From: Branchiostoma floridae
Lineage: Eukaryota > Chordata > Leptocardii > Amphioxiformes > Branchiostomatidae
Assembly: GCF_000003815.2 (NCBI RefSeq)
Contig: NC_049986.1
Location: 18,409,049-18,473,048, forward strand
Length of the DNA: 64,000 nt
Direction of reading: 5' to 3'
In this document: positions 1 to 64,000 of the stretch, piece after piece
Layout of the letters: every line of letters begins with the position of its first letter
Position numbering within the stretch: the stretch's first letter is position 1
Notes under the pieces: model-generated
Seen by the model: only the letters and a program-made list of their open reading frames with translations
The model's database searches: none
Told to the model about the DNA's origin: nothing
Position numbers and translations under genes: made by a program

Positions 1-900
1 TATAACTAGGTCAAAGGCCAGGGACGTAACGACAGTAACGTGACTGCAGCACGGGACAGCTCCAACACGTGGCCCCGCCTTTAGTTGCATTGTCATCCCG
101 CCATAAATTGCCTCAAGTTCACAAAGAGCTGTTGGTCAACTTCGTTGGAATAGGTAAGATTACCCAGAATGTGCATCCCAAACGATCTATAGTCTGTCGT
201 CTCCCTGACAGCTGCGGTTAAAGTCCGTACAGATAATTTTTGACAAAGAGCTAGCATATACCTTAAAGATCTTATAAGGTTAGCTTGTCTAACGTTATCT
301 GGAACAAAAGATATATAACAGTTACCTAGATTTTGCCTTAGACGTAGTTGTCTTAACAGAAATCTCTACTCTTTAAATGTTTATTAATATTTTAAAACTA
401 AATCACCACTTTTTTGTCAGAGATAGTGGTACGTCCCAATTCACTGCTTTAGTTAATCTCCAAGCAGATGTATGGCGCCCCCAGGTTCTTTTGCAAGTCA
501 AGTTTACAGTAGTTAGTCTGTGTAATGCAAACTCCGCTGTCCAGGGCTGTAACTGGCCCCTCCCCGCGGGGCCCGGGCCGGCGGATGTTGGGAGGGCTGC
601 TACAAGCGAGATTTAATCAGGCTAAGTTACATTCACTCTGCTGTACAATATGTATGTCTCTGGTGGTGCCCACAGTTCCCATTAGAACTTTTATTCAGCT
701 CATACCAGTTTCTTCTTCATCTTCTTTCATACTGCCTAGCCTCTAATTCAAGAGATTATTGGCAGACTACGCATGAGTTAATTACAATACAAGTGACCGG
801 TACAAATATAATAGACATGGGAAAAAGAAGGGATAATGCTAAGGAAATGAAAACAAACTGATTTGTGTGTGCAAAAGACAGGACAGGTGAATTAAGTGGG
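1..900. other. Intergenic stretch, no gene recognised
   Basis: Only short open frames without recognisable motifs are present. There is a GC-rich patch near 555-590. I see no splice-supported coding sequence, RNA gene or clear repeat boundary. Confidence 0.5.
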
Positions 901-976
901 TTAATCTTCTTCTCTTGGCTTAATAGGGTGGGTTAATAGAACATATATATATATATACAAGACGTGTGGGGGTGGC

Positions 977-2206
977 TCAATGCAGCAGGGTCCTCCCCAG
1001 CTCAGTTTTGAACTGGGAGAGAGACCCCGCCTCTGCCACACCAGGCTTAAGTCCATTCCACTCTCTGATGGTCCGAGGGAAGAACGAGCCTGTAGTAGTT
1101 GTTCCTGCACGCGATGGCCTGCAACTTTTGTGAGTGATTGGTGCGGCGGGAGCATCGAGCCACCGGGACAAGTATGGTCGTGTGAGGTACATACATGATG
1201 TTGTTGATAATTTTGTACATGGTGACCTGGCGGGCAATCTTCCTTCTAAGTTCTAGGGACTGCCAACCAAGGTTGTGGAGCATGTTGGTAACTGAGCTTG
1301 TGCGTCTGTAATCATTAAATACATATCGGGCAGCTCTTCGTTGCACCATCTCTAGGCTACTCACCTGGGCCTTGGTGTGAGGGTCCCAAACACTACAGCC
1401 GTACTCGAGAGCTGGCCTAACCAGCGCCATGTAGGCTCTCTCTTTGGCCGCAGCGCTGAATATCCTCAGGCATCGTCGTAACATACCCAATGTCCTGTTA
1501 GCTTTTGATGTGGTTTTTTCAACGTGTTTGCCCCAGGTCAAGTTGGAAGACATATGAAGGCCAAGATATTTTGTGGAACTTACCTTGGTCAAGGGGTGTT
1601 GGTGGAGGGAGTAGGGAAATGTTATCAGGTTTCTGGAGGCTGGGACCGACATTACTTCACATTTGGACGGATTAAACATTTAAAGGCCACAAGCCAAGTC
1701 TTCTCCCATTAACAGATGCTATTTATGTCATGCTGAAGTTTTTCACAGTCATTCTTTGTCTTCACACTCATCAGCAAAATACAATCATCGGCGAATAGTC
1801 GCACTTTTGCATGTGCAGTATGTGATGGCAGGTCATTAATGTAAGCTAGAAACAGTATTGGCCCCAAAACTGTTCCCTGGGGGGCGCCAGAGGTTACAGA
1901 TACAGGATTAGAGCGCTCTCCATCTAGCACTACTGTCTGTGAACGGCCCTGAAGGAAGCTCTGGATCCAGGTTAAGGTTTTGCCTGTAATGCCATAAAAC
2001 TGTAGTTTGTGTATCAGCCGTAAGTGAGGGACCTTGTCAAAAGCTTTTGCAAAGTCCATGATTATAAGATCAGTCTGAATCCCATTTTCCCTGTTATGTG
2101 CCAGGTCATCCGTAAGTGACAAGAGTTGAGATTCACATGACCTACTATGTCTAAACCCATGTTGGAGATCATAGAGAATGTTGTTGGAGTCAAAGTGATT
2201 CATCAT
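977..2206 (-). mobile_element. Degenerate non-LTR retrotransposon (CR1/Jockey-like reverse transcriptase)
   Basis: On the minus strand, 2206-1709 encodes the reverse transcriptase core: a finger/palm block with MDFAKAFDKVPH, the block SGAPQGTVLGP, and the catalytic palm box FADDCILL. After an in-frame stop near 1709 and a frame change, 1679-1047 continues with the thumb region (NPSKCEVMSV, then LRRCLR and RPALEYGCSVWDP). A further frame change near 1170 leads to the typical tail with SFFPRTIREWN down to about 977. A short TA run at 942-958 may be the 3' end. The 5' part (endonuclease) is absent, so this is a truncated dead copy just upstream of the EctC-like gene. The family call comes from general motif layout; the exact clade is uncertain. 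Confidence 0.85.
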
Positions 2207-2451
2207 AGTACTACCCCAGTAGCTATAACGTGTTCCATGATTTTAGAGCATATACATGTCAACGAAATCGGTCGGTAATTTGCTGGGTCTAGGCAGTTCC
2301 CTTTTTGCTGTGTGGCTTCAGTGTACAGAGGCTTACTGCCCCTTGCAAATACTCACTCACTCATTATTGGCAGGGCATTGTCGCTCTCTCTATTGCAAAT
2401 ACAATGAAATTAAACTTTTAAAGGCAGCATTTGTTTTTCTTGTGACTACAG

Positions 2452-4595
2452 ACAGTCCAGGAAAAATCATCATGATTGTCCGCCACACCGCAGAAGAACC
2501 CCTAAACCCTGTCCCACAAATCCCCACCGTTAAGGGGAAGGAGATCGTCGCTCCCGGCGACGGTATGGGCTACTCCGCGTACGAGGTCGTGCTCGGAAGC
2601 GACGGTAACGATGTGTTGGAGTACGGAGGACCAGGGTGCACCAGTAACCACATGTACTACTGCATGAAGGGGAGCGGGAAGTGTGTCCTCGCCAACGGAA
2701 AGGAGATCTCCGTCCCCGCCGACTTCTTCATGGGCTTTTCTTCTGCTGTCAAGTGCAAGGTCAGTTGTTTAGATAGATGGTGATGTGTTTTTTTTTTCAC
2801 TTAAGTATTAACCCATCTGTTTCTGTACTGAATTAAGTAGCTGGTACTGCTAGTTCACCTTTCCACCTAGTTCCAAGGGGTACTAGTAACTTATATCCGC
2901 TGTTAGTAAAAATAAAGTATAAATAACCCATTTTTCTTAATATAACGGATATAGGTTACCCCACGGATAAAGGTAAACTAGTGTTAAATGGAAATTTTTG
3001 CAGATTACTGCTTCGGAAGCCACACGGCTGTTCTGTGTGTTCAGCAAAGATAACGAGCCCTCTGAAGACCGCGTTGTCACCAAACCGCTCTCTGAGGTGA
3101 TCGGGACCGATAGGGATGTGGACTGGGGAAGCGGCTTCAGCAGGAGGTACCATAACAATCTGTCTGATATTGTCTGAGTCTACATTATAGCCTGGCAATT
3201 TACATTGTAGCTATTCTACGTGTGGTTCTGATGTATATTATAGTGTGTAGCTGTAACTTCCCCAAACTAAACAACACACAGGAAAATAACATAATGCAGA
3301 ATTCAGTTTTGCAGTAAATTACACAAAAATAGAAAGAAAGGATATACAGTATATTGAATTGGAGTTTGTTTTGCTTGGTCAACATTTTTCTCTTCTCCCC
3401 AAGCCCCACAAACGTACACCAAATATTTTAAGGTGGTAAGGGCACAGCAATTAGATTTGTTGGTTCTTGGACTTTTTCAAAATTTGTTTGACTTGAATTT
3501 GAAAGACAAGATGAAAACAAAGTAAAATGACCAGGTGCATGCCTTGGTGCACTGAGTGAATACAAAATGTACAGTCGTATGCTTGTCATTCTTGAGAAAG
3601 ACGAACAAAGCAAGTCTCAACCATCATCATTCCATATTCGATTGATATGTCTGCTTGCCATACATGTGTACTTTCATGTTGAAATGTCCAAAGAATCAAG
3701 GAAATACTGTAAATGCAGAAATGTTCGCAGTGGATTTATGTTTGTGGTTTTCGCGGTGGCCACTTCACCGTGTGGTCTACATAAATAAACAAACTAAACA
3801 CGCATCTCCATTTTTCCTGGAAGGTTCCTGCTGAGGGATGACAAGTTCGGAGTGTCGGTGACCTTGACCTCCGTCTTCACCCGCCCTGAGACTGTGAACG
3901 GGGTCCCAATGTGGTACAAGAATCACAAGGAGACTGCCTACTACATCAATGGTGGGTGGACATCTGCATTAAGATAGGGTGTCATACCGTTTTCCTTATA
4001 ATTAAATCATCTTCAGAGTTCAGACGTTTTAATTCATGGATAACTACTTTATTTCAATGCGAGAACAATACTTCATAGTCACAATTGCAAACAAAAGATG
4101 TCAAACAAACTACTCCTTACCTTTGGGGAATAGTATCTTTAGGTTGCTAAGTCTGTGGATAACAAAGTTCCTTGTACCATTAATTCCAACCAACATTTTG
4201 GTGACCATCTGTCACCTTTCTCAAGGCAATGCTGATGACTGATATGGTTGGAAATTTATGTAGCTTTAGTCAGTTTTGTCCTGAGGGTGACAGACGGTCA
4301 CTGAAACGTTAGCTTGAACAAAACGCTTAGTAGCTGTGTGCAAAGAACATCCTTATCCAGACTCCTTACCTTTTGTTTCCTTTCCCAAGGCAACATGACG
4401 TACCAGTGGGAGGAGGGGAAGCAGGAGGCATCGTTCCGGCCCGGCGGGACGGCCTTCATGATGAACAAAAACGACCCGCACCGCGCCCTGCCAAAGGAGG
4501 AGTCCCTGAAGCTGTGCGTGTTCTACCCAGCTCTGGTCGGCAACGAGAAGCACAGCTTCGATGGGGGGTACTCAGTCTATGGTGCAGCAGAGTAA
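2452..4595 (+). CDS. Ectoine-synthase-like double-cupin protein (EctC family), 254 aa, four exons
   Basis: Coding exons are 2472-2759, 3004-3146, 3824-3951 and 4390-4595. Phases agree and every junction is GT-AG. An acceptor at 2450-2451 suggests an upstream untranslated exon. The ATG at 2472 opens with MIVR, as bacterial EctC does. Residues about 129-254 follow EctC closely: GTDRDVDW, SRRFLLRDD, WYKNHKETAYYI, RPGGTAFMMNKNDPH, then LCVFYPALVGNEKH and a final GGYSV. Residues 1-112 are a second, diverged EctC-like cupin (DGMGYSAYEV, YYCMKGSG, TRLFCVFS). EctC cyclises N-gamma-acetyl-diaminobutyrate to ectoine, an osmolyte, and bacterial enzymes are about 130 residues, so this is a tandem duplication. 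From memory of EctC structures the iron ligands are Glu, Tyr and His. In the C-half Glu180 and His217 are kept but the Tyr position is Phe209, and the N-half lacks the set. Activity is therefore unproven; a cupin with another role is possible. Confidence 0.8.
2850..2993. repeat. MITE-like inverted-repeat element in intron 1 of the EctC-like gene
   Basis: The left end reads tagttcacctttccacc and the right end ggataaaggtaaactagt, with inner arms around tatatccgctgtt and aacggatataggttacc. The same termini recur at about 20360, 20590, 23062 and 55326, so this is a dispersed non-autonomous DNA transposon family. Confidence 0.6.
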
Positions 4596-6234
4596 CCCTG
4601 TCCTGATGGCTTTGCTTTTCCCTACGGGGCAACCTTCACTGGACTGAAGCATGTTTGCGGTGTACCTGTGCCCTGAGTTGGATATGTGTCACCACTCACA
4701 CCACTCACTATCTGGTCTATCGTCCATTTACCCTTAATTCTATGATGGAAATATCATGTTAAATGTGTGATACTGGCTTTAGGAGGAAGAATGATAATTA
4801 ATCTTGCCTTAGGTATGCAGTAATATAGTATGCATACAGAGATACAGCTTTTAGGTTTAACTTAAAAGAATCGAAATCTTAGAATGACCAAAGTGAAGGG
4901 GTTTATATTAAATCTCCTTGGACCAAACTGGAACTCCCTCCTTAATGGTGTACTTAACTCTTGCTTTTTCCTACATGTTCCCCCTTAACAGGGGATTCCT
5001 GGACTAATGTGCTTCCCAAAAGTAACTCAAGCTGTAACTATACTGTTAACGATGCAGAGTAAATCTAGTCCTCCCCTGCTAAGGAGAAGAAGGGTAGAAC
5101 TGAAGTTCAGTGGCATAGAAACTCTATTAATGGTGTACTTGAATGGCCCTCCTTGTAAGACTTTTAAATTATGGCAGAAAAACGTAAAACATTCCTACTT
5201 TCTCTCTGCCTTTGTCAGCAAGTCACACTAATAGAAGTTATGAGAGATGAGAAGAAATGTGGACATGGCACATTCAAATGCATATCTCGCAGGCATTGAC
5301 TTAAAAAAAGATCTTAAATCAGATACACATTATACTGGGTATGTCAGCAGAATTAAGAAAGGTCAGGATTTCACATGATCACAAAGAGTTAACCATTTCT
5401 TATAGTCTAATCAAACACTAACTTATCAAAAATCACACCATTGTCAGATTGTATCCAAAGAATTTTATTCCAAGATTTAAGGAATTTAGTAATGTACCTT
5501 CTCTGCTGGAATAAAACATTGTCAAACAAAGACTCTTTATCTAGCTATCATTATTATATAGTAAAGGCACCATAATTCTTGCATAATGTTTCTGCAATAG
5601 AAGAGGACTAAACTTACATGATTGCCCCTGATGAAAAACATGGTAGACAATGAATGACAATTAACTATTCATTTATTTATTATTAACATATTTTTTGTTA
5701 CATTAAGTATAACAGACATAATTATTGCAACACCTGATATGAAAGTTATCAAAATTGCATTAGATTGGTTTTTAATGTGATTTTATCCTTCTCAAATACA
5801 ATTCAAGTCTTTTGGATATCACATACACAATGTAAGTCACTGTTGCTTCATGACCATAATTCTTAGTAAATCATTGTCTCATTGTCACAATTTGGTTCCC
5901 ACTTTAATCTTAACATTCCTTAACATCTTAACCTTCAATTAAGGTTAGACATCCAGGTAATAAGATACACCAAATGGTAGTCAAACAAGCACAACTTAAT
6001 TAACAATGGTTGAAAAATTAATCAATACAGTAGCAGTAGAATTACAATGGACCAAGGTTTGAGAATTTTACATAACTTGTAGGTATTTAATTACGAATTA
6101 AGCAAATTAAGACAAACAAAAACCAGAGAATTAAAGTCAGCCTTTGAGAGAGGAGAATGGAGATTTTTTGTCCAGAGGCTGACTACTTACAGGCCCTGTG
6201 GCCTCAGGGTGAGAAGAAGTAGGGGAAGGTGGCC
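4596..6234. other. AT-rich intergenic region between the EctC-like gene and the serpin array
   Basis: This holds the presumed 3' untranslated part of the EctC-like gene (an AATAAA lies near 5511) and AT-rich sequence. A copy of a dispersed repeat terminus, with tagacatccaggtaataag, lies near 5946-5966. No coding sequence is recognised. It also lies downstream of the last serpin cassette, so polyadenylation signals for that gene are expected here; TTTATT runs on the plus strand lie near 5668-5690. Confidence 0.5.
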
Positions 6235-6374
6235 TCAGGCCATCGTAGGCTGAGACATGCGTCCAAAAAACAGCACAGAGTTGGAGCTGTTTTCCCTGAT
6301 GAGGAACAGGAAGGGATGGTCGGCTATGAACTCCTGGGGACGGCGTGGCATCATTCTCGCCCTCATCATTACCC
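6235..6374 (-). CDS. Serpin cassette N: last cassette, P1 Arg with P3 Arg
   Basis: An intact 140-nt terminal exon. The loop is [15 protein letters not shown], then [13 protein letters not shown] and the terminus SQPTMA-stop. It is the most distal cassette, so it would act as the default 3' end if no upstream one is chosen. A TTTG microsatellite (6391-6420) lies just inside the upstream intron. Confidence 0.87.
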
Positions 6375-9300
6375 CTGGAACCAAACGTAGCTTTGTTTGT
6401 TTGTTTGTTTGTTTGTTTTTGGAAAGATCTGTAATACGATATCAAACAATCAAGCACTGGTTCCAATGATCATGCTGCTTTTTCATTGCGAATTAAAGTA
6501 AAATTTGGACATGAAAATATTTGGACTTAAAAACCAGGACTGTCTCCAACTTACAATTTTTGTTCATCCCACATGTTCTTCGGGAGCCCAAGTTCTTATT
6601 TGTCATTCTTAAATGTTTTGTTTTTAGCTTATAAAATACATTTTGATAAATTTCATGCAATGAAGTTCAAATGTTACGGATGGAGAGGGTGAAATTTTAA
6701 TTTGTTAAACAAGCAAATTTCAGTCCTGGAATGGAGGGATTGGTCTTGCAGACAGCCCTGGACTGAGTCTCACACATTTTCTAAGACTTGATTGTTTCCT
6801 TCTGCAAATTACAGTCACTGTGACTTCTGCCACATTCATCAGATAAAGATTGAACTGTGTTGATTTAAGTCTATTTTTTTATTCTTGCCACAAATCAAGG
6901 TGGCCTCTGCAATAAAAAAAAACTAGTCTAGACCTCTTTGAAGCAATGCCATCTGTAATTAGAGTTTAGACATTATGATTAATAGAACAATGGAAGTACA
7001 TGGACAGTGGACACAAAAAAGAGGACAGAGTTGGAATGTTTATCTCTAAGGACAAACATGAAGGAGATGTTGACAATGAGTCATGTAGGAGGCTGAGGCA
7101 TGGACCATCACCACGTTATTACACCTGAAACCAACAAAAGTATCCTTGTTTCACTTTCTTTACATTTTTTCAGAAAGATCTACACAAGACCAAATACCTA
7201 AGATCTTGTCAAAAAGCTTAACACGTTAAGGTTATTTATGTACAAGAACTGCCTCTTCTTTAAATCCATCTGATAGGGTTTGTTTATTTGTTTGTCGATT
7301 AGTGTTGAAATACATCCACTACTGTTGCAATTGCTGGAGTCCTCTTCCATGGAGTTGAATGTTATAGGATAGTTTGTATTCAACTTAACAATTTTTTAAT
7401 CTGACTCGGTCTTTTTGACTGAATTTATCTTAATTAAGCTCTTGCATCAAACTGGTTTCTGCATTTTTCCTAAGAAGAGGACAGAGTTGGTGCGGTTGTC
7501 TCTGATGAGAAACAGGAAGGGGTGGTCGACGATGAAGGGTGTTGGAGGACGCGGCATTGCTCGATTCATCATCATCACACCTGAAACCAAATATGCCAAT
7601 ACTCCGTGATTTTGTACGAGCTTTTAGAGAGTCACTATTTACTAAATATGAGACCTTGTGGAAAAGGTTCTGATTCATGATACTGTAATGCAGAAATCTT
7701 TGCGTTAGTTTTATGTTCGTGGTTTTCATGATGGCCACTTCACCGCAAACTTACAACCACAGCAAACATTTTTCCATTATAGTATGTGACTAAAGTTTAT
7801 GACACTATAGAGAACTTAAAGCCACCACAAACACTCCATTCTCCCACTACCGCAAACTTATTATTGTTGGGTGGTCACATGCCCTGTACTCAATTGGGCT
7901 TCTGCATTTTTCCTAAGAAGAGAATAGAGCTGGTGTATCCTTTGAGGAATAACAGGAAGGAAAGGTTGCTTGTGATGAGAAAAAGTAAGGGATGGTCGAC
8001 AATGAAGGTTACTGGAGGAGGCGGCAGCCCAAAATCTGCCTCAATCAATTAGACCTGGAACCAAAAGTATCTGACTCACTTTGTGTTTTTGTTCAAGCTT
8101 TAAGAAAGTTGCAAGTTACTAAATATATGAAAACTGTGGAAAAGATTCTGATTTCAAATTAGATCATTCAAATTTGGTCATCACAAAATTTCAAATCACT
8201 CTTAAATCTCCAATTAATTCATTGTGTGTTGCATCATGGCTTCTGCATTTTCCCTGAGAAGAGAACAGAGTTGCTGCTGCTGTCTGATGAGAAACACCTG
8301 GAAGGGATGGTTGGCAATGAAGGTTGTTGGAGGACGCGACATCCCAAAATCCATCTCGATCAGACCTCAACCAAATGATTGTATCTGACTCATGTTGTGT
8401 TTTGTACAAGGTTTAAGACTTTAAGAGATGTTGGGCATCGCATTACCCCGCCCGCCAGGGATGACAGATGATGATGATGACTAGATATGAAAACTTGTGG
8501 AAAAGATTCTGATTTTCTTTCTTTTAAATCAAAATCATTCAAATTTGTTGCAAATCACTTGAGAATCTCAAAATAATTCATTGAAAAGATTGAATGCTTC
8601 ATTAATGGGTCTTCTGCATTTTGCCAAAGAAGAGGACAGAGGAATCAAGCACAGAGATGAAGAGACACGGAGAGGGATGGTCGACGATGAACGGTGTTGG
8701 AGGATTGCTCGAGTTATCATCATCATCACACCTGGAACCAAATATATTAATGTGTCTGACCAAATGTCATTTTGTGTTTTCGTACAAGCTGTTCAGAAAA
8801 AGTCACAATTCACAAAATGCAATAAAAAAACAGGTGGTGAAGGTATTGATTCTTTATCTATTTTATTCATTATCAAATCATTTGAATTTGGACATCATTT
8901 TTACAAATTTCAGTATCTCTAATTAAATCATTGTGTGCTGAATCAAACTGGCTTCTGCATTCTGCCTAAGAAGAGAACAGAGTTGGTGCAGTTGTCTCTG
9001 ATGAGAAACAGGAAAGAATGGTCAACAATGAAGGGTGTTGGAGGACGCGATCGATCAAGTCATTATCATCACACCTGAGGAACCGAGTGTGTTTGACTCA
9101 TTTTGTGTTCTTATAAGAGCTTTTTGGAAAAGTCACAAGTCATAAAATATAAGACAAACACTAGTGCTGAAGGTGCAAAGGTACAGATTCTTTATTGCAT
9201 GATTGAATCATTCAAATTTGGACATCACAAAATTTCAAATCACTCTTAAATCTCAAATTAATTGATGTGATTAATTGATCATGGCTTCTGCATTTTTCCT

Positions 9301-12300
9301 AAGAAGAGAACAGAGTTGGAGCGGTTGTCTCTGATGAGAAACAGGAAGGGACGGTCGGCGATGAACTGCGTGGGAGGACGCGGCAACGACCTTTTCATCA
9401 TCATCACACCTGGAATCAAACATGTCTGTTTGTTGTTCGGGCTTTTAGAAAGATTCACACAGCACCAAATAATCAAGCACCAGTTATATTGATTCTTACT
9501 ATAATTTCTTTATTGCAAATTAATGCATTTTATGTTGCTGTCCAAAAGCTGCTGTCATACAACTACATCTTACTGTTCCATCAGCTATTTGCTATCCTTG
9601 ATCAATAGGTGTGATCAGTTATTGAGCAATATACTATGTATACAAATAATTTGTAAATCATTAATTTGATGTAATTTGTCACAAGGCATACATGTAGTTG
9701 ATAGGAGTTCCTTACACATTTGACACCCATCATAGTAAATTACTTAGTATTAGTACATGGTCTTTGTTAAACTAGAAAAAAGGGCAAAGCTTAAAAATAA
9801 GCATAAAATGTAGTTTCCTTGAGATAAGTAATTCACAGTATCAAAGGATGCTAATATAAGGGGGCCATCTAGCAAAGAACTTTGGTAACAACTTTGGAAC
9901 AGTAATCATAGTTGCATACACACACGTTCCCACACACATACATGTACACAGTCACATATTACATGTACGTAAGGCTGCTATCAAAGACTAATGACCCCAA
10001 TGCTCAGATGACGTACGGTGAACAGCATGAAACTACTAGTAATAAACTAACTGATCTGACCATCAAATCAAAGCCACCTTAAGTGAATTGCACTAATTTT
10101 TCCTATCAAACACGAGTACTGATAACTTGCAATGGATGATCATCTATTAGTCATGACTTGTAACACACAGCAAGAAAAAAATGCAATTAGTTTGAGAACA
10201 CTTTCCTGACATTCATATACAATCCAACCACTTCAAGTTGTGGGTCAATCTAGAATAGCAGACATCACAGCTATTGTAATACTAATCCATCTTTTCAATC
10301 CACAACGTCTTTTCTCTCATCCCAAATCCATATCACCCAACATCATCAGTTATCAGAGATTTTTTACACGATAATCATGGTGAAGTTTTATGATAACAAA
10401 TGAAAATGGAGACAAATCTGCAGATTGCTAGCATTTTACACAGCTGGGTTGTACATTTTGCCATAGAGGAGAATAGCATTAGATCTGTTGTGTCTGATGA
10501 GGAACATGAAGGGGCGATCTGCGACAAACATCGGAGTCGGCTGCTGTAGGGGTGACGTAAGCATTAGCGCAGGCGCCTAGAGCCCACGGTGAGAGATCGC
10601 AAATAAAAACAAGGCTTTAAACCATTGAAAAGCCTTTCTTGGTGGGATTTTATGCGAAATCTGGGCATTTTGGGGGTGGCTGCAGTAGGAAAGACCCTAC
10701 ACTGGTAGAATTAGTTGTAAAAAATGACCTTTCTCCATCGAGGGGGTTTCCGCACCCCCCTGAAATAGTGGTATCGTCGCCAGAATGGTGTTTTCAGCCA
10801 AATGGGCCAATCCAAGGGCTCTAATCAGGGGGGTGTATCAAAAGATTAGCCGTATAGAAATTCTTGCCAAGGAATTTGCCGAGACTGGATGTAGTAGGCT
10901 ATCATTTGAAGGTAAGTTTGTATGGCTTGAACTTTTTATTCTTGAGATAATTGCATATTTGTTTCCTCAACTCTCCCATTGGAACGCATGTATTAGTGGG
11001 TGAAATTCTAATGTCATCGTCTCCCCTGTAGTGATTCAGGTAGGCATGGATTAGGCCATTCCTGTTCATTTTAAGGGCTTTTTTGTCATGGATCTGTTAC
11101 CTGAGCAAGGTATAGGGTTCAGGTGACTGTCATTTACTTGAGATTTCCCCATTTTTTTGTTATTTTTGGCTCTCTTCCTTGTTTTTTAGCCATCCCTCCA
11201 ATCAGTGCCAGACTGCAGACCAGGGACAGTGTACAGAGGACTTGATNNNNNNNNNNNNNNNNNNNNNNNNNNNNNNNNNNNNNNNNNNNNNNNNNNNNNN
11301 NNNNNNNNNNNNNNNNNNNNNNNNNNNNNNNNNNNNNNNNNNNNNNNNNNNNNNNNNNNNNNNNNNNNNNNNNNNNNNNNNNNNNNNNNNNNNNNNNNNN
11401 NNNNNNNNNNNNNNNNNNNNNNNNNNNNNNNNNNNNNNNNNNNNNNNNNNNNNNNNNNNNNNNNNNNNNNNNNNNNNNNNNNNNNNNNNNNNNNNNNNNN
11501 NNNNNNNNNNNNNNNNNNNNNNNNNNNNNNNNNNNNNNNNNNNNNNNNNNNNNNNNNNNNNNNNNNNNNNNNNNNNNNNNNNNNNNNNNNNNNNNNNNNN
11601 NNNNNNNNNNNNNNNNNNNNNNNNNNNNNNNNNNNNNNNNNNNNNNNNNNNNNNNNNNNNNNNNNNNNNNNNNNNNNNNNNNNNNNNNNNNNNNNNNNNN
11701 NNNNNNNNNNNNNNNNNNNNNNNNNNNNNNNNNNNNNNNNNNNNNNNNNNNNNNNNNNNNNNNNNNNNNNNNNNNNNNNNNNNNNNNNNNNNNNNNNNNN
11801 NNNNNNNNNNNNNNNNNNNNNNNNNNNNNNNNNNNNNNNNNNNNNNNNNNNNNNNNNNNNNNNNNNNNNNNNNNNNNNNNNNNNNNNNNNNNNNNNNNNN
11901 NNNNNNNNNNNNNNNNNNNNNNNNNNNNNNNNNNNNNNNNNNNNNNNNNNNNNNNNNNNNNNNNNNNNNNTGGGGGGGGGGTGTTCCCCTATGGAGGGAT
12001 CCTAGACCAGGTGAATGTTGTGATTTAGCCTTGCAACACTCTTTTTCATTCTTTTTGCCTTTTCTATGATTGTCCCTATCCACACGAGTAGTCATTATAT
12101 ACCTTTCAGGGCCCTTGAATAGACTTTAGGCTTGCCTTGAAAGTGTCTAGAAAGGGGATGTAGGAGTCTAAGTGAAGGGAACAATGTCTCCATTAGCTTA
12201 GGTGACCAACTTTTGGCTTTATTCACTTGTTTCTGTCAAATTCCACCTGTAGCCAGCATCCCTAGCCCAGGTCCACAGTGCAGGCCTGGCACAGGTAGGT

Positions 12301-15300
12301 CATCAATCCCCAGGGGAGTGTTTCTTATCAGAGGTCTTTGATATTGATGGTTTTTACTTCACACCCCTACCCCGCAGTGGGTGACATGATTGACATCTGT
12401 CAATTGTGAACTTGAATTTACTAGAAGGGGTGACGTAAGCATTAGCGCAGGCGCCTAGAGCCCACGGTGAGAGATCGCAAATAAAAACAAGGCTTTAAAC
12501 CATTGAAAAGCCTTTCTTGGTGGGATTTTATGCGAAATCTGGGCATTTTGGGGGTGGCTGCAGTAGGAAAGACCCTACACTGGTAGAATTAGTTGTAAAA
12601 AATGACCTTTCTCCATCGAGGGGGTTTCCGCACCCCCCTGAAATAGTGGTATCGTCACCAGAATGGTGTTTTCAGCCAAATGGGCCAATCCAAGGGCTCT
12701 AATCAGGGGGGTGTATCAAAAGATTAGCCGTATAGAAATTCTTGCCAAGGAATTTGCCGAGACTGGATGTAGTAGGCTATCATTTGAAGGTAAGTTTGTA
12801 TGGCTTGAACTTTTTATTCTTGAGATAATTGCATATTTGTTTCCTCAACTCTCCCATTGGAACGCATGTATTAGTGGGTGAAATTCTAATGTCATCGTCT
12901 CCCCTGTACCATAGCACATTGCAACATCATCACCACCCCTGCAAATAGAAAGCACCCTTTCAAGCCTTTTAATATAGCGCTGATTGGGATCCCTCTGTGT
13001 AGTAAAGTACTGGCAAAGACTAAAGCACTCACATCTCGACACACCCTAGCCTTATATACAGGTCAATGCACTGTCAACAACACAATATGACTGTACCACG
13101 GGTGCACCCTAAGACAATAGATCATACAGCTGAAGGCTGTTCTTTCTTATTGAACACCAACTATACCTACATTAGACAACACATTTGTGTAACGGGGGCC
13201 ACCCTAAGATGCCCCCTGTCCTAAGATGCCCCAATTTTTTGCCGATCATATTATATTAAGTACGCCGTGTTTGTTGCCACTGACTATGATGATTAGAAAG
13301 GTAAATAAGCCAAGTCCAAACAAACAGCTTTTTTTGTCTATCAAAAAATATTTACACATATTCACTTCCCTTTTTTTTGAAGACAGAATTTTCACAATAA
13401 TGTAGGTAGCGTCGAATCACTGTGCTCACCTGTTACTAAGTATTGGTGGCTCGTGTCCATAAATATACAACCAGTACAAAACAGCCACACAACTGTCATA
13501 CACATAAGAAATAAAGCTTCACAAAACACTACAAATATTGGTCTTCAAATGTTTGTTGAGAAGAAGACTGGCCATAGAAAAAACAACATAAGCATCACTG
13601 CCGTTGTTTTCCCCAGGGAGTGTGGCCCCGCAGATGGTAGAAGAAGCGAACGCCCAAAAGATTTGTTGCTCTAACAAATGATCCGTACTGTCTATAAAAA
13701 TGAAACTTCACAGAGTGATGTCGAATATGTTTCCCAATACGTACGAAGAGTTTTTTCGTGATTTTGACGTTGTTGTTTTTCGTAATGATTTTGTTAGCCG
13801 GGCCGCCGCATTCAGTGCATTTCGCTCATTTCCCATGAAGACCTGGATGGTGAAAGATTTAGCCCTCCTCGCGGGAGACAAGAAGCACACACAATCACAA
13901 TTCTACTGTCAAAAGAAAGCTAATATATCATAGAAATAAAATGTGTATTTATTGTTATCTGAATTGGTCACCAGCTTCCGAAAAGACAAAATTGCAAAAG
14001 GGGGGCAAGTTAGGGCGCACTGTCTAGCGCAGCACAAAATCAGAAGTTATATTCACGAAAACGTCCTCAGTGTTTGCCACTTGTAACTAGGAGGGTGAAG
14101 GGTTCATGAACCATATGAATGCAGTCCTTATCCTATGTTCTTAAGATAAATGTGTTAAAGATTCATTGATCAAAACTTGACCACTCTCTGGCAACTAGTG
14201 ATGGAGCGCCATGAGTTCGAGCGCATAAAAAGGGGGGGCATCTTAGGGCGGCCCCCGTTATAACATTGTTGAGTAGAAGACTGGCTGATATGTACATGCA
14301 AATGTATGTCCAAACATTCTTTTATCAGTTGTCTGTAGATAATGGTAAGCTAAGACTTTACAAGACTGTCAAATGTATAATTAGCATAGTACAATGTCAT
14401 ATATTTTTGTGTTCCTTTAAAGCTATAAGCTGCTGAAAGGCCCGGTTTCTTTGATATATGAATAAGCTAAAAACAAGTTTAAAAAAGCTGCAAATGTCAA
14501 ACAGCCTCTCTCGTTGGTCTACAACAGCAATAGCCTGGGTACCATCTGGATAGTAGTTCGCTACTTTGCAGTTTGGAATCAGACTTTAGAGATGTCAAGG
14601 CTCCCAGACGGATAGCAGAGAATTTGCCATAGAAGAGAACAGAGTTAGAACGGTTGTCCCTGATGAGGAACAGGAAGGGATGATCGACTTCAAAGGAATG
14701 AAGATCTGGATCAATCGCACCGCTGAAGCCGCAGCCCACACCTGCAAGCAAAAAACACACAGGTGCACTCACTGCAGCATGTTTTTGCACTCTAAGTACA
14801 CTGACATAGTTTCATACTGAAGGCTAGCTGAAAGCTGTTCAACAAATCATACTATTACTAGAGATTTTTTTAAATGTGAGCAGCGATATTTACTGCATGT
14901 ATGTGTAACCCTCACAAGAAATGGCAAATAAAGGATAAAGGAAGTCAGTGAGTGAGTGTGAGTGTAGAAAAATCACACGTATGGAGGAGTCAAAATTGTA
15001 GTTCTCAAAAAAAAAACTTACACCCTTGCAAATATAAAGTCTAAAAAGGTGGTGTATACGATTAGGCTTCAGGCTTGTACATTCTGCCTAAGAAGAGAAC
15101 AGAGTTGGAGCGGTTGTCTCGGATGAGAAACAGGAAGGGATGGTCGGCAACAAACTCTGGAGGACCTTCAAGGTCCAGGGCACATAGCATCATCACCACA
15201 CCTGTAATAACAGAACACTTTTTCAAGACTTCAGGCCGCCAGAACGAAAATGTTCTAATGTGTGTCTTTTTACCTTGAGATCAACGGTAAGGACATAAAA

Positions 15301-18300
15301 CACCTTTTCAAGTCTGTGCCAAAAAAAACCCACAATATTCTCACAATGACGGTAGACTTAGTCTAGCATATAGGAAATATCATATTATATACACTCACAC
15401 ACTCACTCATGATGAACTCTACAAGCAAACAAACCCCTTTCAAATCTTCTTAGGTTATACACACTGCACAGGTCACCATACTTGAATACTGGCATACTGG
15501 ATGGTTGCACTGTACATGCTCAAGTCAGTGTCTATAGTTACACACATAAGGCTTTCATATTCAAGCCAAGCTCAAAGCTGTGGCTCAGCATCTGTTACCA
15601 AGGATTTCCATGCAAGCATATAATAGTAAACCTCAACATTGACTACAAGCACATTTGATCCTTACAACATGAGGAGTAATGGACAAACAATCGGTTAGTG
15701 AGTGGGTGAGTGTGAGTATAGAAAGCAACTGGCCAACACCTGGTGCAAAGCAACAATGGACTCTAAATTGAAGACCTTTAATGACAATCATGAAGTTACC
15801 CTTGAAAGTATGAAGATTGTATAAAAAGGTGGTGTTTACAATCAGGCTTGAGGCTTGCTCATTCTGCCAAAGAAGAGAACAGAGTTGCTGCGGTTGTCTT
15901 TGATGAGAAATATGAAGGGATGGTCAGCGATGAACGGTGTGGGAGGGCGCGGCATACATCGATTCATCATCATCACACCTGGAACCAAATGTGTCTGACT
16001 CATCTTGTGTTTTTGTACAAGGTTTTGGACAAAGTCACAAGTCACTAAATATTTTTTAATTGATGGTGCTGAAGGTTCTGATTCTTTATTTAATAATCAA
16101 ATTATTCAATTTGGAGATCACAAAATTTCAAATCACTTCAGAATCTCAAATTAATTCACTGTGTGTTGCATCATGGTTTCTGCATTTTTCCTAAGAAGAG
16201 GACAGAGTTGGAGCAGTTGTCTCTGATGAGAAACAAGAAGGAACAGACGGCAACAAACTGTGGAGTATCTTCAAGAACTAGAGCACATCACATCATCATC
16301 ACACCTGTAAATTGTAATAAGAAATCACCTTGATGTATTTCAAACCTTCAAGCCAGCAAAGAGCTAAAATGTTCTGACTCACAATCCTTTTACCTAATGA
16401 GACCAAAAGTCAGGCTATAACCTATATATACATGTACACACTCACCCATGGCCTCATATACAATGTGTTAGAAAAAGATTCAACAGTTATTGATGGAATG
16501 TTAATGTGCAGCTGTTGGGACATTGGCGCTCTGCCATGGGGGGAATTCATGAACATGACTGTGTTAACTGCCTTTTCAAGGGGCACAATGTCAGGGCGTG
16601 GTGGGCATCAAATACTGCGCCACACAGACATCTCACAATGTGTCAGATGCTGATGCAAATCATAAGGACTGCATTGCAAAGAAGAAGATCTGACAGGCTA
16701 TTTCCATGGTCCAGCCAAAGGGACTGAGAGAGCAGGGGTGTAAATTGTAAAGCAACAGCATGCTTGTACTTGTACTCAACAAGTAAAATGCCCAAGCTCA
16801 AAGCAACAGATGTGGGAAAAGCTTTCAAGCCTTCTGACATTGCTGAAGTTGTTGAACAGCCAGAAGCTGTAAAATGAAAGACCTCAGCTTTGATTCAAGC
16901 CGTGGGGTGTGAAAGCCGTCCACAGAAAAGCACAGAGTTGGACAGGTTGTCTCTGATCAGGAAGAGGCAAGGGTGATCCACACTGAACTCCAGAGGTGGG
17001 AAGAGTGGTGCAGATTCTGTCACCATGAGAACACCTTAGAACCACACACAAATCACAACAGCCAACCTCAGACCTAATTGCTGGTGTTTCTTAAGTACAG
17101 TCTAACTTCATATTATAATGTAGAGTATGTATGGCTATTTGGTATATTCAACCCAAATGTATTTTACCCATTCCTCAGCAGTACAATAAAGAAAGAGGTT
17201 AGAAAAAGTTAAATATTAAAAGCAAAAAAAAGCAGCACAACATCAATGACAACACAACAGGCAGAGCTAGAAACAGGTCTGACTGAGAAAGACTCAAAGA
17301 CAAAATGCACTTCCTCCAGTTCTATTGGTGAAGCTTGCCACACAGAGCACGAGGGAGCCATCATGGCAACTGGAGCCAAGAACTCAAGGCGGGTCTTAAG
17401 CTATTCACTCAGGCAGGTACATACATGTACAGTATGTGTAGTATACCGGTATGTATGGATGCATGTGAGACAGCTTGTTTCAGCCACAGAGAATTTGAAC
17501 AAGCATGAGGTGCATGCTGGTGGTTGTTGTAAGTTGGCACAGAAGGGGGTTTTTGGACTTCCCATATTGATGTCTCTAATAAACCAAGTATTCTTCATAA
17601 ATACACTTATGAATTTCTTAACTTATTTGATTCCTTTCTTTCTTCCTTCCTTCCTTCTTCCTTCCTTCCTTCCTTCCTTCCTTCCTTCCTTTTCTTCTTC
17701 CAATCATTCTTTCTTTCCTTCCCCTTCCTTTTTTTCTTCCCCTCTCTCCTTTCCTTCACATGTCCCCCTTATGATAATGAAGATACTAATAATGATTACA
17801 GTAATACAGTACCTGTGGCAGCGGCAGCCTCTGTCCCTTCTTCGTTGACCTCCACAAAAGCCTTGTGCACGACAGCAGAGATGAAGAGATCCTTGCTTCC
17901 TGACATGCCAGAAAAATCTGCTGCATCGCTGAAAGCCTCTCCCATACCCATCTTCTTCAGGGTGTCACCTGCATTTTCAGTCACAATTGAAGATAAACAC
18001 ATTGTTATTTCTCATTGATATTTCTATGACAATGTTGTTTGCATGAATTGTTATTGTTATATCCTTCTCATAGGTAAGCCCTCTTTTACAGTGTTGTGGG
18101 TTTGCACCATGGAGTGTTAGAACGATGTACAGGCCCTATTTCTGAGTGTTATACTTAGCACCACCATGGACAGGCCTGTTTCTGAGTGTTATATCTATCA
18201 TCATGGCAGGCCCTGTTTCTGAATGTTACATTTTGTATATCTAGCACCATGGACAGGCCCTGTTTCTGAGTGTTACACTTAGCACTATGGACAGGCCCTG

Positions 18301-21300
18301 TTTCTGAGTATTATACAGCACCAAGGACAGGCCCTGTTACTGAGTGTTAAAAACTCCAAGGACAGGCCCTGTTTCTGAGTGTTATATAGCACCAAGGACA
18401 GGCCCTGTTTCTGAGTGTTATGTCTAGCACAATAGACAGGCCCTGTTTCTGAGTGTTATAGCACCATGGACAGGCCTGGTTTCTGAGTGTTACACTTAGC
18501 ACCAAGGAAAGGCCCAGTTTCTGAGTGGCCTAGCTGACCATGTGTCCCTTACTTTAAGGTAGAGTAGATCCTTTGACAAGCATAAAATTCTGAATCACCA
18601 GGGATGCTACTAGACCACATGTGGTCACAGTCTTCAACTGTGACCTGTCTGATAGCAATTTCCCACCTCAAAATACCTTAGAATTCCCAATTCTAATCTA
18701 AAGTTATCTAAAAGAAAACTACACACCATACACGGGGGAAGGCCCCCTTTCTACACCGCCCCCCCCTCCTTAGCTGGTTGCTCTGTTCTCTTCCAAGTTT
18801 TCCAAGAAAACCCCCTGGTCTCCTTGTCACAGACTTACCCAGCCCAAACTCCTGCTCCAGTTTGAAGCGGGGCAGCAGCAGGTTGACCTTGGTGCTGTAC
18901 ATCTTGCTGCTGACAGTCTGCAAGGTCGCTGCTGTCAGAGAGGACTCCAGGTCCTTAATGCCCTCCACTGTAAGAACAAGCTAAGAACTTTAATTCTAGG
19001 CACGAATACATAGATGGGGTTCATGTGGCATAACTGTAGGGTGCCGGATCTTTCCCAAGGACTCCGACTTATCGATGGAATGGCAGCATGGCATTTTTTC
19101 AGAATAAGACTCTCCCATGGACTATTACACTTTGATGTAGGGGGTTTCTAATACTTAATTGCGGTCTCAGTGGTTCAGGGTTTTAGCCAGCTCGAATTTT
19201 TTTTCCGTCAGCCAATTAAAATCGTCGCAAAAACAGCAAAAATTAATTAGAAGGACTGAACTGAAAAACAGGTTTTAATGAGATTGGGCGCGAAAGGGCG
19301 CCGACACGCATTGTCAACAATCCTAACAATAGCAAAACAAACAGTATGTGGCTTTTACGGCCGTGGACAGCGTCCCCAAGCCGCCTGGAGCTTTCACCAA
19401 GGATTTTTGTCCGTCAAAGTTGACGGATTTGTTTTATAATTTTTCCGTCAGACGCAAATTCCGTCAATTGACGGAAAAACGGACGCTGGCTAGACCCCTG
19501 CAGTGGTTTTTTAGTGGGTTTATAACACCTACTTCATTGTTTCCCGAGACAGAAGGATGCCAACAAACAACCCAAACTCACCTGCATCTGGCAGAAAGAT
19601 GAGCATGCTCAGCTCCTTCTCCACATAAGGCAGCTCCAAGACACGACACTTCAGATCCTCGAAGACGCCGTAGTTGAAGTTGGCCTCTTTTCTCATCATC
19701 TTCACCTATATCCCGACACGTTTTTAATAAACTATGGTCAAAATAAACTTCAGCATGGAAAACAGCACTGTCCAAAAGGGTTTAAGATGCTGTTACAATA
19801 AGAATGGAACTACATTGTATTCAGACAAACACAGCAATGCGGGAGTACATATTTTAATGACACATTACACATGTACGTATATATCAAATTGTTTTTGTTC
19901 GTATTTGTTTGTATTGCATAACCTATAAACTGCATTATGGCATAACACAACGTTTGTACTTTTGTACTGAACAGTAAATGACCTTGGGAACGGTGAAATG
20001 CTTCAGACACTCTTCAACGAGATCTGCTCAGTTTCAATGACGAAAGGTGAGTCGATGCTGCCTGAAACGTCTGACTATTTCCAAAATCATATTCAGTTCA
20101 GAGTATTACTATTCGGTGTACAATGTATCTTATTACCTGGATGTCTGACCTTCATAAACAAATGAACAATTTACCTTGACTTTCTCATTATTGTTGATGT
20201 TGAAGTCCCGGTCGCGGGTCATATTTGCATCAAACTGCTCGTCCCAGTTCCCCTTGAAGTAGATGGCATTCACCAGGACTAACCTACAACACAGCAGCAG
20301 TTTCACACGTCATTCTACAAGTTGATTAAAGTTTCTACTGTAACAATAACTATAATGCTGAATCACCTTTATCCGAAGATAACCTATATCCGTTGTTTGT
20401 ATAAAAGCGTATTTAGGGACATGAAGTTGACGGACGGTGGTTTCAAATCGGAACATTTTGAAACTGTTGCAAATTTGAAACCACATTCCGCAGATTTAAT
20501 ACTCCTAAATGTGCTGCTTTTTAAGACAATGGATAAAGGTCACCCTGCGGAACTAGCGTTACATCATGAAAAAAGGAGAACTACAAAAAACGCTAATTCA
20601 CCTTTTTTGTTGGGTAACCTAGATTCGTTGTTTTGAAAAGCTGGGTATTTAGAGATTTCAGGTCAACGACGTGGGTTTCAAATGTCAACATTTTCAAGAT
20701 ATTCCAATGAGAAACTACCTTCCATTGACTTAACAGTCCCCAAGTACCCTATCTTTATATACAATAGATATAGGTTACCCTACGGATAAAGGTGAACTAA
20801 CGTTAATACATTCTGACACTAGCAGCTGTTTAACTGTTTGTTTTGTTAATTTCCTGACAATTTTTTTAAATTTTTTTGTCAAGACAATTGAAAAGATAAG
20901 ATGTGATAGTGGTATCACTTAATGATTAAAAGTTACAATTATATCGCCAATAAGGTTTCATTCTTAGGCCACATCAATTCAATTTCTTGGTTCACAGATT
21001 CACTCGCTCCTATTTTTTGGAAAAAAAAATAAAAATAAAAATTACCACTCAGCAAGTTTTCACCATTAATGAAACCTTTCATCAACTTTCAGATGTAGCA
21101 AATTGGCCTTTATATCATAAGCTCCTTAATGTGTGGGTACAGGTGCTGTTTGCACAATAATAGTGTTTTTGTACTTTTTTCAAGTTGAAAACTTTTTTTC
21201 TTTATGTTTTGGATTAGCCGTTACCTATACCCCAACCATTTTACAATGTTCATTTTTATTTTTATTTCGCCCTTTCGCTCCGTGTGGCCTTATATCAGGA

Positions 21301-22845
21301 AAAAAAACTACATACCTTGTCATTGCATCCACTGCTCCGGCCGGGATCAGGTCTTTGATCTTGTTCTTGGTTTGCTCCTCCACCCACTGGTTGATGGTTC
21401 CTCGAACCTGCTCAGCTGCGCCCTGCAAAATGTAAGTGGATTTTGATAAGGTGAAGATACTATGGTGTTTGCAGTGTGGGCTTTGAGACGAGCTATAAAT
21501 TAATTCCTGATAGAGAGAACTTGTTTTACACAGGTGACAAAAAAATCATTGAATTTTCTTTTGGAGGTAACAGTCATTCTATAATTATCTGTATCTATAT
21601 AGCCGAACACACCAGCTTCGCAGGCACGCAGTGCGGCAGCAGCTGGATATATTACACCGAAGGACCCAACAACATTACTGGACATTTGGAGGGATAAATC
21701 TGACCTTGAAGTCCACAGCAGCCAGCTCTGCCCCGTAATTCTTGTTGGTGGCATCCAGGAAGTCCTGTAGGAAACTGTAGGTCTGCTCCCCGTACAGGCG
21801 GTTTGCAGTCTGCAGGGTGTACTTGTCACTGTGGGCAAATATCACGTGTCATTCTACAACATACACATGACACTAGTTCGCTTATATATGTTGTCTTGAA
21901 ATATAGGGTGCTACAAGTTGAGCTACAGGGACATCCAAATTTGTATGTTAGAACACATGAATTCAATAGCATATATGAATACAGTACTAGTAGAAGGCAG
22001 TCAATTGCACAACAGATTACAACAGATTACTGCACACTGTTAATTTCACGGAATCTGCAAATCCCAAACCGGTTCGGCCCTTCGCATTATCACACCCAGG
22101 GATAAACAAGTCCACTAGCCCGATTGTCCCGGGCAAGTAAAAGTGCTGTTCGGGCAAGCAGAATTGCTTCCCCACTTGCCCAACGGGCAAGTAAGAATTT
22201 CCAGATTTGACCCGCTCAAATTACCACTGAGTGTGACAGCACATGGGGCTGAATGCCGGCCTATATTGACCATGTCATTTTTAAGCCAGTAGAGACATCG
22301 AGTTTGTTGTTGTTGCTGTCCTCGTTTAACGTCTATTATTTTGCAAGACGTGGTTTCTTAACAAAAGTGAAAATTTATGAAAGTGAAAACACATAGAAAA
22401 ATGTCATTTAAATTTCGGGCATTAGTGACAATTTGGTTCGGGCAAGTAAATTTTTAATGTACTTGCCCGATAGGACAAGTGAATTTTTGAAAACTTGTCT
22501 AACCCTGCACACCACCTTGATAATTGTACAAAATATGCTGGCAAATAAGGTGTGCAATCAAGCGACTTCTACTGTACTTCTAAAGGCCATTACTTAAAGC
22601 CAACCTTGCATACAGCTGCTGGTGCAGTTTGGAGAACGTGCCGTGCAGGGTGTCGTTAGGCATGTCCCTGGAAACACAGCGTCCCCTTCATAGCGCCCTC
22701 CGTGCTGCCGCGAGCGCCGAGGGACGTCATGGCCAGCGCCACGGAGATGCTGTACGGCGAGAAGAACACGTTTCCGCTGGTTCCGCACAGCTCGCGGTAC
22801 AGGTTCAGCGCAAACTCCGTGTTCGCTGCACTTAGCTTGTCCATC
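6235..22845 (-). CDS. Clade-B-like serpin gene with seven shared exons and an array of alternative reactive-loop 3' exons
   Basis: Shared exons are 22605-22845, 21705-21828, 21316-21422, 20175-20283, 19582-19705, 18839-18967 and 17813-17968. The start is the ATG at 22842-22844, two bases inside exon 1. The first residues, [19 protein letters not shown], have no signal peptide, like intracellular ov-serpins. Hallmarks are [20 protein letters not shown] (exon 1), NAIYFKGNW (exon 4), [16 protein letters not shown] (exon 5) and [13 protein letters not shown] followed by the hinge TEAAAATG (exon 7). That alanine-rich hinge is the signature of inhibitory serpins. Exon 7 ends inside the P7 glycine codon. 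Each downstream cassette begins with the two bases that complete it and supplies P6 to the C-terminus including [13 protein letters not shown]. Joined to a normal cassette the product is about 372 residues, a normal serpin length. Exon 1 carries a one-base frame break near 22666-22668 in this assembly. The upstream 5' untranslated exon and promoter were not found. Confidence 0.9.
7005..7124 (-). pseudogene. Serpin cassette M: degenerate
   Basis: The acceptor survives, but stops interrupt the loop (after VITW) and the later frame. Remnants of MFVLRD and HSNSVLFF identify it. Confidence 0.6.
7447..7580 (-). CDS. Serpin cassette L: reactive loop with P1 Arg
   Basis: An intact 134-nt terminal exon. 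The loop is [15 protein letters not shown], then [13 protein letters not shown] and the terminus MQKPV-stop. It differs from cassette C mainly at P1' (Ala instead of Cys), so the two may share a protease class while differing in kinetics. Confidence 0.87.
7890..8054 (-). pseudogene. Serpin cassette K: degenerate, with internal insertion
   Basis: A stop follows LID at the loop start, and a partial internal duplication interrupts the strands ([14 protein letters not shown], later [13 protein letters not shown]). It is not in phase with the acceptor. Confidence 0.65.
8234..8365 (-). pseudogene. Serpin cassette J: loop intact (P1 Phe), frameshifted after FLIR
   Basis: The acceptor ggttgag leads in frame into [15 protein letters not shown], giving a Phe P1 that would suit chymotrypsin-like proteases. 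After VFLIR a small deletion shifts the frame. The serpin frame resumes as [14 protein letters not shown]. It could be a recent lesion or an assembly error. Confidence 0.65.
8602..8731 (-). pseudogene. Serpin cassette I: degenerate
   Basis: The exon starts like the others (VMMM) but is short by several bases in the loop. The serpin frame ([10 protein letters not shown], then SSVLFFGKM) is out of phase with the acceptor, and the RDN segment is rearranged. Confidence 0.65.
8943..9074 (-). pseudogene. Serpin cassette H: degenerate
   Basis: An acceptor and C-terminal strands ([19 protein letters not shown]) are present. The loop has a stop after VMIMT and is about two bases short of the frame used by cassettes G and L. 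Confidence 0.7.
9279..9409 (-). CDS. Serpin cassette G: dibasic Lys-Arg reactive site
   Basis: An intact 131-nt terminal exon. The loop is [15 protein letters not shown], then [13 protein letters not shown] and the terminus GKMQKP-stop. P2-P1 Lys-Arg with Ser at P1' suggests trypsin-like or proprotein-convertase-like targets, although P4 is Met rather than the Arg that furin prefers. An AATAAA on the minus strand lies about 85 nt downstream of the stop. Confidence 0.87.
9410..10435 (-). other. Intron-like AT-rich spacer between serpin cassettes F and G
   Basis: No reading frame or cassette remnant is recognised here. The sequence is AT-rich with a short CA-rich patch near 9915-9960. Confidence 0.4.
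10436..10548 (-). pseudogene. Serpin cassette F, 3' piece (C-terminal strands)
   Basis: It encodes [19 protein letters not shown], then [16 protein letters not shown]-stop. The piece begins exactly at a TGTA that is repeated on the far side of the inserted DNA. Apart from the insertion the cassette has no stop or frameshift, so the disruption may be recent or polymorphic. Confidence 0.75.
10549..12904. mobile_element. 2.36-kb insertion flanked by two 478-bp direct repeats, inside serpin cassette F
   Basis: Copies at 10549-11026 and 12427-12904 have the same orientation and length and are nearly identical (one visible difference, G at 10777 against A at 12655). Each copy starts ggggtgacg and ends cgtctcccc, which are imperfect 9-bp inverted repeats. 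The whole is bounded by TGTA at 10545-10548 and 12905-12908, consistent with a 4-bp target duplication. About 1.4 kb lies between the copies, including the gap at 11247-11970. It may be a composite of two MITE copies or an unusual terminal-repeat element. No transposase is visible. Confidence 0.75.
11247..11970. other. Assembly gap
   Basis: A run of 724 undetermined bases lies between the two 478-bp direct repeats. Confidence 1.
12905..12938 (-). pseudogene. Serpin cassette F, 5' piece (acceptor and loop), split by an insertion
   Basis: An acceptor (ttgcag) and the expected phase are followed by VVMML-Q-CAM. The frame is then cut by a 2.36-kb insertion. The remainder resumes at 10548. Removing the insertion and one TGTA copy gives a continuous cassette of 143 nt reading on through [13 protein letters not shown]. 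Confidence 0.75.
13190..14264. mobile_element. DNA transposon remnant with about 30-bp terminal inverted repeats
   Basis: The left end reads taacgggggccaccctaaga and the right end, reversed, taacgggggccgccctaaga. The match continues into the GCCCCC tract. The element is about 1.07 kb, lies in the intron between cassettes F and E, and contains only short frames with no recognisable transposase. Confidence 0.75.
14497..14741 (-). CDS. Serpin cassette E: unusual loop and a long C-terminal extension derived from a MITE
   Basis: The acceptor cttgcag and phase match the other cassettes. The loop is [16 protein letters not shown], then [13 protein letters not shown] and LFYGKF. Instead of stopping after about six residues, the frame runs on for about 40 more (including [18 protein letters not shown]) to a stop at 14497. 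Bases encoding [11 protein letters not shown] match the terminus of the inverted-repeat element at 61311-61470 (gatagtagttcgct). Whether this tail is tolerated is unknown, because serpin C-termini are usually buried. Confidence 0.7.
15062..15201 (-). CDS. Serpin cassette D: reactive loop with Cys at the counted P1
   Basis: An intact 140-nt terminal exon reading [16 protein letters not shown], then [13 protein letters not shown] and the terminus YKPEA-stop. By hinge counting P1 is Cys. A one-residue shift would make Leu the bait, so specificity could be chymotrypsin-like or cysteine-protease-directed. The loop is one residue longer than those of C, G and L. Confidence 0.82.
15842..15978 (-). 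CDS. Serpin cassette C: reactive loop with P1 Arg
   Basis: An intact 137-nt terminal exon. The loop is [12 protein letters not shown], then [14 protein letters not shown] and the terminus SKPQA-stop. Arg at P1 predicts trypsin-like protease targets; Cys at P1' is unusual. It shares flanking sequence on its stop-codon side with cassette D, so the two arose by duplication of a larger unit. Confidence 0.85.
16171..16304 (-). pseudogene. Serpin cassette B: nonsense codon in the loop
   Basis: The acceptor is good and the C-terminal strands are intact ([19 protein letters not shown]), but a TGA replaces the P2 codon after VMMM. The rest ([11 protein letters not shown]) resembles cassette D. If spliced in, the product would end at P3 and lack the loop and the last strands. 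An AATAAA on the minus strand lies about 80 nt downstream. Confidence 0.75.
16895..17034 (-). CDS. Serpin cassette A: reactive loop with P1 Glu
   Basis: An intact 3' terminal exon of 140 nt. The acceptor ttctaag is followed by the P7-completing bases. The loop reads [11 protein letters not shown] (P6-P1, then P1'), followed by [13 protein letters not shown], the serpin C-terminal strands and SHPTA-stop. Counting from the conserved hinge puts Glu at P1 and Ser at P1', an acidic bait unlike the Arg cassettes. It is the first cassette after exon 7 and the most diverged in base sequence. Confidence 0.85.
17633..17760. repeat. CTTC/TTCC microsatellite tract
   Basis: A nearly uninterrupted pyrimidine run on the plus strand, purine on the transcribed serpin sense strand. 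It begins about 50 nt after the exon 7 donor. Confidence 0.9.
17813..17968 (-). CDS. Serpin exon 7: last shared exon, ends in the reactive-loop hinge
   Basis: This exon encodes [20 protein letters not shown], then the strand 5A region and the hinge [11 protein letters not shown], with the final Gly codon split one base before the donor. Small residues from P15 to P9 allow loop insertion, so the scaffold looks inhibitory. The donor faces a purine-rich tract (TTCC repeat on the plus strand, 17633-17760) that starts about 50 nt into the intron. Confidence 0.9.
18095..18535. repeat. Minisatellite in serpin intron 6
   Basis: About 11-12 imperfect copies of a roughly 35-bp unit with the core gacaggccctgtttctgagt. 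Units differ mainly in the spacer (tagcaccatg or variants). Confidence 0.9.
19176..19500. mobile_element. hAT-like MITE with an exact 8-bp target duplication
   Basis: The ends read cagggttttagccagc and gctggctagacccctg. Both sides carry cagtggtt (19168-19175 and 19501-19508), the 8-bp duplication expected of hAT transposition. It lies in serpin intron 5. Confidence 0.88.
20360..20806. repeat. Two adjacent copies of the tcacctttatccg MITE family
   Basis: One copy begins near 20360 (tcacctttatccgaagataa) and a second spans about 20590-20804, ending ggataaaggtgaactaac. Both lie in serpin intron 3 and share arms around aacctatatccgttgtt. Confidence 0.65.
22097..22507. mobile_element. Inverted-repeat MITE, CAGGG ends
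   Basis: The left end is cagggataaacaagtccac and the right end, reversed, cagggttagacaagttttc. Several gggcaagta motifs lie inside. The direct repeat cacacc flanks both sides. It is in serpin intron 1. Confidence 0.75.
22605..22845 (-). CDS. Serpin exon 1 (start codon) with a one-base frameshift
   Basis: The acceptor ttcttttcag sits directly before gATGG, so transcription must start further upstream. The exon encodes helix A and the strand 6B/helix B region. After KGTLCFQ the frame runs into a stop. Skipping one G (one of the three C bases at 22666-22668 on the plus strand) restores [19 protein letters not shown] and the correct phase into exon 2. The start-to-donor length is 240 nt, whereas the downstream phase requires 239, which confirms one surplus base. 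It could be a sequencing error, a polymorphism or a true lesion. Confidence 0.85.
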
Positions 22846-24660
22846 CTGAAAAGAAACAAATCCATATTCATCATTTTAAATCCTCAGTAGGACCTTAAAG
22901 ACAAGGAAGAGGGTAGAAACTGGGAACTGTCACCTGAAGCCCAGCAGCATTAATTCATCAATATATAAAAAAAGATCACTGAAATCAAACAGGTTATGAG
23001 GATCCCTTTGCTTTCCTACATGGGAAAAAGAGTTAGACCTACTATAATCATAGTGGATATCTAACGCTTAGGTTCACCTTTATCCGCAGGTATCCATTGT
23101 ATTCATAAAATCTGAGTATCTAGGGCTATCAAGTAAAAAAACTGCAATATTTTGGAAATATTGTGACTTGAAACCACCATGTATTGAATCCAGTGTTTTT
23201 TTTTAAAACAACAGATATAGGTTACCATGCAAATAATGGTGAACTAGCATAATTGATTACACCTTTAACCCTGATGGTTCAATCTTTCCAACCTCAGCAT
23301 TCCAAGTAGCATTCCAATAACCAGCCACCACTGCATGCATACCTGCAAAGCTATCAACTGTGTAATGTTACAATTAAGATATGCAACTCAGAAGAAAGCT
23401 TTAGTGTAGTAGAGTCATAGCAATTAAAGCAAATGAAGCATGACCTTTTAATATTGAATATCAGACAGGTGGTTGCTTGGGACCTGGGTATCTACAATGT
23501 AAGTGCAGAAAGGAAGGAAAGGGTTTGAACTTAAAGATGATTTAGACCTGATAGGACCGGCCCCTCCCTTGGCTTGCTGGACTTGCTGTTCCATGGTGAA
23601 TTATGTGAACCACAGTTATAACTCGCTGCTTTCCTAGTCATAACAAGTAAAAAAGACAAACTAGGTAAAGGTAGTCTCATAGCCTTTTTGAGGTCGTAGG
23701 TGTAGTAAGTTAATATTTATCCACTGTGTCTACGGCTAATAATATTCTAGTGTAATTCCTAATGTGAGGCAGCAAGGGAAGTTTCATGAAAGCAGATGTG
23801 ACGTAACTAAAAAGTGTAACAGTACAGATTTTGTCCCTCTGCTTTTCTGAACGCCCGTTTCTTTCTGTTAATTATTAGCTACCTGCATGATCAAATTGAC
23901 TGATAGTGTTACCGTCGATGCTTGTATTCGCGTTACACATTTTCAGACTACCATATGGGATCATCGTGACTTTATTGCAGCCTTAATGGCCTTTCATGTT
24001 CAATATTTTTGTTGCTTTGCTGGGTTGGCTTACAAATTTAAGTTTGGGCAAATAAGATTACTGTATGTGAGTGATGGGTTGGAAACAGTGCAAATCAGGC
24101 AATTGAGACGAACTAAAAATTTTCAACAAAAAAAACATAGAAACCGCCATGGAGCCATCCAGAAGGTGACCAGCACATGAGACATAAGCACAAGTTCCTC
24201 TTTTTAAGTGTAAAACCATACAGTCTGGTTCCTCATACATGTATTACTTTTAAACTGTAAACATTTAAGGTTTAAGGATGCCAGCAAGGTATTTTATTTC
24301 TTTGCAGGATCTGGAGTCAGTCAGTAACACCCTGGTTGAATACACATCAATCTGCAGTCATGTGATGGCAATAAATTGGACATAACTGACGTTAGACTGC
24401 GTGTGGGGGGAGGGGTGCTGAAATGATCAAGCTGATTACAGTTCAAGCATTCAGGTCCTAGTCGTCCTAGAGACAGTTGTGATGTCTGTCAGAACTCTAT
24501 AAATAAGAGTCTAGATAACATTCAATGCGCTTCACTGCAGTCTGGGTGCAGTCTGGGGTGGGGCAAAATTGGTTCACTGCCAGGGATCTATGACAATGGC
24601 TGACTGGGGGAAAAATTCTAAAGTTATGGAGTCTCTACCCGTTGCTTGAGTCTCTATAGT
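22846..24660. other. Intergenic region upstream of serpin exon 1
   Basis: The untranslated first exon and promoter of the serpin should lie here or further up, but I cannot place them. A MITE copy (23062-23256, ending aataatggtgaactagc) is present. Short open frames show no family motif. Confidence 0.4.
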
Positions 24661-24662
24661 CA

Positions 24663-24813
24663 CCAAGCAGACCCTACGGTGCCTTAGAGATAGTATCAAA
24701 GCTGGCCAAGGAGTGTAGCCTGCCAAAGGGTCGTTAGTCAAACGGGCACCTCCGGGTGTCGCTATACTTACCAGCTTTGATACTATCTCTAAGGCACCGT
24801 AGGGTCTGCTTGG
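24663..24813. mobile_element. MITE with a perfect 43-bp inverted repeat
   Basis: Arms 24663-24705 and 24771-24813 are exact reverse complements (starting ccaagcagaccctacggtgc) around a 65-bp loop. The match extends imperfectly outwards (gagtctcta). It lies 22 bp from an assembly gap. A diverged relative is at about 28590-28715. Confidence 0.9.
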
Positions 24814-24835
24814 AGACTAGAGTCTCTACCCGCTT

Positions 24836-25025
24836 NNNNNNNNNNNNNNNNNNNNNNNNNNNNNNNNNNNNNNNNNNNNNNNNNNNNNNNNNNNNNNNNN
24901 NNNNNNNNNNNNNNNNNNNNNNNNNNNNNNNNNNNNNNNNNNNNNNNNNNNNNNNNNNNNNNNNNNNNNNNNNNNNNNNNNNNNNNNNNNNNNNNNNNNN
25001 NNNNNNNNNNNNNNNNNNNNNNNNN
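24836..25025. other. Assembly gap
   Basis: A run of 190 undetermined bases next to a strong hairpin sequence. Confidence 1.
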
Positions 25026-25322
25026 GCGCAGTGACATGCAGAACAGAAATATTTGGGTAACCAGGTTCCAGCTGATTGACAACGCCTCTTTGCGACTATA
25101 TACAAAACTGCAACAAAGACAGTGAAGACGTTGGTATCGAGTATTAGCTTTAGATGAATCTTTAATAGTTCCCCCTGTTGCAACTTATGATAAGTATAAG
25201 ATCGTTAGCAGGCTTACAAGATCTTAAGTTCTTCTTTCTTCTTTTCTACTGCTCAGCCCCCTTGACGGGGATTAATAGCAGTGCGCATGCTTTGTTAAGT
25301 TCATCGTCTGATTTTCGCCTTA

Positions 25323-26187
25323 GGCCACGTTGATTTGATTATATGGATGACATCCGCGCTCGCACCAATTTTCGGCCATTTCCAAAAAAAAAAAAAAGTT
25401 TTCGACCACACAATAAATTGTGCAAAGCAGCTGTAAAATGAGCACAAATATTCCGTAGATTGAAAAAAAAGTATCAGAAAACAGATACCTAATGCCACAG
25501 AATGCCAAAATGAATCTAAAGTCAAAGAATAAGATGTGAAAGGACAGACAGAAAAAAAATCTATTGTTGGTTGGGGGAGGTACCAGTACAGAAAATTCAG
25601 GTCCAGAGGATCATTTCCAGGTCCGGACATGAACCTGGACCTGATTGTCTGTGGAAACTTGAGAACTGGCAATACTCAAAACAATGGTAATTGGTCAATT
25701 TTGCTACAAAGGAATCTGTTTGGTGTATTATTGGACTCCCACTGCATTTTAAAACCCTATCTCCATGTAATAAAGGCTAACTGTCTCTGTACCTTTGACT
25801 GTAGAAACTTGGTGCAATTGACTATAAACTCTACTTGACTTCGCTCTTGTTGTCTTCTTGGCCCCCCGGTTAGACCCCAAATCGCTGCCGACATAGTTTG
25901 TAATTGGCGAAACCTGTTCCTCTGGGTTTTTTTTCAGGTCTGTTTTTTTTTCGGATTGGTCCAAGAAGAAAAAAATGTTTTGCACCCATATGATGTACTG
26001 GTCACTACACCTAACTGTTGGTATACCATACTATGTGTGTTTAATCCTATGTTCAACCTTCCTGGCCACTTTGATTTCATACTGAAGGCAACTTTTTTTT
26101 TTTGCCAAACTTTTTTTTTATTCGCTCGCTCGCATCAGTTTTGGAGTTCCCGGAGGATGTCATCCATATAATCAAATCAACATGGCC
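25323..26187. mobile_element. PIF/Harbinger-like non-autonomous element with TTA target duplication
   Basis: The ends are ggccacgttgatttgatt and, reversed, ggccatgttgatttgatt; the inverted repeat continues through tatggatgacatcc. TTA occurs at 25320-25322 and 26188-26190. No transposase is present. An internal stretch (25575-25640) resembles the right end of the element at 33647-34055. Confidence 0.82.
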
Positions 26188-26400
26188 TTATTCCAGCTAA
26201 GGTCTAGTCTTTTATTGCCTTTGCCAAGAAGATTGTTTTTCGTTGACGTTTGTCTGTGTGTGCTTGTCTGTAGACAGCATAACTCGAGAAGCTATGGATG
26301 GATCCTTGTGATATTTTGTAGGTGGGTAGGGGTTGGAATAATGAAGGTCAAGTTCGATAATGGATCCCTAGCGGCTTTCTAAGGTACCGCAGCAGAAATT
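26188..26400. repeat. Dispersed repeat fragment related to the array at 59.6-60.6 kb
   Basis: Reverse-complement matches include aactcgagaagct, ggtgggtaggggttgg and ccctagcggctt. These are the same blocks that recur in tandem near 59630-60560. Confidence 0.6.
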
Positions 26401-26779
26401 CCGGGTTTGCTATCTCGTGTCCTTGACATGCTATGGTCGTAATTTTATAGCGATATTCAGTGGTAACGTTGTAACGTAATACATGTAGCTCTTGGGCAGA
26501 CAGTGAGTGGTGTAAGTTTGGGACCCCTAGCGGCTATTTTGAGCTGCAGGGGCGGTTTGTATTTTAGGCTTTGAAGGAGAATAACTCAATTGGGGGTTAA
26601 CGGATCGTAATGATTTTTGGTATTTTTGAATAATAGTTAAAGTAGTAACTCTTCTCCATGTACCATATAGGGTAGCTACATGTACATTTGTGTACCTCAC
26701 CTCAACTCACCCCGTTTCACCTTACCTCACCTATTCCTCCATCTTTATAGCTACATGTACGTACAAATGAAGGCACCGA

Positions 26780-27780
26780 CAAAAAGAATCGGGAAATTGG
26801 CCAGGGGAGCCAGTTCACGCTACGCGGCCGGCCAACTCTTCTGAGCAAATCTCCCCTTGCATATTATTCTCCTTATAACAGTCAGCGTAGTACATGGCTA
26901 CGCTGTCGGCCAACTCCCCTGGTAGCAAAACTACTCCAATGCATGGCAAATTATTCTCCCTATAACAGCCAGCGTAGTCAGTCTGGTGTAATCCTCTCCT
27001 CCTCCAACTACTTGACGGTCGTAAAAGAGGGACTCCGACAGATGCGTTTCTGGCGTGAGTCCAAACAATCTGAACACAAGGAGAAGCGCTTGCGGCTTGA
27101 TGCTATTTTCTCCAGGGAGCCGTACCACGGATTGGCGAAACACTCCGATTTGTTTAACGGCCTTAATTTGGTATCAGTGATGCATTCGTAATGCTATGAA
27201 TGTTGACATATATCTTTTACTTCCTTGTACTGGAGCAAAGCTGTTCAATGTAATTTTACCGTGGAGGTGCATCAAGCAGCAAATGCCTCAACCTAAAAAG
27301 CCCTCAAGTATTGTAAAACGAATGTGTTACGACTTTTTTCACGCACAGAAACAGATTTGATTCCTTGCCCAAGTTGGTTCAATTATTCTTAGCTTTTCCA
27401 GTCCCTAATTGATTTGGACACCAGTGCATGTCAGTACTGTTTGCCTGTCACGAAAGACTGTACATTTGCCTCAAGTAGTCGTCGCTTTAATAGCTTAAAG
27501 CTAGGTAGAAGAGTGATGCACCAAACCAGAGGAAAGCTCATCAAAAGGGACGGAGCTGATGTCTGAGAACGTGTGAGGAGAGTTCTGAGTCCCAGGGATG
27601 GCATGTTTGCCTGTCACGAAAGACTGTACATTTACTTCAAGTAATCGTCGCTTAGCTTATTGCTCGCTAGACGAGCGACGTGCCTTTAGCAGCAGAGGAC
27701 ATCCCATCTAAAAGGACGGATGTGAAGTCTGAATTGAAACTCAAAGCGTGAGGAGAGAGTGTCAGTCCGGGAGGATGACC
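26780..27780. repeat. Two local direct-repeat pairs
   Basis: One pair (about 26830 and 26940) shares attattctccttataacag, and the other (27439 and 27605) shares tgtcacgaaagactgtacat, spaced by about 168 bp. A short open frame at 26943-27191 overlaps the first pair but has no recognisable domain. Confidence 0.6.
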
Positions 27781-27954
27781 CTACAGTTGGCCACCTTCCC
27801 GTCAGTCGCGGCGTTGAGTCACGAGAGGGTAGATGTTATCGCCGCGATCTCAGCCTCCGAGAGCCGGAACTCCAGTGAGTTGATGCACGTTCTGATAACA
27901 TTGTGTAACTGTGGGGTTAAAGTGCCCCCAAATTACTAAGCTAACGTATCCGGG

Positions 27955-28025
27955 CCTTTTATAGTGTTGGGTTAGTAAGCTGGCGGGCCCGGGTTCGAAT
28001 CCCAGGAGCCAGGGCGGACTGTTTC
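27955..28025 (+). repeat. tRNA-like fragment, possible SINE
   Basis: The segment with gggttcgaatcccagg resembles a T-arm with a B-box promoter, but no complete cloverleaf can be drawn. Confidence 0.35.
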
Positions 28026-28189
28026 TACTCGTCTCCTCTACAGCTCAGGACCTACAAATCCAACACCATGACAGGTGTTAGACCAAAAGGCCCGGACCCA
28101 TTGGCCTAGTCAGTTGGTGGAGCTTGAATCCCACTGTTGCAATCGTCTTGATTTCTGGGGTATGTTATATTTTGTCAACAATGCAAGCC

Positions 28190-28520
28190 GTGAAAACGGT
28201 GATATTTTTTCAGCACAATGCTGGAATGATGTAAGATATTAAAGTTAGAAGTAAAACTTGCAATATAAGGTATGAAACGATTATTTTTTCGACACAATAG
28301 AAGATAAAAATGAAATTCATAGCGCAATGCAAGATAGGAAAATCTTGAAATTCATAGCACAATATAATAAAACTGTGAAATGTATAGCAAATACAATAAA
28401 ATCGTGAAATCTATAGCAAGATACCATAAAACTGTGCAATTTATAGCACAATAGTTGGTAGGAAAACGGTGAAGTTTATAGCGCAATATAAGATATAAAA
28501 ACGGAATTTATAGCACAATT
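28190..28520. repeat. Degenerate AT-rich minisatellite
   Basis: About eight variable copies of a roughly 45-bp unit containing aaatttatagcacaata and aaaacggtgaa. Confidence 0.7.
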
Positions 28521-28589
28521 ACCTTCGGTTGTCTTTCGCTGCCCAAGATGAGTATTTGTGTTCTCTTCGCTGCTAAGTAATCTCGAACC

Positions 28590-28715
28590 AGATCCACGGT
28601 GCGTAATGTATAGTATCAAACTTCCCGTTTGACTCCCTTGGCCGGCCACACTCCTTGGCCAGCTTTGATACTATCTTATGGCACCGTAGGATCTGCTTGG
28701 AGATTAAGTGACACC
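28590..28715. mobile_element. Diverged copy of the 24663-24813 MITE
   Basis: It shares ggccagctttgatactatct and gtaggatctgcttggagat with the perfect-hairpin element. Confidence 0.6.
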
Positions 28716-29147
28716 GGCCTCCTGTTGAAAGGAAGGAAGGGATTTCCAGAGTAGCCAACCATAGTTTTACCCCTAATACCCACTAATTAGTAACTCCGAA
28801 AGTCGTTTTTCTGGTCAAACCACCACTGGTCCGTATCCTGGCTTCAACTATCTACTAACAGGGGGGAAACGAAATGGCAGAAATTTAAAAAAATGAAATC
28901 CTCATTGATCATTTGCTTGAGACATCAACATCCATGTGAATATACTAGAGAAGAAGACAGGCATCTGTTTGGCAAAGTTGTCCACCGGAAGTGAACGTTT
29001 TTTTTATACCTGAGTAAAAAAATGTGACCAACCTGAAGTGAAATGCCCTCGCCTTTTGTCCAGCGAGTGTGCACTAATCTAAAGGAAAAACGTGTGGTTA
29101 GCTGAAGAGTTGCAGCCAAAGAGAAAAACAACAGCACATTTTAAAAG

Positions 29148-32100
29148 ATGCTGCGTTCAGCGGCGATCGGGACTGCGGGAAACATTGGCATGAACAATGT
29201 GAACGACCTGTCCAGGTTTGCACGGGCCGTGGAACAGGGGAAGGACAACTATGAGGAAAAGTCATCGATAGGTAGGCACCTTTTGAAATGTCGTCTGATT
29301 ATGACGTAATGAGCCATACAGCACCTGTTATGGGTAACGTCTTGTTGGAAATGAAAGTGTGACATGCAACGATATTTGCTGACGAATTTTAGATGCAAAT
29401 GTATCATAAGTTAACAGAAACTATACCAGAATAGACACTTTATACATGTGGTGTTGTTCCAGGAGAATCCACCAGGTTCCAACATTGTTTCAACGACACT
29501 AAACATGTTTTCCTGTTTATTCAAAGTATCATACGGTCAGATAGATTTCTTTTGTGTATTTTGTCTTAATTAGCCTTCTTCAAGAACAATTTTGGGCAAC
29601 TTGACCCATTCGCAATGATCTACAACACACCACATGTTTGTGAGTAGAATGATTGATTTTAAACAGCATCCGCCTCAAGCGTTAAATGCAAAAAAAGCTA
29701 CACTAAGCGTGAACGTTTTGTAGCATGCAAAGTGATGCAAACAAGTCATGACTTTTGTAAAGAAAAAAGCAAAAGTGGTCTGTAAACGTCAACTAAAAGT
29801 TGATCTAGGATAGTCCTATTGTTGTTTCCGGTAAACAGACCAGTACTTAGTTGGCCTCCTTCGTGGTCTTCTCGTGCGTGGCGCTAGCGCTGTCGGTTAC
29901 TAAGAATTGTTGGGGAGAGCGCTTCGGGCACAGACAGTGACAGTCTTCATGGCAGATGTAAAAACCTGGCCCATATGTTGAAAATCGCGTATCAGCGTTC
30001 CTTCCAACAATAAATATAATCACTAACACACGTGTAAGGCCGCAATGGAGGCTATAGTTCAGTACAGTACATTCCTGATGTCCTTCTCATGCATGGCTTG
30101 TCAAACTAACAACGACCTCGTAACACATCTGAAAACAGGTCAAACTACTTTCGATGAATAGATGCGCCATCAAAATGTTTCGTTGTCACAATGGCGATTT
30201 CATACATCATTGGGAAGACCTTATATATCTTGTCAAGTGCATTGCCGCCACTTGGGATTGTTTTTCCACGGGTCATGGATCCCCAATAGATCTAAATACC
30301 GTCACGTAAAGAATTTTATTTATCTGGGCCGGGGCTCTTGCTCCCTGAGGCAAGAATCCCGGCCCTACACGATATTTTTTGTGGTAGGATTTTTGTACTG
30401 AGGTAATGACAGAAGCGACAGTGTTGACAAGGACCTTCTTTTGTACTGAGGTGTTCAAACAAGCGACTGTACATGTCGACAGTAATTTTCTTTGAGTAAA
30501 AATAATAGGAAAAGGACAGTGTATCAGTGCACTCAAGTTTTACAACATATATCAACAATGCCACCGGCTTAATATTTGACGTTTGACATAATTGAGACCA
30601 GGCAAAATAACAAACAAATGCCAGTGACAATTAAAATTAAGTATGTTCTAGGAAAAGGTTAGATATAGGAGCATAAATACGAATGAAGGTTTGCGACGAA
30701 TATCCCTTCACCAATATATATAAAACAGAAGGACTATACTCTATAGATATACATGTACATATTCAGCACGTATTTATCATAATTGCAGAGCTAGAAATGC
30801 ATAAACAAACTCAATTCCACAGTACCAAAAACCTCTAGGAGTTCGGTGTAGTAGTGATACCTCTGGGAGTTTGGAGACTTTTATTCCTGCAACACTTAAT
30901 TTAATCGAAGTTGACAGTTCAGCTGCCTGACAAATAAATCTGTGTCTAAATCGAGGTCATGCGTGCTCGTGGCGTGACGAAACATGTAAATACCGGTGTT
31001 GTACCGGCTCTGTGGATCAATATAACTGACAAATAGGAAGATTACAAATTGACAACAGAGGGACTTAGGTCAGCGGGGATTGCACAGATCAAATGACGAT
31101 ACCCTTTGTTACTTATGTTAGTCACACATGACCGTCTTCGGGCGTATTGTTGTGATATTAATTTGAGGGATGATTGTCAAGTGAATAAACACAATAACAC
31201 TACTTGCCATGCCCAAAACTTTATTTTTGTTTTTCCAAAAAGAAGCTACCTGGCATTTACACATTTTATTCACTACATCAAAAGACAAGAATGGGTAGAA
31301 CACATTGTTGTAGCCAGGGAAAATGAGATATCTTTTAAGATATCTTTTAAGATATCTTTTAAGATATCTCATAAAAAGAACTGGAAGTCATTTCCTTTGA
31401 TTTGAATGATTTTCGTTCTTTCTTGTTTGGTATTCTCAGTGCTACAGCATAATGTATATTTTATTTGTTTCTGATTAAGATTATTTTCTCATTGTTGTCA
31501 CTTCTACATAGCGAACTTTGATGCACATGATTCTTATTCAGTTTCTTTTCCACTTATATGAGTTTATATATTGATCAGATCCGTGGTATATTCCTTATGA
31601 TTAGCATGGTATGTTATTTTGTCCTTCTCGTGTCGTTGTAGCTGTTATCTATGTGAGAATGGAAAAAATAGATAAATTGATTGATTGATTCTAGCCCAAC
31701 GCAAGCTGTCCAGGTTGAGGAATTATAGCGTGATCAGCGATGGGAGTGCGGGTGCCGACTCCGATGATGAGGACGGTCGTGGCGGTGTGGGGATAACTTC
31801 CCTGCTGGGTAGAGTCGTCACGGAAGGTTTGTTTGTTTGTTTGTCTAGCTGTACAGATTTATCTGGTCCACTTATGGACCCATACTCTTATCGATAAGTT
31901 TGGTGGGCTCTTTTACGTGCTTGAGGTGTGGACCGGCGCCATTCAACGTCCTATCTGACGTCCCTAACCTTAGCTTACCTGACAAAGTTTCGGTGGTCAC
32001 GTGACCTTCCTCAGCTCCGGTTATGAACAGAGGGGGAATACAAACTGAATTACGTTTGGGACGGCATTTTCACTGCTGCAGCGCCACCTACATCGGCTAT

Positions 32101-35100
32101 AATTAGCGGTGAGAAGTAGATCCAGTCATTCTACCCTGACTATGGTGTCTGATCGACACCGAAGTGTCGGAAGTGAGTACTATTTTGTTTGTGTTGGAAG
32201 AACTTTACAATATGAGTATTAACCAATCTGATGAAACTATTTACGAATTATCTTCTCTTTCTGACGTAAACAGGCCTGCGGCACATTCACCAGCCTGACA
32301 GAAGGATCCGGCTGAACGTGAGCGGTCTGAAGTTTGAGACGAAAGAGAGTCTTCTGTTCCGCTACCCGCAGACTCTCCTGGGGAACTCCGAAAAACGTGC
32401 GGAGTTCTACTGTCCGGATAGCGACGACTTCTTCTTCGACAGACACCGCCCGAGTTTTGAAGCCATCTTTAGGTAAATTTAAATGCTGTGTATAAAGTAC
32501 AAGTGAATGGTGTGCGTAAAACATGGGATGCTAGTTTTCTAGTCGTAATGAGAACGTACACGTACAGTGCTACAAAGCCCATGATTTCTGACTAAGCGCC
32601 ATTGCCATTGCAGTCGCAGTCAAGTAATGAAAGCTAGAGGCTGATTATGAGAGCAATAAATACCCTACTTCATACGATACCGTTGATGGCAGAGGTACAA
32701 CTGATTCATTGTTATGTTTACCCCAGGTACTACCAAACAGGGAAGCTGATACGCCCCTCCTCCGTTCCCGTTGACGTGTTTGTAGACGAGATGAGGTTCT
32801 TCCGACTCGGGAGCGACATCATCAGCACCTACCTGGAGTCCGAAGGGTTCATCTTCCCCAAACCCATCCGCGAGAGCGACATGCCGCCCGAGGGACATCG
32901 TCGCACGATCTGGAGACTGATGGACTTTCCCGAAAGCTCGATTTTCGCGAAGATCATAACACTTATGTGTGTAATCGTAATATTCGTCTCCATCTTTGTG
33001 TTCTGCATGGAAACTCTACCCGACTATCGGGACCAGGAGGTCCTCATAGGCCACGACAACAGCACTAACACAACAGCCATAGAACGTGCGACGCAGAGCT
33101 CGTTCTTTCAGATAGAGACCTTCTGTGTGGCCTGGTTCTGTATCGAGTTAGGTCTTCGCTTCTACGCCTGCCCGAAGAAGCTGGTGTTCATCAAGGACCT
33201 CCTGAACATCTTCGACTTTGTGGCAATCGTTCCCTACTTCGTGACGCTGCCCCTCATCATTGCGAACGTCTCCATTCCGGGAAACTCCATCGTCTTCTCC
33301 CTCCTCAGGACCATGCGGCTCACCAGGGTCTTCCGCATCATGAAGCTCTCCAGGTAGGGATGGGTCATCATCATCATCATCAGTCACTTTGTTGTGTCTA
33401 TAGTCTTTGAAAAGTCCTATAGCTGCATTCAGTCTTTCTTCATCCTTTTCCATTGTGCATTGAATCCAGCAAGCTTCGTTAGCTCTTGGACTTTTTTGCT
33501 GTTGTAGGAAGGGCTTGACCTCTGTGCTTTTAGATATGCTTTCAGCAAGCTAAGCAGGTTGACACAATGTCTTCCCTTGCGTGCCTTGAATCTGTTGGAA
33601 CCTAAATTTTAGTATGGGCTTTTTGTGCAGGTGTGTCTACATTCATAGGGGTGGGTACCGGTGCAAAACCGTTTTTTTCTTTTTACACCAGTCCGGAAAA
33701 ACCGAACCTGAAAAAAAGTCCGTGGACCGGATGTTGAATCTATTAGAAAATAAACAGATTATGTGAAAAGGAATTCACACGTTTTGGGGCTTACCGGTCG
33801 AAGAAAAAACAACAGCGAAGCAGAGAAGAGCTTATAGTCATTTCTACAATGTCTTAAAGCAGTTAGTCTTGCAGGATATTAGAACGCCAACGGGAGTCAA
33901 ATGCTCCACAAAACATACTTCTTTTTAGCGAAATGGACCATTTGAGTATCGTCTATTCACATGTTCACATACCGTATCAGGTTCAGGTCCGGACCTGGAC
34001 CTGATCCTCTGGACCTGAACCGGACCTGAATTTTCTGTACCGGTACCCATCCCTGTTCATGACCGGTGCATGGCCGAGTGGCATGGGTAGAGTGTTCACC
34101 TTGCATTCGGTAGGTCGTGAGTTCGATCCCCGGCCGAGTTATACCAAAGACTTTAAAAATGGTACATGCTTCTTTCTCTGCTAAGCATGAGAAAGAGCAT
34201 GGAAGTTAAACACCTCACTACCAGCGGACCAGCCCCCTGCTGTAGTGACTTGCACATGTTTGGCCTAAGGGCTACTCGAAATGGAGATGGGCGCCACCTC
34301 TAAGCATCTGCACAGATGTACGGGTAACTTTAACTTTTTTTACCCACCCCTATCTCCAGGCACTTCAAGGAGCTGCAGACGTTGATGAAGACTGTTCGCG
34401 CCAGTATCGGCGTGCTGGGGATGATGGTGTTCTTCATGCTGACCATGATGGTGCTCTACGCCAGCTGCGTCTTCTTCGCAGATATGGACGCACCGGACAC
34501 GTTTTTCGAGAGGTAAACGAATTGTATTTTTAATCTTTAAAAAGATTTGCAAAATTGCCATTATCTTTACCTTCTTCACTGAGAAGGGAATATTTTGGTT
34601 CCTTTTCTTTTTCCCCTTCTCCTCTCCTTAAAAAGATAAGGTTAACTAGAAAGGCCGACATTTGCTTGAGAGCAAATACAGCATATTTCAGCCATCTCCC
34701 TCCCCATGCAACAATAGGCTATTTCAAAATCACCCATTTGAAAAATCACTTTTACTAATGACGGTTTAACCCAAAAATGAGTCTTACAAAATTCCCCCGT
34801 TCAAGAATGGACTCCAGTGCACCCTATGTGAATTTGCACAATAGACCAGTCCAGAAATACTCCCACTGAAACCTTGGCCTTTTGAATAAGAAACCAAATC
34901 CAAAATTGAATTTAGCAAAAAAGGTCCCAGTGCATAAAAAGGTATAATAGACCAGTCTAAAAACACTTCCACTAAAATTGAATTTTGAATCATCACCCGT
35001 TCAAAACTGAATTTGAAAAAATCCCCCTTCCGTGTGCAAAAAATGGACTCTTCCATGTAAAGTAGAGCAGTCCAAAAATACATCCGCTAAAATAGGACTT

Positions 35101-36246
35101 TGACATAATCACTGAAGTCCAAAAAATGGATTTAAAAAAAAAGCCCCCTCTATGCAAGAATGGACTCTTCCAGAACACCCATGTAAAATTGCAAATTAGA
35201 CCAGTCCAAAAATAACCCTACTGAAAGACTTTGACAAACTAGAAGTCACCAAAGTCCAAAATATGAATTTTGAAAAATCCCCCCTCCGTGCGAGAATAGA
35301 CTCTTCCAGCACACATTCTGTAAAATTGCAAAATAGACCTGTCCAAAAATGCATCCACTGAAAGACTTCACCAGTCCAATGATGAATTTAAAAAAAAAAA
35401 CGAACCCCTCCGTGTAAGAATGGACTCTTCCAGATAACACCGGGCTCGCTGATTGGCTGCCACCCCCCCTCTTTAGGATATAGATTCAGGCTAAGTGATT
35501 GGTTACCTATCTAATTAGATTAAATAGACATATATGCCAGTAGGTCCAATCTGCAGCTGGGGGTCAACGACCTTAAGGTCATTGACCCCCCTGGCTATTG
35601 GAAAATGACAAAAAAATCCCCAAATATATCATTTTGACGTAGTCTATGACAAAAATTATACATGTGTCATTTGAATAAATATCTAGTGCACCCTTTTACC
35701 AAAATTTAGGTCATTTGGTTTTAAAACCAGAGCACAATAGCCAAAAGTGTACTTTTTGGTCATAAAATGGCCAAATAATCGCAAAATTGAGCATTTTATT
35801 GTACCGTATGCCTCAAGCGTTATTGAATCCATGTGCGCATATGTCTAGGGCACTCCTATACTAAATTTCAGGTCATCCGGTTCTAAAACCAAGGTACAGG
35901 AGCCAAAAGTGTCCTTTTTTGGTAAAAAAATGACCAAAAAATCGCAAAAATAAGTATTTCGTTATACTGTACACCAAAACTGATATTGAATCTATATGGG
36001 GGACTTATCAAGGCACATCTGTACCAAATTTCAGCTCATTCGGTTATAATACCAGGGTACAGGGGGCCCAAATATACAGTTTTGGTCTTAAGATGACCAA
36101 AAAACCTTAATAAAATCATTTAAGAGACAGATATGGAAAAAATGAAAAAAACGTCCGAGGGTATTGGCCCACTCTACCCTTGTGCCAAATTTCAAGTCAT
36201 TCGGTTGAGGAACAAGGGAGATACCGTGTTCTGAAGATTTGACAGG

Positions 36247-36277
<31 letters not shown>

Positions 36278-37203
36278 AACATTACGAATACAATATATGT
36301 CACCATACCTATGGTATGGCTGAAATATAATGACCTGGATCAGACGGCTGTAACCATGGTTCATGGAAGTATAGCAGACATGTAGTGGTGTTCGATTACA
36401 TCATGTAGCAAGTGGCAGGTCTAAATGGGCTAGTTACCACATACATGTGAATATGAGTGTGTTTGATTAGGAATAACCATGTCTGCTTCAGTTTAGGATA
36501 GACCACATGAGGTAAACATAATGTAATAGCTTGAAAATGCTACCTTTCTAGCCTGTTGCTAAATCAATAAGTTACCACGTTGTCGAAAAAGTATTCAGCC
36601 ACGTGAATTACTTGTGCATCTGTGTTGAACACCATTTTTCAAACATAACGTTAAAAAATATGATTACACAAAGTTTAAAGGGAAAATTGTATATTTCCTT
36701 TCAGCATCCCTGATGCGTTTTGGTGGGCCCTCGTTACCATGACTACCATCGGCTACGGCGACGCCTACCCCCGGACCCTGGCGGGGAAGTTGATCGGCAG
36801 CATGTGCGTCATCACCGGCCTACTCGTCATCGCTCTGCCCGTGCCGATCATCGTGGAGAACTTCAACAACTTCTACAAGAGGGACAAGAACATGCACATC
36901 GCGGAGGAGTCGGTCATGGAGAAGTCGGCCATCGATGAAAGCATCAGGAACTTCTGGAACAACGTGAAGAAGCGTTGTGCGTGTAGCTGGGTGGGAAGGC
37001 GACTCGGCCGTGCGGGTAGGAGAGTCCAGAGGTTCTGGAGCGGAGAAAATGGCGATCTTCATGCGCTAGACAATTATGGAGAGAACCACGTGTCGTCAGC
37101 CTCGAGGAAGCGCAGCAAGAGACGACGTCAGAGTTTGGCTAGCAGCAGTTTGATCGAGTTGGATCATGAGACAGTAGTGTCTGTGATATCCTCTGATATT
37201 TGA
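29148..37203 (+). CDS. Shaker-type (Kv1-like) voltage-gated potassium channel, 577 aa, six exons
   Basis: Coding exons are 29148-29271, 31695-31826, 32274-32472, 32727-33353, 34360-34512 and 36705-37203, all GT-AG and phase-consistent. The protein forms a tetrameric plasma-membrane channel opened by depolarisation. After an N-terminal stretch of about 95 residues with an acidic DSDDEDGR patch, the T1 assembly domain reads [35 protein letters not shown] and [15 protein letters not shown]1 contains [20 protein letters not shown], and S2 keeps the gating-cap Phe and the Glu after it ([16 protein letters not shown]). S4 carries six charges ([18 protein letters not shown]). The pore is [16 protein letters not shown] and S6 has the PVP hinge. 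The selectivity motif is TIGYGD, not the usual Kv1 TVGYGD. The C-terminus has [10 protein letters not shown] and ends in SDI, a possible class I PDZ ligand. The start is the first ATG of the open exon. Subfamily identity is by motif and order. Confidence 0.92.
29272..31694 (+). other. Kv gene intron 1
   Basis: A long intron with no recognised gene. A 12-13-bp repeat (ttttaagatatc, four copies) lies at about 31328-31372. Short frames at 29847-30630 have no domain signal. Confidence 0.5.
33647..34055. mobile_element. Inverted-repeat MITE in Kv intron 4
   Basis: The ends are aggggtgggtaccggt and, reversed, cagggatgggtaccggt. ttcat flanks both sides. The inner right arm (ggtccggacctggacctga) recurs inside the element at 25323-26187. 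Confidence 0.75.
34070..34343 (+). repeat. tRNA-derived SINE abutting Kv exon 5
   Basis: The head ggccgagtggcatgggtaga and the B-box-like gtgagttcgatccc are typical of a tRNA-derived promoter. A non-tRNA body and a T-rich tail follow. The tail lies directly before the polypyrimidine tract and acceptor of exon 5 at 34358-34359. Confidence 0.65.
34780..35450. repeat. Degenerate tandem repeat in Kv intron 5
   Basis: About five to six copies of a roughly 120-130-bp unit with the blocks aatggactcttcca, ttgcaaaatagaccagtcc and aaaatacatccactgaaa. Confidence 0.75.
35540..36280. repeat. Tandem array of a roughly 160-bp unit followed by a GAAA microsatellite
   Basis: Four diverged copies carry accaaatttcaggtcattcg and gttataaaaccagggtacag at about 35700, 35860, 36020 and 36190. 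A GAAA run follows at 36248-36279. Confidence 0.75.
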
Positions 37204-40200
37204 TTCCTTAAGAAAGAAATATACTATACATGTCTGTAGATAACTTCATCAGGTTGTTAATTACTCAGTATAGTAAGATTCTTCAAACACAACCAAACTT
37301 CTGACAGACACCGAAATGTTGGAAGTGGGTACTACTTTGGTCGTGTTTTAAAGAATCTTATAATATTAACACTATAAATACTTAACATAAAAGTTAATCT
37401 ATGTCGGTAAATGAGATTATGAATTAAGACAAAACTTTAATACAAGAACAACACTTGGAACTTCAGACGGGGGTGATACAAGTTATGTTACTTACGATGT
37501 TTTCCTGGTGTCTCTAGCGTCACGTCGCGGAAGTAAACAGCTAACGGAGTCCTATTTCTTTTAAGAGTTAGTTTTGTGACGTCTTGTCACCATTCATAAT
37601 AGATAAACACATTGTTCCTGTATACATATAGAAAGAAACATTTACTACCGTTATCATGAAGGGTGCTTGGAAAACGTACGTTCACGGTGTATCGTGCACG
37701 GTTTATCTATCTTGTGGTGCCCACTGATATGCAATAAACAAATTTAATGTAGCACAGGAGCAAAATAAGCTGGGTGGTATAATCAGAACTGACACTGTCA
37801 AATAATCCATCTCTTCAATGAATACAATTGTAGGGATTTCGATGTTTGTAATATCTACATTAACATAATGTGTCTTCATTTGTGCCTTTGGGATCTGGCT
37901 TGGTCCATATACCTCTAGTATGTGGTGAAAAAGTATATACATGTATCAAGCATTTGAGCTTGTCGCATTGCATTATCTATCAATAAAATAATGTTTAACC
38001 TAAAATGAATGCTTTACCTTTATCTTAGAATTTACAACTACATGCAATTTGTAAAGTATTCAATTGATTTACTGGATTTAATCAAGATTGCAAAAAATCG
38101 AGACAAGAACATAATGCTAGATTTTCATGTTCATGTATTGCTGTGTTGTTTGAATTGATACACAAAAATAGTCTTCAACGTCGGACAACACCAACCTGCA
38201 TAAGTTTAGATAATGCAGCATACTACAAAGGTAACAAAATATATAATGCTTCTCTTGTAGCCCATACTGTGAAAGTACATAAGCAGCACCTACATTATTA
38301 TATACAGTACTAGTGGACTACATATCAAATACATGTATCCAAGTCATAGCAGCTCATACTAATACATACAATATCTTAATACTATGTATTTGTTTTTCTC
38401 AGTAACATGACAAATATGAATTAAGCATCTAACAAACCCTGTCTTGGTGTACACATGGTATTGACATGCAAATAGTACCTTTGATACCACACAGTACAGA
38501 CAACATTAATAGTGTGATACACAGAGTTACTATCTGGAATTCAGTACATGCAACTTTGTATATTATCTATTTTTGCATTGACGAATACATTAAAGGTCAC
38601 CTACATTTTGTATGACTGAGGTAACTATTTCTGAAGCAGCTCCAATGCTAGATAAATGTATACATATAGAATACAACACGGTGTATTCCGTATCACTGAA
38701 GGTATCAGCCCGACTGCGGGTCGGATCGCCTTTCGGACCTGTGCGATATGGAAACGTACGGCCCGGTCCGGAACACCCGTATCAAACGTTTTTGCGTCAC
38801 AGGTATGACATAAAACATAATATTAATTGCTGTTATAAAAAGTATGATAACAAGAGTATACTGGCAAGAAAGCTATGGATATGGAATACAATACAGTAAA
38901 ATGAAATATTTAAACTTTGACATAACACATGACATAACACATTATTGTAAGATGGGCACAAAATGTTAAATATCAGCTCCAACCTTTAGATACAATGCTA
39001 CAATGTGTGTCAGTTAGCTGTCTAGAGTGCACATTGTATTGTTCCTGTTGCAATCTGAATAAAGTCGAAGTCAATGTGTGTCAAAACAAATAAAGCACAT
39101 ATCAAGTCATAACAACACATATCAAGCCTTTGGGATTCTTCCTTGACTTAATCTCATACCAGTGCAGGCAAAGACTTAGAATTGACTTGGAACACTCCCC
39201 TCAATAATATACAAGGAGACAGGTAATATCTCATAAAGAATTGCTCCAGTTTGTCAAAGAATGATTGCCCATAAATGTGTGGTAAGGCAACAAGTGAAAA
39301 AGTAAAGCACTTACAACATTCACAAAAGATGTCTGACAAAACACATCTGGAAGAAAGTCCGACAGATACTGTGGTGGAATATGAAAATATATAAAGTCCA
39401 ATCGGATTTGAAAGATAACTGGAACAATATAGGTCCCAAATTTGAGTCTCCGTACCTTTCATGAGAGGTCAGTTGTAACCACCTTTGTATGGTCAAGACT
39501 CAAGACTTTTCACTGTATGATCCTTATAGCTGCTCTTGGTGGTTACATGATTGATACATAAATATGCAGTAGATATAAAAGTGTCAACTGTCCATTTCTA
39601 CAATATATACATACACTTCTCTGTGCAGATTATGAAGCCTGCCTCTTTTGCACTTACTCCTACCCTGTAGCTGCAACCATTCAAATTTCACTGTGCAGCC
39701 TTGAGAGTGAAGGTAGCAGAAAATTGCACAAGTGCATATGACAGTACAATGCATGAGACTACTGTTCAAAGACCTTGGTCTGTACTTGACATTCAACTTT
39801 CACTGAGATTTGTTAGCACGACAATTGCATAGTTGCTCACAGACCATGCAGGTCTTGAGTTTTCTGTATATACACACAAATGAGTGTGTTAAATTTGACT
39901 GTCATCAGATTTAAGTCAAACCTCGTCATACCCATGGAGGCTGACATTTGGAATCCATTCAGAAGAGTTTGGAGTAAAGGTCCCAGAGAATTGCACCTGT
40001 ACATACATACTTTCAGACAGACACAAGTGACCACCTCTACAATACCACCTGGCCATTGATATACACTACAAGTGACCACCTCTATACACATTAAGACCAC
40101 CTGGCCATTAATATGCAGTACAAGTGACCACCTCTATGTCAGGACCACGTGGCCAATGTGACTACATAGTTATTGTGGTTAACAGATTAGATGATATCTC

Positions 40201-40356
40201 TGACTGACATGAGCACTGAAAGAATCCTGTCAATAGTAACCAGCTGTCCACATAGACCAGATATTCCTGGTCCCTAAAATGGTCTTCTCTTTCATCTTCC
40301 AATGGTCTTGTTGAGTAGTTCTGACAGTACATCAGTGTAAGACTTGAGTCTACTGC
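37204..40356. other. Intergenic region between the Kv channel and the TMEM268-like gene (convergent 3' ends)
   Basis: Both flanking genes point here, so it holds two 3' untranslated regions. AATAAA occurs near 37734, 37982 and 39058. Near 40020-40140 the block caagtgaccacctctata is repeated three times. No further coding sequence is recognised. Confidence 0.5.
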
Positions 40357-43300
40357 TCAGACTTCAGTGTGGAATGCTAACTTCTCTATGAACTGACAGA
40401 GACAGAGCCCCTTGTCTGTGTGCCTCTGCGCTTGCGGGGTGCCCAGGCCCCCCTTCACCAGGAACTTGATGTACTTGCTGCTGTATGTCAACAGGAACTG
40501 CTTGGCAATTTCCTGTAAAAATGGAGAGAAGAAAAACAAGTGCTTTTAAAAAAAGCTGGCATTTTGCCAAGGTTTGCGTGTGTGAATGTTTTTTTTTCTA
40601 GTTATCAGAATGTCATATAGATAGAACACAGTAACTAAACCTGATATGGGCACATGGAGAGATTCACAAATATGCAAATGACATTAGGCCACAGCAAGTA
40701 AATTTTATGGATGACATCAGCGCGCGCATTAATTTTCGCCTGATTTCAGAAAAAAAAACAAGAATTTTTTTCTTCTGCAGGGATGGTCAACATGACGATA
40801 AAGTATCAAAATCAGCAAATATGTTGGGTTGTAGCCTAATAGTTGTACTTGCAAGGTACCCGAGACTGTAGTTGTAGAAATGAAACTTATTGGATAGTTG
40901 TAAAAGTGACACCAATATGGAAGCTATGAGTGTGGTTACCAACTTTGTTGGTGATGCCAGTCTACTACACTAGTGCCACTTTTACCACACCAGTACATGT
41001 CTTAAATACAGGAATGAATGCCTTGTTGGCTCTGATACCATGTTTTGTCCCTTTATTTCTTTTTATAACAGTCATCACAACTTTATGATGCCTATTTTTG
41101 AAGATGTAGCCATCTTGTTTTTTCACCCATCTTGTTTTTTTTCCGCCCTATCGCACTATTTTTGCAATCTGCAGAGGATGTTATCCATAAAATTTACTTG
41201 CTGTGGCCTTATGTCCAGAAATATGAAAATGAATATGTTTTGTGAAAATTTTTGTCATACAGTATGCAGATATTTTTGAGAAAATCAGTTTGTTCTTGTG
41301 TAATTCTGTGATATAGATGTTGTATGGGCATTTTATGGAAAGTTAGAACGACATATAAGCAGAGTATCGCTCGTCTCACGGTTCGTTCATTCAAATATCC
41401 CAACATCGAAAAAATGTAGAACAGGTGCAAAGGTGAGTTTTAATGTTCTATACAAAAGTATTGTTAATTAGTATTTCAATGGATGTAAAAATTAGTATTT
41501 TAATGGATGTAAAAAAAGAAAAAAAAGAAGGTTAAAAAAAAATTGCCTCCCCGGAATCGAACCGGGTGCATTGGTTTACAATGCGCAAATTTTCCCACTG
41601 TGCTAGAGCGACCATGTTGAAGCAATGCCTGTTTTAACAGGTATAGAAATGTTTGGCATGGATTGAACAGGTCCGTTCATTCCAACGGCGACTACTCTGG
41701 CCACAAGGCATTTTGCCGCTAAGGCAGCAAAATGCAAAAATTTATGACTTTTTTCATAAATTTTTCAGAGTAATACTAGTGGACTCATCATGAACTATAT
41801 GAAGACCAACACCCATGCAAATAGAATAAACTAGGTTACAATCAATATTAAACTTGGACACGAAGATCCACTAACTTTTCTCTGGTAAGAGCAGTGTATA
41901 CACAGCCTACCTTTTTGTAAGACGCATGTACATGTACAGTCTAACCTAGTGACACACCCATATACACCCAGCTTACCCTTTTGTAAGACTCAGGTACATG
42001 TGTACATGTACATGTATACACCCAGTCTAATTATACCTAGTAAGTCACTAACACTCAGCCCTGCCTTTTTGTAAACCAATTTACATGTACACCCATCCCT
42101 TTTTGTAAACACCTGTACACCCAGCCTTACCTGATAGGACCCATGCGGGGTGAACCTGATAGACTGTATTGTTGGTACCTGTACACCCAGTCTGACCTGA
42201 TAGGACCCATGTACACCCAGCCTTACCTGATATGACCCATGTGGGGTGAACCTGATGGACTGTATCGTTGACCCGGAGATCTCCACTTCAGTCTCTGATT
42301 GCGGCCCCGATGTGCTGCTGACCGACGACAGAAGCGGCGACTCCTCGTCCGACACCCTGCTCTCGCGCTCTCGCCGGTGTCTGATCACGGTCAGGGCCTC
42401 GTAGGACAGGCTGCTTTCCTGGGAGTTGGAGACACACTTTCAGTAAGATTTTGACTCTCTCAGAATACTTTGACTTTAAAGGGGGTTCAAATTACAGTTT
42501 AAAGAAATGAAATTTGCTCTGTTTTCTCATAGATCAGAATAGTTGGAATGTCAAAAAAGAACACAAACCTCTAAATCCTCTCTTCCAGCAATACATAGCC
42601 TGACTAAAATTGCGCTCCTAGCGGCTGGCCTTACAGTTGCCACCACCAGCCAGAAAAGATTGTGTAAACACAGGCTAAGCAATACAGAGCTTGAGAAAGC
42701 ATGACAGCTAATTTTTCACAGATGGATTTGCATGTAAGCCTAGAGGTTCACACCAGGATTTATATTCATCCTCCGTGCAACAGAGGGAAAAAAAACTTCC
42801 CAGGATTCGGCTGCAAAAACAACAGCTTAATAACATCTATACAGCTGTTGAGTGGCGTTGGAAGGCATTGTGACTAAGAGCTAGTGCACACAAGATCGAG
42901 AGGTCACAGGTTTGATTCCTGCTATTCCTCGCTAGACATTGTGTCCATGGGAAATGTACATAACACAATTTTCTTTGCTTGTCTCAGGTATGAAAATGGG
43001 AACCTGACTTTGGTTTGGGAGGTAAGAGGTGATGGAAGGGAGAGTGCTGGGCTGCACCTTTCAATGCCATGCCCTCAACACAGTGGACAACAGCAAAAAG
43101 CAACCCACTGCACTTGCAGCCTCAAAAAGGCTACGGAACTATCTTTACCTTTACCTTTATCTCTCTCTCTCTGTCAGTCAGTCTATACAGACTATGACAC
43201 TTGTCTACGCAAAAGAAACCCAAGCGACAGAGATGACCACAATACAAAAGTGTATAAATTAAATACAAAATGAATAAGCTTAAACGTTGCATCTTAACAA

Positions 43301-46300
43301 TTACCTTTACCTTTACCTTTATAGAGCTGTAAATAAAGTACCCACCAGGTATCCGGGAGCCAAGTGCCCAGCTTCATCATGTTCCTGTAGAACCTCAGCC
43401 AGCCAGTCCTGACAGAACACAACAAAACAGTCCATGTACATGAATATATTCACGAATGTTTATACCTAATAGAACCAATAGTGTAAATGACATGCTAGAC
43501 CCAATATGTTGACTTATCCATACCTATAGATATCCGTATATTATGTTAGCCCCTATTGATTATGTTAACTAATTTGTTAAGCTTTATCCTATACCTCTAT
43601 TTTGTACTTTGCATAATAGTTGTTGCCATACAATGTATCATATACAATTGTCGTGCAATAAAGTTCTCTGTAACACACTGTCATAATGTTTATGCCTGTC
43701 ACACAGTGAAAAAATCAATCGGCCAAGTTCTACATGACAATTTGGCAGTAGTACGCCTGGAATTCTATCAATTATCATTAGCAATACTTAGATATTAGCT
43801 GATGTTCCTATGTACCTGAGACCTGCCCAATCTGAGGGGTACATTTCCAGGTAAAAAAAATATGTTTAAGTCTATGGCAATCGTTAAATTTGGCAAGTTG
43901 AATGTTCTGTCAATAATCAAACACGGTCAAGCTTTTGGACTGAGTGACAGTGGAATAATGGTCCCTGTCACATGCACAGAGTTTGTGGACATTTTCCAAG
44001 AGTAACTCTGGGAACCAGAACAAAAGGTCAGGTGATGTAACCATTGTTACCCCTACCACTACTTTCACATGGCTGTACATGTATAACAAATCAGGATGTA
44101 TTGTGTACAAAGAAGGCTTTCCACCATATGCTGAATAATTTATAAACTCGTGACAGTCACATGAAAACTGGTAGATTCCTTAAAGGACACATCCATGCAA
44201 GCAAACTATGTTTGGGAATCACTAGTATCCACTTTTCAGTAGCCAACAGTTTTTTTTTTCTTATTCACCATTTACAGTGTGAAAACGGCATAGAATGGAA
44301 GCAAAATCTTACTAGGTACTTACCATACAAGGCTCTGCATCATAGTACACAAAATGTAGCTGTGGTTCCATTCTGTTAAGGACATTCTGTTACATTTTGT
44401 TTCTTACTCACTCACTCACTTACTGGTGATGATTTCAAAATATGAGAGAATGATGTGTAATAAGTTCTTTAGAAAAAAAGATTAAGAACTTAAACTCAAA
44501 ATGCAAAAGCTTTCAATACAATTCCACTTGGAACTCTCATTTATCGTTAGTCTTTTTGATTAGTCTGTTGTTGTAGGTTTTCTTGTATTAGCTTCTCCGT
44601 GTACATACAGGTTTTTCTGATTGTAATAAAAATGTTACACAAAAGAACATCCTGGAGCTAGTAGGAAAAAAAGACCTGGACTTTAAGTGAAGTCAAAGAC
44701 TACGGCCTATTCAGTGTATGTTTCATAAAGGATACAAAGATATGGTTGCAGCAGTGTATCATGCCGTCAGTCATGCCCACAAGCAGTCCGTGGTTGATGA
44801 ATGTCTCGTTGATGCTGGCCAGGTGGATATCTGTGTTCCTGTCAATCTGACATGGGCAAGCAAAAATGATGTTAAAGCCTCAGTACAAAACAATAAACCC
44901 TAAAACATGGCTTGTTCAATGTCTAATATGTAGGCCAGATGGATGTCTGTGTTCCTGTCAATCTACATGTAATATGGACAGAGGAGAAGGTCAGCTTTAC
45001 ACTGAAATAACTCTGATCAATCCTAAGCAATTGTCTGTCTGTGTTCCAATCAATCTAACATGAACAAGCAAGGAGGTTAGCCTCAAGCAAAACAATAAAC
45101 CCCAAAATTCTACTTCACTAATATATTGAGTGTTTGACATTGGTTTGGATGTACATCCAAACTAATCTGTGCCTTGAAACAAGAATTTAACTTTTACTAA
45201 AAGCACTTTCAAATTTTTATCACATTAAGCTAGGCTAACGCAACTACGTTGTACAATATAAATACTGAAATATATACAGTCATGCTATCACAGACACAAT
45301 GCTATAACTTACAGCAGTTGCTATAGATGAACAGTTGCCAATGAACAAGAATCTGGAATAACTTCACTTGGAAACAACAAATACAATCAAAAGAGAACAT
45401 CAGGCCCTGACCTTTTTCATCTTCCAGTGGATGAGAAAGAACAGCAGTGCGACCACGGAAGCCGAGGCCACCAGCGCTATCAGCATGATGAGAGGCAGGC
45501 TGAGGTTGGGCAGGTACTTGTACAGGCTGGTCACAAAGTCGGACCTGTATGTAATCAATCTCTTTAATGTCTTTGAAAAGGACTTCGAAGAACGGTTATA
45601 CCATAACAGACTGACAGCCAATGTAGACTGATTGTACAAATTTCCTACTAATATTTTGGAATGAACCCTGCATATTGTTAGACTACTCCATGTTTGATCA
45701 TAGTAACATACTAGTATTGTACATATTCCTAGACTCTTCAGTATTTTGACAAATGTACTACATGTATCTGTCTTTTCTGACTGTTCCACTACCCATGTAC
45801 TGCATGTGAAGTTACCCATGTACGTAATTCGTCCAGACACACCAGTATACGTTATCCCCCCATGTGCAATAGTACTTGACTCAAACACTAGTCTTAGTAT
45901 TTATATTTGACAAATGTACTAAATAAAAGTTGTTGTTTTTAATAAATGATAATAAAAAAAGTCTGACCACAGGATGAACAGACACAGCATGGCCATGAAG
46001 ATGGTGAAGGCTGTGGAGTAGAAGAAGATGTAGGTGCGCAGTTTGGGGTCGCCCAGGATACTGGCGATGGCTGCTGAGACGTCGTCACTAGGAATCTGTA
46101 AGAGTAAAAAATGGTTTAGACTCAGGCATGCGTCCTTTATTCCTTTATTCAGATACCCTTTAGCCCTATTTAGGGCTCGTCTACCAGGGTTCAAATGAAA
46201 TGAAACATACATATTATACAAACACAAATATATACGCAAATACAAGTATATATTATATATGACAGATCATAATAGATAAACAATCATAAAAAAAATTATT

Positions 46301-48322
46301 GACTTGCGAAGACATGGGGTCATTTGTCAAGGAATTATTTGGAACTTTTCTTAAAATAACAAGAAATTGGACATACTAGACAACCTTATACTGGGGAGTA
46401 TATTCTCTGACAAGCATGAAATTCTGATTGACCCGGAGCAGCCATACTGCGGCACGCCGCAGCACGTCATTTTTGTTTTTACACAGGCAAAAAAAGCATC
46501 CTAGGTAACGTTACATGCGCAGCACGTCAAACATTGTAGAACATATGCAGGACAAGTCATTTTTTTGCCTTGTGTAAACCGGTCAGGTGAGGTGAGGTTG
46601 GGTGAGGTAAACCGGCCCATAGTCTTTGGCTGAATATACATGTACATGAATATACATGTACATCAGAACAGCTGTATAAAAACATGTTTCCCTTCCAATT
46701 TGCTCTACCATGTCATTTTAAATTGCTGTAATCTTGCTACAGGAAATTACAGAGTAGAGCCACGTGACAGTGTAATCATGGCACCGGGGGTCTACCAGAC
46801 AATTTCACTTAAGGTCAGGCCATAGCATAGGGGCAGTGGGTTGTTATCCACTGTGTCTAGGGCACAGTATTGGAAGGTGAAGCCCAATCCCTCTCCTTCC
46901 ACCACCTTTAACCTCCCCAACCAAAGACAGGTACCCACTTTTACACCTTGGTGGAGTGAAGAAAGTCGTGTGAAGAACCCAAAACACTTACTGAAAATAG
47001 TAGGGTCTTTCCTTGTGTGAGTTGATCAAATATTTTTATCTATGTTCTGATATGCAGCTTGTACTCCTCAGTACAAACCTGGTGTGCTACGCCATGAGGC
47101 ATTTTACCAGGTATGCAATACCAAAACAAACAAACAAACCTGTATTCTTGCATCATGCAGCTCCTGTATACAGTGTTGCAGATCAAACTCTGCCCGGAAC
47201 AGTGTGTTCTTAGACGACAAGGTGGTGATGACTTGTCCATTGTAATACCCTACAAACAAGGCATGGAAACAATTAAAATGAATGAACGTTTTGTAACCTA
47301 TGGTGGTGATGCCAACAGAAAACACAACAGAAACTACCACAAACTGATATGGTGCCCAAAGTTTCCAGTGACTGTGTGTGGAGTCACTGAGTAACCAAAG
47401 CTGTTGTCTGGAACAACGTACCAGAGGATGCATTGTCAATGTGCTTATATAGATAGTGTACGTCTCAATGAACAAACTTGAGTTCCTCTGCCTTGTAGTC
47501 GATAAAGCATCAGAAGGATGACGGCTGAGACTCAACGATTATCGGTTTTGACCTTTAATTAAAAGTCTTTATCAGAATCAGTTCCTTTGCCTTATACTTA
47601 CGTGCATTATAAGAGACGTAGGTTCCACAGCTGCTCATAAACTCATCAATACTGTCTTCACTCAGCTTGGACCGGCCTGAGAACTTAAGGTCTGGAACAA
47701 GAACACATCAGAGTAAATCTTAGCAATGCTGACGAGGAGTGATAGATGCCATAAATGTAAAGATATTGGAACAGATGCCATTGAACCAAGCAGAGTCTAC
47801 AAGCAAAATTTGACCCTCAAAATGCAGGGAATAGCATTTCAGAGGGTCTAGATTTCACAATTTTCCAGGACCCCCCGAGGATCGTTACAAGTGCCTTCTG
47901 TGCTCAACAGGACTGGGGACGAAAAAAATTGAGGCTGACGGAAACACTGGATCAGGACAGTTTGGCTCGACGCCTAGGACAATTTATACTAATACTGTGA
48001 ATGCTGAATGCTTTGGCTCTTTACCAACTCTGCCCATCGCTAATCAGACCAACTCTGTCATGTCTGCTCAACACCCTGGGGAACACTGCCCGACAAAATA
48101 ACCCTAACCACAACAGATCAAGCCAAATTGTCCTGATCCCAGAACTGTCTAGGTGCTAAAATGTCCACCACTCAAGACTGAAACAATAGTGGATGTACCT
48201 GCGTCGTCCTGTGAGTCGGTTAGGTGCGTTTGAGCGCTGGTGTAGAAACTGCTCTCCCCATTACTGATAGTGATACTTGTGGACCTGGGGGACAGGTAGT
48301 CTTCTTCTTCTGATGATGACAT
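40357..48322 (-). CDS. TMEM268-like two-pass membrane protein, about 380 aa
   Basis: Coding exons, 5' to 3', are 48199-48322, 47602-47691, 47140-47249, 45968-46095, 45412-45544, 44736-44846, 44324-44359, 43346-43408, 42227-42418 and 40357-40512. All are phase-consistent; the 36-nt exon is the least certain. The match to vertebrate TMEM268 is in order: NGQVITTLSSKNTLFRAEFD near an N-terminal soluble part, IPSDDV before the first membrane segment (FTIFMAMLCLFILW), a second segment (LIMLIALVASASVVALLFFL), NTDIHLASIN, LHFVYYD, an acidic dileucine-like DEESPLLSS stretch, and the C-terminal AKQFLLTYSSKYIKFLV and CLCQFIEKLA. The start is MSSSEEEDYLSPRS in an exon whose acceptor is at 48338-48339. 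The family's molecular role is poorly known and nothing here reveals it. Confidence 0.8.
40687..41208. mobile_element. PIF/Harbinger-like MITE with TTA target duplication
   Basis: The ends are ggccacagcaagtaaatttt and its reverse complement, continuing through atggatgacatc. TTA flanks at 40684-40686 and 41209-41211. It is 522 bp long and lies in the last intron of the TMEM268-like gene. It shares ggccac and atggatgacatc with the element at 25323. Confidence 0.88.
41542..41613 (-). pseudogene. tRNA-like sequence with a degenerate acceptor stem
   Basis: On the minus strand a perfect T-arm (cccggttcgattccggg) and a 5-bp anticodon stem (gcatt/aatgc) enclose the loop gtaaacc, giving AAA at the anticodon positions. 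The acceptor stem pairs at only about four of seven positions and the D-arm is weak. A run of T follows directly, as at a Pol III terminator. It is probably a tRNA pseudogene or the head of a SINE. Confidence 0.5.
42120..42240 (-). repeat. Tandem copies of an exon end and splice donor in the TMEM268-like gene
   Basis: The true donor is at 42225-42226 (TPHGSYQ then gtaagg). Just downstream in the intron, the end of the exon and its donor recur, in full near 42125-42180 and in part near 42190-42215. Two extra donor-like sites result. Confidence 0.7.
42880..42930 (+). repeat. tRNA-like fragment, possible SINE
   Basis: It contains aggtcacaggtttgattcct, a B-box-like block, preceded by agagctagtgcaca. 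No complete tRNA can be drawn. Confidence 0.35.
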
Positions 48323-48339
48323 CTCTGCCTCAACCTGCT

Positions 48340-50164
48340 GGGTACAAGCAGCAATAATTAATAATAAGGTTAAAAATGATATAGCCTTTTCGAAGCTGTA
48401 GGTTCAGAGGGTTGTTATCCACTGTATCTAAGACATATTGGAGCTAAAACCTCTTTTTCCACCACTTTTTACTTCCCTAGCCAAAGTCAGGTACCCACTT
48501 TTTTTACACCTGGGTAAAGTAAGGGAAGTCTTGCTTAGTGTCTTTTGCAATGGCAAAATATCAGTGGCATGTCAGAGGATTGAACTCCCTCTGGGTTCTG
48601 GGCTAAAAAAAACATTATACATGCCAACACGACACCACAAAAGAAACAAACAACAATTCTCTTAGAAACAATTTCTGCAGACAGACCCTTGTTTGCCCAC
48701 AAACATTATGTAAACACTTCTGGATCATCTTACACAGGTTAAACCCCTTTATCTGATCAGGAAAATTTTTGTATGAGATATAATCTACTCCACCTCTGGG
48801 GGCATTTTTTCCTAAGTTAGAGTGTAATTATGATACTGTCTGCATGAATTTTGCCAATTTGAGCCATTTTCAGTTTATGAAAAACTGAATACTTCAAAAT
48901 GGAGGAGATTATTCTGGATGGGGTGACAACAATAAAAACACTATATATACGACTATACAGGTAAAATGAAAGGAGTACTGGGGGCATTTAATTTACTGTC
49001 CCTTGTTAATTAGTCACCTCCCCTTCCTGTATACTTTAGAAAAAGGGACATAACTTTTAAAAGATTTGCAATGTTTACTTTCTATTTGAACACAATCAAT
49101 AGACTTTTAATCCAGGTGGTCCTGGTGATTAGAATATAATAAAACATATTTAACATACAAAGACATCTGACTCAGTATTTCACACATCGTTAACTCTTAT
49201 TATTCATCACCACACCCCATGGAGCAGACGATTAGATTTCCCAATAGTATTACATGTCTTTACAGCTTGCAGGGGTCTATGCAAAAACTTTGGTGAAAAA
49301 ATCAGGGTCAGTAGGATCTTCTCTTTTCTTTCTTTTTCAAAACTATTTTGGCTGAAGTGATCCAACAAATACTCGTCATCAATGTTAACTGAAGTGCATC
49401 AGGACAGCATTATATTTTAATGTTAAATTGTAGAATTTGTACAAGCACAATTTTTTTATTTCAACAGAAATGCAGACAACGTGTTGGAAAACGATTCTAC
49501 AACATTTTAATCATTACTAGTAGAGGTCTGATAAAAAATGTTATGTCCCTTGCCAGCGTAACCAAAAAAGGCTAGGGTCAGCAGGATTTTGCTATGGTTA
49601 AGTTGGTCCAGTAAAACTGAAAACACAACACGATCGTAAGTGAACCAATCCCATGAAACATTAGATGGCCAAAAATCCCTCCCATGACCTTACATTTTAC
49701 AAATAAGGAAGAATGCTGGTGACAATCCATGATTCTCCACAGAACAACGATAATCTGTTGATTCAGTCTTTCCAGTTGGTTGATTGCTCTGACAGCTTTT
49801 ACTGTTCACAAATGCCTTCTGTTCTCTTAGTCTTAGTCAATTTTTTTAGATCCAATTTTTTCAAGAAAATTGTGATGACGAATTCAATGGATAACCCTGA
49901 ATAAGGACTGAAAGCAACATGGTCCCTTACAGTTTGTATGTTTTGACGGTAGGGTGTGTACAACGCACACAGACTGACTACATAAACACGCCCAAATTAA
50001 CACTGATAACAATCATTGATGATAACGAAACACATACAGACAAAATTATGGAGTGTAAATTTGGTCCCAAAGCTAAACTGAACTTCGTGAAATTTCAAGA
50101 GTCACATAACTGAAATGGGTATATGTTAGGCCTCCTTGTCTTAACTTAAGTGAACCGTACTCAC
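48340..50164 (-). other. First intron of the TMEM268-like gene
   Basis: No coding sequence is recognised. The block gggttgttatccactgt near 48410 also occurs near 46830 and, reversed, near 58715, so it belongs to a dispersed repeat. Confidence 0.4.
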
Positions 50165-50250
50165 CAGTTGTGGTCCTGAGACTCTGTTAACGAAGACGCC
50201 TTTAATAGATTCGGAGATACAAGCTGTGATAATTTCCTTACAATGTTCTT
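50165..50250 (-). other. Probable 5' untranslated exon of the TMEM268-like gene (5' end not determined)
   Basis: A strong donor (aactg then gtgagt) on the minus strand at 50163-50164 is followed 1.8 kb downstream by the first coding exon, whose acceptor precedes an untranslated leader. The upper boundary given is only nominal. Confidence 0.4.
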
Positions 50251-50722
50251 AGACGTCACAACAAATCTTGAAACTGATGAACGACATCGATCACGTCGTG
50301 TGCGGCCATGCAGTCCCAAAATGTCGATGAGTCAAGGTTCCACTCGCACGGCTGTGTGTACTTAAAGCTTCCTGCCCGAGGCGTCCGGTTTCAAGGCGTC
50401 GCAAATACCTGAAGGACTGGTAGGAGTCGTAAGTAACTCCGCCCCCCTCCCACCTTAGAAGTAAGAAGGATGTCGCGTTTGAACGTCTTCTGCAATGCCA
50501 CTTCAATAAATCCGTCTTCAATACGCTCCCCGTCTTGAGCTGCGTCTTGGCGTTGGATTCAAGCCACTTATAACTGATAAAGACGGAGCATAAACGGGCA
50601 CAAACATCTAGACGTGTGCCCAAACCTGTCAAACATGGAATACTGCAGTTAACGACTAAAACGCTAGGCGCGCTCTTGGTAAATGTGCGCGCGCATATGC
50701 GGAAGTTTATGTTTTCGAAAGG
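50250..50722. promoter_or_regulatory. Putative bidirectional promoter between the TMEM268-like and Dok-like genes
   Basis: The genes are head to head with about 0.5 kb between the presumed 5' exon on the minus strand and the Dok-like start. CG-containing stretches (gtgcgcgcgcatatgcgg) and a ggaagt ETS-like site lie at 50680-50706. This is inferred from layout. Confidence 0.35.
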
Positions 50723-53700
50723 ATGGCGGAAAACAAGGTTGTGTTCAAGGTGCGAGTTAAGTTTGAACCTACCTTTGTCTGTTATTTGTGTGGAAAGTAA
50801 CTTATGCCATTGCTCCCCATAGTTCCAGTTAAATAAATGGTCCTCCTGTATAGCAATAGACGGTTTCACGAACACGTCAGGACCTAAAAAGGTTTGAAGA
50901 TCATAAAGATTAACGTTACCTAATGTTTATGCTTTTACACTGTGCTTTGGAGGACACCAATCATACCATGATGAATAGATTAAGGCCAAGTATCTTAACG
51001 ATTCTGCAAGCAAGCATTTTTTTTGTGGTATGCACAGGCCAGTGAGAGACCTGTTTTGTCAACCATTTCTTTTTCAATTCATAACTTTCAAATTCCCCAA
51101 TTTTCGATCAGACCGCAAGTTGAAGTCTGCATGATTGGGGGTCATTCTATCAACGTAGGGCAACTTAAAGATTTGATTTTTGAGACGGTTTCCTTTTCCT
51201 CCTTACCAGGGCTGGTTAGAAAAATGTAAGAACGTTCAGAATCCGCAGAAAGGCTTCCAACTCAAGCTGAAAGGATCTGTGTCCTGGAAGAGAGCTTTCT
51301 GCATCTTGCATCATTGCCATGGCAACAGCACATTGCACTGCTTTGATGATGAACCAAAAGAAGACACAATACCTAAAGGTAAGATTGGGTCAGATGATTT
51401 GTTTGTGTGGGCGTCTGAGTGTCTGTGCTTTCTGTTGTGCAGTTTTTGCATGTTCTAAGCCAGAGGGACACTGCTTTTCTGTCTGAGGGGGTGCTGTCTG
51501 CCATCTCTGATAGCCTTGTTCGAACCTTTTGTGCAAAGCGAGAGAGAATGGTTTATTATTGCCATTGACATTAAAAACACTTGCAGCACATTTACAAATG
51601 GCTGAATTGTCGTTTTTTCACACTCAGTACTTCAACCTCTAACTCAAGTTAACACTTTTAAAATGATCGAGTCACAACATAACATCTACCGTTTACAATA
51701 ACTGGTCAGTTACTATACAAAGAAAGATTCGCTAGTATTCACAAATTACCCTTAGTCTTGGTTCAGGAGCTTTACACAGTACGGTAATGTGCTATTAGCG
51801 AAACGAGCAGTTCTACACCGGAAGTGAGAGAGTTTGTCTTTGTTTCTTAGAGACCTATCATGGGTATCCCCTCGTCTAGATGGAAGCCAATAACTGAATC
51901 TTTCAGAGTTGACAAGAGTTCGTGCAAACCGTAGGCATAGATTGTCCCTTCTACAGTCTAGTCGACAAAGACCCGAAGTGTTCAGTGCACTGTCGTAAGT
52001 GACGTACTCCCGTCCTAGTATAATTCTCAGAGCCCTCTTCTGCACGCGTGAGAGCCTACTGTGATATGTGCTAGTATAAGTACATGTAGATATATGATCC
52101 TAATCATACAAAAAAATATGTCTTAATTGCTCCAAAAAGCAGTTATACAAGAACTGAATTTGATCTGGGAAATGGTCAGAGTAAGATCTTTCATGTAGCA
52201 TCCACTACTTTTTTTGTAAAAAGACCTTTCATCAGTGACTGACAAAAGATAGTGGATGCAATCTGGAATGTCTGACCATTCCCCAAAATCATATCCAGTT
52301 TCTTGTCTATCTGACAAATCTTATTACCAGGATGTCTAACCTTCATCAACATATGTGTCCTGATTGATAACAGGAAGCCTGAGCCTGGGTCCTTACTACT
52401 GTGTGTACAAACGTGACGGCCAGGTGAAAGGCAGGACGCAGGTGTTTGATGTCACCACACCTGCAGCCACCTGGAGACTGGCAGCTGCGGACCAGACTAG
52501 CCTGGACCTCTGGGTGCACCATCTGCAGATACAGGCTAAGCTGAGGGACGACTTGCCTGGTGAGAAGCCAATTAAGGATTTGGGGTAGCTCATCCTTAGA
52601 TGTGCCTCCCATGATTGTTGATGGTTGTTGTTGAGGACAGCGCAAATTTTTGGTACTGCTAGCGGGCACAGAAATGACCTTCATGCCATAAGAGACTGAT
52701 CCATATGCCATATTGCAAATCAGCATTCCCCTCTACATTCACCGCCAGTGCTCTTAGAAGTCTCAGGGAAGGAGGCTGATTCAGGGCTCCAAGACATGAT
52801 CAAGGTGGCACTGTAGGTCTGAAGATAGTGTTAATCAACCCAAAACAAGCAATTTGAACTAGAATATCGAAGTTTGAAAATTGATAGGTTGGTGCTGAAG
52901 TCATAAAAATAGAATCCTTACACTGTATTCCAATCCTACACTTTTCACTGCAGGACAGTACTTTACAGTGAGACCGGCAGTGTCTGAGAGTGCAAAGAGA
53001 ATCGGTGCTCAGGGGCAGCAGTGTCTGCTACATGTGTCTCAGTGGGGCATCACTCTGGCTCAGGAGGTGAGCATAAACATATTACTGTAAATGTCAATGA
53101 TAAAATTAAGCAATGTCATATGAATGGGACTTTTTGATACAATGAACCTGTAATACAGTACAGTTAACAATATAATCTTTCTTTCCTTCACCACTCAGTG
53201 AGCTAAACTGGTCCAATAGCACGAGTTCTCTTTGACTTCCAACATGTTGAGACATGTTCTGACTGTACTTGAATGTAAGATCATATGCACTTACCAACAA
53301 GCTTTCGATCAACTGAAATACCAACTTCCAAGCATCTTTGACCCTTTGCTGATGTCACACTTCTGGTCTAAATGTGTTATAAGCTCTGGGTCATTACAAC
53401 TTGAAAAGGGTCATAGGACTGATCGAAAGGTTGTTAGTAAGCGCTTTATTTTTGTGTACAGCTATAAAGTTTAAAATAGTATCATAATGTTCTGACTGTG
53501 CTAAGATGATGTTCCACCCAGGTATCCAGGTGTGTCCTGGCCCAGTGGCCCCTGAAGAGTCTACGGAGCTACGGAGCAGAGGATGACGGGAGGTTCAGCT
53601 TCGAGGCTGGTCGCCAGGCCCCCATGGGTCAGGGTGTGTACGTGTTCCACACCCACCCGGGTCAGGAGGTGTCCATCGACGCTCAGGTGGACACGTTTGT

Positions 53701-56700
53701 ACAGCAGCAGGCAAAGATGGCAGACCAGGTAGGAAACTGAATTCTGTTTTTCTTTTCTAAGCTAACAGACATCTTTTCTGCCCAAAGACTTGCCTAAGTT
53801 GGTGGAGGCCAAGGTGGTGGACCAGGTATGAAAATGGAGATTCAACAATGAGTCTTTTCTAAGCTACTGAACTGCTGTTCTGTCTAAAGACTAATGCCTT
53901 ATAGTATTATACTGAATAAGTCCATCAAAAGAGTTGTCTCATACTTTTGAATGAGGATGTAATGCCAGTGGCCCAATGTATGAGACAGCTAGACCTTATG
54001 GCATCAAACCTCTGCACACTAGGAGTGCCCCAGTGTGTTTGCCTACAATACACCAATGGGCCAGGGTGTGTACGTGTTCCACACCCACCCGGGTCAGGAG
54101 ACGTCCATCGATGCTCAGGTGGACACGCTTGTTCAGCAGCAGGCCAAGATGGCGGACCAGGTAGGAAACTGGAGATTCACCTGAATTCCTTTCTAAGCTA
54201 ACAGACACCTTTTCTGTCCAAAGACTTATCTCATACTGTAATACTGCAATGTAATGATAGAACAATATGTTAAGCCCATCTTCACGCATGTGTACAGCAG
54301 CCGGCCAAGATAGCAGATCAGGTAGGAAAATGGAGATCAACTGAATTCGGTCTTACTTTTCTAAGCTAACAGACGTCTTTTCTGCCCAAAGACTTGCCTC
54401 ATATTGTATTATTAGCCCATCTTCACACTCAGGTAGACACATTTTGTACAGCAGCAAGCAAAGATGGCGGACCAGGTAGGAGATGGTAGATTCACCTAAA
54501 TTCTGTCTTTCTTTTCTAAGCTAACAGAGACGTCTTTTCTGCCTAAAGACTTGCTTAATACTGTATGTTAAGCCCATCTTGAAGTTAACACTCAGGTGGA
54601 CACATTTGTACAGCAGCAGGCCAAGATGGCAGACTAGGTTGGGAACTCGCTGTATATTCACCTAAATTCTGTCTCAAAAAGTTTCTTTTCTAAGCTAATA
54701 GTGCTTTTCTGTCCAAAGACTTGCCTCATACTGTATTTTATTTGTATGTCCACCTTCCCTGCATACCTCAGACTGAGCATTTTTTTGGGAGCTTAGTAGT
54801 GCAATGCTGATTTGCTTATTGGCACAGCTTTGTAGCCAAGCTTTATGTATTGTAGCCAAGCACACTGGGTCAGTCCCACTCTGAGGCTCTTGCGTGCAAA
54901 GGTTTTATGCCATAGGCTTGCTCATACACTGGGCCACTGACATTTACATCCCCATTCAAAAGTATGATGCAACTTTTTTCCACTCATGTCCAGATCTGGA
55001 ATGGTTTGATGGTTTGGATGGTTTGATGCTCAACAGCATCAAAAGGATGTAACATTTTATCTAGTGTAAATGTCTATGTTCAATGAATAATACATGTACT
55101 ATCTTTAGATTGAACATAATCAGAAATGTTGTACTTTGGTGTCACTTGTGTCTTATACGTATTGTGTGTTTTTTACCAGCAGGAAAAAGCTGGCAGGTCT
55201 CCGACCAAACAGGAAACAGCTGTCAGGAGGAGAGGAAGTTCAGCCCAGGAACCTGACCCTGACATGTGCTCAGAATATGCCACACTCAGGAGGATGACCT
55301 GTCATAATACTGCAGGTAATGCCAGTTAACCTTTATCTGTGGGGTAACCATGGCCAATATCCGTCGTACATTTGAAAACCTGGTATTTAAGGATAACAAG
55401 GCAATGGTCTGTCAGGGGACTTCAACCCGGGACCTGGGCTTCCGGGCCAAGGACCCTACCATTACACCACAGTGATGCCACTTTGTAGTATATTTGTGTT
55501 GAATTGTTGACATTTGGCTAATTCACTTGTCCATGCATGTGTGATGTAGTGTCAGAATGAATGAATGAGGAAATGAGATGAATGAATGAATAATTGAATG
55601 AACTACAAATGAGCAATTGAATGACGCATTACCAACATGCCCCTCATCGACAGGCTGAATTACATATTTATACAGCTAGATAATATCAGTTGAGTCACCC
55701 ATAGTGTGAAACTTGAGAGCATGATAAAAAGACCTATTACAACTGGAACAGTATCTTCATGTGTTGCTTACATTTTGTTCCAATGATGCTCAGTAAATTA
55801 ATAAGAGTACCAGCTTTAATTGTGACACTTGCTCTATGTTTGTTTTCTAGTCTCACCTGTGGATGGCAGGAACCAGTCTAGTCACCTGTCTTTCCCACAA
55901 GACACTGGGGCAGGGCTTCTCATTGGCTCCTCTGTTAGCCAATCGCAGCAAAGCTCATCAGCTCAAGACCCAGCATCTGTTGGCCGGTCCAATGTTGTCA
56001 CCATTCCACCTCCTTCTTCTTCTTCAGACTGTACCAACTCTACATATCTTGCCATGAAGGCAAGTTGGTCTCCAAGAAGCTCCACAACTTCTCAGTCAGT
56101 GTCTTCCGAGTACGAGGCCATGAGCCCGCTCTCTTCTGATCATTCTTCACCTTTCCAGTCCCTCCCCTCCCCTCCTGGGAGAAGTGGTAGCTTCCAGGAT
56201 GTTTCTGTTTTCCCCATGTCACCCCTGTCCAATAAGAGTAACAGCTTCGACGACGTTTCTGTGTTTTCCCCAACGTTATCACCTAGCGATAGCAGTAGCA
56301 GCTATACGGCAGGCCAGCTAGCTTCAGACAATACCACTCAAACAATGACCACGCACAAAAGGTCGGCCTCCATGGGTGCAGGAAAACCTGGAGAGAATCC
56401 TTTTTCCTTCCCAACCCATCCTACAACTTTGTCTCTTTCTTCCACAAATGCTGAGAGCAGACCAGTACTTCATAGATCACACAGTGAGGGGAACATCCCC
56501 CCTCCTTTCACAAACCTTGCCAGCAACTCCCCTCCTAAACTCCCGCCAAAGGGTGTCGCCCTTATGGGGAGGGCAATGATGTCACAGCGGAGTCTTCCAC
56601 CTATCCCAGCATCCCCCCTGGATGCGAACACCATGCCTTTCCATTTCAATGAGAGACTCAATTCTTCAGGAAGCCACGAGTATCAGTCGTTACTAACACC

Positions 56701-56965
56701 AGAGCAAACACAGAGACTCAAAGAGGCTGAGAGTAGCTACACGGAGGTAACTCATAGGACAAGGTCAAATCCTGAAGGACAAGAACATCTACACACTTCA
56801 CCTCATGCTGAACAGTCTGTAAGCACTGTGGGAGCTGAACACACCTTGGAACAAGTTATGCAGACAAGCACAAAGGTCAAGTCACCAAAGAGCATTAAAG
56901 GACTGGTCTTCACAAGAAAGACCAAAACATTTGTGAAAAGATCAAAGTCCTCAGAAGGAACTTGA
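50723..56965 (+). CDS. Dok-family docking protein: PH domain, IRS-type PTB domain, long tyrosine-motif tail, 650 aa
   Basis: Exons are 50723-50749, 51210-51378, 52374-52559, 52954-53066, 53522-53728, 55180-55315 and 55851-56965, GT-AG and in phase. Dok proteins are membrane-recruited adaptors downstream of receptor and cytosolic tyrosine kinases. The PH domain (residues about 6-125) includes FKGWLEKC, SWKRAFCILH and a closing DLWVHHLQIQ. The PTB domain (about 130-230) includes QYFTVRP, QCLLHVSQWGITL and WPLKSLRSYG, then GRFSFEAGR. The Arg in LRSYG and in EAGR correspond to the phosphotyrosine contacts of the family. The tail is Ser/Pro rich with candidate SH2-binding tyrosines in SEYATL, TYLAMK, SEYEAM, HEYQSL and SSYTEV, and a basic end (VFTRKTKTFVKRSKSS). 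Exon 1 encodes only MAENKVVFK. Which vertebrate Dok it matches best cannot be decided here. Confidence 0.9.
51752..52045 (-). mobile_element. LINE reverse-transcriptase C-terminal fragment in Dok intron 2
   Basis: The open frame begins QKRALRIILGREYVTYDSAL and contains CRRDNLCLRFARTL, typical of the thumb and tail of CR1/Jockey-type reverse transcriptases. The rest of the element is missing. Confidence 0.75.
53625..54645 (+). repeat. Tandem partial duplications of the PTB exon end with its splice donor
   Basis: The end of Dok exon 5 plus flanking intron recurs downstream. The best copy (54052-54162, encoding GQGVYVFHTHPGQETSID) is almost identical to 53627-53728. Shorter, more decayed copies of cagcaggccaagatggc with a donor lie near 54297, 54455 and 54610. 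No matching acceptors are seen. Confidence 0.8.
55326..55400. repeat. One arm of the tcacctttatccg MITE family
   Basis: The arm runs from taacctttatctgtggggta into caatatccgtcgtacat, just after the Dok exon 6 donor. The other arm is not seen. Confidence 0.5.
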
Positions 56966-56984
56966 ATGCCATTCCCTGTACCCT

Positions 56985-57478
56985 TCTTCCATTAGCACTG
57001 AAGGGCCTTTCCTCTCCTTAGTGCTGAAGGACCTTCCCTGTCCTTAGTGCTGAAGGACCTTCCCTGTCCTTAGTGTTTAAGGACCTTCCCTGTCCTTAGT
57101 ACTGAAGGGCCTTCCCTGTAGGGCCTTCCCTGTCCTTAGTACTGAAGGACCTTCCCTGTCCTTAGTACTGAAGGGCCTTCCTTGTCCTTCATGCTGAAGG
57201 GCCTTCCCTGTCCTTCGTGCTGAAGGGCCTTCCCTGTCCTTCGCGCTGAAGGGCCTTCCCTGTCCTTAGTACTGAAGGACCTTCCCTGTCCTTAGTACTG
57301 AAGGGCCTTCCCTGTCCTTCATGCTGAAGGGCCTTCCCTGTCCTTCGTGCTGAAGGGCCTTCCCTGTCCTTCGTGCTGAAGGGCCTTCCCTGTCCTTAGT
57401 GCTGAAGGACCTTCACTGTCCCTAGTATTGAAGGACCTTTCCTGTCCTTAGTACTAAAGGATCTTCCCTGTCCACTTT
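56985..57478. repeat. Minisatellite in the Dok-like 3' untranslated region
   Basis: About 18-19 copies of a 26-bp unit, gaagggccttccctgtcctt plus agtgct. It starts some 20 nt after the stop codon. The AATAAA at about 57863 would include it in the transcript. Confidence 0.92.
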
Positions 57479-57862
57479 ATATCCCTGTCTAAATCTTTTG
57501 AAAATATGTTGATATCAGTTCACAAGATATATTTATCAAGAGACTATGATATTGTATAACTTACTCCACTCACAAGTAAGAAGATTCTTGATATGCGATT
57601 TTTATGTGTCAACCTCAGAAACAAAGTACCTGTATATAGTTCATTCTGAAAAATAATCCTGTATATCTATAGAAAGCTTATCATGGTGACAAGAATTTAG
57701 TGTAATGCCAAAAGGATTTATTGAAATTAGATGTTTAAAGCTGCTTCGAACATTTAATTGAAATTTTATATGTTGCCAACAAGAAAATTGTAAGTGCCAT
57801 TTGATATCTATGCAACAATTTACTAGTGGATATGTGTTCAGTGTATGAATATTTTAATCGGG

Positions 57863-57868
57863 AATAAA
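57863..57868 (+). terminator. Candidate polyadenylation signal of the Dok-like gene
   Basis: AATAAA about 0.9 kb after the stop codon, in AT-rich sequence. Confidence 0.45.
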
Positions 57869-57869
57869 A

Positions 57870-59090
57870 TCAGGAATTTGAAAAAAATTGTGTTACGTTT
57901 ATCTAGTAGGTTTTATATGTGTGGATATCAGTGCTAAAGACCATATATCAAGGACATCTCGATTATGTTCAATTTGTAAAATACAACATACTTTATTCAT
58001 TATTCAAGTTTATCATACATTACACTTCACATGTGACTCCAAAGGATGCCTTGGTTTACAATTTTCAGCCAATTTTTCATTATTAATCAATGCTTAGATC
58101 AATGCTTGTTGACCAACATTTCATTTCATGAAATCAAAGTAGGCATGAAGTACTGTCGCCACACGATAGGTAAATGCCACTGCACTATAGGTAATACCAC
58201 TGCACTATACACGTTATAGACTCAGAAATTAGGTTTGAACTAGGTACAGATATACAGGTAGGCTCTACTTCAAATGATGTTTGAATATCTTCAAAACATT
58301 TAAATACTATACATATGAAAGTTTCTTTCCTCTAATTCTTTGGAATACATATCGGAATGTATGAAGTTTGTGAATTGTGTCATACTGATAATCAATGGCA
58401 ATCAAAATTTGATCGTGCAGCACAAGGTACATTGTAACAACCGTATACACAAAAACTACATCGTGTTTTCTAGGAGTTTTACATGACTCAAACGTACATT
58501 TTAACAATAAGTTTTTTTTTGTCAAATACAAGACACAACAGGGTATACTTTGGAATTTAAAGGAGAGTAGATGTGCAGTAATTTCATGTGACATACTCAA
58601 TCAGTATAGTACTATAGTCATGTATTTTAAATAAAACCCAGATTCCGAACATATCAAAGGCTTTGCAAGGAAAGGGACTGGTTCCGTCTTTCAACACAGT
58701 GTACTAGACACAGTGGATAACAACTCACTGCCCCAATGGCCTCTAACAAAAGTCTTTAAAACCGTTCCCATACCTTTCAGCGCATGGTGGCAGCGCTCAT
58801 TTCCGTTTTTATACAGGGTTACTACACGGAAGGCTGCTCCAGGGATAGCGGTCCCCCAACTTTAAGTATTATGTAAAGGACTATCACAGAATGTTTTCAC
58901 ATTCATTGCTTAATAATCCGTTTGTTCAGACATTCTACGTACAGAAGTAATACTACATGAACGAGTAAGTACATACTTAGAAATCCATTACCAAAACCAT
59001 AAGGCAACACAATGTTGTAAACAAGAATGCTAAGTTGTTGCTAGATTGAATTTGCAGATGTTTTTGTTTGTTTTTGCAAACATGTAGATT
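57870..59090. other. AT-rich intergenic region
   Basis: Nothing coding is recognised. Confidence 0.4.
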
Positions 59091-59095
59091 TGATA

Positions 59096-60864
59096 GACCA
59101 AACTGATTCGATCGTATAGATGGCATCCGGGCAAATCAATTTTCGTCCGTTTCCCACTCCAAAAAAGTTTGTAAATGGAACAAAGAAGCTGCAAAATGAT
59201 CAAATATACACCATAAATGTAAAAGAAAAAAACATCGGAAAATGGATACTAAAGATAAGATGCCTACTGTCCTTCAATACAAAGTACTAAACTAGAGTTC
59301 AACGAACCCATCTCTTCGCCAAATAATCATGCCTTTATTTAAGACTTTAAGGTCTTATTCATGTATTACTAAATAGCAAATGACTGCATGAACTGTGTTC
59401 CTCACATGCAAACACACAAACATTACCAAAACCAGACTGTGACCTGACAGATGACCTGGTAGCATCCCTGGTCAATCAGAATTTCATGCTTGTCAATTTA
59501 GACTTTGTCCCCAGTGTAAGGGCGTCCTCCAGCAAACCATCTGTATAACAGCTGTGTCCATAGATATAGGTCAAAATGAGATATATAGAGCACAGTTTAT
59601 TTCTGTTAATAAGTTTTGCTGCAGTACCTTAGGAAGCCGCTAGGGGGCCCACAATCATAATTTATCTTCGTTTTCCTGACCCCTACCCACCTACCAAATA
59701 TCATCAGGATTTTTTCAAGGCTTCTCGAGTTATGCATTCCACAAACAAAAGGACGCACACACTCGGCCCACTACCGTCCTAACGGAAAATGCTACGTCAA
59801 CTATTTTCGAACACAACCTTCTTTTCCGCAGCCGCTACTTAAATACTAAATATCATGAAAATCCATACACAGCTTCTTGAGTTATATGCTGTTGGCATGG
59901 ATTTATGAACTTTCCTCATTAATTATGCAAATAAGCTACTGATTTGCATAATTAGTATTACATTGTATAAGTCATCACTCATTCTATCTACATACCGAAA
60001 ATCCTGATGATCTGTTTACACGTTCTCAAGTTATCCTCGTCCAAAGTTTGAACGGAAATCGGTGCCTGCAGTTCCCAAAAAGCCGCTAGGGGGTCCAAAC
60101 TCACAGCACTTACTCTCTGTTTCAAGGGCTATCTACTACTCAAAAATCATGACCACAGCATGTCCAGAACACGAAGTGCCAAAATTAAAAGTTTTGCTGC
60201 AGTACCTTAGGCAGACACTAGGGTGCCCATTATCGAACTTGACCTTTGTTTTCCTAACCCCAATCCACCTAACAAATATAATCAGGATCCATTCAAGGGT
60301 TCTCGAGTTATCTTGCTTACAGACAAACGCACTTACATACAAATCCCGCTACAGCACCATAGGTAAGAGCCAGGTAAACCATTTTCGCACTTGACGTTCC
60401 TCTCCAAAACCGCTACACACCTACCAAGTTTCGTGAAAATCGCCCAGCTAGATTTTGACTTATGCTGCCAAAAACAAACCGCAAAAAACATACCAAGCTC
60501 GCTGCAGTACCGTAGGAAAACGCCAGGTAAACCGTTTTCAAACTTGGCATTCCTTTCGACAACTGCTACACACCTACCAAAAATCACAAAGTTCCATCCA
60601 CAATTTCTCGAGTTATATGCTGTTGACCTACATACAGACCCAAGTCAAGCAATCTCATACTCTTCTTGGCGAAGAGAATTATGCCATGCACCTACTCTTT
60701 GCACATTGGATACTTAATATTCTGAGTGTTCAGATGTCATCTGTCCATTCATCCCGACCTCTTATCTTCCAATAAAGGCAACATTTTTTGGTTCAACATT
60801 TCTTTTTTCCCCACACGCTCGCATCAGAGATGGATGTCATCCATACGATCGAATCAGTATAGCC
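59096..60864. mobile_element. Long inverted-repeat element of the Harbinger-like family with an internal tandem array
   Basis: The ends are aactgattcgatcgtataga and, reversed, actgattcgatcgtatggat, continuing as tggcatcc/tgacatcc, as in the elements at 25323 and 40687. Internally, about 59620-60620 holds several diverged units with gctgcagtaccttagg, ccgctagggggcccac, cctacccacctaccaaat and ttctcgagttat. No transposase was found. Confidence 0.75.
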
Positions 60865-61012
60865 TTTGATACACTCTTGGCAAGACCATCTTAGTCTTCG
60901 TCAAAATACAAAACAGAAACGTAGACATGCAAAGAATTTGATCTACTCACAGTAACTTTCGTATGAACAGAAATGATGATTTTGCTTTTTGTTAGCCCTT
61001 CGAGTCGTTCAC

Positions 61013-63816
61013 TTACTGAGCAGGATTCAGTTCTTCCTTTATCTCCTTGTCACCGCTCTTGTCGTACAGGGAAAGCTTGCTGAGACGTTTGGCCAGAGAC
61101 GGTTTCTTTTTGTGCTTCTTCTCTGTCTCCTCCTTCCCAGGTGTGTTCATGTTAGTTTCGCTCTGAAACTTGCCCAGGCCCTTCGTCGGGTGCGGGGACA
61201 GAGCCGGTGGGTGCGCGGGCGAGCTGAGGGATGAAAGTCAAACACAAGAAAAAAATGAACATTTCTAGATTCAATTCTACCTAGAATTCTGCTTCATTCC
61301 ACGAAGCCTGTGTACCATCCGAATAGTAGTTCGCTCCGACGTTTATTATACACTATATTTTGTCGCCTCTCGCTCCGACCTTTATCATACACTATCTACA
61401 GTCGCTTCTCTGCTATTCCGACAGGTAGAAGAAGCGAACAAAAGAGCGAACTACTACCAGGATGGTACCGGTGCTACGAAAAAACTAGAACATTTCTCAA
61501 TTGATTTCGATCATCAGGGTCCCATGTGATGGATTTCCTCTTAAGATCAAGACCTGAGATGTATCTGAATCCCTTTATAGCTCTCTTGAGTGTTATCCTT
61601 CCCAAGAAATGGCATATGAAATACATTTCATGTGCATGCAGAATTCTAACATAAATTCTCCAGTATTCTCTGGTATCACCTCTACTCTACTACCTCAAGC
61701 TTACGTTGGTTGACTACAGCAAACAAATAGCACTGTCCCAAACGTCATCCGATGGGCGTCTGTCAGATGCGTAGATGCAAAAACAAAGTCTAACGTTCCT
61801 AGGAAATCAATCTACAAATATTAGTCTGAACCTACCTGGTCTCGATGGAGACTCTGCGACCCGGGGTTGTGTCCGGTTGACCAGGCAGCTTGCGATCGTA
61901 AAGTGACTCCTACAATGCAAATAAACAAACAAAAACAATGTTTTCGCTCATTGTGTCTGATTTCTGTCTGAATGTAACCAAATTTTATTCAGCAACATGT
62001 GTCAGCTAATAAGCTCTGGAGACTGGCAGCTTGCGTAGTCCATTGGTGAGAGATCTTGCGTGCCTCTGGACCAAAAGGATGGGAGTTCGAATCCCGGCTG
62101 TGTCTCTCAAGACTGAGTATCATCCTCCGCAGTGACTGCTAGCTCAATCCTTTCGCTTGCTAATCACGGGGTCTGGACCTACATGGTTAGCAGCATGCAC
62201 GCATTCACGGTACTGGAAATGGTTGCAGTCCGTCGGACGGGGCATTAAGCCGTGGTCCACTGTTCATTGTGCTTGCCGAAAAAGGCTAGGGGAATATTCC
62301 CCAAACAACGAACCTATTGAACCTGTACAGGCGCGTCTGTCTTCTCTGTCCCTTTTGTGCCTCTTTTGTCATGGAGGTAATAATATGTGTTGGAATGAAG
62401 AGGTAGCTAGCATGCTACCCACCTCTCTCTGTGGCGGCAGCATCACTGTACCGTTCACAGGCGGCGGTTTCTCGGCAGCTCCGTTCGGCACTCCACCGGC
62501 AGCCCCCAACAGAGCCCCAGGCTGGTTCTCAGCCCTGCAACACCAAGTTTAGAAATCACAAACGATATACAAATGGTATAAATTATGAGTTTCTCTCTTT
62601 CTGTCTGACTGTCCCTGGCTTATTGCGTCCGATGCTGTATGTATGCATAGGTTCTGTATCAGTCGATTGTAATCGAACATTGCTGTTTGTTACGTTTATA
62701 AAGGTTGGACATCCAGGTAAACAATATTCAAATACCATTCAATCTCTACAACTGGATAAAAAACCTAAATTTACTTCCGGACGTTTTGAGCGACATCTAT
62801 CACTCTTCTTCAGCGTCACTAGAATGAACTGGTAGAACAATTCAATACAGCTCACTAGAAAAGCTGGTTGAACTTGTATATATGTACATGTATATATCAC
62901 ATGTTCATTCATATCTTTAGAAAATACAATCATATAAGAAATTGCGAAGTTTTTGGTAGAAAAAGTTCACAGACTAAGACGTGGTCGTTGTCGTATTATT
63001 AAGATCCAGGATACGCACACGACAGACGACTTCCTGATGATGGCGGACTGGTAGTCGCTCTTGTCCGGGTGTCTCCTGTAGGCCGGCGGGCCTGGCTGAC
63101 CGGCTGACGCCGCGCCTTGTGCAGCAGTACTGAAACAGAGAGACGAACTATTTACTTACATGCAGATTTTTTTCATGCCTCCCTGCCTCAACCTCCCTCC
63201 CACTCTACCTCCGTCCCTCCATCCATTGATACTAGTCCAACCCATCCAGACATATCCACTAGTGGCAGCTGAAAGCTGCACACTGGTAAAATGATGGGAT
63301 GTTTATATTTAGACAGATGAGAACAGAGGTACAAAGGAGGTGACCTGGAATCTATTCCTTACTTCAGTTCGTTCCAGCAATCGCTTAAGGCAGAATCCTC
63401 AATCGGGAAGCGATGTTAAGAGCAAACAGAGCTAGAATAGAGGACTCTCAGGCAAACATACAGAATATCATCGTAATCCATCAAGAGGTTCTTGAGTTAT
63501 GACTACAAAAATCCGAAAACACATACACACAGCCACACCCAAAACTATATCTCATATTCATGGAGATAACAGCGAGTTTTCGTTTGACCCGCGTACCCCA
63601 TTTCCTTCTCCTCCAGATGCTTGTACAGGTCGGTCAGCGCCTCGTCTTCGTCCGGCGGGATGCAGTTCTTGTTATCGTAGATAGGCTCCTCGCCCTGGGC
63701 CGCGCCCTCCCCGCCGGGGGTGTTGGGCGGGGGCCTGGGGCCCCGGGAGCGCTGGCCGAACTCACGGGTCAGCAGGTCGTAGCTCTCCCCGGCCCCGCCT
63801 TCGGTAGCCCTGGTCG
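61013..63816 (-). CDS. 3' part of an unrecognised gene with Tyr-Asp motifs (5' end outside the window)
   Basis: Exons, 5' to 3', are 63597-63816, 63019-63129, 62423-62534, 61836-61909 and 61013-61223 (stop at 61013-61015), all phase-consistent with GT-AG borders. The 63019 donor choice (gtgcgt) was made to keep the frame. The readable part is low in structure: Gly/Pro-rich (RGPRPPPNTPGGEG), then EEPIYDNKN, an acidic DEDEALTDLYKHLEEKEM, SDYQSAIIRKSS, SLYDRKLPGQ, and a basic C-terminus (KKHKKKPSLAKRLSKLSLYD) ending NPAQ. The repeated YD sites look like phosphotyrosine docking sites, so a cytoplasmic tail or adaptor is plausible. I do not recognise the family. Confidence 0.65.
61311..61475. mobile_element. 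MITE with gtaccatcc...tagtagttcgct termini
   Basis: The left end is tgtaccatccgaatagtagttcgct in pattern and the right end its imperfect reverse complement (agcgaactactaccaggatg). Its terminus is shared with the coding tail of serpin cassette E at about 14530-14580. Confidence 0.7.
62035..62110 (+). repeat. tRNA-like SINE head
   Basis: ggtgagagatcttgcgtgcc, followed by gggagttcgaatcccggct, gives A- and B-box-like blocks in tRNA order, but there is no full acceptor stem. Confidence 0.45.
62702..62830. repeat. Dispersed repeat terminus (ggacatccaggtaa family)
   Basis: aaggttggacatccaggtaa recurs near 5941 and, reversed, at 20132-20155 and 52322-52345, each time at the edge of a noncoding stretch. 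Confidence 0.5.
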
Positions 63817-64000
63817 CTGGAGGGATACACCAAGACAAGGCAATTAGAGATGGCAGCCCCTTACCTTAACTCTCCAAGAAGAGGTTGGTCGGGAAGATTG
63901 TGTTCTTTTTATCCCGTTTTCTGTCCGCACTAGCGACCAACCGGACAGAAAATGGGAAAAAGGTAAACGATGATAAAAAACGTCAAATTTTCCCTACAAA

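Follow-up and report, generated by a model that had tools for sequence, protein, structure and literature searches.

A serpin gene of the lancelet Branchiostoma floridae carries an array of terminal exons behind a single set of body exons. In the window analysed here (the whole stretch of 64,000 nucleotides), one serpin body of seven coding exons lies on the minus strand (22845-17813). Fourteen terminal-exon copies (17034-6235), hereafter cassettes, lie downstream of it, each encoding the segment from P6 to the C-terminus. We propose, at roughly three chances in four, that these are mutually exclusive alternative terminal exons on one serpin body, which would provide about seven inhibitor specificities. 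Loop-exon serpins are documented for insects and nematodes; the case described here is from a lancelet. That the host is a lancelet, and thus a chordate as the initial annotation of this DNA had assumed, is supported because the same genome assembly carries Spn-1 (NMMKRS...KDEL).

Anatomy of the locus

The body is encoded by the following exons:

22605..22845, minus strand, first coding exon (ATG at 22844; clade-B-like N-terminus; frame change between 22671 and 22666)
21705..21828, minus strand, serpin body exon ending in ...DFK
21316..21422, minus strand, serpin body exon
20175..20283, minus strand, serpin body exon
19582..19705, minus strand, serpin body exon
18839..18967, minus strand, serpin body exon
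17813..17968, minus strand, last constitutive exon (exon 7 of the initial annotation), ending in the hinge plus G, donor gtactg

The constitutive donor at 17813/17812 (junction ACA G/gt) is followed by the cassettes:

16895..17034, minus strand, cassette A, intact
16170..16304 (low end approximate), minus strand, cassette B, decayed with an in-frame TGA in the loop; D-type front, G-type rear
15842..15978, minus strand, cassette C, intact; D-type rear, front of another type
15062..15201, minus strand, cassette D, intact
14497..14741, minus strand, cassette E, open, usual stop lost; 81 codons, about 35 extra residues
12910..12938, minus strand, cassette F, first part
10549..12903, no strand assigned, insert in cassette F, 2355 nt, 724 of them N
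10436..10543, minus strand, cassette F, second part
9279..9409, minus strand, cassette G, intact; dibasic loop; AATAAA 82 nt past the stop
8940..9074 (low end approximate), minus strand, cassette H, decayed, stop and frameshift in the loop
8604..8731 (low end approximate), minus strand, cassette I, decayed, frameshift
8236..8365 (low end approximate), minus strand, cassette J, loop open, tail frame-shifted
7890..8054 (low end approximate), minus strand, cassette K, decayed, early stop and 27-nt insert
7447..7580, minus strand, cassette L, intact
7015..7124 (low end approximate), minus strand, cassette M, decayed, early stop
6235..6374, minus strand, cassette N, intact

The initial annotation had described 14 minus-strand segments sharing one acceptor phase, and this is borne out, as every cassette is directly preceded by AG and completes the Gly codon (P7) at the junction with the body. 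When the seven intact cassettes were used as tblastn queries, 14 places were recovered at E < 1e-6 (seven being the queries' own positions), every one within 6238-17035 and on the minus strand; J had the highest E value, 9.4e-7, the other 13 being below 1e-7, among them F with 4e-12 for its second part. Twenty dinucleotide-preserving shuffles of the window returned no match below 1e-6 and one below 1e-3, which rules out a chance origin of the cassette matches. When cassette L was searched against the whole genome at E up to 10, 25 matches appeared: the 14 cassettes of this array, and 11 that belong to other serpin loci.

Reading the frames confirmed the earlier tally of seven intact cassettes (A, C, D, E, G, L, N, each with an open frame up to a stop), one split (F) and six decayed (B, H, I, J, K, M), with the refinements that E has lost its usual stop, that the loop of J is open and that F is split by 2355 nt. 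With seven broken or split, a count of 14 working exons is not supported. The acceptors given for the intact cassettes (17035, 15979, 15202, 14742, 9410, 7581 and 6375) are the right sites, numbered 1 nt too high; the first exon bases are 17034, 15978, 15201, 14741, 9409, 7580 and 6374.

The view that a single gene carries this series of alternative reactive-loop exons is upheld by body exons that occur once in the window, by the shared phase and by a junction placed as in insects. A separate complete serpin gene for each cassette, which the initial annotation had considered, is not what we found: the window revealed no second serpin body, each body exon being present once, and a search of the assembly with the 5-kb body region, in which 40 of 11836 first-look candidates were scored, gave a single match over the full length, the others spanning no more than about 430 bases. 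We regard it as highly improbable that the locus is an assembly artefact, or that it holds several complete serpin genes with all but one set of body exons missing from the sequence. The window does contain gaps at 11247-11970 (724 N) and 24836-25025, but the second lies outside the array and the first falls inside the insert of F, and the copies are too different for one sequence assembled repeatedly.

The serpin body and its introns

The first coding exon contains a one-base frame difference, which the initial annotation had passed over, with a stop shortly after the frame change, and therefore no full serpin can be read from the ATG at 22844 in this assembly. Assembly error, a polymorphic null or a real pseudogene could each cause this break, and the data do not separate them. 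A whole gene reduced to a pseudogene by damage to its first coding exon would account for the frame change and the early stop, but the remaining six body exons read open and in phase and closely resemble serpin sequence, and a one-base difference can come from sequencing or assembly error, so that we consider this explanation quite unlikely.

With the frame break read through as X, the body matches Pfam Serpin (PF00079) with 443.6 bits over positions 7-376, placing it in the serpin superfamily. Its best PDB match is leukocyte elastase inhibitor (4ga7, E 1.4e-107), and the top PDB matches, which also include serpins B3/B4, indicate clade B as the closest group. The start Met lines up with the 4ga7 start Met, and judged from this alignment a signal peptide is not evident in the N-terminus.

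The junction between body and cassettes corresponds to position 352a of alpha1-antitrypsin, in phase 1, one residue beyond the hinge end, and the other introns map near 107b, 147c, 181b, 217c, 258a and 300a, these placements being accurate to a few residues. The same hinge +1 junction is given for 161 of 192 alternatively spliced insect serpin genes (PMC10513286). The introns listed for the vertebrate group V3 (PAI-1, nexin-1, neuroserpin) are 167a, 230a, 290b, 323a, 352a and 380a (PMC2556349), of which only 352a is common to the lancelet array gene. None of the intron lists given for lancelet groups L1-L3 in PMC2746811 has 352a, and 339c is common to L2 and L3 in those lists; the array gene carries 352a and has no intron at 339c, and its intron set is thus that of none of these groups.

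Selection, turnover and loop shuffling

Selection was analysed on the seven intact cassettes of the 14. Over 21 pairs, pN/pS was 0.24 for the 24 tail codons (bootstrap 0.11-0.39) and 0.64 for the seven loop codons (bootstrap 0.46-0.79); slightly shifted codon windows gave 0.31 and 0.68. The intact tails are under purifying selection and the loops vary more. Neither codon class exceeds a pN/pS of 1 overall, and therefore positive selection on the loops of these seven cassettes is not shown; within the subset C, G, L and N, the constraint on the loop (0.29) is at least as strong as that on the tail (0.34).

Mean synonymous divergence (pS) of the seven open cassettes in the tail is 0.51. In a simulation of neutral evolution, restricted to substitutions and treating lineages as independent, all seven frames survived with probabilities of 0.23, 0.045 and 0.003 at 0.1, 0.2 and 0.4 changes per site, respectively, so that neutral survival at 0.1 changes per site would not be surprising. 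These values bear on the possibility that use is confined to one or two cassettes, the rest, including the intact-looking ones, being left over from an array that was once larger. Such a history would agree with six decayed cassettes and one split among 14, with the loss of the usual stop in E, and with canonical poly(A) signals (AATAAA/ATTAAA) found within 450 nt past the stop in four of the eight cassettes examined (C, G, L and N) and not in A, D, E and F. We nevertheless consider it unlikely, as seven cassettes remain open at this divergence with constrained tails, and all seven have kept AG acceptors in one phase. The pyrimidine tract of A, judged by eye, is weak.

A comparison of flanks by local scores against shuffles covered 13 of the 14 cassettes, F being omitted because it is split. 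In it, B and C proved to be reciprocal chimeras, and loops have therefore been shuffled between tails.

Proposed mechanism

From this anatomy we infer alternative splicing in which the constitutive donor would be joined to one cassette acceptor, followed by cleavage and polyadenylation, each transcript presenting one bait loop on the common scaffold. The usable cassettes would be about seven, perhaps eight, and isoforms could not outnumber them; because only one exon choice is made per transcript, the system would not be combinatorial, contrary to what had been suggested. The array would have grown and decayed through duplication and through recombination within the conserved sequence of the tail, the latter placing loops of one lineage on tails of another, as in B and C.

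Protein production from the array, the cell location of the products and their targets are predicted here from DNA features. The hinge, GTEAAAAT, is of the inhibitory type. By residue count, P1 would be Arg in C, G, L and N, Cys in D, Glu in A and Ser in E, and since these residues differ the isoforms would be expected to trap different proteases. The loop of cassette G (MMMKR/S) is one residue apart from that of Spn-1 (NMMKR/S), described as a proprotein-convertase inhibitor (PMC2556349), and would represent a convertase-type inhibitor loop on a scaffold with no evident signal peptide.

Comparison with known serpins and possible ancestry

Manduca serpin-1 has one body with several reactive-loop terminal exons, and the lancelet gene shares with it and with other insect and nematode loop-exon serpins (Drosophila Spn42Da/Spn4, Pteromalus PpSerpin-1) the combination of one body and several terminal exons encoding the loop and C-terminus: a single body set serves 14 terminal exons, seven of them intact. 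With the insect genes it further shares the hinge +1 junction and a rapid turnover of exons. It differs in its lancelet host, in the broken state of half of its cassettes, in an N-terminus seen only without an evident signal peptide, and in splicing that is predicted rather than demonstrated. We know of no multiple loop exons in vertebrates. Judged by title or the start of the abstract, none of the matches listed in the open-licence PMC literature, which includes few subscription papers, concerned a loop-exon array in a lancelet or other chordate.

Among the known cases, PpSerpin-1 is credited with 21 C-terminal forms (PMC10513286) and Spn42Da with four loop exons (PMC4006314), and the spread of such genes over insects and nematodes is the title subject of a 2002 paper cited in PMC2746811. 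The lancelet serpins L1-L3, including Spn-1, come from the same animal group, and the Spn-1 loop is the near match of cassette G, but PMC2556349 describes Spn-1 as having a signal peptide and ending in KDEL, and the L1-L3 intron lists in PMC2746811 lack 352a. Clade B (leukocyte elastase inhibitor, SERPINB1) resembles the array gene over the whole body, in the aligned start Met and in a similar hinge, whereas the array gene carries 352a, an intron listed for vertebrate V3 (PMC2556349).

With alternative loop exons a single inhibitor gene can trap many proteases, and a cephalochordate case at the insect splice point raises the question of whether the device is ancestral to bilaterians and was lost in vertebrates, or was invented again. 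If ancestral, vertebrates would have lost it and multiplied whole serpin genes instead. A joint reading, which we offer tentatively and hold to be doubtful, is that 352a is an ancient bilaterian splice point, that loop-exon arrays predate the chordate/arthropod split and that the lancelet and insect arrays are one device, the lone 352a of vertebrate PAI-1/neuroserpin-type genes being a remnant; a second lancelet array, with another intron, would diversify loops within similar units. On the same chromosome, a second serpin locus has four similar terminal exons, whose differences are concentrated in the loop in two of three informative comparisons.

The present locus thus records, in one place, loop shuffling (chimeras B and C) and the birth and death of cassettes. 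The insert that splits F has TACAG at both edges, where a GT and an AG are also present, and consists of two direct copies of 483 bp (1 mismatch) with short inverted ends, around an interior of 1395 nt; TACAG precedes both copies and follows the second only. Because of these paired copies, their inverted ends and the TACAG pattern, a DNA-transposon-like repeat present twice would fit as well as an LTR element. A search of the window and the fetched loci found two copies of the 483-bp repeat, both inside this insert.

Array of terminal exons on a single serpin body

The serpin body is encoded by the following exons of the window (C8:18409049-18473048):

22845-22605, 21828-21705, 21422-21316, 20283-20175, 19705-19582, 18967-18839 and 17968-17813, minus strand, seven coding exons of the body

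Their phases agree on joining into a serpin body, except for a frame break within the first exon, where the frame changes between 22671 and 22666. The top PDB match of this body was leukocyte elastase inhibitor, SERPINB1 of clade B (4ga7; E 1.4e-107 across residues 1-372); since the start Met aligns with that of 4ga7, a signal peptide is not evident from the sequence. On the 3' side of the body lie 14 terminal-exon copies (cassettes A-N), all on the minus strand. The initial annotation had proposed that they share an acceptor phase at the P7 Gly, and indeed an AG precedes each of them and every one completes the P7 Gly codon. Seven of the 14 (A, C, D, E, G, L and N) read open to the stop, in agreement with their description as intact, and the six described as decayed are so: B has a stop within the loop, H, I, K and M are disrupted by stops or frameshifts, and J is frame-shifted only in the tail, its loop being open. 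No cassette match below 1e-6 was obtained in 20 shuffled windows, and a search of the whole assembly (513 Mb, 431 contigs) with cassette L returned 25 places, 14 in the array and 11 at other serpin loci. The case named as refuting this organization, a separate complete serpin gene for each cassette, was not borne out: among the 40 of 11836 first-look candidates scored, the body region (5 kb) had a single full-length match in the assembly, the remaining matches being at most about 430 bases long and mostly within repeats.

We estimate at about three in four the probability that the cassettes are mutually exclusive alternative terminal exons on one serpin body, with splicing predicted; confidence is held at this level by the frame break in the first exon and by the poly(A) signals, a canonical hexamer lying no more than 450 nt from the stop in just four of eight cassettes. 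We regard the locus as a real multi-loop serpin gene of a lancelet, of the same kind as those of insects and nematodes, with splicing to the cassettes predicted. Among the papers listed in searches of open-licence literature, no title or abstract start described a multi-loop serpin gene in chordates.

Two neighbouring features were also recorded:

4305-4592, plus strand, match to Pfam Ectoine_synth (3.4e-08; 34.2 bits against a cut-off of 27), here in an animal genome, a short way downstream of the array
1712-2242, minus strand, reverse transcriptase fragment (RVT_1, 1.4e-21), presumably LINE-like, past the downstream end of the array

Splice position

By projection on an alpha1-antitrypsin reference sequence, the junction from body to cassette was placed at 352a, one base past the hinge (ACA G|gt). 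An insect survey (PMC10513286) reports the same splice position for 161 of the 192 serpin genes with alternative splicing. Position 352a is shared with vertebrate group V3, whereas the other V3 introns listed in PMC2556349 (167a, 230a, 290b, 323a, 380a) were not found in the lancelet gene. The L1-L3 intron lists of lancelet serpins in PMC2746811 do not include 352a, and the array gene therefore has a lancelet architecture that belongs to none of L1-L3; the same paper mentions additional B. floridae serpin-like sequences that it does not show.

Selection and exchange among cassettes

Among the seven intact cassettes (21 pairs), pN/pS was 0.24 for the tail (bootstrap 0.11-0.39) and 0.64 for the loop, P6-P1' (0.46-0.79). 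Tails are under constraint, and loops are freer than tails, yet with pN/pS not above 1; in the four Arg-type cassettes the two were alike (loop 0.29 vs tail 0.34). In a neutral simulation with substitutions only and independent lineages, all seven frames stayed open with probability 0.23, 0.045, 0.013 and 0.003 at 0.1, 0.2, 0.3 and 0.4 changes per site, respectively.

Flanks were compared by local alignment scores (13 cassettes, 90 bases upstream, shuffles as reference). Upstream, B matches D alone (25; 99% of shuffles at most 13), and C matches the G-type group, scoring 48 with K, 45 with H and 38 with I, against 11 with D. Downstream the scores are reversed: B matches G (64), J (57), H (47) and I (39), against 12 with D, and C matches D (27) and weakly A (19), against 14 with G and 17 for shuffles. 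B therefore has a D-type front and a G-type rear, and C the opposite. Recombination, inside the conserved tail, of a G-type stretch reaching from a tail to the following loop into a D-type cassette would be expected to leave this reciprocal pattern.

Cassette F, correctly reported as split, is interrupted by:

10549-12903, 2355-nt insert that includes 724 N and has TACAG at each edge

It contains two 483-bp direct copies with one mismatch and short inverted ends, separated by a 1395-nt interior that holds the gap. It may be a retroelement, or else two occurrences of a DNA-transposon-like repeat; because the two copies are nearly identical, the event is probably young. Its edges are GT and AG, in frame, and it might be removed by splicing as a new intron; we speculate that cassette F is perhaps still usable.

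Predicted specificities

With P1 placed 17 residues on from the hinge Glu, the predicted P1 is Arg for four cassettes (C, G, L, N), Cys for D, Glu for A and Ser for E. Another serpin of the assembly ends ...AAAATAVNMMKRSLGG...KDEL and fits the published description of lancelet Spn-1 (P5-P1' NMMKR/S, KDEL end), reported in PMC2556349 to inhibit proprotein convertases; its presence marks the host as a Branchiostoma. The Spn-1 loop differs by one residue from that of cassette G (MMMKR/S). The isoforms are predicted to trap different proteases.

A second serpin cluster

Serpin exons also cluster at C8:20.106-20.158 Mb. There, a minus-strand gene with GRS at P2-P1' and the end TNPNE* matches the description and primer of B. 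japonicum BjATl in PMC3299649. After a 10.9-kb gap come:

C8:20127637-20136189, plus strand, four serpin terminal exons, each within a repeat unit

Their starts are 2839, 2839 and 2638 bases apart, and each carries hinge, loop and tail, with an acceptor immediately 5' of VNEKG that we take as 339c; the intervals between them yielded no body exon. Over their long alignable parts the units share about 95 to 100% identity, and units 1 and 2 are alike, including their loops. Units 1 and 3 differ at 11/42 loop bases vs 22/1056 surrounding ones (Fisher p 7e-9; changed loop codons, 5 nonsynonymous and 1 synonymous), and units 1 and 4 at 12/42 vs 30/594 (p 4e-6, unalignable 5' flank omitted); for units 3 and 4 the difference (4/42 vs 31/593) was not significant (p 0.28). 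Given the gap, the four exons are candidates for alternative exons of a single gene, which would make them a second alternative-loop array that uses a different intron.

Two minus-strand repeats lie in the same cluster:

C8:20134280-20134837, minus strand, 156-bp tandem repeat (3.6 copies) behind the BjATl-like gene, each copy containing a serpin tail, or a close variant of it, with stops after it
C8:20156667-20157251, minus strand, a stretch similar to part of a serpin body exon (HSFRHDFLMDTSRHYHSSLATVEF), present in five copies at a spacing of 123-134 bp
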